Shown here: positions 1 to 64,000 of the stretch, piece by piece | Position numbering within the stretch: the first letter of the stretch is position 1 | Layout of the letters: each line of letters starts with the position of its first letter | Source: Antedon bifida | Lineage: Eukaryota; Echinodermata; Crinoidea; Comatulida; Antedonidae | Reading direction: 5' to 3' | NCBI GenBank assembly: GCA_963402885.1 | Contig: OY727093.1 | Coordinates: 9,373,501-9,437,500, forward strand | DNA length: 64,000 nt | Notes under the pieces: generated by a model | The model's database searches: none | Seen by the model: only the letters and a program-made list of their open reading frames with translations | What the model was told of the DNA's origin: nothing | Program-made: the position numbers and the translations under genes

Positions 1-3000
1 AAGTAAAAATGATGTTGCTTGGCTTTATTGTATTGTTTCACCCTCTGCTGGAATTCATGAAAATTAAGCACCTCACCGCAGTATTCCATTATAAATGCAC
101 CTCTATAAATCAAATAATTTAAATTAAATGGAAATTAAACAAATTATAAGCGACATCTGTGAACATACAAATGTCCGCAAACAGAAATTATTTAAACGGC
201 AGATCCAGCCTTCTTGAAGACAGGAGGGGAAGGGTGATTGTTCACAATGCGTGACGAATAATAAACTTGCTGGCCTGGCATAGGGGTCCAGTTTGAATCG
301 ACAGGCACAAATTCTGCACTACTATAATTCCACTAATGGAAAAGTATAATAATTTAGTATAGACATGCAAGCGGTATACTTACGCTCCGATCTCTCTCAA
401 TGCCTTCAAACCATGCCCCTTATCTTTACTATAGAAGACGCCAACAGGTGCATATTCACGCTAAAGTCAAAAGGAAATAATAATATTAACTTTAAATTTT
501 AATCACAATATTTATCATTTAAAAAAATGAAATGATTGATTACATTAGCAAGTTTGTTTTTGTATGTGCTAATGTTTTTAGTAATTGTATATAAATAAAT
601 CAAATGGAAAGTTAAACCAAATAATTAAAACTTACACGCTGGAAACGTTTGTTTGTACAATAGTCTCCACATGGGCATCTTGAAGAACTGAAGCAGAAAA
701 AAAGTTTTTTTTTTTTTAAACCAACAAATAAACTAAATTAATAAAATTAGTTGTCTTGTACATCTTCATAGCATAGCAATAACTTTATGGACAGTAATGT
801 ACGTATTTGTTAAGTATATGTTATTCATTCACCCTATATTGTGTATTTATATATATTGTAATAATATTAAATAGCACCATACCATTCAATCATTAATAGC
901 CTATTTAAACAATCCTCATCACATGCTCTAAATCCTCTACGTCTATCTTCAGATGATGTCGTACATTCACATAACATCCTGCGAGCCTCTTTACTCGATT
1001 TTGATCTTTTCCTATAGAAAACAAATGGAAAAAGATGGAGAAATAATTTTAAAATATGAAGTATGAATATATGTTAGCATAATATAATAATTGTTTTTAT
1101 TTTTTAAATGTTCACATGGGAGATAAACACTAGTAAAGTAAGGTTTGCAAACTTATGAATATATGTTAGCATAATACTGTAATGATTATTATCTAATATT
1201 GTTTAAATGTTCACATGGGAGATAAACAGTTAATTATAATAGTAAGGTTTCCATGATGCTAATGCACTTTGGCATCTAGCTGAGACTATATACAGGGCTT
1301 GGTTCTGGTTCCATGATGTTGCCATGAAACTAACCCTAAAGATAACCACAGTGCATTAGTTTGCATTCACTTCCTTTTGAAGATGCATGTTGCACAGCAA
1401 ACCTGATTTTATATAGATATATATTAATAGTGTTACTCTGTCTACACTATCAAATGTTATGTCAATCTAGTTTGATCGTGTAAACAGAGCTTTACATATA
1501 AAAAACCACACAAACAAAAAACAGTATTTATTCACAAAGTTGTCATCTCTCCTACAGCCTACATGAGCTGTATTGACACTTTATTAGTGGTAGCTGCTTA
1601 ATACATTTTAGGCCAATAGAATTTTCTAAATATCTCACCTTTCTGTAAGATAAATGTTTTCTGTAAGACTGTCAAACTCTGGGTAATCACGTTCACTTAG
1701 GATTCCCATTGCCTTGTAGTCCGGTACATCTTTCACATGTTGCCTATCTGATGGCTTACTAGATGAGTTACTATCAACTTGCTTGGAAGCACTATTCTCT
1801 TCAGCCTCACTGGTGATATCAGCACTCAAATGTGGGCCTAGCAGCTGTGGCTTATCTTCACCACTTTCATCCAGAAATAAATCCTGAACACTTTCACTAG
1901 TTGTTGTATTTTGATCTTCATAAGTTGTAACTCTCACTTTAGCACTTGCTTCATTTGACATTAACTCATTGTTTGTATTAGGCAAGACCTCTTCTTCCTT
2001 AGCACCAGAACCTGTTAAGCATTGTCCATCAGAAATTGAACTTTGACTTGGTTCTGTTTCACATATACCAGCTTGGGAATCAGACAATGGAATGTGAGTA
2101 ACTTGGGGAGTCATTGCTAGCTGTTGTAAATATGATTTGGTAAAGATTACATTAGATCCATCATGGATATTATCTGTAATTCCATGCACAGGTGAATGTT
2201 CTTGAGAACTATTTCTTGATATGTTCTTAACTTGTTCTACAGTTTTTGGAGATTCTTTTCTTTTTCCTTCTAATGACTTTATTCTACTACTTCTCCTCCT
2301 CTCTTTGCCAATCGGCTCTGCTTCATCTTGAGTGCTCTCTGAATCAGTATTCCACCTTTTTCTCTTTCCTTTACTTTTTGATAAGAAATCATCATTGTCT
2401 GTGTCGGTAAAGTCACTGTAAGTTTGTTTTGTCACCGAGCTCAACTCTTGGTTTCTATCATAATTTTCCAAGTGAATGGAATCCTGAAACGCAATCATGT
2501 GACTATCAAATTGTTCATGATCTTGTGGCAATGTTTGATTATACCCTGCGTTTGGAACCAAAGCATTCTCAGATTCCATCGATGTTTTCTTATTGGACAA
2601 AGTTTCAAATTTCAGAAGACTAGAGTCTGGGATTTGCTCAACTGTTTCTGGTTTCATTATGTTGTTGCCAACATCTTCAGAAACAGGTTTAGAGATGGAA
2701 TATTCTGTTGATGGTTCCAAGCGTTTGAGGTCACTCACCTCAGGGTACATCTTCTTTTGTGCATCGCTACTACAAGTTACAGACTCAAATAAAGATGTAC
2801 TGGAAAGAATATGGCTTCCACTATCAGCAACCTCTTGTTTTGCATCTCCTTCAATTGGTATGCTATTTTCACTTGGCAATTCTGACAAAGGAAACATCTC
2901 ACTAATGTTAGTTCTAGCTTCAAAGGGCATTGCTGTTCCTGTCGTTGGAGTGACTTTACTTAACTCTGTACTTTCAGATTCAGGAGAAGTAAGCACTTTT

Positions 3001-6000
3001 AAGCTTCGAACTCTTTCAGGAGATACTTTAGTTGCACCAGCATTCTCTCTACTTGAGTAATGAGGTTCAACTACAGAAATCGCTTTCAAAGTACTATAAT
3101 CATTACCCATACTTTCAAGACGTGGTTCTGATGGAATTTCAAATTTAGGTAAATGCATTTTTGGTTCACTTTTTTTAGAGTTACTTTTCAATACATCTGG
3201 AGTTTCAATTAAAGGTATCATCTTTAGGTTTTTATTCCCTAAAGGAGAGAATACATTACCTATAGTCTCAATCTTTGTCAGTTGATTTTCGAAAGAAGGT
3301 ATAGGTTTCAATTTTTTTTGTCTACGTGTCCAAAAACTACCTCCCATAACACCAAAGACTTCCTTACTTTTATGGTGCGATTCAGTTATTGAAGGTATTG
3401 GCTGCAGGTTTTTAGTTCTTACAGAAGACAAGTCAAAGAGTTTTTGTGTTGCATCCTTATTTTTCTCATTCTCATGAATCTGGGATTCAAATAGTGGTAT
3501 TATCTTTAAAGTCCTATTTCTTGGAGAAAACATGCTTGTTTCCTCTGTTGGTGGTTCTGTATCTGGAGTTTCTGGCCGTGGCAAATGTATTGTTGGTATA
3601 ATTTTATTGCTTTCAACGTTTTTACTCGTTTCATCTTGACTGAGAGTTTCACATGGTTTTAAATTTGTAGTGCTCTCAATAGAATACATATCAAGTCTTT
3701 TTGTTGATGAACTTTTTATCGTGACATCTTCACTTGGTTCGTGTAAAACCTTTAGATTTGGAGATATTGGTGAAACCAAATGCAAATCTTGATCTGTTGA
3801 TGACACAGCATCTTTAACATGAGGAATGAGTTTCTTTTCAGAAGTTTCAGAACTTCCACCAACATTGTTTTGAATAAGAGGCCTTTCATCATCAAGGTTA
3901 TAAAGTTTATGTGTCACTTTTTTCTGGTGTTTTTCAAGTTCAAAGTTAGAAATATGTTTATCCTGTCTACCAGAGACAGAAACTTCTGGTTTATATATTT
4001 CCTTTTCCTTGTACAGTTCAGCGACATTAGACTGAATAGCATTTGACGTTGTCATCAGAGACTGTCTTGACTCAAGTTCAGTGTCAACCTTATTATATGC
4101 AGTGGTAATCGGTTTAATTCCAAATTCAATGGAATTAATTTCATTCAGTTTTATTTCACTATCAGCAACTCTATTTCCAGTATGATCTAAATTAATTCTA
4201 GTTTTAACTGTTTCAATTGTAGATTCAACTAGTTCACTTCTAGTTTTAACTGGTTCTATTTTAGTTTTAGCTGTTTCAATGGTAGATTTAACTGGTTCAG
4301 TTCTAGATTTAACTGGTTCTATTTTAGTTTTAAAAGGCTCAATTGTAGATTGAACTGGTTCAGTTCTAGATTTAACTGGTTCTATTTTAGTTTTAACTGG
4401 TTCAATTGTAGATTGAACTGGTTCAGTTATAGTTTTAACTGGTTCAATTGTAGATTGAACTGGTTCAGTTACAGTTTTAACTGGTTCAATTTTATTGTTT
4501 AAGATGTGTTCTTCCTTAACGACTTCCATTTCATGTTTCACATTCTTAGAAGCAACAAAATCAAAAGCAATCTCTTTTCTAGATTTCTTTGTAAGTGTAC
4601 TACTACTAGTATCTGAAGGTCTAGTATCAACTGTTAATTCCTTTGTGTGAACAGCTTCTTTTTCCACAATATTTGTCAGTAATTTATTATTACTTTCAGG
4701 ACTTGTTTGAATAGATGGCTTAGTTTCTTCTTTAATCTGAATTTCTTTTGAGCCAACATTTGGTTCAGAAATGCTCAGAGTCTGCACAACTGGCTTTGTA
4801 TCAATCAAAGTCTTACTCTCCAACTTAGGTTCAGGAATTATTTTTGTTTCTACTTTGATCTCCTTTTTTATTGCATCTAACGAATTTGCTTTGTGCTTTG
4901 CCTTTAACTTCATTGATGGTATTTTGCCAGTGAAGTGTTTTGGTGGTCTATAACTGCTTTCTACAACATGTTCACGATCCTCATTCCCAGGAAATGAGGA
5001 TTTCATTTGAAACGGCCCTTTCATGGAAAATCGCTCCGTTGTATTTTGCACTTTGATAACAAATGGTTTAAACTCAAGTCCTTTCTTTTTCTTTTTAAGT
5101 TTCGTAGGGCTTTTTAATTCAATTTGTTTTTGTGGATCACCTCCAATATTTGTTGTTAAATTTGTTTCCTCGGATGTTGGATCCTCCTCCTTCTTCACAT
5201 CATCTGTTAATTTAGTTTCAGAAATATTATATTCATCCCTTTTGCTTCTACCAGTTACTTCAAAATTAACATCAGACTCATTTTTTAGTGAGTTGTCTGC
5301 TTTCAATTTCTTTGAAAGCATTTCCTGCTCAAGCTCAAGAAACATTTTTTCTTCCAATGATGTCGAAACATTTTCAGAATTTAGTTTATTTGCTGCTAGC
5401 TTTTGTTTGGCCTCAATTCTTTGAAGGAATTGTGGTTTGATGTCCCATTTTGATGCCCTGGGTGACTTTTTCTTAACTTTATCAGTTCTTACAACATTAC
5501 TGTCTTTCCAAACAGCTCCGGTCTTGGCTAGTTCTTGCTCCTTTTTGTGCGACAAACAAACAGTGGCCTGAAAATCTGGTGCAGTATTTGAATCAGGTAC
5601 AGGAACATTTGTTAAAGGCAGTAGATCAGGCTCTTTTGGTAACGGTATATTGACAATAGATTTTAAATCAAATGATTGATTCACAGATGATTGGTCTTTA
5701 TAACTTGTATTTTCTGTCACAGAACTACTTATGTCCTCTTCCTTACAAGGTGGTGGAGGTGGGGGCGGTGGTGGAGCCAGAAGTGAACAAATTGATTTTG
5801 CCCATTCCTGATCAGTTGGTTGTGGTGGCGGGGGAGGTGGTGGTGGAGAAGAAGGAGGAGGAGGAGGGGGAGAGGATAGGAACGCAAGATTAGTTGAATC
5901 TAATGAAGAATCCGCAATTGGAGGTGAAGAACAGAGTGCACTTAATTTTGGAGATTGTTTTGATTTATCCTCTGGTGGTGGCGGTGGTGGAGGCAAAAAA

Positions 6001-9000
6001 TCTTCTGAAATTGTCTGAGGTAAATTTTTATATGGATCAAAACGCTTTGGTAGTGGAGGTGGCGGTGGTGGAGGTTCCTCTATTACGTTGTGTTTACCAT
6101 TTTTGTTAGGTGGTGGTGGTGGAGGGGGGAGATTGTTTTCTTCTAATTTTGGAGGAGGCAATCCACTGAAAAGGTCTATTTCTTGGGGCGGTGGTGGTGG
6201 AGGAGGAGGTGGAAGTCCAATTTCATCAATTCTTATTGATTGCTCCAACCCATGTTTTGGAGGAGGTGGTGGTGGTGGTGGAGGTGATGAACTAGAGCTA
6301 CCAACAGTATCATCCGACACCACAATGTCTTTAAACCTCTTTTTCTTTCCATGTTTTTTTCTTTTCTTCTTTTCCAAGCAAATCTCCTCGTCAGATGTTT
6401 TAATCTAAAAATAAATTTCAAACATTTTCTTTATATTAATAAATAAAAGCACACTTTATGGATGAGAATATTGGCATGGTCAAACTTTGATGTAATTTTG
6501 TCTTTGATAGACATGGTTGACCATGATGATTGTTAATATTATACTAAAAAATCATTATTTCCTGCTTTGGAAGTCCGAAGATATTATTGAATAAAATGAT
6601 ACAGGATGATTTGTACACTATATTAAATTACCCAGGCTCACTTGAGACACACCCGACTCATGACAGGAAAAAATGGCACACAATAGTAGAATGTCTAACA
6701 AAGCGGATTGATAAAATGTTATGTTATTGAAGGTTATTTTTGGGTAGTAGTAATAGCAGTAGAAAGTCTACTAACTGTAATACTCACAATTCCTATATCT
6801 TCACTGAATCCATTAAAGAAAATCATGAAAGAAAAAAAAGAAAGCACTATATATTAATAATAATAGCATTGAAATACTATAACTAAATAAAGATTAACAT
6901 TTTTAATGAATACAGTATAATCAGTCACAATTTGATCAAAGGCCAGTAAATTGTTGCAACCCATACCTACACTAGATTCCACTGTATAACAAAACAAGTA
7001 CTTCTTCTATATTACCGTAAAGAAAAATTATGAATTCTTTAATTTCATTTTTGTTTAATTTTCTCCATGCTTATACAATACTATGCAGGAAACAAGACAT
7101 TGCAACCATGTTTTTACTATATTTTATAACATTTGTTGATTTTGTTTATACTTTGAGGTACAACAAATTCTATGTATGTTAGTACTTCTATAGATTAAGG
7201 CCTAGCATTTCTGGTTGGTAAACAGTCAGGGAAAAGAACAAAAGCCAAGCAGTATGATAACACATTGTTCATCCATGTTGAATTCCAGACTTAATCACTG
7301 TGCTAACATGGGGTGTATGTTGTCACAGGCTGATTTAATGCAATTGTACACAATCAACAAATTCTTAGTGTAAAATGTTTAAGATATATTCTTACACTAC
7401 ATATAAGGACCTTATGTAGTGTAAGAATATATCTTAAACATTTTACAGGTTTATGAAAATGCTTTTACAGTTTATAGTAGAATTTAGTCAAATTACTGTA
7501 GACATAAACACCACATTTTAAAAGATATTTGAAGGTATAATTGGATAAATAATCAAAACATTTACTGTAATATGATTAATACTGTACAACAAAATGATAA
7601 TGAATATCACAACACCATAACAAATATATATATTCTTCCCCTATTTTAAAAATGGAATGGTCTTAATGCAAAGCTGCAAAATGCATCATCGGTAAGGAAG
7701 AGCTGTAATGGCAGAGCTGTGACAAATTATCACACAGAGAATTTGCTGTTACTAGGCTTAGGAGTCTTGTAGAACAAGTCTGTAGGCCTATTCCCATAGA
7801 CCTATCTAATATACACTTTATACAGTACAATGGCTGTCATAAGCGGTTTAAAATGCCAAACAAAGCTTCAAATTCATATCCTAATTTGTTATGAATTTGT
7901 TCACTGAATAAACAGTGTTCTCAACAATAATGTATTGATTTGTGTGAATGCATCTGTGCAATTGAGATGATTGAAATATATTTACTTTCAACTGTGAAGC
8001 CTAATATGTTTTAAAGGACCATCTTCATGAATTCAGTTAAACTTTCAGAAATAATATATTGCAATAAATAAGTATATGTTTTACTCGTCTTTTGGATAAT
8101 AAATATATTTAATAAAACTATTTATATCCTTCCTAGTGTTTAAGCCTAGAAGCCAAAACCTGCAGAATACAAATAAGTCATTGGCAAAATACATGAATTA
8201 TTTCTATAAGGTCTCTCATTACAATACAGTACAAGGTTCCACATTTTCTATAGAATTTAGACAAAGAGTTTAAATATACTAGATACCCATTCTACAAAAA
8301 AATGTGCATATTTTTGGCGACTCATTTCAATCAATAAAGTATAAGTAGCATATGTTTCGACTTGAACAACACTCTTTTGGAATGTTTCAACATTTGGTAA
8401 TGAATTATTTAGTTTGTAGTCTGTCTTTGCAGCTAAGAACAAATTAGAATTTAACTTGAGAATCCAATATTGTAGCTCATTATAATCTTAAGGTAGCATT
8501 CGCCTTTATTAAGGCTAAAAATGACTTGATCATTACCAGTTGTGTTTGAGTAAGCTATGGGCAATCTTGTGTAATATTTCCTTACCACCTCAGAAGGTGT
8601 TCCCTTATTATACAACAAAGCTCTTATTCTATATTGTTAAAGATTGTTGCATTTAAGGTTGCCTTCAAAGTGGAAGGACTGTGTGATAATGTTTGGATCA
8701 AAAATAAATCCATGATTTGAAAATTCCCTGAATCAAATGATATTATGTTGTATATCGTGTATAAGAACCACAGACTGTACATACATCATATTTATGATGC
8801 TAACTTTCAATCAGTCTCTATTATTTCCCTGTATATTTAACATTAATAGTACATTGATAGTACCAACAAATGTGAGTGTTTCCATAATCTCATTAATAAA
8901 TTCGCTACATTAAAATGTTGCAATCACAAATGACTTCCTTTGTTTAAGCCTGCTAGCCTCAGTTTTTCCCTTTTCTGCATACGATCAATGGAGGGTGGAA

Positions 9001-12000
9001 CAACAACTGAACTATTCAACCATGGCCTCTATATCCTCTCAGCCAATCAGATGATAGTAAACATAACAAAGGTCAACTTCTATGATCACTAGTGCTTCAA
9101 AACATAACCTGTAAAAATTACGTCAAGGACACTTATAACATACCAAACGGTGTATTATTAATATCATTGAGGTATTATAGATGGGCTAGAGAGCTAACTA
9201 GTCAAAATCAAAGGTTTGGGATCTTCAAAATGACTGTATCTATTCAGAAGTATTGCTAAAATGATTAGTATATGAAATAACTCTATTGTCAATCAATGGA
9301 AAAACAATGAATAATTTATTGGAAAACTTCGAGACATTTTTGCATACAAAGACCGTATGATAGAATTAGAAGACATTCTCGCATTGATATACTCAACATA
9401 CTGCAACACAGGCGTAGTCGTGAGTGAATGCGTGTAACTGATCGGTGGATTGATGCCGCCTTATTCCTTGGTCCCTTCCTCATGGAGAAACACTATTTCT
9501 TCTGCGATTACATTGACAATCTAAATGTATAATCTAAGATATTATTAAATCATGGATTATCGAAATCAAAGAAAATTCCACCATTATATAGTATAAAACT
9601 GACATTCCTGATGAAGATCGAATAAAGATTGAAACGTTGAATCATGGCTTGCCTCTCATTATTTGGAGTCCGTTTTATACTATGTTATTTAAACATAATC
9701 AGTGCATCTATAGTATTAGTTCCACCATATAAACAGGATATTTCTAAATGATAAAGCAGACAAAAACGAGTGTATCTGTCATGAGATATTCTCCAGAATG
9801 ATTGAATCATGTACTTGAGTTGTTTATACAGTACAGTTAGATCTGACTGCACAAACTCAACACCCTTGAGCTGGTTCAGAATGTATGGCTTTCTGTTATG
9901 TTCAGTAATCACAATGTGTTTCACGGAGTGTGAAAGAATTTGGAAATACCATAAATAAAACAACTATACTATAACTAGTACACACCTATACAAATCAATA
10001 ACAGCATCTGTAGCCTACAACTGTACTCACCAAAGACAAACCTACCTGTACTGTATCATAACATTACAAGGATTTGCATCTAAACCGTATACACTGTAAT
10101 AGAAATAGCATTTACAGCATCTCTAAATCTTAATGGTATCATTGTCACAGGTTTACACATTTTCTTAAATCTCTGATTAATGATGTTTTTTAAATAACAA
10201 CAACTGAGCAAAAACATTGTGTTACCAGACCACCTATGCACTTGTTTTTTAAGTTCATACTGAAAAATAGCTATTCAGAAATACTGTTTCTTACGATATT
10301 CAGAGATTGCAGTCATTGGCATATAATATAAAAACAATTGAGGGACACATAGACATACTGTCAGTTACTGTTTCTTGATGGGTAACATGCTTTCTGTGTT
10401 CATTTCCTTAATCTTCCACATTGTGTACAAACACCATTGGTGCAATTCTCTATTTAAGTATCTGTTGGCTTTACAGTATATTTAGCAACTGAATGTTGCA
10501 TATAAGTAAAGGTCTATCTACATTATCAAATTCATGTGACAAAAAATGTGATGTGTCCATACATGGACATGATTATGTCATATCACTTCCATATTTGGGC
10601 ATATCACCACCATATTTGGGCACATCACACTTGTTTTGTCAAACGTGTTTGATAGTGTAGACAGAGCTTTAGTTTGATGAATTTAAAGTTAATCATAGTT
10701 TTTCTAAAAACCTATTTACATGTATAGCTTTTACTGTCCCTAATACAGTTTATTGTTTATAATAAAGAATAAATTAGTTATTTCTAGCAGTCTTTTTGTT
10801 TGAAAAATCTTCTAAATTTACTGTAGAATAGGTACTTTTTTTTTTATAAAACATTGGGTGATAATGTTTTATAATGCATACAGTATTTTATGATCTGAAT
10901 GCAGATCCTTTGTTTATAGAGTAAAGACTTAGAATTCCAAAAATAATTTGCCAGCATAATTGAATAAACTAACCCATTATGAAGTTCACTATGAAACAAC
11001 CATGTCGTTATTCCTTTAAATTTCATTTTGCAAACTCACTGTATTGTGGAATAAACAAACTGGAAGGAACTCAAATAAAACCATAAAAAAATTCTTACTA
11101 AAGAAAACTGAAAAAAATGTTGTTATCCAGAGGTTAAACAACATTTGGATATACTGTATATTCTACAGATTGAAACGCCTTTGAGTGGATGCTATGAACT
11201 TTAAACTTAAGAACCGGTTTGTACCGGATTAGTTAGTAATAGACTGAACAACCACAAACACTGCATAATAAACAGTCAAAAAGGGAATTTTATAATTTTC
11301 AAAACCTATATCCATTTTAGTTATCAATTTATACATCAATATTTTTTATGAACATATGTTCAATTCAAATGATACCTGGTTGTTATTTAGGTTTTAGGAA
11401 CAGAACCTAAGTATCAGACCTATCATTTAATTACATATACTCACGTACATGTAATTCTAAGCAAGCCCAGCCAATGAAAACACAACAAACCAAACACACT
11501 GTTTAGGAAATACAATACTGAATTATAATTGATTATGAATAGTTACGAGTATATCACTAAGAAAATAAGCTGAAATTCTATAAAAAATAAATATTTGTAG
11601 ACTACCGTGTATCACAATTTATGCATGGTTTTTGGATTGGGCTTGTTTATCTAATTAAAACTTGTGTATTTAGGCCTATATTGAGTTTACTGTATAAAAT
11701 AACTCTGTACTACAAATACCACTTTACTGTAAATGATGATAATACCTAAATTTATGAAATTTCTCCTACCAATAAGATTAGGGGACAGTTTCTTTATCCA
11801 GATCCCAAATCAAATGCCCTATGATAATTTTGTATTATATTTTGTATTGTTTGTATGTCTGGCATTAAGCTCTGTCTACAAACTAGTTTGACAAAAAAAA
11901 GTGTGATGTACCCAAATATGGTAGTGATATGCTTAAATATGGTAGTGATATGACATCATCATGTCCATACAGTATGTGGGCACATCACATATTTTGGTCA

Positions 12001-14027
12001 CATAAAGTTTGATAGTGTAGACTTACTAGCAGTTTATCTGTTCGGCCCATGCATATTGCTTGCTGAAGATTGCACATTAATTTTGCCAAATGATAAAAAT
12101 ATGTTGTTCCACAGTTTTCAGTTGTTGAGTGAATATACTTAGTTCGCTACCAGTTTAAAAAAAATTAATTACAGTTGTTTGGTGATTTAGTCTCCTACTT
12201 CTAAATAGATATGATGTTACAAACATGTTGAAATATGTATTTTCAACACACAATGGTTTTAGGATTGCCTCACTGTATTAATGTGTTAGTCCTAAGAACT
12301 AAATTCACCACACAAAAATGGGTAGTAATGTTGCACCATTACCAATATACTATTACAAATTTGGAGAAATCTAATGCCAGTCTGTCTGAATAATGGACAG
12401 GACATACATCATAAATCTTACTAGAGCATACTGTATTCTATTAACAAAAACCATAGTTTAGCATAATGAGCGAATAAACTAAAATGACCAATAAACTATG
12501 TTCATATTATACTTTGCCAATAGCCAAGACTCAAATAAGCGCCAAAATTCAGCTGTATGTTACCATTATTATTATATTAGGATATATCCTATTTTGATGC
12601 ACAGCACTATCTATCTGTTATGTCTGCATAACAGTATAGAAGTTGCGCTTAAATTTATTTCAAAGACTTAATTAAACCCAGATTTTTGTCAACATACCCT
12701 TAATTTTATAGTAGCCTACTTCCAAGAAGTTTTTGGTAAAACAGTATATGCAGATATATTGTCAAATGCTGGCTGCCTCTAAAATTGTTATACCACTATA
12801 TTTATTTCGGGGTTTTTTCATTCATTCTATTGGCCTAAACTGTTTGAGTTTAGCTAATGTACAATGTGTATGTGGATCATACAATCATTTACATTATAAA
12901 CATAAACTACTGTACTACTAAGGAACCCAACATTTGAAAAAAAACTGGGAGAATGGGATGCTGTCTTTCTTTTTGGAAGTGTTTGTGTAGGTCAATCTCA
13001 TACATTGTAACATAACATTCTCACATTAAAACCATTTTTTACAGGCAACCATTACCCAGAATGCTGTTGGAGAAATAAAATCAGACCAATAAATAAAACA
13101 CTGAACCTAACCTTTAAAGCTAGCACTCTTCTAAATAATCTCTCTCCTTCAGGCCTAACACATTTGAAAAACCACGACCTTACAAAGTTCCCTCTCAGTA
13201 TAGAGAAAATCTGCCATCATTATTTGTATACTACTTAAACCTCCTAAACCTGGATTTGCAGCTCAAAAAATAAATTTGAAATTGTCTTCTAACCATCTTC
13301 TAACCATCTTCTCATATCACAAATCTCAAATAAGTAAGGCTTTTAGATACGATGAACATGTAACCAAAATCTCATCTCAAATTTCAAAATATAAAAATTG
13401 TATTGTTTCAAAGAAACCATCGACCTAATTCCATAATCATGAAAATCATTACAGCAACAAGTTTGAGCAGGAGCAGGACAATTTCTTTGGATAGAAAATG
13501 CGCCTACATTGATGTATTAATGTTGTTAAGAACAGCCAAATCAATCACTCAATGCTTTAAATTTCAGTACCACAATATCCATGTATGATCACTTTTACAA
13601 TTGCTAAAATATACAGATTGGATAGAAGTTTGTTAATAAACAACAATTTATATCTTATAGACTGACACAGCAGTTGTACAAATTAAATGGTCTTCATTCT
13701 TCCTTCTTTCCATCCAGCAACAGACTTACCTTTGATTGAATGAAGGTGATACTACATACTGTAAAAATTGTTTAATGAAAATTCTATGGGAAAAATTAAC
13801 ATTAACAAGAAGAGTCAAAACTGTTTTCAATAATGTGCCACGGTTCTAAGCTAACTTGACAGATACAAGTAGGTTTAGACAGGGCAAAATACCTGAAATG
13901 CAAGTGCTCCCATCCTTTTTCACCATAGAATTTCCAGCATTTTTTGTTGTTAATTCTAGCCTAAACCTTATTACAGTATATTGATTACTTACTCTGTGGG
14001 AAATGCTGGATCATACTCCTCGGTCAT
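1..14027 (-). CDS. SETD2: SETD2-type histone H3 lysine-36 methyltransferase (C-terminus beyond window)
   Basis: Exons read on the minus strand are 13993-14027, 1639-6404, 883-1011, 636-687, 384-460 and 1-102 (continuing past the window edge). Exon 1 encodes MTEEYDPAFPT, resembling the SETD2 N-terminus. The 4.8-kb exon encodes a disordered region with at least eight poly-proline blocks, Lys-rich stretches and degenerate EPVKT repeats, ending in ENIYLTER, a motif found just before the AWS domain in SETD2. The next exons give an AWS domain (MLCECT, ACDEDCLNRLLMIEC, SSRCPCGDYC) and the start of SET (MEYCGEVL). The family trimethylates H3K36 co-transcriptionally in the nucleus. The rest of SET, the post-SET, WW and SRI domains must lie outside the window. 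Exon 1 ends in phase 2 but the large exon starts in phase 0, so at least one small exon between 6405 and 13992 is missing from this model. The last four internal junctions keep frame. Identification is very secure; the 5' structure is incomplete. Confidence 0.93.
192..321 (-). other. Possible alternative terminal exon inside a SETD2 SET-domain intron
   Basis: Between the exon at 384-460 (ending in phase 2) and the SET exon at 1-102, a 130-nt stretch begins after an AG acceptor at 322-323. It joins in frame and stays open for 43 codons (including AEFVPVDSNWTPMPGQQVYY) to a TAA at 192-194. No donor is apparent. If spliced in, it would end the protein just after AWS and remove the SET domain. 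I do not recognise the peptide. It could be chance open sequence, since the ordinary splice 384 to 102 also keeps frame. Confidence 0.3.
1058..1252. repeat. Tandem duplication of about 95 bp in a SETD2 intron
   Basis: Two adjacent diverged copies share TATGAATATATGTTAGCATA and TTCACATGGGAGATAAACA and end in AGTAAGGTTT. They lie in the intron between the large SETD2 exon and the AWS exon. No coding potential is seen. Confidence 0.7.
1436..1493. mobile_element. Palindromic TA MITE, internally deleted copy
   Basis: A 58-bp copy that keeps both termini (CTCTGTCTACACTATCAAA and TTTGATCGTGTAAACAGAG) but has lost the centre found in full-length copies elsewhere in the window, for example 48661-48820. 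It is intronic in SETD2. Confidence 0.7.
7370..7446. repeat. Perfect 33-bp inverted repeat (hairpin)
   Basis: Arms 7370-7402 and 7414-7446 are perfect reverse complements, separated by 11 nt that can themselves pair AAGG with CCTT. A transcript would form an almost continuous stem. The perfect arms suggest a recent foldback origin. Perfect pairing is unusual for a microRNA precursor, so a foldback or MITE remnant is the more likely reading. Confidence 0.85.
9588..9683 (+). ncRNA. Type I hammerhead ribozyme motif, Penelope-like element type
   Basis: The plus strand has every hammerhead core element in order. Stem I is 12 perfect pairs (9588-9599 with 9672-9683). The core CTGATGA is at 9608-9614. 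Stem II GATC/GATT (9616-9619 with 9627-9630) closes the loop GAATAAA. GAAAC follows at 9631-9635, and the cleavage triplet GTC is at 9668-9670. Stem III would be very short (AC with GT) around a long loop. Hammerheads with a GAATAAA stem II loop and minimal stem III are known from the pseudo-LTRs of Penelope-like retroelements. No reverse transcriptase or GIY-YIG frame is visible nearby, so this is probably a solo remnant. It is antisense to SETD2, within its first intron. Activity is untested. Confidence 0.72.
10506..10671. mobile_element. Palindromic TA MITE, full-length copy
   Basis: A 166-bp element with terminal inverted repeats like CTCTGTCTACACTATCAAAC, bounded by TA, with an internal palindromic centre (CCATATTTGGGCA motifs repeated). 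Family details are given under the copy at 48661-48820. Intronic in SETD2. Confidence 0.85.
11865..12024. mobile_element. Palindromic TA MITE, opposite orientation
   Basis: A full-length copy of the same family inserted in the other orientation: the ATATGGTAGTGATATG motif reads on the plus strand. Its right end is worn (GTGTAGACTTAC). Intronic in SETD2. Confidence 0.82.
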
Positions 14028-15654
14028 TTTGGTATTTTGTTGATATTTCTGATCTTGTTTGAAGATGTAGGCCTACAGACAATACGTCGTAGTAGGCTGT
14101 GATTCCAGACCTAGGCGTAAGCCTGGAAACACAACCTTCTCATCGGATGTGTGTAATTGTTGAACAGTCCGCTTTTCAACCGCAGCCTACAGAGAGTAGC
14201 AATCTAGGCCCTAGCCTGTCGTCGACGTCTCAGCCCGTCGTCAACCAAAAGCCTGACAAATGAACTTGAAATTTAAAAGGACACAGCCTAACAAAAACAA
14301 AAATTTAAACGTGAAGCTACTACTAGTAAATGATAATAATACTTGCTATATAGATCTTGAGACACCTAGGCAAAGCAAAATTGAGCTGAATTTTATAGTA
14401 AGATCATTAATTTCATATTATCTTGTAAATTACCTTTCTCGTCGAATAGCTCAAAACAGCCACGCTAACTACTTTGCGCTGCTGCTGCTACGTTCGGCGG
14501 TGGCTCATTCATCATCACAAACTCCATCGGTGTAAAAATATGACCTCCTCAGCCTCGCTTTCAAAACCCCGGGAGCTTGGTTTGTGTACCACGTGGTGCA
14601 ACAACAGAGGGTGCTATTGGTGTTTTTCTTCATATCACATGAGGTTTTTCTGAGTTTATGATTGACAATCTAATTGATTTCTTTTGGTTTAATTAAAAAT
14701 GTTGTTTCATTGTCGTCCTACAGCGTCATAACATTTCTACATTACATCATCCACGTCACTCATTACCGTCATCATTTTTATTGTCTGCCAAACAAAATAA
14801 ATTGACAATTCACATGATTTATATAAAATATTTGGTCTATTATTAACGCCAAACGTGGTATGTACAGTTGTACAAAATTCTCTTTAAAAAACATAATACA
14901 GTAGCTTAATTAAATCATAGAACAAAGCAAAGTTTGCTCTATGACTACTAAAACATGCATATATTATTTTCACAATTATGTTTCTTCTTTTAAATTATCA
15001 AAATTTACATTATTGTATAAATATCTCTATTTACAAATGCACAAAATATTATTTCTAAAAAAACATTTCTAAAATATAAAAACTAATTTTGTTAGTTGAA
15101 TGTGCTATATACATATTAAATTCAACAATGTGTAGGTATATATGTTACCTACGTCATTATATGTCACATGATCTGAATGAACTTGTGGAATGCATGTCAT
15201 AAATACAGACAACCGAATATGTTGCTACGAAATTATTTAATTTAAATCATTGTAAAGCTCTGTCTACACTATCAAACTTTATGTGACAAAAAATATGGTT
15301 TGCCCATGGACATGGTGACATCATATTACTACAGTACCATATTTGGACACATTAAACCTTTGTTGTCAAAGTAGTTTGATAGTGTAGAAAGAGCTTTAGA
15401 AACAGTTTTTGTGTGTCCTACCACAGAATGATTGAAAACGTAGACTTGCCACAAGTCTCTAGTTGTTTTTATATAGCGCCACCAGCAGGCGTTATGACAC
15501 ACTACGTATGCTAAAATGGCTCATTTTACAAAAAATAAATCGCTGTCTATAATCTAGACTATTAAACAAGTTTCAGTATTATTCAATTTAGACCTATTAT
15601 CAGTGGTGTAACGCAGAGACCCCTGGTTTACACACCCTAAGTGGCCCTCCACTT
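14028..15654. other. SETD2 upstream region and PIDD-like 3' region
   Basis: SETD2 starts at 14,027 and the PIDD-like gene ends at 15,655, both on the minus strand. The SETD2-proximal part (about 14,030-14,250) is richer in GC and CpG (CGTCGACGTC, GTCGTCAACC) and in TAGGCCTA words, as expected for a promoter and 5' UTR. The open frame at 14,260-14,535 has no recognisable motif. One MITE lies at 15,252-15,399. I see no further gene. Confidence 0.6.
15252..15399. mobile_element. Palindromic TA MITE
   Basis: A 148-bp copy with termini AAGCTCTGTCTACACTATCA and TTTGATAGTGTAGAAAGAGC. It is flanked by TA and lies 3' of the PIDD-like gene. Confidence 0.85.
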
Positions 15655-18600
15655 TTATTTAGTAGCACAAATTTTCATACAATCATTGGCTAATGATTTC
15701 TGCTTTATATCCATGAGTGCACTATACAGTCCTCCCTTTGTACATGTGTCTGTGTACTCATTCTTCCATTTCAGCATCATCTGTATTGCATGGTCTTCTT
15801 TCGAAGAGTACTCTTTCTCAATGTTTTTTATGTCGTTTTCAATTTGGTCGTCACCACGTACCAAACGGGCAATCTTCTTCCAGTGCGTCTGGGTTAAAGG
15901 AGCGATACGATAAATCTGTCGATGAGTTAACTCTTCTCGACTGTGTCGCAAAATTTGCTCGTTAAACATTGCTGGCATAGGAGTAGTTGACTATAACACA
16001 AAAAAATATATATATAAATAAACAATATCAGAAAACACAATAAAACAAGGGTACTCCAAATAAAACATACCACCAAATGATTTGGATACATTTCCCAATC
16101 CATTCCCTAAAATACTTACTGTAGATGAAGAAGATGGTACATTTGCATAAAATGCTGCCGTGTTTGGAGCGTTTCCTACAGACACCATGCTAGACATTCG
16201 GGCACTTGGTTGGCTACCAACAACCGTCGTATTTCCGGTAATCTGTGACAGGGTCGGTAACGGCGGCGAAGACCGAGAAAAAGATGGAATAGAGCCATAA
16301 AATTGTGGTGAGCGTGGCGGTGTTCTTGGGGGAGTGCCATCTGGTGGACTGATCTGAAGGTTTTCAAGAAGTTCATCGTTGCTCGATTCTTGGTCGTAAC
16401 GCATACGTTTTTTGGCGGTAGCTGCACATGTTGGGTGAGCACGCTTTCTGGAACGTCTGGTTACACCTCTACTAGTACTTGCTGTAGATATGAAAAACAG
16501 ATTTTGTTAAGACGGTGTTTACACAGTTTATAACTACTTGTACTGTTACGAATGTTATCAGTGTAAATGTATATCATTCAACAAAGGCTAATGAATATAT
16601 TGTTTGTTTCCATTAATATTACTATTATGCTCTAAAGGTCAAAATAGAGAAAAATGTGAAAGCACTATTACGGTTTGATGCAGTCTACAGTGGATACTTA
16701 CGTTGATCTTCATCTAACGTACTGGTAGACCTAGCTGGTGAGCTTGCAGCTGAACTAGATTGAGATCGATAAAAGAATGACGGCCACCAGCTGGATGAAG
16801 TTGGTCGATTTTCAGACTCAAGAGAATAGTGTCCTAGCCGCAGCTTCCTTGCAACCTCACTCATTGTTTGAGAAAACAGTTCGTGTGTGCCACCTCGTTG
16901 ACGATATGATGCCACTAATTTCTTAAATGGATTTACTGATTGACTAAACTTGAAGATCTCCTGGTCTGTAAATCCCAATTCATGGCTCAATACCTTCCAG
17001 TTATCTTCGAATATTATTCCGTGCATTTCTGTGGAAAAAAGTATATTTTTGAAACTGAGAGACAACTGTATTGTAAAACAAATACGCATTATTCTTTGAC
17101 TTAAGTTATAGCCACATTGACTAAAGGATGTTAAATTTTTTTGCATAGCCCCAATGAAGCACAACCCTGTGTTGATCCGAGTCTCTGTGGATCAACATTG
17201 AACTGGAACTAGAGGTTAGTAATTAAATTGTGTCTGCCGGTTAGTTTTCTTTGAAATGATTTAGCTCTAACTTACCAGCTAATTCAACTAGAGGCTGCAT
17301 TGACCAGGGGTCTTGGCTCGACTGGTCTGGCTCGTCTGAACTCTGAAACACCAATTGAGTCAATAGATTATTTATAAAACCGAGCTTTATGGAAATAATA
17401 TAGTTTAATGTCAGTGTCAAACAATTCCACTGAAAAACATCTAAACCCCAGAGCTATACTCAAGATTATAAGAGGAGGTATAATACTGTAAAAAGCTGAA
17501 TCTATTATACAAATAATGAGTGTTTAGGAGTTGAATTGTAGTAGAATATCTTCATGAGTTAAGTAGACGTGCCTAACCATGAGGATGGATCGGAATAATG
17601 CATGGTACAGTATGTAATCAACCAATCAAATGGCCAGGATGCACTTAAGTATACATAATATAAACTAACCTTTATCAAATTAAACTGAAACAGTGATATT
17701 TCCGATCCATCTTCTTTCTTTTGAGTGACAAACACTTTGCCAAACACGCCTCTCGTAAGTTTATCACCTTTAAACTTGCAGGCAAACTGCTTTTCAAATT
17801 CATTTCCATGGAAATTCTTTTCAATTTGAATGAGGGAGGCATCTTCTCCAGTCCCGGTGTCTGCCTCAAAATAATCCGATTTTGCCAGTCTCACTTGTAT
17901 GTCTCCACCTGTATTTAAACAAGGATAAAATGTATATAATGATTTCTATATTTTATTTCATTCAGCAAAAGATTACATACAAATAAACAACACAATAAAT
18001 GGAGTGTTGAATGAAATAATACAGTAGAGATACCACTACTGTATCACTAGGAATGTTCAACTCCAGCTTCTAGAACATAACTAAAAAAAGCAGATGACAT
18101 AAACAATATTTTGCACACAAATCAATTATTAAAATGATATACAATAAGTCAAGAATTAATAGAAATAAATATAATAAACAATTAAAGTAATTAATTAAAA
18201 AACAGGTATTTAGTTGTTTGTTTATGTCTCCCCTTTTTTAATGATTAAAACTGAACAATTACATTTTACTCTCTGAGCTTTGTAACAGGGGGTTTCTACT
18301 TCAGAGATTCCCCCTTTCCATTTTTTGTTTTGTAATGATTATTTATGTATGTTTATGTTTTTGTGAATGGAAATAAAGAAACAAACAAAGTTAATGTGTT
18401 AATTATTAGTCATGAGTTTACTTATTTAACAACAACTGTAAAAGTGTTGCAGTCATACTCACATCAGTGTACTTACCCTGTTTTATTGTCACTGGTTTAA
18501 TACTTCCTCCAATTCGTCGAGCATTTCCAAAATCTTGAAGCGTATTTGCCGCATTGTGGCAAACCACAAGAAGCGAAAATTTATCTTCCGAGTCTAGGTC

Positions 18601-20466
18601 CTCGACCGGCATGAATGCTTGGCATTTAAAACTAACATCGCGATTCGACCAAGTCCATGGCAGACCAAGTCTATTTAGGTTTAGCTGTGAGGCCACGCCT
18701 TTGAAGAATCCGCCAAAGCCTGTAAAATGTGGTGTGGCAAAGATTACGTTATAAATGCCATCAATTAATGTGATTTCAAAGTCGACATCTAATTTCCGCC
18801 ATTTCGACGGTTTCGTTTCTAATGTCTCCGTTGACCAGATTGTCAATTCTGCTAGTGATCCTAAAGTCTGACAGATCTCTAGGTAATTTGGCAACGGTAA
18901 CCTAATGGTGACCGGATCTGAAGCGACAGAGTGGAACTTACAACCATGTGGTCCTAAAAAGACAACTGGTGTTGCTAAAGCATCATCCTGATTCAAACCA
19001 ATTCGAAGATTCTGAGGTAGATTAGAAAAGTACATGTTAGCTGAAGCAGTAATGTCTTTCTTAACACATCCTTTTGGAAAGTTTACGTAGAATGATGGTA
19101 TCTCTGGAATTTGAAGACAGCCTCCATCCTCTACTGAAACATACTTTGAGACATGGATAGCAGAGTCTTTAACCAAAACAGTAAATAATGAAAAATGCTC
19201 TGCTTTAATCTCCACATAATCATTAAACACTTTGTAGTTTGTAACTGGCATTTGTAACCAGAAAGGATCCTCATCTTCGTCGGTATCGCTACAAAAACAA
19301 ACAACATTATCTTTGCAAATGCTGCTTACAAAGAGTGGAAGCTTAACTCGGGCTGGTTTATCCGGATAAAAACAAGTCCGATGTGGAGTTAACGATACCA
19401 CATGACTGGCCAGTGAGGTATGCTCATCAACTTCAGGCTGGTAACGCACATCGGATAAAATGCTCATGGAAAATTCTGACTGCATATGATGATTCCGATT
19501 GTGCTCCGGAATAATCACTGCAGCATTGCGATATACAATAAACTTACAGCGATCTTCTAAGCGTCCTTCATAGTACGCGTCATAATCTAAAAAAGGTTCT
19601 TTATAAAGAGGTTGTGAGCAAACGTCACATAAATCAAAATCATGTTCCTCTGAACAACAATTCAATTCCTCACCGGACTCACTACCGTGGTCACCACTAC
19701 AACTGTTGCCGCAATCATTTTCAAGTTTTAAAAAAAGCTCTGAGCTCTGATTCTCTTGACTTGACCCTGAGCAAGAAACATAGTCACTTGTTACGATAGT
19801 GTTAGCATCCAATCCTACAGCATGATGCCCTTTGCTCTGGACAATTGCAGGAACTACCTTACGAAGACTTACATTTTTTAACTCATCGCATAAATTACTC
19901 TCAATTTCATAATCGTTCTTTAGGCATATAGACCTACTTTTAAAACTAATATTAAAATATTTCCACAGTGCAGGCAACCCATTAATGTACACATCACGTG
20001 GAATGTTTTCAAGTGGGTTTCTTGTAACATGGAATAATTTTAAATTTGGAAGTAGTAAGCTCTCTTTTGTTAGAGATTTCAATAAATTGCCTGAAAGATT
20101 AACAATTTCAAGTTTCTTCAGCTCAGTAAAACTTTTTGGAAGCTGACTAATATGGTTTTGGGCTAGGTTGAGTGTGGTTAAGTTTTGGAAATGTTGGATC
20201 CCATCCGATAGCAAAACAAGGCGATTGTTTTGGGCAAACAACTGTTGAAGGTGAACCAATGAATACAAGCAGTCTGGCAACGTTTGAAAAATGTTGTGGC
20301 TGATGTCCAGCGTAGTGATGTGTACTGGACACAGCAGATGCCATGTTGGCAGAGTGTTCAGATGTAGGTTACTCAACTGTAACCTTTTATCTTTGCTCTT
20401 TAAATTTTGTTTTGTCTTCAACTGGATCGCCTGCAACTGCCACAAATCTGGCATGTCATTTAGAGC
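15655..20466 (-). CDS. PIDD1-like LRR/ZU5/UPA protein with tandem death domains
   Basis: Exons on the minus strand are 18477-20466, 17670-17908, 17276-17342, 16702-17028, 16120-16481 and 15655-15990 (stop TAA at 15655-15657). All junctions keep frame, giving about 1,100 residues. The first listed exon is preceded by a pyrimidine-rich AAG acceptor, so an upstream exon with the true start is probably missing. Order: about six leucine-rich repeats; a Cys- and acid-rich linker with CDVCSQPL; ZU5-1 ending in EHFSLFTVL; ZU5-2 ending in PHFTGFGGFF; a UPA domain; a death domain (EDNWKVLSHELGF); an S/P/T-rich linker; and a second death domain (HWKKIARLV, then MMLKWKNEY). LRR-ZU5-ZU5-UPA-DD is the PIDD1 plan: a p53-linked scaffold that self-cleaves at HF/S sites and assembles RAIDD/caspase-2 or RIPK1/NEMO complexes. 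The first HFS (19189-19197) is intact, whereas the second site reads HFT (18721-18729). The extra death domain and S/P-rich linker are not in human PIDD1, so strict orthology is inferred. Confidence 0.87.
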
Positions 20467-22200
20467 CTTAAAAAAAAAAATGTTTATCAATTATAGTCAT
20501 GATATAATAATTAAGTGTATATACATTATAAATTAATTTGTGTATAGTACTGTATTTGCATTATATTTTTATACAGTATTTTAATTTTATGTGATAGTCT
20601 GTGCCATTTGGTTAAATGATGTTGGCCTAATAATACTAATTTGTGCTATAAAGTTTTCCATCATTATTAGAAGACATTAGTAAAATTGTTCATTCATAAT
20701 AATAATATATTTTAAAACAAAGAAAAAATTGATATTTGTTTTTAAAATTCAATTTCATTTATATTCTAATTATATTTGCAAAAATAAAAAAACGTAGAGC
20801 TTCTCTGAATTGTTCATTTATTAATTTGTTGTCTTTTTTTAATCAAAAATAAATATACAATATTTATATACAAAATTTGAAACTTTGGCACAGCTAAAAA
20901 AAGCCTTTCTTGTTGACTGCTAATGTACTGTAGCAGCTGCAATTTTAGGCCTAAGCCATAATAATAATGCCTAGTAGTAGGCAGGCTTACTAAATTATTT
21001 TTTGGTAGAAAAATTATTATTATTAATTAACTTTGGTTTCAATGCATTATATAATAGGCCTACACTTATACTGTATATATAATATATTACCTTGTAAACT
21101 TTGACATATGTCTAGGCCCATTACATTTCTCCAGGCCCGCATACGTCAAATTTCAATGGACCAATGGCAAATTTCACCGCCGTTTTTTCAATTTTAATTT
21201 ACACACGCGATCCAAACAATGGGCCTAACTTATCAACAACACACTGTACATATTAATATAATATATTTAGATTACATAATGCATAGTAATACTTAATAAA
21301 TATATTTATAGACGCAAGAGAATATTACGAAACATAATATTTATGTTTTTACAACTAAAAATTTGAATAACCACAACAAAACCTTGTCTAGACTTGCCTT
21401 TTAGAAAACATACAAACAGCAACGCTTCAGAAAAGACGCCATCTTTAGATAAGTGTATAAACTTGACTCTGATTGGTTGAAACAACAATAACGTAGAAAT
21501 TGGTGAAGGGACTTTCCCTCCCATACAAAATCGACGACGAAACGTGGGGCATTCATTCATTTATTTGAATATATACTTTTAAATCAACGGCACACTTAGT
21601 AAAAAGTTTTATCCTTACAAAAATAATTTTTTTTAAACCATGAAAAGAAAAGGACAAACAATATTTTCAAGATAAATAATAAACGTCTAGCTAATCAATT
21701 GATACGACCACAACTATGTAATGTCCTATTTCCACCACCCACTCCCTTCAATTTATTTAAAAGTACTGTAAAGCTATATAATTGTTTAAATGTTTAATTG
21801 TCAATTAATACTATTAATTAATAAATGATGACGAGAAAAGTCTACATTAGGATGTGTAGGGTCGGATCCGCTAAACAAGGCCAGGTGTGATGATGTTATG
21901 TCAATACTATTTAATTATTTATGTAAAAATAGAAAATAATGTTGTAAATGATAAAAAAACATACTAGGCCTACTTAGTGTGTGATTTTAAAAGTACGTGT
22001 AATTTATATTCGACTTAGTTGGCGATTATTCAGTTTAGCCTAGTAAATAAAAACATGTTATTGCTGGTCAGAATTAGTGCCATGTTGGTATATAAAAACT
22101 TTTCGGTTAGTGCAAAATTTACTAAGTGAGCCCTCATTCTCTCAGGAATGACGCCCGTTAGACTCAGTTTCCAGTCGCTCTGCTTTAGTAAACACGTAGA
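20467..22200. other. Upstream region of the PIDD-like gene
   Basis: An AT-rich stretch with a GGCCTA-rich patch near 20,950-21,140 and an inverted CCAAT box near 21,471-21,480 (GATTGGTTGAAA on plus), consistent with a minus-strand promoter. A minus-strand open frame at 21,306-21,560 could overlap a first exon, but no domain or convincing donor shows this. The missing 5' exon of the PIDD-like gene may lie here. Confidence 0.45.
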
Positions 22201-22266
22201 GCTATATTGTGTAGTCGTTTTTTGATAACTGAGAGCTATCAGTGTGTATCATCCTCGTATATAATT
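22201..22266 (+). repeat. Left terminal inverted repeat of the satellite element
   Basis: 66 bp starting GCTATATTGTGTAGTC and ending CTCGTATATAATT, paired with 34676-34740 in opposite orientation. It holds GTGTAGTC (22209-22216) and TTGATAACTGAG (22222-22233), both present in each 97-bp satellite unit. Weak similarity may extend further out (TAGTA... on both sides). Confidence 0.8.
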
Positions 22267-22469
22267 GTTTCTTAGTTGTAATAAAGATCACATTATTATA
22301 AAATCTAGCATATTATTATAATATATAAATGTATAGGTACCAAAACTAATATTTTTATTTTTAAAAAAATTTGATAAGTATTTTAATAACACTGAAACAA
22401 CATTCTTAATATAACAAATGATATGTAGTACTACTAAATCAATGTCTAATTGCATAGGACTATGTGTAC

Positions 22470-25400
22470 AGTATTATGATCAGTGTAGTCAGAATTTGAT
22501 AACTGAGCACGCATCTTTTAATATCTACCTCATCAATAATTAGCATTGATATCATATATCACATTGTTGGATATGATCAGTGTAGTCATAATTTGATAAC
22601 TGAGCACGCATCTTTTAATATCTATCTCATCAATAATTATTATTAATAATCTATATCTCATTGTTCGATATGATCAGTGTAGTCAGAATTTGATAACTGA
22701 GCACGCATCTTTTAATATCTACCTCATCAATAATTATTATTAATAATCTATATCACATTGTTCGATATGATCAGTGTAGTCAGAATTTGATAACTGAACA
22801 CGCATCTTTTAATATCTACCTCATCAATAATTATTATTAATAATCTATATCACATTGTTCGATATGATCAGTGTAGTCAGAATTTGATAACTGAGCACGC
22901 ATCTTTTAATATCTACATTATCAATAATTATTAATAATCTATATCACATTGTTGGATATGATCAGTGTAGTCAGAATTTGATAACTGAGCACGCATCTTT
23001 TAATATCTACCTCATCAATAATTATTATTAATAATCTATATCTCATTGTTCGATATGATCAGTGTAGTCAGAATTTGATAACTGAGCACGCATCTTTTAA
23101 TATCTACCTCATCAATAATTATTATTAATAATCTATATCACATTGTTCGATATGATCAGTGTAGTCAGAATTTGATAACTGAGCACGCATCTTTTAATAT
23201 CTACCTCATCAATAATTATTATTAATAATCTATATCACATTGTTCGATATGATCAGTGTAGTCAGAATTTGATAACTGAGCACGCATCTTTTAATATCTA
23301 CATCATCAATAATTATTATCAATAATCTATATCACATTGTTGGATATGATCAGTGTAGTCAGAATTTGATAACTGAGCACGCATCTTTTAATATCTACCT
23401 CATCAATAATTATTATTAATAATCTATATCCCATTGTTGGATATGATCAGTGTAGTCAGAATTTGATAACTGAGCACGCATCTTTTAATATCTACCTCAT
23501 CAATAATTATTATTGATAATCTATATCACATTGCTCGATATGATCAGTGTAGTCATAATTTGATAACTGAGCACGCATCTTTTAATATCTACCTCATCAA
23601 TAATTATTATTAATAATCTATATCACATTGTTCGATATGATCAGTGTAGTCAGAATTTGATAACTGAGCACGCATCTTTTAATATCTACCTCATCAATAA
23701 TTAATATTAATAATCTATATCACATTGTTCGATATGATCAGTGTAGTCAGAATTTGATAACTGAGCACGCATCTTTTAATATCTACATCATCAATAATTA
23801 TTATTAATAATCTATATCACATTGTTCGATATGATCAGTGTAGTCAGAATTTGATAACTGAGCACGCATCTTTTAATATCTACCTCATCAATAATTAATA
23901 TTAATAATCTATATCACATTGTTGGATATGATCAGTGTAGTCAGAATTTGATAACTGAGCACGCATCTTTTAATATCTACCTCATCAATAATTAGCATTG
24001 ATATCATATATCACATTGTTGGATATGATCAGTGTAGTCATAATTTGATAACTGAGCACGCATCTTTTAATATCTACCTCATCAATAATTATTATTAATA
24101 ATCTATATCACATTGTTGGATATGATCAGTGTAGTCAGAATTTGATAACTAAGCACGCATCTTTTAATATCTACCTCATCAATAATTATTATTAATAATC
24201 TATATCTCATTGTTCGATATGATCAGTGTAGTCGGAATTTGATAACTGAGCACGCATCTTTTAATATCTACCTCATCAATAATTATCATTAATAATCTAT
24301 ATCACATTGTTCTATATGATCAGTGTAGTCAGAATTTGATAACTGAGCACGCATTTTTTAATATCTACCTCATCAATAATTATTATTAATAATCTATATC
24401 ACATTGTTCGATATGATCAGTGTAGTCAGAATTTAATAACTGAGCACGCATCTTTTAATATCTACATCATCAATAATTATTATTAATAATCTATATCACA
24501 TTGTTCGATATGATCAGTGTAGTCAGAATTTGATAACTGAGCACGCATCTTTTAATATCTACCTCATCAATAATTAATATTAATAATCTATATCACATTG
24601 TTGGATATGATCAGTGTAGTCAGAATTTGATAACTGAGCACGCATCTTTTAATATCTACCTCATCAATAATTAGCATTGATATCATATATCACATTGTTG
24701 GATATGATCAGTGTAGTCATAATTTGATAACTGAGCACGCATCTTTTAATATCTACCTCATCAATAATTATTATTAATAATCTATATCACATTGTTGGAT
24801 ATGATCAGTGTAGTCATAATTTGATAACTGAGCACGCATCTTTTAATATCTACCTCATCAATAATTATTATTAATAATCTATATCTCATTGTTCGATATG
24901 ATCAGTGTAGTCGGAATTTGATAACTGAGCACGCATCTTTTAATATCTACCTCATCAATAATTATCATTAATAATCTATATCACATTGTTCTATATGATC
25001 AGTGTAGTCAGAATTTGATAACTGAGCACGCATTTTTTAATATCTACCTCATCAATAATTATTATTAATAATCTATATCACATTGTTCGATATGATCAGT
25101 GTAGTCAGAATTTAATAACTGAGCACGCATCTTTTAATATCTACATCATCAATAATTATTATTAATAATCTATATCACATTGTTCGATATGATCAGTGTA
25201 GTCAGAATTTGATAACTGAGCACGCATCTTTTAATATCTACCTCATCAATAATTAATATTAATAATCTATATCACATTGTTCGATATGATCAGTGTAGTC
25301 AGAATTTGATAACTGAGCACGCATCTTTTAATATCTACATCATCAATAATTATTATTAATAATCTATATCACATTGTTCGATATGATCAGTGTAGTCAGA

Positions 25401-28100
25401 ATTTGATAACTGAGCACGCATCTTTTAATATCTACCTCATCAATAATTAATATTAATAATCTATATTACATTGTTGGATATGATCAGTGTAGTCAGAATT
25501 TGATAACTGAGCACGCATCTTTTAATATCTACCTCATCAATAATTAGCATTGATATCATATATCACATTGTTGGATATGATCAGTGTAGTCATATTTTGA
25601 TAACTGAGCACGCATCTTTTAATATCTACCTCATCAATAATTAGCATTGATATCATATATCACATTGTTGGATATGATCAGTGTAGTCATAATTTGATAA
25701 CTGAGCACGCATCTTTTAATATCTACCTCATCAATAATTATTATTAATAATCTATATCACATTGTTGGATATGATCAGTGTAGTCATAATTTGATAACTG
25801 AGCACGCATCTTTTAATATCTACCTCATCAATAATTATTATTAATAATCTATATCTCATTGTTCGATATGATCAGTGTAGTCGGAATTTGATAACTGAGC
25901 ACGCATCTTTTAATATCTACCTCATCAATAATTATCATTAATAATCTATATCACATTGTTCGATATGATCAGTGTAGTCAGAATTTGATAACTGAGCACG
26001 CATTTTTTAATATCTACCTCATCAATAATTATTATTAATAATCTATATCACATTGTTCGATATGATCAGTGTAGTCAGAATTTGATAACTGAGCACGCAT
26101 CTTTTAATATCTACATCATCAATAATTATTATTAATAATCTATATCACATTGTTGGATATGATCAGTGTAGTCAGAATTTGATAACTGAGCACGCATCTT
26201 TCAATATCTACCTCATCAATAATTATTATTAATAATCTATATCCCATTGTTGGATATGATCAGTGTAGTCAGAATTTGATAACTGAGCACGCATCTTTTA
26301 ATATCTACCTCATCAATAATTATTATTGATAATCTATATCACATTGCTCGATATGATCAGTGTAGTCAGAATTTGATAACTGAGCACGCATCTTTTAATA
26401 TCTACCTCATCAATAATTATTATTAACAATCTATATCACATTGTTGGATATGATCAGTGTAGTCATAATTTGATAACTGAGCACGCATCTTTTAATATCT
26501 ACCTCATCAATAATTATTATTAATAATCTATATCACATTGTTCGATATGATCAGTGTAGTCAGAATTTGATAACTGAGCACGCATCTTTTAATATCTACA
26601 TCATCAATAATACTTATTAATAATCTATATCTCATTGTTCGATATGATCAGTGTAGTCAGAATTTGATAACTGAGCACGCATCTTTTAATATCTACCTCA
26701 TCAATAATTATTATTAATAATCTATATCACATTGTTCGATATGATCAGTGTAGTCAGAATTTGATAACTGAGCACGCATCTTTTAATATCTACCTCATCA
26801 ATAATTTTTATTAATAATCTATATCACATTGTTCGATATGATCAGTGTAGTCAGAATTTGATAACTGAGCACGCATCTTTTAATATCTACATCATCACTA
26901 ATTATTATTAATAATCTATATCACATTGTTCGATATGATCAGTGTAGTCATAATTTGATAACTGAGCACGCATCTTTTAATATCTACCTCATCAATAATT
27001 AATATTAATAATCTATATCACATTGTTGGATATGATCAGTGTAGTCAGAATTTGATAACTGAGCACGCATCTTTTAATATCTACCTCATCAATAATTATT
27101 ATTAATAATCTATATCACATTGTTCGATATGATCAGTGTAGTCAGAATTTGATAACTGAGCACGCATCTTTTAATATCTACATCATCAATAATTATTATT
27201 AATAATCTATATCACATTGTTCGATATGATCAGTGTAGTCAGAATTTGATAACTGAGCACGCATCTTTTAATATCTACCTCATCAATAATTATTATTAAT
27301 AATCTATATCACATTGTTGGATATGATTAGTGTAGTCAGAATTTGATAACTGAGCACGCATCTTTTAATATCTACCTCATCAATAATTATTATTGATAAT
27401 CTATATCACATTGCTCGATATGATCAGTGTAGTCATAATTTGATAACTGAGGACGCATCTTTTAATATCTACCTCATCAATAATTAATATTAATAATCTA
27501 TATCACATTGTTGTATATGATCAGTGTAGTCAGAATTTGATAACTGAGCACGCATCTTTTAATATCTACCTCATCAATAATTAGCATTGATATCATATAT
27601 CACATTGTTGGATATGATCAGTGTAGTCATAATTTGATAACTGAGCACGCATCTTTTAATATCTACCTCATCAATAATTATTATTAATAATCTATATCTC
27701 ATTGTTCGATATGATCAGTGTAGTCAGAATTTGATAACTGAGCACGCATCTTTTAATATCTACCTCATCAATAATTATTATTAATATCTTATATCACATT
27801 GTTGGATATGATCAGTGTAGTCATAATTTGATAACTGAGCACGCATCTTTAAATATCTACCTCATCAATAATTATTATTAACAATCTCTATCACATTGTT
27901 GGATATAATCAGTGTAGTCATAATTTGATAACTAAGCACGCATCTTTAAATATCTACTTCATCAATAATTATTATTAATAATATATATCACATTGTTGGA
28001 TATGATCTGTGTATTCATAATTTGATATAACGCATCTTTTAATATCTACCTAATCAATAATAATTATTAATACTTAATGTTGGATATGATCAGTGTGGTT
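22470..28100 (+). repeat. 97-bp satellite array, forward orientation (~58 copies)
   Basis: Unit: GATATGATCAGTGTAGTC, then a TTGATAACTGAGCACGCATC block, TTTTAATATCTACCTCATC, an AATAATTATTATTAATAATC block and TATATCACATTGTT(C/G). The period is 97 bp and most copies differ at only a few positions. Variant units (AATTAGCATTGATATCAT; CATTTTTTAAT; GTCGGAATTTG; TTTAATAACTGAG) recur in the same order, showing higher-order structure. Copies at the 3' end (27,800-28,100) are more degenerate, as expected at an array edge. No coding potential. Confidence 0.97.
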
Positions 28101-28670
28101 TTGTTAAATTTAATGTATACGAGAGATCGAGTCGATGGGTTTTGAAAATGTGTTATTCTTTTGTTCCTAATCACCCTATTGATTTGTATCCGTTTGCTGT
28201 TTAAATTTATACTTTTAAGAACGCATCGTTTATGATGAACGTGTGCCGTTGTAAAAATAAAAATATTCCATATCTTTTTATGTTTCATATGTATTGGCTT
28301 CTATTGAGGGTCCCAGTTCTTCTTAACAGAATAAATTTGCAGTGAATGAATAATTTGATAAATGAGGACGTGTGTTTTAACATCGATCTATACAGACGTA
28401 CACGTATTAATACTCTTCCAGAAATGATATGTTGCTATAATAGGCCTATGACGAATTTCCATTACATTAATAATTCAATTAAAAAGGAAATGTGTCAGAA
28501 ATACTAAAGAATCCAGTAATCTTGTTGATTAATAATTAGTTGTACCATTTCTGATGAAGGAACAGAAAACTAAACTTGCAGCCAATCCGAAAAGCTGCTG
28601 TACTGTATAAGTAGGGAATTTTAAGTAGGAGTTGTTTTAAATGTCATTGGTCTCGGTTTTTACAAGCTTC
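28101..28670. other. Unique linker between two arrays
   Basis: About 570 bp of non-repetitive AT-rich sequence that starts as the 97-bp array decays. A short minus-strand frame at 28,067-28,288 shows no known motif. It is the only part of the array block that is neither satellite nor the 182-195-bp repeat, so it would mark the element's original centre or an insertion. Confidence 0.6.
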
Positions 28671-30330
28671 TGACCTAGTTTGTGTTTTAAAATGTCAATT
28701 TTAGATAAATTGACAGATTTTACCATGTAAACTGTGCAAACTTAATGCAAACTTTAATAAAAACACCCCACAAACATCATTCAAACCACTTAATATTGAT
28801 TATACCACTGCTAGAACTATAAAAGAGGACAATTTATTAAATAATTTTATTGAAATAGCTCTAGGTTTGATTTTTTAGGGTGAAAAATGTCAATTTTGGA
28901 TAAACTTACAGATTTTACCATGTAAACTGTGCAAACTTTAAAAAAAAACACCCCACAAACATCATCCAAACCACTTAATATTGATTATACCACTGCTAGA
29001 ACTATAAAAGAGGACAATTTAGGAAATAATTTTATTGAAATAGCTCTAGGTTTGATTTTTTAGGGTGAAAAATGTCAATTTTGGATAAATTTACAGATTT
29101 TACCATGTAAACTGCATAAACTTAATGCAAACTTAAAAAAAACACCCCACAAACATCATTCAAACCACTTAATATTGATTATATCACTACTAGAACTGTA
29201 AAAGAAGACAATTTTTGAAATCAATTTATTGAAATAGCTCTAAGGTTGACTTTTTTGGAGTGAAAAATGTCAATTTTGGATAAATTTATAGATTTTACTA
29301 TGTAAACTGTGCAAACTTTAAAAAAAACCCCACAAACATCATCCAAACCACTTAATATTGATTATATCATTATTAGAACTATAAAAGAGGACAATTTATG
29401 AAATAATTTTATTGAAATAGCTCTAGGTTTGATTTTTTAGGGAGAAAAATGTCAATTTTGGATAAATAGACAGATTTTACCATGTAAACTGCATAAACTT
29501 AATGCAAACTTAAAAAAAACACCCCACAAACATCATTCAAACCACTTAATATTGATTATATCACTACTAGAACTGTAAAAGAAGACAATTTATGAAATAA
29601 TTTTATTGAAATAGCTCTAAGTTTGACTTTTTAGCGTGAAAAATGTCAATTTTGGATAAATTTACAGATTTTACCATTTAAACTGCGTAAATTTAATGCA
29701 AACTTTAAAAAAACACCCACAAACATCATCCAAACAACTTAATATTGATTATACCACTACAAGAACTATAAAAGAGGACAATTTATGGAATAATTTTATT
29801 GAAATAGCTCTAGGTTTGATTTTTTAGGGTGAAAAATGTCAATTTTGGATAAATTGACAGATTTTACCATGTAAACTGTGCAAACTTTAAAAAAACACCC
29901 CACAAACATCATCCAAACCACTTAATATTGATTATACCACTGCTATAACTATAAAAGAGGACAATTTATGAAATAATTTTATTGAAATAGCTCTAGGTTT
30001 GATTTTTTAGGGTGAAAAATGTCAATTTTGGATAAATTTACAGATTTTACCATGTAAACTGCATAAACTTAATGCAAACTTAAAAAAAACACCCCACAAA
30101 CATCATTCAAACCACTTAATATTGATTATATCACTACTAGAACTGTAAAAGAAGACAATTTATGAAATAATTTTATTGAAATAGCTCTAGGTTTGATTTT
30201 TTAGGGTGAAAAATGTCAATTTTGGATAAATTTACAGATTTTACCATTTAAACTGCGTAAATTTAATGCAAACTTTAAAAAAACACCCCACAAACATCAT
30301 TCAAACCATTTAATATTGATTATATCAAAG
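28671..30330 (+). repeat. Central tandem array of 182-195-bp repeats (~9 copies)
   Basis: The core GTCAATTTTGGATAAATTTA occurs at 28694, 28889, 29074, 29269, 29451, 29645, 29839, 30021 and 30215, spacings 182 to 195 bp. Each unit also has CACCCCACAAACATCAT, CCACTTAATATTGATTATA and ATTGAAATAGCTCTAGGTTT. Length differences come partly from an optional CTTAATGCAAA segment and A-run changes. Two unit types roughly alternate. The last copy runs directly into the inverted 97-bp array near 30,330. Confidence 0.95.
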
Positions 30331-30334
30331 TTAT

Positions 30335-33205
30335 CAAAACTATGATTACACTGATCATATCCAACATTGTGATATAGGATATTATTAGTAGTTATTGATA
30401 AGGTAGATATTAAAAAACTAAACAGATCATATCCAACAGTATGATAGAGATTATTAATATTAATTAATGATGATGTATCTATATTAAACGATTTTTGCTC
30501 AATTATCAAATTATGACTACACTGATCATATCCAACAATGTGATATAGATTATTAATAATAATTATTGATAAAATAGATATTGAAAGATGGGTGCTCAGT
30601 TATCAAATTATGACTACACTGATCATATCCAACAATGTGATATATGATATCAATGCTAATTATTGATGAGGTAGATATTAAAAGATGCATGCTCAGTTAT
30701 CAAATTCTGACTACACTGATCATATCCAACATTGTGATATAGGATATTATTAATAGTTATTGATAAGGTAGATATTAAAAGATGCGTGCTCAGTTATCAA
30801 ATTATGACTACACTGATCATATCCAACAATGTGATATAGATTATTAATAATAATTATTGATGAGGTAGATATTAAAAGATGCGTGCTCAGTTATCAAATT
30901 ATGACTACACTGATCATATCGAACAATGTGATATAAGATATTAATAATAATTATTGATGAGGTAGATATTTAAAGATGCGTGCTCAGTTATCAAATTCTG
31001 ACTACACTGATCACATCTAACAATGTGATATAGATTATTAATAATAATTATTGATGAGGTAGATATTAAAAGATGCGTGCTCAGTTATCAAATTATGACT
31101 ACACTGATCATATCGAACAATGTGATATAGATTATTAATATTACTTATTGATGAGGTAGATATTAAAAGATGCGTGCTCAGTTATCAAACTATGACTACA
31201 CTGATCATATCCAACATTGTGATATAGGATATTATTAATAGTTATTGATAAGGTAGATATTAAAAAACTAAACAGATCATATCCAACAGTATGATAAAGA
31301 TTATTAATATTAATTAATGATGATGTATCTATATTAAAAGATTTTTGCTCAGTTATCAAATTATGACTACACTGATCATATCCAACAATGTGATATAGAT
31401 TATTAATAATAATTATTGATGAGGTAGATATTAAAAGATGCATGCTCAGTTATCAAATTATGACTACACTGATCATATCGAACAATGCGATATAGATTAT
31501 TAATATTAATTATTGATGAGGTAGATATTAAAATATGCGTGCTCGGTTATCAAATTATGACTACACTGATCATATCGAACAATGTGATATAGATTATTAA
31601 TATTAATTATTGATGAGGTAGATATTAAAAGATGCGTGCTCAGTTATCAAATTATGACTACACTGATCATATCCAACAATGTGATATAGATTATTAATAT
31701 TAATTATTGATGAGGTAGATATTAAAAGATGCGTGCTCAGTTATCAAATTATGACTACACTGATCATATCGAACAATGTGACATAGATTATTAATAATAA
31801 TTATTGATAAGGTATATATTAAAAAACTAAACAGATCATATCCAACAGTGTGATATAGATTATTAATATTAATTAATGATGAGGTAGTTATTGAAAGATG
31901 GGTGCTCAGTTATAACATTATGACTACACTGATCATATCCAACAATGTGATATAAATTATTAATAATAATTATTGATGAAACAGATATTAAAAGATGCGT
32001 GCTCAGTTATCAAATTCTGACTACACTGATCATATCGAACAATGTGATATAGATTATTAATAATAATTATTGATGAGGTAGATATTAAAAGATGCGTGCT
32101 CAGTTATCAAATTCTGACTACACTGATCATATCGAACAATGTGATATAGATTATTAATAATAATTATTTATGAGGTAGATATTAAAAGATGCGTGCTCAG
32201 TTATCAAATTCTGACTACACTGATCATATCCAACAATGTGATATAGATTATTAATATTAATTATTGATGAGGTAGATATTAAAAGATGCGTGCTCAGTTA
32301 TCAAATTATGACTACACTGATCATATCGAGCAATGTGATATAGATTATCAATAATAATTATTGATGAGGTAGATATTAAAAGATGTGTGCTCAGTTATCA
32401 AATTCTGACTACACTGATCATATCCAACAATGTGATATAGATTATTAATAATAATTATTGATGAGGTAGATATTAAAAGATGCGTGCTCAGTTATCAAAT
32501 TCTGACTACACTGATCATATCCAACAATGTGATATAGATTATTAATAATAATTATTGATGATGAAGATATTAAAAGATGCGTGCTCAGTTATCAAATTCT
32601 GACTACACTGATCATATCGAACAATGTGATATAGATTATTAATAATAATTATTGATGAGGTAGATATTAAAAGATGCGTGCTCAGTTATCAAATTCTGAC
32701 TACACTGATCATATCGAACAATGTGATATAGATTATTAATAATAATTATTTATGAGGTAGATATTAAAAGATGCGTGCTCAGTTATCAAATTCTGACTAC
32801 ACTGATCATATCGAACAATGAGATATAGATTATTAATAATAATTATTGATGAGGTAGATATTAAAAGATGCATGCTCAGTTATCAAATTCTGACTACACT
32901 GATCATATCGAACAATGTGATATAGATTATTAATAATAATTATTGATGAGGTAGATATTAAAAGATGCGTGCTCAGTTATCAAATTCTGACTACACTGAT
33001 CATATCGAACAATGAGATATAGATTATTAATAATAATTATTGATGAGGTAGATATTAAAAGATGCGTGCTCAGTTATCAAATTATGACTACACTGATCAT
33101 ATCCAACAATGTGATGTAGAGTATTAATTATTGATGATGTAGATATTATAAGATGCATGCTAACTTATCAAATTTTGACTACACTGATCATATTTGATAT
33201 TGTGA
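30335..33205 (-). repeat. 97-bp satellite array, inverted orientation (~30 copies)
   Basis: The same 97-bp unit as at 22,470-28,100, now reading on the minus strand (plus-strand signature TGACTACACTGATCATATC, GCGTGCTCAGTTATCAAA). Several units carry a shared variant (AAAAAACTAAACAGATCATA near 30,415, 31,265 and 31,820), suggesting local block duplication. Units near the centre of the locus (30,335-30,500) and at the outer end (33,110-33,205) are the most degenerate. Confidence 0.97.
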
Positions 33206-34675
33206 TTGATGATGATATATTCATATAAAGAGTTTGTTTTTCTGTACAATACTCACAGTATTTTTTAATCCATCCACATGAAGAAGAGACACAAGAAGAG
33301 TTGTTTGAAATTGTGAAGCCTCACAACCTTACTAATTGTGATGACATTTAATATAATATTACAGCCATACACAAACAGTAAGGTAGTTAGGGTCACTACA
33401 ATCTATTAAAATAATTAACATTAATTAACTGGAAACATTGTTAATTATCAGTTTGAGTTTGACTTTTGTCTCTTTTGTTGTAGAATTGAATCTCTCTTTA
33501 TCCATTGTTTTCAACCTGAAAATAAACAGGCCTAATACCTTGCCATTAGCAATGAAATCAACTTACACACTAACATTTTATATAGATAGGCTGTCTATGA
33601 CCCCCAGCCTACCCCTAGCTAGGCCTATGCCTCTCTATACCATTCTGCTGGCTAGCTAGCAAGGCCCTAGGCCTAGTCCTATAATTAATAGCACAGGTCT
33701 CATATAGATAGGCCTAGAGTGTTTAGACTGAGCCTGGTTATATGCCTATTTATTTAACTAGGCCTAGGCAGGCATAATCAGCCTAAACTAAGGCCTAATA
33801 AACTAGTCTAGGCCTAGGCCCTAAAAACTAGAATACATAGAGCTAGCTAGAGGCTAGCCTAGGACTAGCCTAGCTACTTATTAGCTAGTAACTAGTACTT
33901 ATAAGCTACCAGTTCCGTAGTAGGGCCTAACCAGGTGGGCCTAGCCTAGCTAGGCCTAGTAGTAGTAGTACTACCCTAGTAGTAGCTTACTAGGCTAGTA
34001 CTACTACTAGGCCTATCTAGGCCCTAGGCTAGGGTAGCTAGACTAGCCCTAGGCCTAGTAGTAGGCCTAGGCTATATGCCTAGTAGTACTAGTACTAGGC
34101 CTACCTAGGCTACTAGCTAGAGTAGAGAGATGCCAGCCTACCTAGGCCTAGCTAGGCCTAGCTAGGCTAGGCCTAGGCCTCCTAGCTAGGGGCTAGGCCT
34201 AGGCCTAACTAATCTGCCCTTTTTGGAGGCTAAAATATTGTCTAAAATAAGCTATGACCTACAAACATAGCTTAACTATCTGTTAAGGGCGACACTTATG
34301 ATGGGTAATCAATAAAATATGCTTCTAAATCTACCTTTTTGGCTTGCAATCTTAATATCCAGTCTAGCCCAAAGATCGTATAGCGCCACTACGTGGCGCT
34401 ATACGATCTTTGGTCTAGCCTAGGCCTAGGCTAGGCCTGCACGGATCAGGTAGCGAAACGAACGAAGTGAGAGCAGAGGAGGAGGAGGCCTAGCTAGGGC
34501 CTAGGTTTCAGGCAGAAAAGATAATCTCGTGTTTGTGAAATTATATATCTATTTATAGTTATTTTAAAATATATCCCTAACATTTCAAAAATTATATATA
34601 TTACTGATAATTAATTATAAGAATGATACTCTACCTAATGATATAATCAATTAAATGTGTTTTTCGTACGAAATT
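33206..34675. repeat. GGCC/CTAG palindromic-word-rich region with hairpin
   Basis: From about 33,530 to 34,510 the sequence is dominated by overlapping CTAG, GGCC, TAGGCCTA and AGTAGTAGT words, far denser than in the rest of the window. It includes a 21-bp-arm hairpin at 34,369-34,413. No long open frame or gene signal is seen. Smaller GGCCTA patches lie upstream of other genes (39,190-39,480; 57,670-57,960), so the word bias appears to be genomic and only its density is unusual. Confidence 0.75.
34369..34413. repeat. Perfect 21-bp hairpin with 3-nt loop
   Basis: Arms 34369-34389 (CCAAAGATCGTATAGCGCCA plus C) and 34393-34413 are exact reverse complements around the loop TAC. It sits within the palindromic-word-rich zone, about 260 bp inside the right terminal inverted repeat. 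The geometry resembles an intrinsic hairpin or a small foldback element. No function is evident. Confidence 0.88.
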
Positions 34676-34740
34676 AATTATATACGAGGATGGCATAAGT
34701 GATAGTTCTCTGTTATCAAAAAACAACTACATAATATACC
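34676..34740 (-). repeat. Right terminal inverted repeat of the satellite element
   Basis: 65 bp. On the minus strand it reads GGTATATTATGTAGTTG, then TTTTTTGATAACAGAGAACT and CATCCTCGTATATAATT, pairing with 22201-22266. It lies within about 100 bp of the likely RNF41 5' UTR exon, so the element abuts or overlaps that promoter. Confidence 0.8.
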
Positions 34741-35460
34741 TGACACGTACAGTACTATTGCACTATCGATGTTTTTAGTGGTTTGGTAGTCGTCGTTTTT
34801 CGAAGTTTACCTGGATGAATTAGTTTATCAAATTGAATCATTTTGGAGTGCTTGTAGGTATTTTTAACAATACATATGATTAGTTTAATTATTAGTGTTA
34901 TATTAGACGTTGAATTTAGGTATATTATTTATATATATCACTGATATTTAGAATAGATTTGTTGGTTTAGATGACGTGTTTCGTGAATGTGTCACTGACA
35001 CTACGGCTAGGCCTGGATAGATAGGAGTGTCTAGACGGGTGTGTAGCCTGTAGGGTTGGACTGGCATTTATGAGTGGAAGAAGAATGTGTGTAGTGTACT
35101 CGGTGTTAGAGCCTACACGTAATATCTTAGCAGTAAAATCGTATTTGCTATCATTTTCCGTAAATGAATGGTAACGGTAATAAAAAGCAAAACTTGCTCA
35201 GCAGGATATCCCTTGTTTTGTTTGTTTATTTATTTTCTTAATATTATTCATTCCATCTTATTATAATCTGGTCTGGTGATTATTTTAAATTTTTTTTCCA
35301 ATGCTACTAAGGCTAAATTATAGTATGGATGTATGATTTCATTTAATTGATTTATTGCTTATTTAGTGATCACCACAGTGTAAATTAATAGACCTAGCTG
35401 TTAAAACATTCTTTTTAATTTACTGATTTGTGTATTTTTTAATGTATATTTTCAGACATA
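34741..35460 (+). promoter_or_regulatory. Likely RNF41 promoter, 5' UTR exon and first intron
   Basis: The RNF41 coding exon is preceded by a splice acceptor (TATTTTCAG at about 35,447-35,455, five bases before ATG). A donor-like GTGCTTGTAG/GTATTT near 34,850-34,862 would end a non-coding first exon. The transcription start therefore probably lies near 34,700-34,850, next to the right inverted repeat. No clear TATA box was identified. Confidence 0.45.
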
Positions 35461-36420
35461 ATGGGCTTTGAAGTGCATAGATTTGAAGGAGATGTCGATG
35501 AAGAATTAATTTGTCCTATATGTAGTGGGGTTTTAGAAGAGCCGGTTCAAGCACCACAGTGTGAACATGCTTTTTGTAGTGCATGTATCCAAGAATGGCT
35601 GTCACGACAACATACATGCCCTGTAGATCGCAACCCAATAACTCCTCAGCAGCTCAAGCCTGTGCCTCGAATCCTACGCAACCTTTTGGCGCGGTTGCGT
35701 ATTGCATGCGATAATGTTTTATTCGGCTGCAAAAAAATTGTCAAGCTCGATACGCTAACACAACATTTAGATGAATGTGAACATAATCCTAAAAGACCCG
35801 TGCAGTGTGAATCTGGTTGTGGTATGGTGATCCCCAAAGATGAGCTTGTTGATCACAACTGTGTGAAAGAACTCCGCCATTTAATCAAAGAACAGCAAGA
35901 CAAACTATCTGGTTATCATATTGAACTATCCGATATGCGACGTTCACAAAACGATAACAAAAGAGAAATTCAGATGCTGAAGGAGTACATCCGTGCCATC
36001 AGAGTGGCAAATCCTAGCAATAGTCCATCGATACGTGCCATAGAGGATGAAATTGAACAAAATGAAGTGTTACGCTGGGTTAACTCACTGCCCCTTGCAA
36101 GAGTGACACGTTGGGGTGGGATGATCTCAACACCAGATGCGGTATTGCAAGCCGTCATCAAGCGCTCTTTGATCGAGAGTGGTTGCCCCGCACATATTGT
36201 AACGGAACTGATGGAAAATGCGCATGAAAGAAAATGGCCACCAGGACTGAGCACTTTAGAGACTCGCCAGATGAATCGACACACTTATGAACAATACGTG
36301 ACAAGACGAATACCGGGCAAACAAGCAGTCGTCGTAATGTCATGTGATAATGCACATATGGGAGAAGATCTGACCCTTGACCCAGGTCTTGTTATGATTT
36401 TTGCTCATGGTATAGAGTAA
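35461..36420 (+). CDS. RNF41: E3 ubiquitin ligase RNF41 (Nrdp1)
   Basis: A 319-residue single coding exon, full length for the family (human about 317). RING finger of the C3HC3D type: C18, C21, C34, H36, C39, C42, C53, D56. A TRAF-like zinc-finger region follows with HLDECEHNPKRPVQCESGCG (about residues 99-118), then a coiled coil (about 135-185). The C-terminal substrate-binding domain is strongly conserved (VTRWGGMISTPDAVLQAVIK, RIPGKQAVVVM, GLVMIFAHG). In vertebrates the protein ubiquitinates ErbB3, BRUCE, Parkin and cytokine receptors and controls receptor trafficking. It ends in AHGIE* where human ends a few residues later. Nothing looks disrupted. The start follows the acceptor directly and matches the family N-terminus. 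Confidence 0.97.
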   Translation: MGFEVHRFEGDVDEELICPICSGVLEEPVQAPQCEHAFCSACIQEWLSRQHTCPVDRNPITPQQLKPVPRILRNLLARLRIACDNVLFGCKKIVKLDTLTQHLDECEHNPKRPVQCESGCGMVIPKDELVDHNCVKELRHLIKEQQDKLSGYHIELSDMRRSQNDNKREIQMLKEYIRAIRVANPSNSPSIRAIEDEIEQNEVLRWVNSLPLARVTRWGGMISTPDAVLQAVIKRSLIESGCPAHIVTELMENAHERKWPPGLSTLETRQMNRHTYEQYVTRRIPGKQAVVVMSCDNAHMGEDLTLDPGLVMIFAHGIE

Positions 36421-39400
36421 AATTAAGTAAATTCTTAAATTCCTATGTCTTAAAATACATTTTCCAAAAAGATATATCGCCCTGTCCATGATATTCTAAA
36501 ACTCAGTTTCAGGGTATTTTCTACAGTGACAACTGTAGCCAGTTTGTATAGAAAAATTGTACATTATGTGAAAAGTAACATTTTTTGTAACCAAATTTTT
36601 AGAAGTTTTTTTTAATTCATTTTGAAAACCTGGTATTGTATAAAAGTATTAGAAAATTGGTAGATTAAATTGTTTATATTAATCTTTATTCTACTAACCT
36701 GTAATATATATGTTAATATATAGTCTGTATAATAATCAAAATATTTTGCATTTATATTTTTTAAAGATAAAATGATACGACAATATTACAAGTCAGCTTA
36801 AAGTAAAGTTACATATGATGACATTTGGTGCTGAAATATTGCGTCTATTATTGGACCTAATTTAAACAAACTTTATTGACAAATACATATTATTTCTGGG
36901 GTTTTTGTGTATTGTAAAATATAAATATTATAAGCAGAATATTCCGGGTTCGAATCAAATAAGTTGGCTTTTCCCATTATCACAGTACAGTAATTGGTTC
37001 ATTTTCAGTGTATCAATGACCTGTTTAGAGTTTCTCCTATGCCTATCAAATGATATATTAATGGCAATCATACTGTGTTTAAATATATTGGTTGTAATAA
37101 TAGGTTGCTGCATATCGAGCAGTAGAAGACCAGGCTTGAACTGTGGCTTGTTACTGGGAGAGTGGTTCTCTCCTGCGTCTTGCTGGGGATGATGCCCAGT
37201 AGAGCCAAACCTAAGTGGAACTTTATAAGCTTCTTCCAAAACCCCTCCCCATCGTATAGGCGTACAGTATTTATTTATTTCTTTTATAATGTTGAGAACA
37301 CTGTGCTGTACTCAAGTAAGGTGTGTTCTATTTTGGGGCAAAAGTACAATTGATTATAGAATTTGATGTCATCGCATCCATATCTACATCCTGACAACAT
37401 GTTCACCTTAACCCAAGGTCTCAAATTATGTTCCTGTTCCTTATGTGCTATACTAAACGTACTAAACTCAAAATGTAAGTTTAAGCAATTGTCATTAATA
37501 AATGTAATACTGTCATTAATCTGAAATAGTGTCATGTTATTTGTGGAAAATATTTTTCATCATGAAAGTCAAACCCCGCCCCTTGATTTCATCGCTGGCT
37601 GCGCCCCTGAATAGGCTACAGTAATGGGTTTGTTGCATCTCTTCTTGCCAGTGTTTTAAATACAGTACAGTCTCCATCAGAGGGGTTGATGGCAGACGTA
37701 AAAAACGTTAGGGCGACATCGAGCGAGTTCCGAGAGTACCAGCTAGTGAAATATTATTAGGCCAAAACAACCTCTGAATAATTTCAGTGGAGGGAGGGCG
37801 TTTTTTTTAATGTACTATATTTTAATAGGTCATACACTCACACCAAATCTTTAAAACATGAACAAATAGATCACTACATTAATTTTCAACCACTTAATGC
37901 AATAACAGTGTTCCTGTACACGTACTCTCGCAATAATCGAATGTTTTCTTTTTTTTTTTATTCGTAAATGAATGTCAGAATGAATGAACTTGCTCTTTCA
38001 GTTTTTAATATTCCATCTTGATCTGGTCATGTTTATTTTTTAAAATTAATCCGATTTTTATTGGAATTTTTAGTTGCTTTTTTGTCATAAAAATAACAGG
38101 GGGAGAGAGAGAGGTGTTTGTTATATAGTTTTGTTGGCCTTATCAAGCTACACCAGTGTCATTATCACGTATGAAAATTCATACACAAAGCCTTGTCTAG
38201 ATCTACACTATCAAACTTTATGTGACAAAAAATGAGACGTGCCCATATATGGACATAATGATGCCATATCACTACCATAATTAAGCATATCACTACCATA
38301 TTTGGGTACATCACACTTTTTTTGTCACATACAGTTTGATAGCGTATACAGAGAGTTTAAGAAGATCATGTAATCAAATTATTATACGCGCCGCTCATTC
38401 TATAAAACAGCATTGGCCAGGGAGTTGTTCATTAACAAGTGCTGCATTGGATATACGATCTTTCTATTCAATTAAAGTATTATTCAAACGAGATGAATAA
38501 TAATGATAATAAATTTAATCATGGATAAAATTAGTAGTAGGCCTACTTATTTTATCCATGCATTAATTAAGAATGTAATGTACATTAAGGTAGGAAATTT
38601 AAAAGAGTAGTAGTAGGCCATATTTAACACAAGATATAATAATAATTTATTGGCACTGCAATTTTTTTTTATCAGTGGCACACTTCAACTTGTGAAGGTG
38701 CGTCCAAAGAAACAACTACTAGATAGTGTAGGCAATTTTACAGAAGAAATAAGATATAAAGGAAGGAGAACTTTAAACAAGGACAATAAAAAGGAAATCA
38801 CGACAGGAAGGCTAACGAACCTTTAGAACAGTATCGTCCTTCAACAAAGTAATTTATTTCCGTTAAAACCGCAGATATCCCCCCTTAATTTAGCTGCACC
38901 GACTGCTATCAGTGGTCGCACTTTGTAATGCCAGGATTTGTTAATTTAACTGTTTGCGTACTTTTTTAAACAATTAAATTTGCTGTGACGATTATTTAAT
39001 AACGTGCGACGTAAAATACCGACTCTAAATTTTGGGAACTGCATGAGCCTCGGTACCCGTAGGGATCTGGTTTCATTTCATAAAGTTTATGCAAGAGGGC
39101 GTACTCTATATTTTACAACGACAACAACAACACACACAAAATCAACGACACGTGAGAACCGTCGACGGAGGAGAGGTAGGCTCAGCATTTAGGCTAATAA
39201 ACCTAGGCCTAGGTCTATAATATTTTACCCCGTACTATATATTGTAATTATTAATTTGAATAAGCGACTCGCATAGTTAGCCCATTAATGCTTACTCTCT
39301 AGCTAATAATATACTAAAATAGGCAGGCTGTAATAAGTTTATAGAAAGTAGTCTAGGCCTCTAGCTAGGCTCCTTAGTTAGTCGCTAAGCCGCCGAGGAG

Positions 39401-39718
39401 ATAGTCCCAGGCGGCCGGCCCCTACCTAGAGCTACACCTGGTATTCAGGCCTAGCTACTACTAGCCAGAAAGAGGCCGCCTACTCTACACGGTATGTATT
39501 GTTATATGTGGACAAATGTAGCAACCTAATTTTTTTTTTTTACAAAATATTTTTCACAAAAATAATATCCACCAAACAAGTCAAATGAATCATCTTTTTT
39601 GTGACTTTCTATGTATTTCTTGATTAAATGTTTGATTTTCCCAACACTGGACCCCCAAATGCACCACTCCCAAATGAAAAATTCTCAAAATCTTACAGAT
39701 TTGACATACAGTAACATC
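36421..39718. other. Intergenic region between RNF41 and D-serine dehydratase gene
   Basis: About 3.3 kb: the RNF41 3' UTR, then AT-rich DNA. Around 37,110-37,240 a GC-richer segment opens on both strands (frames at 36,905-37,192 and 36,955-37,239) and looks like a piece of an unidentified repeat. A MITE lies at 38,188-38,359. The 5' UTR of the next gene probably lies in the GGCCTA- and GGCCGG-containing patch at 39,180-39,500. No further coding gene is supported. Confidence 0.55.
38188..38359. mobile_element. Palindromic TA MITE
   Basis: A full-length copy (TCTACACTATCAAACTTTAT ... CAGTTTGATAGCGTATACAG) with slightly eroded termini. Intergenic. Confidence 0.82.
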
Positions 39719-42700
39719 ATGGCAGAGTTATCATGTTTGCCAACCCCTTCACTCGTTGTTGATCTAAACAAAGTGACACAGAATTGTGAAAGGATGTTAC
39801 AAAAATGTCAAGAACTGGGTGTTAAACTTCGACCTCATACTAAAACCCATAAAACCTTGTAAGTTCATTCTAATCATTTACTTTTCCATCTAATAAGAAA
39901 TTTAAAGTTAAAAGAGAAAATTCTTGAAAAAAGTTGTGTGTATAATTGTTGTACAGTATGTCAGACTTATCTGCTATTTTTTTCTGAATTCAATATGACA
40001 TTTTCTTCAAGGCAAGCAGGTGAAATATCAACTGGAAATCGAAAACATGGACTTGTTGTGTCAACAATAGCAGAAGCCAAATACTTTATCAATGGTGGAT
40101 TCACAGATATTATATTTGCCCAGCCTCCAAGCCTAAACAAGGTTGAAGTGTGTACTGCCCTCGTTGAGAGTATCTCAAAGTTTCATATGCTTATCGATAA
40201 TGTTCAACATTTGCAAATGCTAGAGGATACAAAGTTGGCGAATGGAAAACAGTGGTCTGTCTTTCTCGATTTAGATTGTGGTTATGGTAGAAGTAAGTTC
40301 TATATAATAACTAAACATGATCAAGTATTGTCATTATGATTACGGTATTATTGATATCATACCCCAGGATTTATAGATCTCTTCTGATATTGTGTCTCTT
40401 CTGATATTGTGAATGGCCGAGCAGTTACGGCAGAGGCGCCATTTACCGTACCTAAAGAGCCAACAATATCGGCATGGGTTCGAGGCGACTTGCTTCTAGT
40501 TCTGGTGGTGGAACAATGTTCTTGGATAAGGACTATAAACCGTATGACCAGTGTACACAGTTATAACCTGTGTGCACTTTAAAGAACCCAGTTCATTATT
40601 CAAGATGAGTAGGGGGTAGTTACCTTGGTGAACTGGTTCACAAAATAGCCCTGTATCAGGCGGATTACCACCTATCTGATAGGAAAGTGATTAATTTACT
40701 ATTGGTAATCCTTGGCCACATTGCCTAAAGATATAACATTTAAAAAAAAATTAAATACTATAGTATAGATAAGACCATATCAATTTGCAAATCCATATAA
40801 GCAAGAATCAGTGCTGGCTACTAACTACACCAGTGGTCTAATATGCATATATCAAGCAGAAGTACCAAAGTTTGAGTATCAGATTTTCTCATCTTTCATC
40901 TCGTGTTTTACGTTCTGTCTCACTATCAAACTTCATGTGACAAAAAAATGTGATGTGTCTATATATGGACATAATGATGTCAAAGCACTACCATATTTGG
41001 GCATACCACTACCATATTTGGGCACATTACACTTTTTTTGATAGTGTAGAGAGAACTTAACACTTACTGCAAAACCTTTTTTGAAAAATAAATTAACTGT
41101 TTTATTTTCAAGCCGGAGCCAAATGGGATAGTATTAAAACATTTGACCTGGCTCGATTAATCCACCAATCAGAATCAGTCGATCTTGCTGGTCTTTATGT
41201 ACATGAAGGAAATTCATACAATCAAACGTCAGCTGGTGATGTCACTAAACTTTCTGATGTGACTGCAACACGATTGCTTGAATTTTCAGACAAGTAGGCA
41301 TTTTATAAGCATTTACTTTTTGAAAATCTGTAACTGCTTCAAAGTGAATTTTCCACTCAGGAGTATTATAGTGGGTACCTGGAAGGTTTTAAAAGCCACG
41401 ATATTCAGATCTCCCAAGGAGGTTCCTTTCAAGTCATCATCCCACCTCCCACTACAGTGAAATTTCTCAAGATTGCTTCTTTTTTCAAAATATATATATC
41501 TCGATATTAAATGTATAAATTTGTGACTTAGTCTCAAGATTTTTAAAGCATTCTCTATAATAGTTCTATGTTTATTATTAAATTGTTATTGTGCCCTTCT
41601 TATTTGGCAATGTTTTCATAAATTCTCTCGATATTAAATTTTTCCAAGTTGGGACCACTGCATATGTTTTTTTGCTGTTTTTGTTAAGCAGTATTGTGTA
41701 TAATAAATGTGTGATTTTAAATGTTGCAGGCTTGAAAAGGAAGGAATAGATTGTCCAGTCAAATCAATGGGTTCAACACCTTCTTGTAGCCTACCAGCTG
41801 AAATCATGAGTAAAATAACTGAATTTCATCCTGGAAATTACGTGTTTTATGGTGAGTTATCATTGCTTTAGTTAAATACAAAACAACATTTTGAAGGTGG
41901 GACTTCTGTAACACAAGTGACATAAACTGAATTCATTTATTGGGGTAACATTCAGATGAAACATCTATTAAAGAGATACCTTCCTGTGAAATAAGTGAGT
42001 GGCAATATGTTATATTAGGATATTGTAGGTTGGTTTTGTGGAAGTTGCTTATATTGTTAACTTTCTAGTGTAATTGTTTCTCTTCTTGTCTTTTTTGTAT
42101 GATTTGTATATTGATGTAGGCCTACTATATAAATGAATGAATAACACTACAGACAACCCCTATTAAATTAATATTGTCTAGTCCAGAAGGTATCTCTAAA
42201 TAGAGTTTCTACTGTATTATGTTTATTATTCATAAAGCAAAATCAAGAATGATTAAACATTCTTATCCTCTAGATTTACAACAGTACTACATTGGTTCGT
42301 GCACTCTAGATGATATAGCATGTACGGTAATTGCAAGGGTCATAGGTCACTACCCTGATAGAGGACATATGGTGATGGATTGTGGTTGGACTGCACTGGA
42401 CAACCAAAGCCAAATGTCAAAGTGCGTTACTGGACATGGTTGTATTGTTGGTGAACCAAACTTAAGGTCAGTGTTAAGTCAAGTTAGAAGGTCATTAAAA
42501 AAAGTTATAATAGGTTAATTGATTACCAAATTTGCATATATACATTCTGATGAATAGCATTTCTTTTTTGATTGATGGCTAAATTTTTGTAAAATTTTCT
42601 TTTACAAAAGTTTTATTTATTTTATATATAGAATTGACTCCATGACCCAAGAAATTGGAAAAATTTCCGCCATCAATGGTAAACTAGATTATGAAAAATA

Positions 42701-43390
42701 TCCAATTGGAACAATTTTACGGATATACCCATGGCATGTAAGTGAAATAAATGTAAAGTCTTTTTGATGGCCAACACAGTGCCACTACCTAAGCCTATGT
42801 GAGTCTTGGTAGAAAGCAGAGCGATTAAGGCAGGAGCACCGCCGCAAACCATAGCTATACAATCGACTCAAGTTCAAGTCACTCCTCGACTATTGTTCTG
42901 GTGATAGAACAAGTCTTCTTGGATAAGAACTTAAAACTGGAGGTCCAGTGTACACATCTGGCTCGTGTGCACTTTAAAGAACCCAGTACATCTTTCGGAA
43001 GAGTAGGGGGTTACCCTGGTGTACTGGCCCATTCAGCCTTTTTCGTTGTGGACCGACGAACAGGCGCCATTTGGTGGCAGCACTCGACATGAAGGGACCC
43101 TTAGGAGTAGAAAGTTGTGGTATGTGTCATCCACACCTGTGCACAATTCAAGTCAAGTCGCAGGTTATTCCTCCATTTACATGAGTTTCCAATTCTGTAA
43201 TTGACGAGTACCTAACACTTTACTTGTTATCTATGTTTTTTTTACTTGTATTTTACTTTTCAAATTTAACTATCAAATTACTATTTTTTTATAGGCGTGT
43301 GCAACAGCATCCTTGCATGAGGTCTATCATATCCTATCAGATGGTGCCATCGTTGACCAATGGAGACCAGTCAAATGGTGGTCAGCGTAA
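39719..43390 (+). CDS. DSD1: D-serine dehydratase (fold-type III PLP, Zn-dependent)
   Basis: Seven exons: 39719-39858, 40012-40292, 41113-41293, 41730-41851, 42274-42466, 42632-42737 and 43295-43390. They join in frame to 372 residues if translation starts at [10 protein letters not shown]. An in-frame ATG at 39659 would add 20 residues, but a possible acceptor (TCTTACAG) lies between them, so the downstream ATG is preferred. The PLP motif RPHTKTHK is near the N-terminus, with K42 the expected Schiff-base lysine. The zinc ligands appear as H-x-C in YPWHACATA near the C-terminus, split by the last intron. DxxCGYGR, SMGSTPS and VYHILSDG also fit the eukaryotic DSD/D-threonine-aldolase-like family, of about the usual length. 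The enzyme converts D-serine to pyruvate and ammonia. The zinc pair argues for dehydratase, but a related D-amino-acid lyase specificity cannot be excluded. Introns carry two SINEs and a MITE. Confidence 0.9.
40411..40700 (+). mobile_element. tRNA-derived SINE in DSD intron 2
   Basis: The head has an A-box-like GGCCGAGCAGTTACGGCAG (as in tRNA-Ser/Leu) and a B-box-like GGGTTCGAGGC. The body shares TTGGATAAG, CCAGTGTACACA and GTGTGCACTTTAAAGAACCC with the copy at 42,805-43,205. It is non-coding. Confidence 0.8.
40911..41060. mobile_element. Palindromic TA MITE
   Basis: A copy with eroded left terminus (GTTCTGTCTCACTATCAAAC) and right terminus GATAGTGTAGAGAGAACTTA, lying just upstream of exon 3 of the dehydratase gene. 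Confidence 0.8.
42805..43205 (+). mobile_element. tRNA-derived SINE in the last DSD intron
   Basis: A-box-like GCAGAGCGATTAAGGCAGG and B-box-like AGTTCAAGTC head the element. The body matches the 40.4-kb copy around CCAGTGTACACA and GTGCACTTTAAAGAACCC. It extends further 3' through TACCCTGGTGTACTGG and AGTTGTGG... Open frames inside it are chance. Confidence 0.8.
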
Positions 43391-43463
43391 CTGTTGGTCT
43401 ACTACTACATTACAATTATATTTCTTGATTAAATTTAAATGAAATATTTTGTTGAAAATTTTT

Positions 43464-43469
43464 AATAAA
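43464..43469 (+). terminator. Polyadenylation signal AATAAA of the DSD gene
   Basis: Canonical AATAAA located 74 bp after the stop codon, followed by a T/C-rich stretch. It is the first such hexamer downstream of the coding region. Confidence 0.6.
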
Positions 43470-44909
43470 ATTTCACTTTCCCCTGTCAGCATTCCTTTAT
43501 TGCTACCACAATAATAATAATATTCGTCGAGTTTTTCATTAATTTACTTCTCGTCTATTTATGTTATGTACAGTGCATTGGGAGCTTGTTTATATGCGCT
43601 ATGTAAGAATTACTAATTAATTAATATATAGCATGTATTGCACAGGATTCCATGGGATCTGACATATTACTATTACTTTATTGCAATCAATTTAGATAGA
43701 CAGAGCAAAGATCTTTGTTGGTGTTTTAAGACATTTTTGTAACGATCTATGCTTAAGGATCATTATTTGCTACCCAATTTTCTCAGCCCCCCTTAAAGTT
43801 GTAGAGTTGAGATAAGGGTAATGATGTGTAACATTAATTCATATTATTCGAGCTTCCATTTTAATTTTCAAACCAAAGGTGAATGAAATTATGTTTCAAA
43901 ATCTTTGAAATTATATCTAGAATAGAATTTTTTTAAATTGTAAAATAAAGATGATATAACAAATTATAAGATGTAACTATTTTTTTATTAATTTTTTTTA
44001 TTGAAATGAAATGTTAAAAGACAATTTTAAATGACAATTTTAAATAAGTGACGTACTATTACTGACACAATATTGTTGGATTATTTAAATGTATTGGTCT
44101 TCATGATGAATGAATAAAGTGATTTAAATAAAAGATCTGTATAAAAATTATTTTTATCCATTTTATTCATATTTTGGTTAAATATGTAGATTAATTCTGT
44201 GACAGTTTTCAATTGTACGGCAGTACCATATTTAGAGATCTAGTGACTAATGACAATTATTGGTCACTTCTCTCTGCAGAATGTATGATTGAATTTCTTA
44301 CACCTTTATCATATAGAATCATATCATATGTATATTGCTATATTAACTACAATTAGATTGTTGTGCAAACGCAGTCTAGAAGTAAGTATAATAGATTAAT
44401 TAATACAATGCGGATGCATATAGTTAGTAACTGCTTTTTACTACAAGGCTGTATTATACTTGTACAATAGTGTTCATATTAATAATGAATTTTCCATCAA
44501 TCGAATACAAACAAGAAAATGAAACCTAATTTATTGGACAGACATCAATACACGGTTGTGTTGTCTGTATGTAATTTACCCTATAATAACAAAAGAACAT
44601 GTCGATAGTAATAAAAACACGATCTAGCGTCAATAATCATTAAAATTTAATAAGAAATTGAAGAACCCATATGTCTCCTAGCAACGAGATATAACTTGAT
44701 ATAAGTTATCGGTCAAATGCATTTTTAGTTTATTTTCTATCGAGGAAGGAACATATTAAAGTTTGCATTTAAGCTGTGGAAAGCGAATCAAAAATTAATT
44801 ATATAATTATATAAGCGTGTTTTTAATTTTGTTATCTTGTGGGGAGAGAGCCTTTAATCGACTTGTAACGATAATTAAACGTTCCTTTAGAACATAACTT
44901 TGTCGAAAA
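43470..44909. other. Intergenic region before TRIM gene
   Basis: About 1.4 kb of AT-rich DNA without gene signals. A CTTTAG/AACATAAC acceptor-like site at about 44,885-44,890 lies just before the TRIM start codon, so a non-coding 5' exon may lie further upstream. Confidence 0.5.
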
Positions 44910-46820
44910 ATGGCAGAAGCACACGGGTATGTACAAGAATTTGAATCTGAGATTCTGCAATGCAAGCGATGTTTGTTACCATTTGACGATGAACGAGTTC
45001 CAAAATATCTGCCATGCCTTCATACCTTCTGTAAACAATGTTTAGAGGAGATCAGTGCATGGAGTTATTGGCTCAATTGTCCAGAATGTGATGTCCGACT
45101 TCATCTACCTGATGGCAGAGTTAATGGAATCCCAGACAACTTCTTCATACAGAATATACAAGATTATTGGTCAATATATGGCAAGGCGACTACCCGCGAG
45201 GATGGATTAATCTGTGCAGAATGTAAAAAAGGAGGGATTGCCGAACTCTGGTGTACAGAATGTCGACAAGTGATCTGCACTGGATGTGTTGACGAACATA
45301 AAATGAGTCGTTTGTGCAATCATGGAATCTATTGGTACAAGGATCTACGATTTAAGAAGCATACGCTCTTCTGTAAGAACTGTCAGACTAAGGATAACAG
45401 AGAACTGGCCGTGGCCTGGTGTTGTCAGTGTATGACGTTCATCTGCAAGGCTTGTGTTGTGTCACATGAACTCGCCTCTATGATGAAGCACAATATTCAA
45501 CCACTGACAACATTCAAACCATCGGACGGAATGGCAATGTTAAGACCTCATCTATTCTGTGACCAGCATGAGACCATGGAACTGTCACATTACTGTTTTG
45601 CTACTAAGTGTCAGACGGCACTCTGTGTGTTGTGTGCTTCCTCTGAGCATACAGATCCACCGCACACTACCTCAGAATTAGAATTGGGCGCGAATGGATT
45701 GAAACATCGGTTAAAGAACTTTCTTAAAAAGTCAAGAGTGAATGAATCAAAATTAAACAAGCTGAGAGAAAACATTGAAAAGGAGAGAAAATCAATTGCA
45801 AAACAAGTAAAGGAAACAAAGCAGAATATCCAGGAATTAATGGAAAAATGCCACGAAATGCTCAATATTCGCGAAAAGGAGCTACTTGATGAAGTAGATG
45901 AAAACTTCAAACAATGGAATGAGAAACTGGACGAAGAAGTTAAAGAGTTTGAGCACGATCTTATACAAGTGTCATGTGGTTGTGAATTTATGGACAATGC
46001 TCTTATTCATGCAAGTAATATCGACGTTGTCTTTGCCTATAATGGTCTTGAAAACCGGATGGCAGATCTCTCCAATTGGCCTGTTTCAAATGGACCTATA
46101 ACTATCGTCGAAACGGAACTTCAAGAACGGAACCGCGATGAATTCGAAGAAGTTGTCAAATCACTTGGAAATATTTATTCTTTTAATGAACATGAGTATC
46201 CAAGATTCACGAAAATACACGTTCATCATTGTTTGGTACATACCAAATGGGGTGTTAGTATACACACGGGGAATAAATATGGTATGTGTAAGACTGGTGG
46301 AGCGCGGATTGAAGCGACTATACACGATCCGAGTTCCCGTCAAATTCCGTGTAAAATAGTAAGCAACTGTAACGGAACATATGACGTCATATACACGCCT
46401 GATCATCTAGGACCATTAAAGTTGTACGTGCGTGTACATGGTAAGCCGATAGCAGAGTATCCGTTTATTGTTGAAGTTGAGCCATTTTTACTGGTACCAA
46501 AGGAAGCGTTTGTAGAAGAGGACGCAGTTGTCGAGATTCGAGTTCCAGTTTGTCTTTGCGGTTACCACATCATCAAACGATCCGATATCACGGATTGCGT
46601 AATTCGTAGTAGTACTAGTGAAACGGTATCAAACGATATTGTCAGTGTTCAGGATAAGATATCGGAATTCCTCGTCAAATTCAAGCCGAATGAAAGTGGA
46701 CGTCATACTATTGAAGTCTCTATCAACTGTAGAATAGGAGGGGTGACAACAAAAGAAACACATTTTATGGTGAATGAAGTAAACATTGATGACTTGGATT
46801 TAGACGTATACGATAATTAA
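44910..46820 (+). CDS. TRIM-family RING/B-box/coiled-coil/filamin protein, TRIM45-like
   Basis: A single exon of 636 residues. The C3HC4 RING has C18, C21, C36, H38, C41, C44, C57 and C60. Three Cys/His modules follow: CAECKKGG...CTECRQVICTGC, FCKNCQ...CCQCMTFICKACVVSH, and a classical B-box FCDQHETMELSHYC...CVLC...H. A Lys/Glu-rich coiled coil spans about residues 265-350. A filamin-type Ig domain follows (ARIEATIHDPSSRQIPCKI, GTYDVIYTPDHLGPLKLYV), then about 110 residues of a second beta-rich, Ig-like segment (FKPNESGRHTIEVS). No NHL, SPRY or PHD is present. RING-B-box-coiled-coil-filamin is the TRIM45 plan, although filamin TRIMs are expanded in marine invertebrates, so one-to-one orthology is uncertain. 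Such proteins act as E3 ubiquitin ligases, usually cytoplasmic. Intronless structure fits a lineage-expanded or retroposed copy, but the frame is fully intact. Confidence 0.9.
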   Translation: MAEAHGYVQEFESEILQCKRCLLPFDDERVPKYLPCLHTFCKQCLEEISAWSYWLNCPECDVRLHLPDGRVNGIPDNFFIQNIQDYWSIYGKATTREDGLICAECKKGGIAELWCTECRQVICTGCVDEHKMSRLCNHGIYWYKDLRFKKHTLFCKNCQTKDNRELAVAWCCQCMTFICKACVVSHELASMMKHNIQPLTTFKPSDGMAMLRPHLFCDQHETMELSHYCFATKCQTALCVLCASSEHTDPPHTTSELELGANGLKHRLKNFLKKSRVNESKLNKLRENIEKERKSIAKQVKETKQNIQELMEKCHEMLNIREKELLDEVDENFKQWNEKLDEEVKEFEHDLIQVSCGCEFMDNALIHASNIDVVFAYNGLENRMADLSNWPVSNGPITIVETELQERNRDEFEEVVKSLGNIYSFNEHEYPRFTKIHVHHCLVHTKWGVSIHTGNKYGMCKTGGARIEATIHDPSSRQIPCKIVSNCNGTYDVIYTPDHLGPLKLYVRVHGKPIAEYPFIVEVEPFLLVPKEAFVEEDAVVEIRVPVCLCGYHIIKRSDITDCVIRSSTSETVSNDIVSVQDKISEFLVKFKPNESGRHTIEVSINCRIGGVTTKETHFMVNEVNIDDLDLDVYDN

Positions 46821-47193
46821 TAAGTAGCCTATTACACAAAATTAGATTAGACGTAATCATTACTCCCACGATCATCGGTGATATCGGTTGTTATTTTGAG
46901 AATTAGGTAAATATAAAAATATTTTGTGTAGATATTCGTAATAATTACAATCTTATAGGAAATTCTGACAGTAGTATTTATCCATGAATTACTGTCTAAA
47001 ATCTTTTCTTTTTTAACTTTGTTTTTTTGTAATGTAAACTGCAATATGAATCTTAAGAAATACGTTAAAAAGAAGTTTGGAAATTCTGACGTGTCCCCTA
47101 AAGGGGATACTTTTTGATTAAACTAATTGGTTAATATGGGTTCATTGTATTGCACTAATGAAGTTGATATATTTATTTTAGTGTCACTACGTG

Positions 47194-47361
47194 TGAAGCT
47201 CTGTCCACACTATCAAACTTTATGTGACAAACAAAATGTGATGTGCCTATATATGGTCATGATGATGTCATATCACTACCATATTTGGAAATATCACTAC
47301 CATATTTGGGCACATCACACTTTTTTTTTCAAACTAGTTTGATAGTGTAGACAGAGTTTTA
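47194..47361. mobile_element. Palindromic TA MITE
   Basis: A full-length copy (GAAGCTCTGTCCACACTATC ... GATAGTGTAGACAGAGTTTT), intergenic. Confidence 0.85.
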
Positions 47362-48129
47362 GGTTACATTCGTTACTATGGTCGAATATCAATGTTATGT
47401 AGCCTACAACAATCAATATATAAATCAATATCAATGTTAGGCATTTTGTTTACATTTCACATTCAGTTAGATTTGTCAAAAACATTATAATAGAAATTAT
47501 TTTTGTGATAATTATTTCAACTTTTATTATTTGTGGTTTGAATGGACACACAATTATTATCCTTGTACTATTTCGTTTATAGTATTAATCGATGTTTGTT
47601 ACTCTATAATAAAGTTAATCTGCAATTGATTAGTATGCAACTACCACAATCGATTTTGAGGTTTTATAGTCTACTTGCTATTAGCATAGTTTTAAAAATA
47701 AGCTACTGTATCAAATAAAACAAAATTGAACAATACAATCTATATCAGAAAGACAAATAAAACAACCAAACTGTTTTTCTTTGTTTTTCAAATTTTTAAT
47801 AAAAGATACATCTTTTAAAAACAAAATTGCACCATTTTGAATCACAAATTCAAAATTATTACTTACATTAATTAAAATATTCATCTATATACTTTTTGAA
47901 TATTCAATACCCTAGTTCTGATGATACAACGAAATATTGATACAACGAAATATAGACACCACACATAAAACTACTTTTCCTACAATGAAATGTAAAAGTG
48001 TAGTATCAATTATCATTAAAAATGATATTTTCATATCATAGTTCCACCAAACACTGTAAAATGTTTAAAAGCCGAAACAAAATAGTGTGACTGAAACAAG
48101 AAATTTGACTTGACAGCACTGTTACTTAG

Positions 48130-48230
48130 AGCATTCCCTGCTTGGAGAGTTAAGGTTAAAAGATTTGAACCCGGAACCTTGGGATTGGAAGTGAAAAATA
48201 TTAACCACCATGCTTTATGACCACAACAAT
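48130..48230 (-). mobile_element. tRNA-like SINE head, minus strand
   Basis: On the minus strand it reads GCATGGTGGTTAAT (A-box-like), then GGTTCCGGGTTCAAATC (B-box-like) about 40 bp later. This is the arrangement of a tRNA-derived SINE or pseudo-tRNA. No intact cloverleaf was confirmed. Confidence 0.5.
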
Positions 48231-48272
48231 TTGCACCTATCTTTTATCAAAATGTTTATAAAATACAGTAAG

Positions 48273-51200
48273 TCAAAGAGGAAGAAGATGTGTTGTGTCA
48301 AAAGTATCATCTTGAAAATCTAAAGATGACTTAGCTCTACTCGTTAAATGCGTTGTACGAGGGCGCCTTTCATATTGTGTGTAACTCCTATCCTGTTCTC
48401 TTAAATATCCTGTTTCTCCGGCCGAACGAATAGCTTTGTTTTCTTCACGTTTAGTGCATGGAGCACTCAACGGACGTGTTAATGCAAGTTTTGGAATGTG
48501 GTCCGTGTTGGGATTGGAACATGCGATACTTATGTTGGATCTATTTTTGACGTGGACAAGCATCTGAAAGAAGTATAAATAATAATTAATTAATAATCAA
48601 GTTATATGCCTTTTTTTTACTCATTTATATTATATATAATACTGTATATTATGTATCTCTAAAGAACTGTCTACACTATCAAACTTTATGTGACAAAAAA
48701 TGTGATGTGCCCATATATGGACATGATGATGTCATATCACTACCATATTTTGGCATATCCCTACCATATTTGGGCACATCACATTTGTCAAACTAGTTTG
48801 ATAGTGTAGACAGAGCTTTAAAATAACTTGTGTCTAAATCCCATTTCTTTGGTATTTGTGTGGATGTGCAGTGACATACAAATCATTTTCAACCTAACAT
48901 CTGGTTCTCTATACCATTGAAGCATATAAGTTCATACTTAAACTAGCTATTAAATCATAATGAGCTATGCAGTTATTATTACTGCCACAAAAATCAGTTT
49001 TATGGTTTTGATAATGTTTAATCAAACAACAAACCAAAGCATGCACATTAAATTCATGCACATTCTTGATGGCAACCACACATTAAAACATTGATATGTC
49101 AGAGTTCACAGAAACCATATGGCTCAATCTGAGCGTAGATTCAATGAATGTTGTCATCAAAGTAAATGAAATGCAAAAATCAAGACTCAAACTACAGTAT
49201 AATCAAACAATGCTGTAAAGCTATGTCTACACTATCAAACTTTATGTGACAAACAAATGTGATATGCTCATATATAGACACTACCATATTTGGGCATATC
49301 ACTACCATATTTAGCACTTCACACTTTTTTTTGTCAAACTAGTTTGATATTGTAGACAGAACTTAAAGCTTTGTCTACACTATCAAACTTTATGTGACAA
49401 AAAAATGTGATGTGCCCATATATGGACATGATGATGTCATATCACTACTATATTTGGGCATATCACTACCATATTTAAGTGCATCACACTTTTTTGTCAA
49501 ACTAGTTTGATAGTGTAGACAGAACTTAAGACATACACCACATGCTGCAAACTGCATACTCATGAAGAGGGTTTATGGTGATGGTGGGGTTTGGGAGGAG
49601 GGTTGGTTCGAAGAGGCATGCTGAGGTTGGAATAGAGAGTTGAAAGATTGCATCCAAAGATACTGTGAACAAGTATGGAACATAAAAACAAAACACCAAT
49701 TAAACAGTAACTGTTATGAAAATGATAAAATTCATTAAATAAACAGTGACTCACCAGCAATATTTGACAGCATGCATGATTATCAGAGTAGGGTGGGGGA
49801 GAGGGCGGGCAGAGAGAGGGCAGATGAAGGTGAAAGATGGAGGGGGCCAAGAAATTAAACTTTATTAATAAAGGTTATTATAGTTTGAAAGAGAGATATT
49901 AGGTACTGGGGAAAAGAAAATTGGTGTGGTTTGGTGGGAATCGGATATGATCAAAAGAAATGGAACACTTCAAGATATCTGTGATGGCATGGGAAGGGAG
50001 AGATAATGGGAAAGGTACAGTAAATCTTCTAATAGTAACCCACACTCTAATAGTAATCCCCCTTCTAATAGTAACCCACCTTATAAGTCAATCTATAATA
50101 ATAACCCACTACTCTAATAGTAACCCATGGAGGTTACTATTAGAGTCACAAAAACTTATGATGCAGCCGTATTTTGAAAATAAGGAGATAATGCATGTTG
50201 ATCTCGGGAATGGGGGAGGATTGAGTGTTTTTGAGTTTATAATATAAAGTTAGAGTTCAACCAAATTTGTTTATTCGTACTGTTTTATTATTTTGCTGAC
50301 CGGAAAATTTGAGGGTGGGTTACTATTTTCAGGTGCCTAATTTAAGATTAGTAATAGTAACCCACTACTCTAATAATAACCCACCCTAAAAAACAATCAA
50401 AGAATAATAACCCAGGTTACAATTAAAAGATTTACGGTATACAGTCAATGGGAAGGGAGAGACACTGGGAAGGGGGAGACATTGGGAAGGGGATAATCAT
50501 GCAATTGGGTGTCAACAGATGTATAAAGAAATGAAAACTCACCGCGCTTTGTACAGACGGAGCTAAAAGATTATATAGAATACATTTAAAAAGTGCAATG
50601 AAAAAATATTGTAATTTGCAATGAAGTTTTTATATTTAAGCCAACCTGCAAAGATTAATTTATGAAAACAGAGTTTGGTATTATTAATAAATCAATGTAC
50701 AATATTAAATGAGACCAAACTACTTAATACATAATCTGTAATACATTGAATATATAGGGATAAAACACCATTCCCATTGTGTACCAGAGTGATCATAATT
50801 GATTTATTTACCTGCATAATTTCTTTAGTACTACTCAATCTCTCCATTCTCCTAACCTCTCCTTGTGATTTCTCATCAAATAGTTGGTCACATTTCTGCA
50901 TGTATCTTCTCCTAAAGAGTCACAATCACATCATCAATATGTTATTTGAGGACAATAATACATGTTTAGCCCAAGATGTTCAAACTTTCTTTAGTAAATA
51001 CAGTATACAATTGTTTCTAATGTAGTAGTTACAAAACAATGTTGATTAGGTGTGTGTGTGCATGAGACAGACTGAAACACGGCCCATAAGGTTCTTATTT
51101 GGAGAGTTCATGTTGTCCAGTAGTCATTAAGTTGATTAAGTTATATGTCTTGATGTTTAAATTTAATTTTAAATGTAAATAGGTTGGGTAATCATCAGGA

Positions 51201-54200
51201 ATAGTCCTGAACAGGGAGATGAGCGCCCCTGCCCACCGATGAGTTTCGGGATCCATTTGACCCATAGGGAGAGTACCCGTCAGGGTCCCTACCAAGGGTT
51301 ACAGGTCCCAGGTTTTTAGTTGTTTTTAAAATTAATTAGTGTTCCATGACATTCTCATCAAAATTAATGTCTCTCATTGTTGTGCTATGTCAACATAATG
51401 TCAATGACGGCGAAATGTCCCCAATAATGGGGATAGCTATGAAAACAAGTAACAAGTAAGTAATAACCATAGTTGTTAATATCATACAATACCTTAATTC
51501 AGAATTATCAATCATTAGATTGTTTATCTGTTGTTTGTATTTATCATCAACTTCATCTACTTTCTCTTCAAAATTTTCTTCAAATCCAATCAACCGTCTC
51601 TTCTGCGAAAGAAAATCACAATTTAATCGAAAAGGCTACTAGAATAATTTCAAGAATAATGCATAGTCAAATAAAACACCCATTATGATTTATTCAATAT
51701 TTCATAAATTTATTATTTTATCATCAGGTTGATTAAATCTGCTCAGTATACACGGTTATGTTCAAATGTTTATTCTTCATCTATCATCACAAATCAAAAG
51801 TTTGCTAGTTAGACAGTGACAAACACATAACCACTTACTGTTATTTCAAGTTCTGCCTTTGTTTCCGCTAACTTTGATTTAGCAACTGCCAGATTTTCCA
51901 CAGTATCTTCAAGCTCTGCCTGTACAGATTTCAGCCGTTCAAGAGCTTTCTTCAGGTTTTGTACATCATCAGATGTACTTGAAAACTTTTTTAATATGCT
52001 CTATATAAAATAAAACAACTGGTAATATAATAGGTTCAAGGGAAGATATATCATATCAAGTGGACATGCCAATGAGATGATCTCACTGGCTGTAATGGAT
52101 CTTAAGTTCTTTCTATCATGACGTTGGCAAATATGGTAGTGATATGCCCAAATATGGTAGTGATATGACATGACATCATGTCCATATATGGGCGCATCAC
52201 ATTTATTTGTCACATAAAGTTTGATAGTGTAGACAGGGCTTTAGGTAACCATTCCTTCAGCCATCCTTTTGTCAGGGATGTGATGTACTGTACCAAAACA
52301 CCAAGATATCCCTTACTATTCCAAAAATGATTAGAAACAAAATCATTCAAATTCTTGGATACAAACATTTTTCAATGATATAACCTATCTGTTTATGTAT
52401 TTTAAAATATTATCTTACATCAATTTCTTTTTTGTGGTCACTGGATGAAATTTGCATCTGCCGATGAAACTCTCTTGTCATGAGGTTTTTCTCCCTCAGT
52501 TTTTCTTCAAGTAGTTGTGTTTCTGAAAATATAATAATCAGGATTGAAATAAATTATTCATGAATATAGTGAGAAAGAAATCTATTCCATATAATAATAT
52601 TTTTGAACCATTTTGTACAGAAATAACAGTACTAGTATATTAATTTAAAGGTACTGTCACAGAAATATATCTTACTTAGTTCATGCATGTGTTTGTCCAT
52701 TTCTTCCTGGAACAGCACCTTTAAGTCACCTTCTCGTTTCTTCCATTTATCCTCCATATCTTGAGCTAAGGTTGTTTTATAGGCTTCAAATGCACCTTGC
52801 AAAAACTCCATCTCACCCTTTAAACGTGCTTCAATGAAAAAGAAAAAAAATGAAGAAATATGATTAATACAATTCTGTTTTTATTTTAGTACACTTTTTA
52901 TTTTCAATCAAGTTTCTTTTCAAAATTCATTGTGAAAAACCGACTGAAAAACATGTGTTCAATACCTTTACTTTCTCATCCATAATCTCATCAATAACAT
53001 AACTAGTAGGGGGTAAGGAAAGTAAATTAAACTTACAATATGCAGCATCACTACCATTCTTTTGATGCTCCAACTCTTTCTTTTGTAGCTGTTTCACTAA
53101 ATCTAATTCCTCCCTGTGATCATTTACGAGTACATTTATCTCATCTTTGTACCTTTCTTCCAGGTCCATAAGCTTGGCTTTTAAATTTACAGCAGCCTAT
53201 AATAAATGAAAATTAATTACAAATAAACATCATCTTAAAACAAGAATAGCTATATTGGTTGGCTTCACACAGTTTAGAAAATATACCTTTTCGGCAATGC
53301 TTGAGCTTAAAATAGCTATTAATAATTAGAAATGTAATAATTTTCGACAACATTGATGATAACAGTAGGCTTTTCGGATGAGCGGTTAAGCAGAATGAGG
53401 GTCGTGAAATAAAAAAAAAATTAATTAAAAACCAATGTTGAAAGCATATATATCATAAATGTCATACCAATAATGAATTAAAGTGTGATAAACGTAAATT
53501 AAAATCATGCAAAATTCACCTTATCTCGTGTGTTTTTATGATTCATGCGCTCCTCCTCTAAATATAAGGTCAGGTCAGTGACCTGATTCTGTAGTTGAAA
53601 AATTAAAGAGTCCCTATACAAAGATAACTTGAAAGTTAATACAACTATTATAAGATGTCATTTATGAAAAATCTAAAGCGTCCATTTGTCATTTTACTTA
53701 AATTTGTTTAGTTTTTTATTTAATGTTCATAATTACTGTCAAAGAACAAAATATGAAACTGAGTGAAGAAAATAAATAAAATGTTTAAAGTGGACATTTC
53801 ATATTTCTACCTGTTATTCTGAGTCCATGTGGTCAGTCTATTATTCGGGACATTTTTCCCCATTTTTAAAGGTCCTTTAACAGAGCGTAGACTTGGCAAC
53901 TTATTATTAAAACCTGTCATTTCTTTGGCTTTGTTAAATCTTCTGTTATTGATATTATACAAATTTATGACACATTTCATAGTAAATATGATACATTATC
54001 ACAATATGACATAATATTGATAACATTACACAATCATCAGACATACATTTTTTACACAACATCGATTGAAAGATAACAAGACATCAACAAAACAAATGAT
54101 GATGTATGAATGTTGTATTCACATGTCATAAAGAAATAAGTGAATGCGTGAATGAATGAAAAGAATAATGAATAAATGAAAAGAATGAAGAAATAAACAT

Positions 54201-57200
54201 ATACAAATTATTATTAAATAGCATTTTTTTATAGAATGTACAATTATGATTAAATTTCACAGTCCAGTAGACATGAAAACACAACAATGAAACATAATAA
54301 TATGTCAGAATATATAATGAGGTATACAGAATGGCAATAACATAATATTGTTTATGGCAGACATCATACATTTATAGTCCATTAGTTAAAAATAGGATAA
54401 AATTGACATTGTCATGATCATAATATTATTAATACAAATATAGTGACAATTATTTTTAAAGAATGTACATGCAAAAGTCAAACCATCCAATCAGCAAATA
54501 GTATGCAAATGAAGGACAAAGAGAAATAATTTTAAAATCAGTTAGTAAATACATTTTAGTCTTTATTTTAGAATTGGTTTTTTAATCCCTGCACATCAAC
54601 ACCATTATAATAACGAAGATTACTTTGAGCCAATGAGAGCCATTCACCAAGTTGCGTTACAGGCAAGAAACAACCAATCACATCCATGCAATTAAAATAG
54701 ATGTAAAATAAATATAAATATTAGGGTAATGAGTTCAAAGGTCATGCATACGTGTCATGTGGAGTGATGAACTTGAACAGCAAGTTTATTAGTTATTATT
54801 TTATACATGATGTTATCAATATATATTGTTTGTATGAATATCTTTAATAATGCTGTATGAGAAATTATGTGTACAGTAGTATTTAGTATAATCATCATTA
54901 TAATTGTAAAAGTATAGATTTGAAAGTTGTGTTGAGCTTACACAAACATTATTGATTATTAGGGAGATTCACTTTGTGATGATCTACGACCTAGGAAATT
55001 GTTACGTTAGGATGCGCTTCTTCATTTCTCAACACAGTTTTGATGGATTCTAGGTCCATGCGACAACCAGTCCATTAAACAATATGCGCATGTCTTTGGT
55101 CATCACAAATAAAACGCTCCCATTATTTATTACTATTATTATAGTGATGATGACTTCATTATTCTTTGTAAGTTTGTTAAAATATGCAGTTAAAACGAAC
55201 TTTGGTTAAGAACTACATTACATTATTTGTTTAGTTTTTTTTAGTTTCAGTTAAAAAATCATGTGCTTTCAGTCACTCTCTTTTTGAAACAAAAAACCCA
55301 TACCTGAGTTGTGTTGTAGATTTAGTAGGAACAGAATTTGAATATTTACACTAAAAGATTGTCTAGTCTATTAATTGCACTACTCCCTTTTTTAAATGAT
55401 GTGATTGGTTGATTTACTTGCTGTAAAAAATAGAGTAAATAAATTGGATTTTTATGTAAATAATTGGTAGAAATTCTATGGATATAATTATTTGGGAGCA
55501 TTTGCCCACAACAAAATTGTTAGTAGCATTTGACACTACTCAAAGAGGAAACTTCTACAGTAAAAATCAGCCTGCCAGGCTGACATAATAATAAATTACA
55601 CGATATACCAGACTACAAAATTATTGTATTAAATGCAAACTGCATATTTAAAAATATTAGTAAGACCCTTATATCTATACACATACCATAAATGAAAAAC
55701 TCTACACCCAGTACAATTAAACAATAATTATTTCAGTATAAGCAAAACACATTATTATAAGTTATTATTTGATCCACATAACATTAGCCGGCAATGAAAC
55801 GTTTCTATATCTTACCTTTCTGGATCCTGGTATGCAGAACTGGATGCAGAGAAGAAATAAGGTTTTGAATGAGGTATTTCATCTACATAGAATCTGATCA
55901 TTCATAAATAATTAAGATAGTTATGATTTTGTTTGTAGAGAGGTATAGAAGTTGATGAAAAAAAGAATTACTATTGGGAAAATTATAGATTATAAGGGAA
56001 TGATCCTAAAAACAATAAATATATACTTGTATGTCAAAAGGATAAATACAGTTATCTAAATACCAAAATGTACCAAATGAAGAATTAAGATAAATTAACA
56101 ATGGATTATAAAACATGTAGCAATAAGTCAGAAGAAGACACAGAGAATTAATATTGAATACATATATAAATTAAAAAAACAATCTTCTGAAAATAAAAAA
56201 TCAATGTTTGTGGACATAAAAAGTAATAAAAGCAGATAGAAAGTAGGAAAAAAACCAAGATCTAATCAAACTGAAGAGTAATAACAAATCAGTAACAAAT
56301 AGTATAGAACACAAATTATAATTTTCTAGAAAAAAAACCCTCTTGATTCAATTGATGTTTTCTTTCTGATTCCGACAATTTCTGATTCAATTTCTATTCT
56401 TTTTGATCTAGTCAAAACCCAACAGAATATAAACATTTTCATTTTTAAATTCAAGTTAAAATTATTCATTTACATAGTTCAATACAATGAGAATTTAGTA
56501 TATCACATTATTATGCCAGCGTTAAAGCTAAAATGTACCTTTCATTAGCCCTCCTGCTGTGTGTCTTTGGAAGGTCCATTAATCCAGTGTTGATTGTTAC
56601 TGCCATTTTACTCCGACTCTTTGTTAATCTCATCCCAGGCCCCAATTCATATTCTCGTGAGGACTGGAAGTAACAAATAATTCATACATATGATTATTAT
56701 GGACCCATTCAGGCTTAGTTATTTACCTGTGTAAGTTGGTTTCATGGAAAATTATTAACTTCTTCGGTGGGTTATCAATATCATTGAAATGTTTTTTTAA
56801 TTTAAAAAAAAAAATTCATTCCACTTTTGATCCTTTATTACATTGCCATAATTACATATACGGACACATCACATTTTTTTGTCACATAAAGTTTGATGTG
56901 TAGACAGAGCTGTAGTAATAATCATTACATCAAAAACATTGTACAGTATCATTTGTATTATAACAATTGAGTAACTCAATTAGTACCTCTGTGCCTGAAG
57001 GTGTTGTCCCACTATTCTTCTTGAGTGGGAGGTGGTTCTCAAAAGCTCTCCTAGCACTCTTATCTTTTTCTACTTCATAGAAACGATCACACCGTGCCTT
57101 AACAGTAGAGGGTGCACTTTGAGGGGGTCTATATGAAAACGCTGCCTGGTCTTTTTGATCTTCAGTACTTGGTTGTGACCTGTAAAATACAATTTCGTTT

Positions 57201-57504
57201 TAATTTTTCATTTTGCTAATTTGTTTACCTTCTTTTCTTCTATAATTTCTTATGTTAATTGTAAGATGAATAAAAAAACCATGTAATAAATATAGAAAAA
57301 TAAAGATGAAAAAAAATATATTCTTACAATGCAACATGAAAGTAATACTTACTTTGGCCTTGGCTTTTCTTTGCCTCGTTGAATGCTAGCAAGACTTCCA
57401 ATCTTGTATTTATTAGCGGCATGTCGGTCACGGTTTGTAAACTCACCACCGAGAGAAATGGCTGATCGGTTGGCGTTTGGATTGGTTACATTAAAATTGC
57501 TCAT
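48273..57504 (-). CDS. Coiled-coil protein resembling FLACC1 (flagellum-associated)
   Basis: Twelve minus-strand exons: 57353-57504, 56987-57179, 56539-56663, 55816-55893, 53520-53613, 53037-53196, 52676-52828, 52419-52522, 51839-52000, 51493-51602, 50812-50911 and 48273-48563. All junctions keep frame and give 573 residues. The N-terminal third is Ser/Arg-rich and unstructured. Residues about 190-470 are nearly continuous coiled coil (DSLIFQLQNQVTDLTLYLEE, GAFEAYKTTLAQDMEDKWKK, SVQAELEDTVENLAV). The tail is basic and low-complexity. Order and local similarity (YELGPGMRLTKSRSKMAVTI; EDKWKK context) match my recollection of FLACC1/ALS2CR12, a sperm fibrous-sheath coiled-coil protein, but coiled coils mislead and no catalytic motif exists to confirm it. 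A cilium or sperm-flagellum role is inference. A 20-nt candidate microexon near 50,541-50,560 was not used because it breaks the frame. Confidence 0.72.
48661..48820. mobile_element. Palindromic TA MITE, reference copy
   Basis: 160 bp in the last intron of the FLACC1-like gene. Ends AAGAACTGTCTACACTATCA and TTTGATAGTGTAGACAGAGC lie next to TA. The interior is itself palindromic: GTGATGTGCCCATA faces ATTTGGGCACATCAC, with CATATCACTACCATATTT repeated between. A single strand could thus fold along nearly its whole length. It has no coding capacity. TA flanks and the short TIR suggest a Tc1/mariner-type parent, which is inference. Confidence 0.88.
49216..49366. mobile_element. Palindromic TA MITE, first of an adjacent pair
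   Basis: A copy with a short central deletion. Its right end (GACAGAACTTA) shares the junction TTAA with the next copy at 49,364. Intronic in the FLACC1-like gene. Confidence 0.85.
49364..49529. mobile_element. Palindromic TA MITE, second of an adjacent pair
   Basis: A full-length copy directly abutting the preceding one in the same orientation (AAGCTTTGTCTACACTATCA ... TTTGATAGTGTAGACAGAAC). Confidence 0.87.
50016..50439. mobile_element. Second MITE family (TACAGTAAATC ends)
   Basis: Left end TACAGTAAATCTTCTAATAG faces right end (minus) TACCGTAAATCTTTTAATTG. The interior repeats CTAATAGTAACCCA on both strands. It is inserted between two similar GGGAAGGGAGAGA... segments (49,988-50,015 and 50,445-50,500), which suggests insertion into a short purine-rich tandem repeat. 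Intronic in the FLACC1-like gene. Confidence 0.7.
51180..51310 (-). repeat. GC-richer intronic fragment, probably an unidentified repeat
   Basis: This segment stands out in base composition from the AT-rich intron around it. It is open on the minus strand (51,095-51,295) with GTLPMGQMDPETHRWAG, lacks splice continuity with the host gene, and is probably part of a dispersed element. I cannot name it. Confidence 0.35.
52103..52244. mobile_element. Palindromic TA MITE, reverse orientation, 5' shortened
   Basis: The copy reads in the reverse orientation (ATATGGTAGTGATATGCCCA, right end AAAGTTTGATAGTGTAGACA). The left end is partly lost or rearranged. Intronic in the FLACC1-like gene. Confidence 0.78.
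56856..56914. mobile_element. Palindromic TA MITE, truncated
   Basis: Only one end remains (ACACATCACATTTTTTTGTC, AAAGTTTGATGTGTAGACAG). Intronic in the FLACC1-like gene. Confidence 0.7.
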
Positions 57505-58689
57505 GATTGATTTGTTTGTAGTTTTCAGAGCATACTCATTTTTTTGTTAAAATATGCTGAGTATGAAAATCTACATTTTTCCTCCTAAAAAAAATTCGTT
57601 CTTTTTTAAATGAAATAAATGTCATCAATACAATATTATTACTCTTCCTTTAAATCGTGTGTATTTGCTGTAGCCTACTAACTAGCTAGGCCTATATATA
57701 TCTATAATTGTGGATTAAACTGAACTAGGCTAGTAGGCTAGGCCTAGTCTAGATCTGATGCCCAGTTAGGCCTAGTCCATAGGTTACAGTCGCGCCCGCC
57801 TAGGTCCTTTTAATAACATATTTTATTATGTAATTTTTAGGGCCTAAGCCCTAGCTAGTTAGGCCTAAACAAGGCTGATTCGGCTGCTAGATAGCCTAGG
57901 CCTAGTCGGTAGGAGAGTAGGAGCGCCGTGTAGTAGAGTAGGCTATTCTATTATGACTATGTGGCAGATAATAAGTAGTTAATTTGACTAAAAATTACTC
58001 ACAATATATAATTTAGATCAAACTACAAGTGCTATATATCATATTACTAATATTTAATTACAGAAAATACATGAAATAACAAGTTTTCTGTAGCTGTTAA
58101 ATGCATTTACTTGCTGCTGCTGACGGTTGCCATGTAATCAATTACCGTTGTTCTTAGGCTAATACACCCAGGCACTTCACCATGTGAAAACACGTTTTGT
58201 AGCAATAAACGTCTGTATTCGCGACTACATTGTAATTTACTTTCTTTGCACTTACTTATTTAAGTCCAGTCACAAAACAAAATACAATACATTGGATATT
58301 TACTGTATTGTTATATTTATAACTTTATTTGTTCATGAATAAAATACATATTAAAAAACATTGGTCACAATACAAGGTTAGCATTGTCAACAAGAGGTAT
58401 ACTAAGCATATAATAGTATTTCAATTTAGTTTTAATTTTTCTACATACATTAATATATTTAAAATAAAAGAAAGGTTAGAATAAAGTACACACCATAGCA
58501 AATGATGGTACTAAAAATACTACTACTGAATAAATAGAAAGCGTATTATGCCTTGGGCAATGGAAAACCGAAACACTGTTTTCTAAAATCATAGCCGAAA
58601 ATATTTGTATTTCGAGTTAGTACTACCAGCCTAAAGTACGATCATATTTCTCAAAGCTGATGCTTATATATAAATGCATGTTGTAATTT

Positions 58690-58790
58690 AGTAAAAAAAA
58701 AAGTAAATAGAAAATGTAGATAAAAAAGTAAATAGAAAATGAAAAAAAAATGTAAATAGAAAATGTAGATAAAAAAATGAAAATAAACAT
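58690..58790 (+). repeat. A-rich minisatellite
   Basis: Three to four copies of GTAAATAGAAAATGTAGATA with interspersed A runs. The open frame read across it on the minus strand (58,623-58,817) is a Phe/Ile-rich artefact. Confidence 0.8.
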
Positions 58791-59422
58791 AATGCTTCTA
58801 ACATTAAGTTTAAACAAAATCTAGTCTCAACTTAGCCATTTTAATTTGTATAGCAAACAACAAATTATCATTTACTAAGCAGTATTTTAAATGGCAAAGC
58901 ATATACAAGCTTGTATGCAAACTCTGTGATGTGCATATCATTCTACATAAAAGCTTGAATGTCACAGTTTTGATTTAAAATGTACCTTTTCATGAATATG
59001 ACAAAATATTAGATCTCAGTATTTCAACAAAACTTTAAAAGAAATTAATATATAATAGCTCATACAGGTTTTTAAAAAAAATGTGGTTGAACAATGGGAA
59101 CCATTGAATAAATTCATAAACACAATGAAACAGAATATCTTGCATAAAAAATAGCACTGTATGATTTAGCAAAAAATATCAGATTAGGGAAGCTCAAATA
59201 TAAAATTACTATCAGTAGTCATAATAACCTTTTACACAAAAAACGTACTGTTTATTTAAAAAAAAGTTAACACTGTGTATATTTTTAGAGTTACATCACT
59301 TAATTTAAAAAAAATATTTACAGTCTATGCTCTCAAGAAAACAGAGTACCAGACTTAGCAACTGGTGTCAGGAGAGTTTACTGTATGTGTGTAATGTAGA
59401 TGGTCCCATAAGCCATATTTCT

Positions 59423-59733
59423 TTTCATACATAAGTTGGGGACCCTTCATGAAACGTCACAAAATAAACATAAATATTCATTAGTCATATCCATAATGTG
59501 TGACGCAAGAATTGAGCTAACTACAATTCACTAATGCAAACACTTTCTGTCGAGCTGTCTGTGTAGTTGAGTGGATTAGACTATGAACTTGTCGATTTAT
59601 GGGATTCGAATCCCATGAGAAACTTCTTTTTACTTTATAGTGAGATAGAGATTATTTACAGGGTTAGGTTTAGTTATATTTAGGAAGTAGTTCGGCTACC
59701 ATTCACATAAGGGGACCTCAACTTATGTACGAA
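59423..59733. mobile_element. 311-bp inverted-repeat element containing a tRNA-like head
   Basis: The ends TTCATACATAAGTTGGGGAC (59423 on) and, on minus, TTCGTACATAAGTTGAGGTC (59733 down) are inverted repeats of about 23 bp. Inside, 59,555-59,630 reads like a tRNA-derived head: TGTAGTTGAGTGGATTAGAC, then TGGGATTCGAATCCCA, a well-formed T-arm. It is either a SINE inside a MITE or a MITE carrying a captured tRNA-like promoter. Confidence 0.6.
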
Positions 59734-60491
59734 AAAAAAAAATCGCATTCCATTAAGGCGTTCAATAATATTACAGTATTATAAAATCAGTGTAGCTAAT
59801 CTATACAATGTTCAATGTCTAGACAGGTTTTTCTTTGTTATATTTTCTTACACAATTTTTTATCCAATTGGGAGCCAATTTATTCCCATAAATCTTGCTG
59901 GTAAAACTGGCTTAATAACAAACAATATTCAATCCACAATTATAATACATGTGTGAATCTAAATTCATTTTAACTGTTCACATTTCATGATATATTTCTT
60001 AATTTATTACATTACTACATTAAAAATATTGAATTTTATGAATATGATGATACCAATTGGAACTATTTCATTTGCATATAAATACTAGTACTACTTTATT
60101 TAGAAAATACTGTTATTATTCTATGCAGTAGGTTATTGAATTTGTATACATTTGGACTCTATTTTATCTCAGGACATTGGAGGTACATTGTATGGACAAT
60201 TTTTATATTCTTAAACAAGCCTTTTAGAACATTACATTTTTATACCCATGCCATTCATTGGATCAATGTCTACAGACTACATCCTATAGTGGGCATATGA
60301 ACCTCCTCAGGAGAATGTAATATTTTTAAGGATATGGACCACACTGTAAATTACCTTGATAATCATTGGTGCGATACATCACCACACTGCTACCTTAAAT
60401 TGAGTTGCTGTGACCGACTATCACACACATAAAATTTAAAATGATCATCATGAAGTATAACCTACACTGTATGAGTAAATAATAAACACAC

Positions 60492-63473
<2,982 letters not shown>

Positions 63474-64000
63474 TTTTCTTGATTTACATCTCACACTTCC
63501 CTCGATAAAGATGCATTATGGGGAGGGGCACTTCCGCCATCCTACAAGAGCGCACTCTACAGTTTAAATCATTGATTGTGGTGGTGGTGGTATATTTTTT
63601 TTTCCATTTCTATGTATAAAATTCTCATTGTCAGTAACATCTCCTATTCAATTCGTATGAAAAAAATATCCCTTATTTTTACGTAGCAGTGAACGAATTG
63701 TTTGAATTGGAAAAAGTATAATGACACTGAAGTTAAACATTATGCGGGTCTATAAAAATAGTGGATTTTTCCTCCTTGATGTGCCCGGTGACGAGACCAC
63801 CAGAATCAGACTACATTATCGTGATAATTTGATGAATAATAAGAATAATACCGCGTATAAATAAATGGATACTAAGAGATGAATAATGGATGAATATCGG
63901 CCTGCAGAATAACAAAACGTACGGTACATTACCAACAATATTTTTATTTTTACCGTTGATTTGTTTATGAATTCTAATTCAAACCACATGATATTGATGT
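63474..64000 (-). promoter_or_regulatory. ABI upstream region
   Basis: The 527 bp upstream of the ABI start codon contain the likely promoter and 5' UTR on the minus strand. The proximal part holds CG-containing sequence near 63,480-63,560. No clear TATA element is visible, and the rest is AT-rich without gene signals. Confidence 0.4.

Follow-up and report, generated by a model that had tools for sequence, protein, structure and literature searches.

Foldback transposons, whose long inverted arms contain tandem repeats, are known from Drosophila and root-knot nematodes, and they bear on two questions: by what route satellites come to occupy new sites, and whether a transposon moves more or less readily when its arms contain tandem repeats. 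Galileo, a member of the P superfamily in Drosophila, is described with foldback-like long arms containing tandem repeats and with 7-bp target duplications (PMC3573991), and its two-arm copies lack a transposase, while its arm repeats are reported to carry secondary transposase-binding sites (PMC3573991, PMC2775673, PMC4168063). One Galileo copy in D. willistoni is 9,021 bp long and has tandem repeats of about 140 bp in its arms (PMC2775673, PMC4168063). Tetris, a foldback element of Drosophila virilis, is likewise non-autonomous with tandem repeats in its arms, which reach 1,735 bp; the published account gives three structurally complete copies, target duplications of 8–10 bp, repeats of about 220 bp in which 37 bp match the outer end at about 80%, and long arrays of the same repeats, the larger of which, according to its authors, may have disrupted transposition (PMC4079207). 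Tm1, a Mutator/foldback element of root-knot nematodes, has inverted arms of composite structure in which the number of internal repeats varies; these are reported as about 14 bp long, and the duplications as mostly 9 bp (PMC3169594). Another non-autonomous element reported to disperse satellite-like arrays is the satellite-carrying Helentron of the Pacific oyster (PMC7492417).

The element studied here spans 12,544 bp (22199–34742) of the window, by which we mean the whole 64,000-nucleotide stretch of Antedon bifida DNA analysed, and it very probably belongs to a recently active family of non-autonomous foldback-type DNA transposons, transposing by a cut-and-paste mechanism whose staggered cut is 7 bp. 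Its long inverted arms, built mostly of tandem direct repeats, follow the foldback layout that is already known; what is unusual is the size of all paired copies, together with the evidence for recent movement at full length. Galileo arms measure about 0.3–1.2 kb in the descriptions cited above, whereas the paired copies found here are 8–28 kb long, and the left arms in the 20 stretches compared have 15 to at least 90 units. The oyster element is of Helitron type as published, in contrast to the inverted ends and 7-bp duplications seen here. To our knowledge, Helitron-type elements have no such inverted ends and no target duplication of the 7-bp kind. An earlier note on this DNA, which had recognised the element as a giant non-autonomous transposon, knew of no named family with its layout; in this it was mistaken, as Galileo, Tetris and Tm1 have it.

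The features of the window copy are collected in Table 1. The bracketing inverted ends that the note had reported are imperfect (22203–22266 against 34738–34676; self-comparison gives 85.9% across 64 columns with E 2e-11), with an end-versus-end local alignment score of 82 compared with a best of 30 among 2,000 dinucleotide shuffles, and the limits were refined to 22199 and 34742, where the 7-bp target duplication and comparison with other copies both place them. Tandem-repeat and unit-model evidence bears out the two opposed arrays of a 97-bp unit with a linker and a different tandem array between them; more exactly, the linker separates the left array from the array of 194-bp period. The mirror layout inferred in the note holds for the opposite orientation of the arrays but not for their dimensions: the arms are unequal (57 versus 27 full units), and the distance from array to inverted repeat is 208 bp on the left and about 1.5 kb on the right. 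The left terminal inverted repeat is itself a diverged satellite unit (22209–22294), a decayed unit lies inside the linker at 28340–28416 (E 1.4e-4), and a 45-bp palindrome is nested in the right subterminal region at 34369–34413. In the rest of the window, the unit model nowhere scores above 4.7 bits. As the note had stated, the copy carries no frame of transposase length, the longest stop-to-stop frame being 102 aa and lying within the satellite. The window copy sits between two genes.

Table 1. Features of the element and its target-site duplications, in window coordinates.
Feature	Position	Strand	Basis or remark
Left target-site duplication (ACACGTA)	22192–22198	+	Same as 34743–34749; adjoins end in register
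Left terminal inverted repeat, starts GAGCTATATTG	22199–22266	+	Boundary same in 20/20 left ends compared
Left subterminal spacer	22267–22474	+	With inverted repeat forms conserved 276-bp left end
Left array, 97-bp unit, 57 full units	22475–28077	+	Tandem-repeat finding and unit model
Linker	28078–28688	+	Whole or partial in 17/20 copies compared
Central tandem array, different unit (TRF periods 194 and 377)	28689–30327	+	Seen in 16/20 stretches compared
Right array, 97-bp unit, opposite orientation, 27 full units plus partial ones	about 30329–33193	-	
Right subterminal region, GGCCTAG-rich	33194–34675	+	
Right terminal inverted repeat, reverse strand starts CAGGTATATTATG	34676–34742	-	Self-comparison, alignment, right-end search
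Right target-site duplication (ACACGTA)	34743–34749	+	Same as left copy

Searching the window's own assembly (315.6 Mb, one haploid assembly), we found 31 left ends, 28 of which pair with a right end, and a separate right-end search returned 30 right ends, again with 28 paired. Perfect matches to the 80-bp left end number 22 in this genome, the window's counted, and the 276-bp left end is 96–99.6% identical in all 20 copies compared; the family's end sequences are GAGCTATATTGTGTAGT and CAGGTATATTATGTAGT. Two of the checks that the earlier note had proposed thus bear out its transposon reading: paired inverted ends stand at many unrelated loci, and the target duplication is constant at 7 bp, exact in 28/28 pairs with all 28 7-mers different. 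The layout also recurs, with plus and minus arrays in 17 of the 20 stretches compared, while in L008, L014 and L015 only the left array was seen within the 10 kb examined of each. Some copies have an extra 95-bp piece in the linker, which proved not to be a satellite unit. The median length of the paired copies is 11,642 bp (range 7,967–28,587 bp, n=28), far from the limit of under about 600 bp given for MITEs (PMC3573991). Across the 28 sites there is no strong target consensus, so they do not follow the GTANTAC reported for Galileo targets; the sites are only weakly palindromic about the middle of the duplication (the best among 9 centres; permutation p 0.045), a signal on which we place no weight. 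Joining the flanks of the copies gave no junction-spanning match, and no empty allele was seen, in the sequence compared, which comes from one haploid assembly.

That these are satellite arrays spread by segmental duplication without any transposon, or products of misassembly, is extremely improbable. One observation fits duplication: the left flanks of L014 and L015 are alike (98.5% over 806 columns), and therefore one pair of copies did arise in that way. When 1-kb left flanks were compared in 190 pairs, however, only three pairs showed any match, and in this one alone did it extend up to the end. For the family as a whole we reject both duplication and artefact on the exact and mutually different duplications in every pair, and an assembly artefact at the window locus, which the note had named as a refuting outcome, is excluded because there are many copies with different flanks.

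Satellite units give a record of how the transposon copies moved. Alignment of the copies L011 (on C8) and L019 (on C7) gives 99.66% identity across 9,001 columns; taken in order, 45 of their 47 left units are the same, and L011 and L013 agree at 41 of 47. Copies at unrelated loci thus have tens of repeat variants arranged in a common order, and therefore the copies moved whole, arrays included. Left-arm units are as alike between copies (identity 0.9546) as within a copy (0.9553), while identity between the two arms is lower (0.931), which indicates that the arrays spread ready-made. A long satellite array can therefore travel around the genome as a single piece. The long arrays of Tetris were taken as disrupting the element in its description (PMC4079207), whereas here long arrays lie inside complete, recently moved copies.

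The 97-bp unit and the left terminus are homologous (12.8 bits, equalled by 0/2,000 shuffles), and, unlike in Tetris, this homology spans nearly the whole unit. The match to the right end is weak (4.3 bits, 1/2,000 shuffles equal), and simply aligning each end locally with the unit gives a less clear result (3/2,000 shuffles equal on the left and 94/2,000 on the right). The stretch common to the unit and both ends is a bipartite motif, GTGTAGTC-N4-TTTGATAACTGAG, which varies by 0.73% compared with 4.1% in the rest of the unit across 1,290 units, as expected for an amplified candidate transposase-binding site. Conservation of the motif could also stem from recent shared descent or a host protein. 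A reading built on this, possible though short of probable, accepts the mobile unit as described but attributes the motif's conservation to a DNA-binding protein of the host, or treats the motif as a mere trace of recent amplification, with the arrays as neutral or harmful ballast. The units are indeed not independent, 1,021 of the 1,290 belonging to variants common to several copies, and some columns outside the motif are as invariant as those within it, where column G22 varies by 5.4%. Against this, the motif is shared by both ends and is the least variable of 95 circular placements, its columns varying in 5.5 of 20 copies on average per column versus 10.0 of 20 elsewhere, and no paired copy among the 28 is shorter than 7,967 bp.

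For these features we propose the following mechanism. The motif would serve as a transposase-binding site, inward duplication of the terminal unit would have produced the arrays, and blocks of units would be gained or lost when repeats exchange unequally or gaps are repaired. The element as a whole could then be mobilised by a transposase encoded at another locus, with the additional binding sites aiding rather than impeding movement. A bolder reading, possible though less likely than not, is that of a self-dispersing satellite. In it, the array is the terminal transposase-binding unit amplified to tens of units in each arm, and copies compete for a shared transposase by adding sites; larger arms would have been selected for, where transposons usually drift towards short MITE-like forms, and this would account for paired copies of 8–28 kb that are still mobile.

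For the partner transposase, the P superfamily is the leading candidate, with about an even chance of being correct, favoured because of the 7-bp duplication and the many P-type transposase genes in the genome. Target duplications of 7 or 8 bp are given for Galileo and P (PMC4168063, PMC2775673), which the 7 bp in 28/28 pairs matches, and the P-type domain (PF21787) has 58 matches in the genome, 15 of which score identically and have open frames of 638–642 aa. Around the 31 left ends, no match to this domain occurs within 48 kb, and no autonomous copy with the giant element's ends was found in this genome. With up to three mismatches allowed, the end pattern gave 60 matches, 58 of which are ends of the family; two end-like sites lie at C12:20.17 Mb, 26 kb from P-type genes, and a reversed control pattern also gave 2 matches. 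One intact P-type element (L062, L063), of which 4.5 kb was compared, showed no convincing likeness to the giant element, nor to its ends or unit, and the P-type element's own ends were not located there. Two candidates for coding copies were rejected: L008 (16.5 kb) has only short frames in the 2.8 kb of unique interior read (longest 113 aa), and in L014 a frame of 1,172 aa is that of a non-LTR retrotransposon (RVT_1, endonuclease, PHD) which has inserted into the array.

Whereas Galileo belongs to the P superfamily, no transposase is linked to the giant element's ends, a circumstance compatible with a Dada element or an undescribed superfamily that also makes 7-bp duplications. We consider this unlikely, although Dada duplications are reported as 6 or 7 bp, since many Dada families are described as targeting fixed sites in small-RNA genes (PMC8869645), whereas the 28 target 7-mers differ from one another and an Rfam scan, covering the window locus only, had no match and hence no small-RNA gene. 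Mobilisation of the same kind of element by a Mutator-type transposase, the type proposed for the majority of foldback families and the one to which the authors of both Tm1 and Tetris assigned theirs, with tandem-repeat arms, is less probable still, as duplications in those families are mostly 8–10 bp (PMC3169594, PMC4079207) and here they are exactly 7 bp.

In this young family of one genome, then, arrays of tens of units have moved as parts of whole elements, and since almost all units carry a candidate binding site and array lengths vary naturally, the family offers a test system for the effect of arm repeats on transposition. Large inverted repeats would be expected to promote rearrangements, and they are placed by its copies at no fewer than 28 sites in the genome.

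The inverted repeats that the earlier note placed at the ends of the giant element, a satellite-filled, gene-less, foldback-type transposon copy, are genuine: a self-comparison of the window aligns 22203-22266 to the reverse complement of 34676-34738 with 86% identity, and the local alignment of the two ends scores 82 compared with a best of 30 among 2,000 shuffles. An exact 7-bp repeat, ACACGTA, adjoins both ends in register (22192-22198 and 34743-34749), and because these copies abut the ends we place the element at 22199-34742 (12,544 bp). No open frame in it exceeds 102 aa, and the one of that length consists of satellite, in agreement with the note's view that no frame was fit for a transposase. 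Animal-type leucine-rich-repeat/ZU5 and Death-domain exons lie on one flank and, on the other, an animal-type gene for a RING protein with a USP8-interacting domain, which we take to resemble RNF41.

Features of the giant element and of a dispersed repeat in the window
Feature	Position	Remarks
Left end	22199-22474	276 bp
Left array of 97-bp unit	22475-28077	
Linker	28078-28688	
Central tandem array	28689-30327	unit other than 97-bp; TRF periods 194 and 377
Right array of 97-bp unit	to 33193	orientation opposite to left array
Right subterminal region	33194-34675	
MITE-like repeat	10506-10672, 11876-12022, 15251-15399, 38202-38353, 40914-41040, 47192-47369, 48660-48820, 49214-49530, 52128-52243, 56853-56911	

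The element's own genome (315.6 Mb, 27 contigs) was searched with both ends for left-type and right-type matches, resembling the respective terminus. Since 40 of the 60 candidates for the 80-bp left-end query were scored, family counts are lower bounds: at least 32 left-type matches, at least 22 of them perfect including the window's own, and at least 8 right-type; the right-end query (40 scored of 61) gave at least 30 right-type and at least 10 left-type places. One left-type match (C8:29629778) is without its terminal 28 bases. Among the matches listed, 28 of the 31 remaining left ends have a right-end partner; for one (C8:17802760) no right partner was found, another (C12:23782631) has a truncated partner, and the third (C12:17782055) is decayed. 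Paired inverted ends at further loci and a constant target-site duplication, both named in advance as marks of a transposon, were found: there are at least 28 pairs, and all 28, including the window copy and the L014/L049 pair of loci, carry an exact 7-bp duplication, each a different 7-mer. These copies are 7,967-28,587 bp long (median 11,642; n = 28), together at least 347 kb. A 27-base pattern common to both ends (up to 3 mismatches) gave 60 matches, namely 30 left and 28 right family ends and 2 others, compared with 2 for the pattern read backwards as a control. Among ends of such quality no short derivatives were seen, in a search that changed-end derivatives would escape; most non-autonomous families do show short derivatives, the opposite of this family.

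The giant elements moved whole and recently. The left boundary was identical in all 20 fetched left sides, and 1-kb left flanks showed any match in 3 of 190 pairs; a few insertions sit within copies of shared dispersed repeats, and the sole pair with flanks matching right up to the element (L014/L015) arose by segmental duplication. The sequences of copies L011 (contig C8) and L019 (contig C7) agree at 99.66% of 9,001 aligned columns. When each 97-bp unit was coded as a haplotype and unit order compared, L011, L013 and L019 had 47 left units apiece; identical units in the same order number 45 for L011/L019, 41 for L011/L013 and 39 for L013/L019. L002, L004 and L007 appear to be block variants of this arrangement, and a separate lineage comprises the window copy and L006. 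Array length changes through block gain and loss. Similarity of left-arm units was 0.9553 in one copy and 0.9546 between copies, that of right-arm units 0.9191 and 0.9189 (as far as the 10-kb stretches extend), and that of opposite-arm units 0.931 whether in one copy or two; because likeness is no greater within copies than between them, the arrays spread ready-made within the element.

Individual copies have further features. At 34369-34413 the window has a perfect 45-bp palindrome (21-bp arms, 3 bases between) with TCTAGC on both sides, which has the appearance of a tiny nested insertion flanked by a 6-bp duplication. Its site is legible at 24 of 30 right-end loci, where the palindrome is present in three (L030, which is the window copy; L024; and L031), a single TCTAGC in nine and an altered site in 12; the nested palindrome marks one lineage. 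The longest copy holds a non-LTR retrotransposon in its satellite array (L014:2593-6908) with an open 1,172-aa frame for reverse transcriptase, endonuclease and a PHD finger. The 16.5-kb copy L008 has a unique interior, of which the stretch covered (L008:7215-10000) contains a tandem duplication of 415 bp along with short frames in either direction. L009, without linker and central array, is nearly pure inverted satellite: its 76 left units face those of the right arm with some twelve bases between them.

Judged by sequence, the satellite looks like multiplied copies of the element's terminus. Against a model built from the window's 97-bp units, the left end scored in the window as a diverged unit in the same orientation (model positions 8 to 90, 12.7 bits, E 0.006) and on its own at 12.8 bits, with a maximum of 4.6 for 2,000 shuffles; the right end gave a weak match, again in phase (4.3 bits, equalled by 1 of 2,000 shuffles). 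Plain local alignment with the unit was less decisive, 3 and 94 of 2,000 shuffles equalling the left and right ends, respectively. The model also found a decayed unit inside the linker (28340-28416). Unit and ends have in common a core, GTGTAGTC-N4-TTTGATAACTGAG, most simply read as a putative bipartite transposase-binding site in every unit. Across 1,290 units from 20 copies (1,401 matches minus 111 spanning fewer than 85 of 95 columns; L014 omitted owing to its insertion), mean variation was 0.73% in motif columns versus 4.1% in others (model positions 3 to 92, gaps uncounted), and the medians were 0.47 and 1.24% (Mann-Whitney p 0.0009), although the units are non-independent samples and one motif column, G22, varies by 5.4%. 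With gaps counted, the motif placement was the least variable among 95 circular placements. Per column, variants were found in 5.5 of 20 copies for the motif and in 10.0 of 20 for the rest.

The earlier note knew of no named family with such a layout; it is that of foldback elements. Tetris (PMC4079207), Galileo (PMC3573991, PMC2775673, PMC4168063) and Tm1 (PMC3169594) all have tandem repeats within inverted arms like those of the giant element, so its kind is already known. The Tetris repeat has a 37-bp stretch in common with the Tetris outer end (PMC4079207), and Galileo repeats are said to contain secondary transposase-binding sites (PMC3573991, PMC2775673, PMC4168063). Within the accessible portions of the open-access literature, we found no family with dozens of complete 8-28 kb copies, mostly of terminus-like unit, that is mobile at full size. 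The authors of the Tetris study propose that transposition may have been disrupted by larger arrays (PMC4079207); the collinear giant copies argue against a general rule of this kind.

A literature search for target duplications of 7 bp led to Dada (PMC8869645) and to Galileo, of the P superfamily (PMC2775673). PF21787, the RNase H domain of P-type transposases, has 58 matches in the genome, and because 15 of these share the same score, with open frames 638-642 aa long, the genome contains P-type elements that multiplied recently. One of this fresh family, L062 (C10:13982900-13985900), has a cysteine-rich N terminus, and its gene seems to hold introns. None of the 58 matches lies within 48 kb of any family left end, and therefore none is inside a copy; likewise, no ends like the giant element's were recognised in 4.5 kb of one intact P-type element. 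The two other matches of the 27-base pattern, the end-like sites outside the family at C12:20172322 (2 mismatches) and C12:20173127 (1 mismatch), are 805 bp apart and equally oriented. Four P-type genes are found at C12:20.093-20.147 Mb (spacing 14.7, 14.8 and 23.9 kb; cluster and sites together C12:20093269-20173153), the nearest of them 25.6 and 26.4 kb from the respective sites, and about 0.7% of the genome is as close to a P-type match. This proximity is a post hoc lead, against which the control pattern gave an equal number of matches and the sites are oriented away from the genes. Overall, we regard membership of the family in the P superfamily as an evenly balanced question.

A MITE-like dispersed repeat occurs at about ten places elsewhere in the window; it is at most about 160 bp long, is partly self-complementary and has a tandem core of 21 bp, ATCACTACCATATTTGG.
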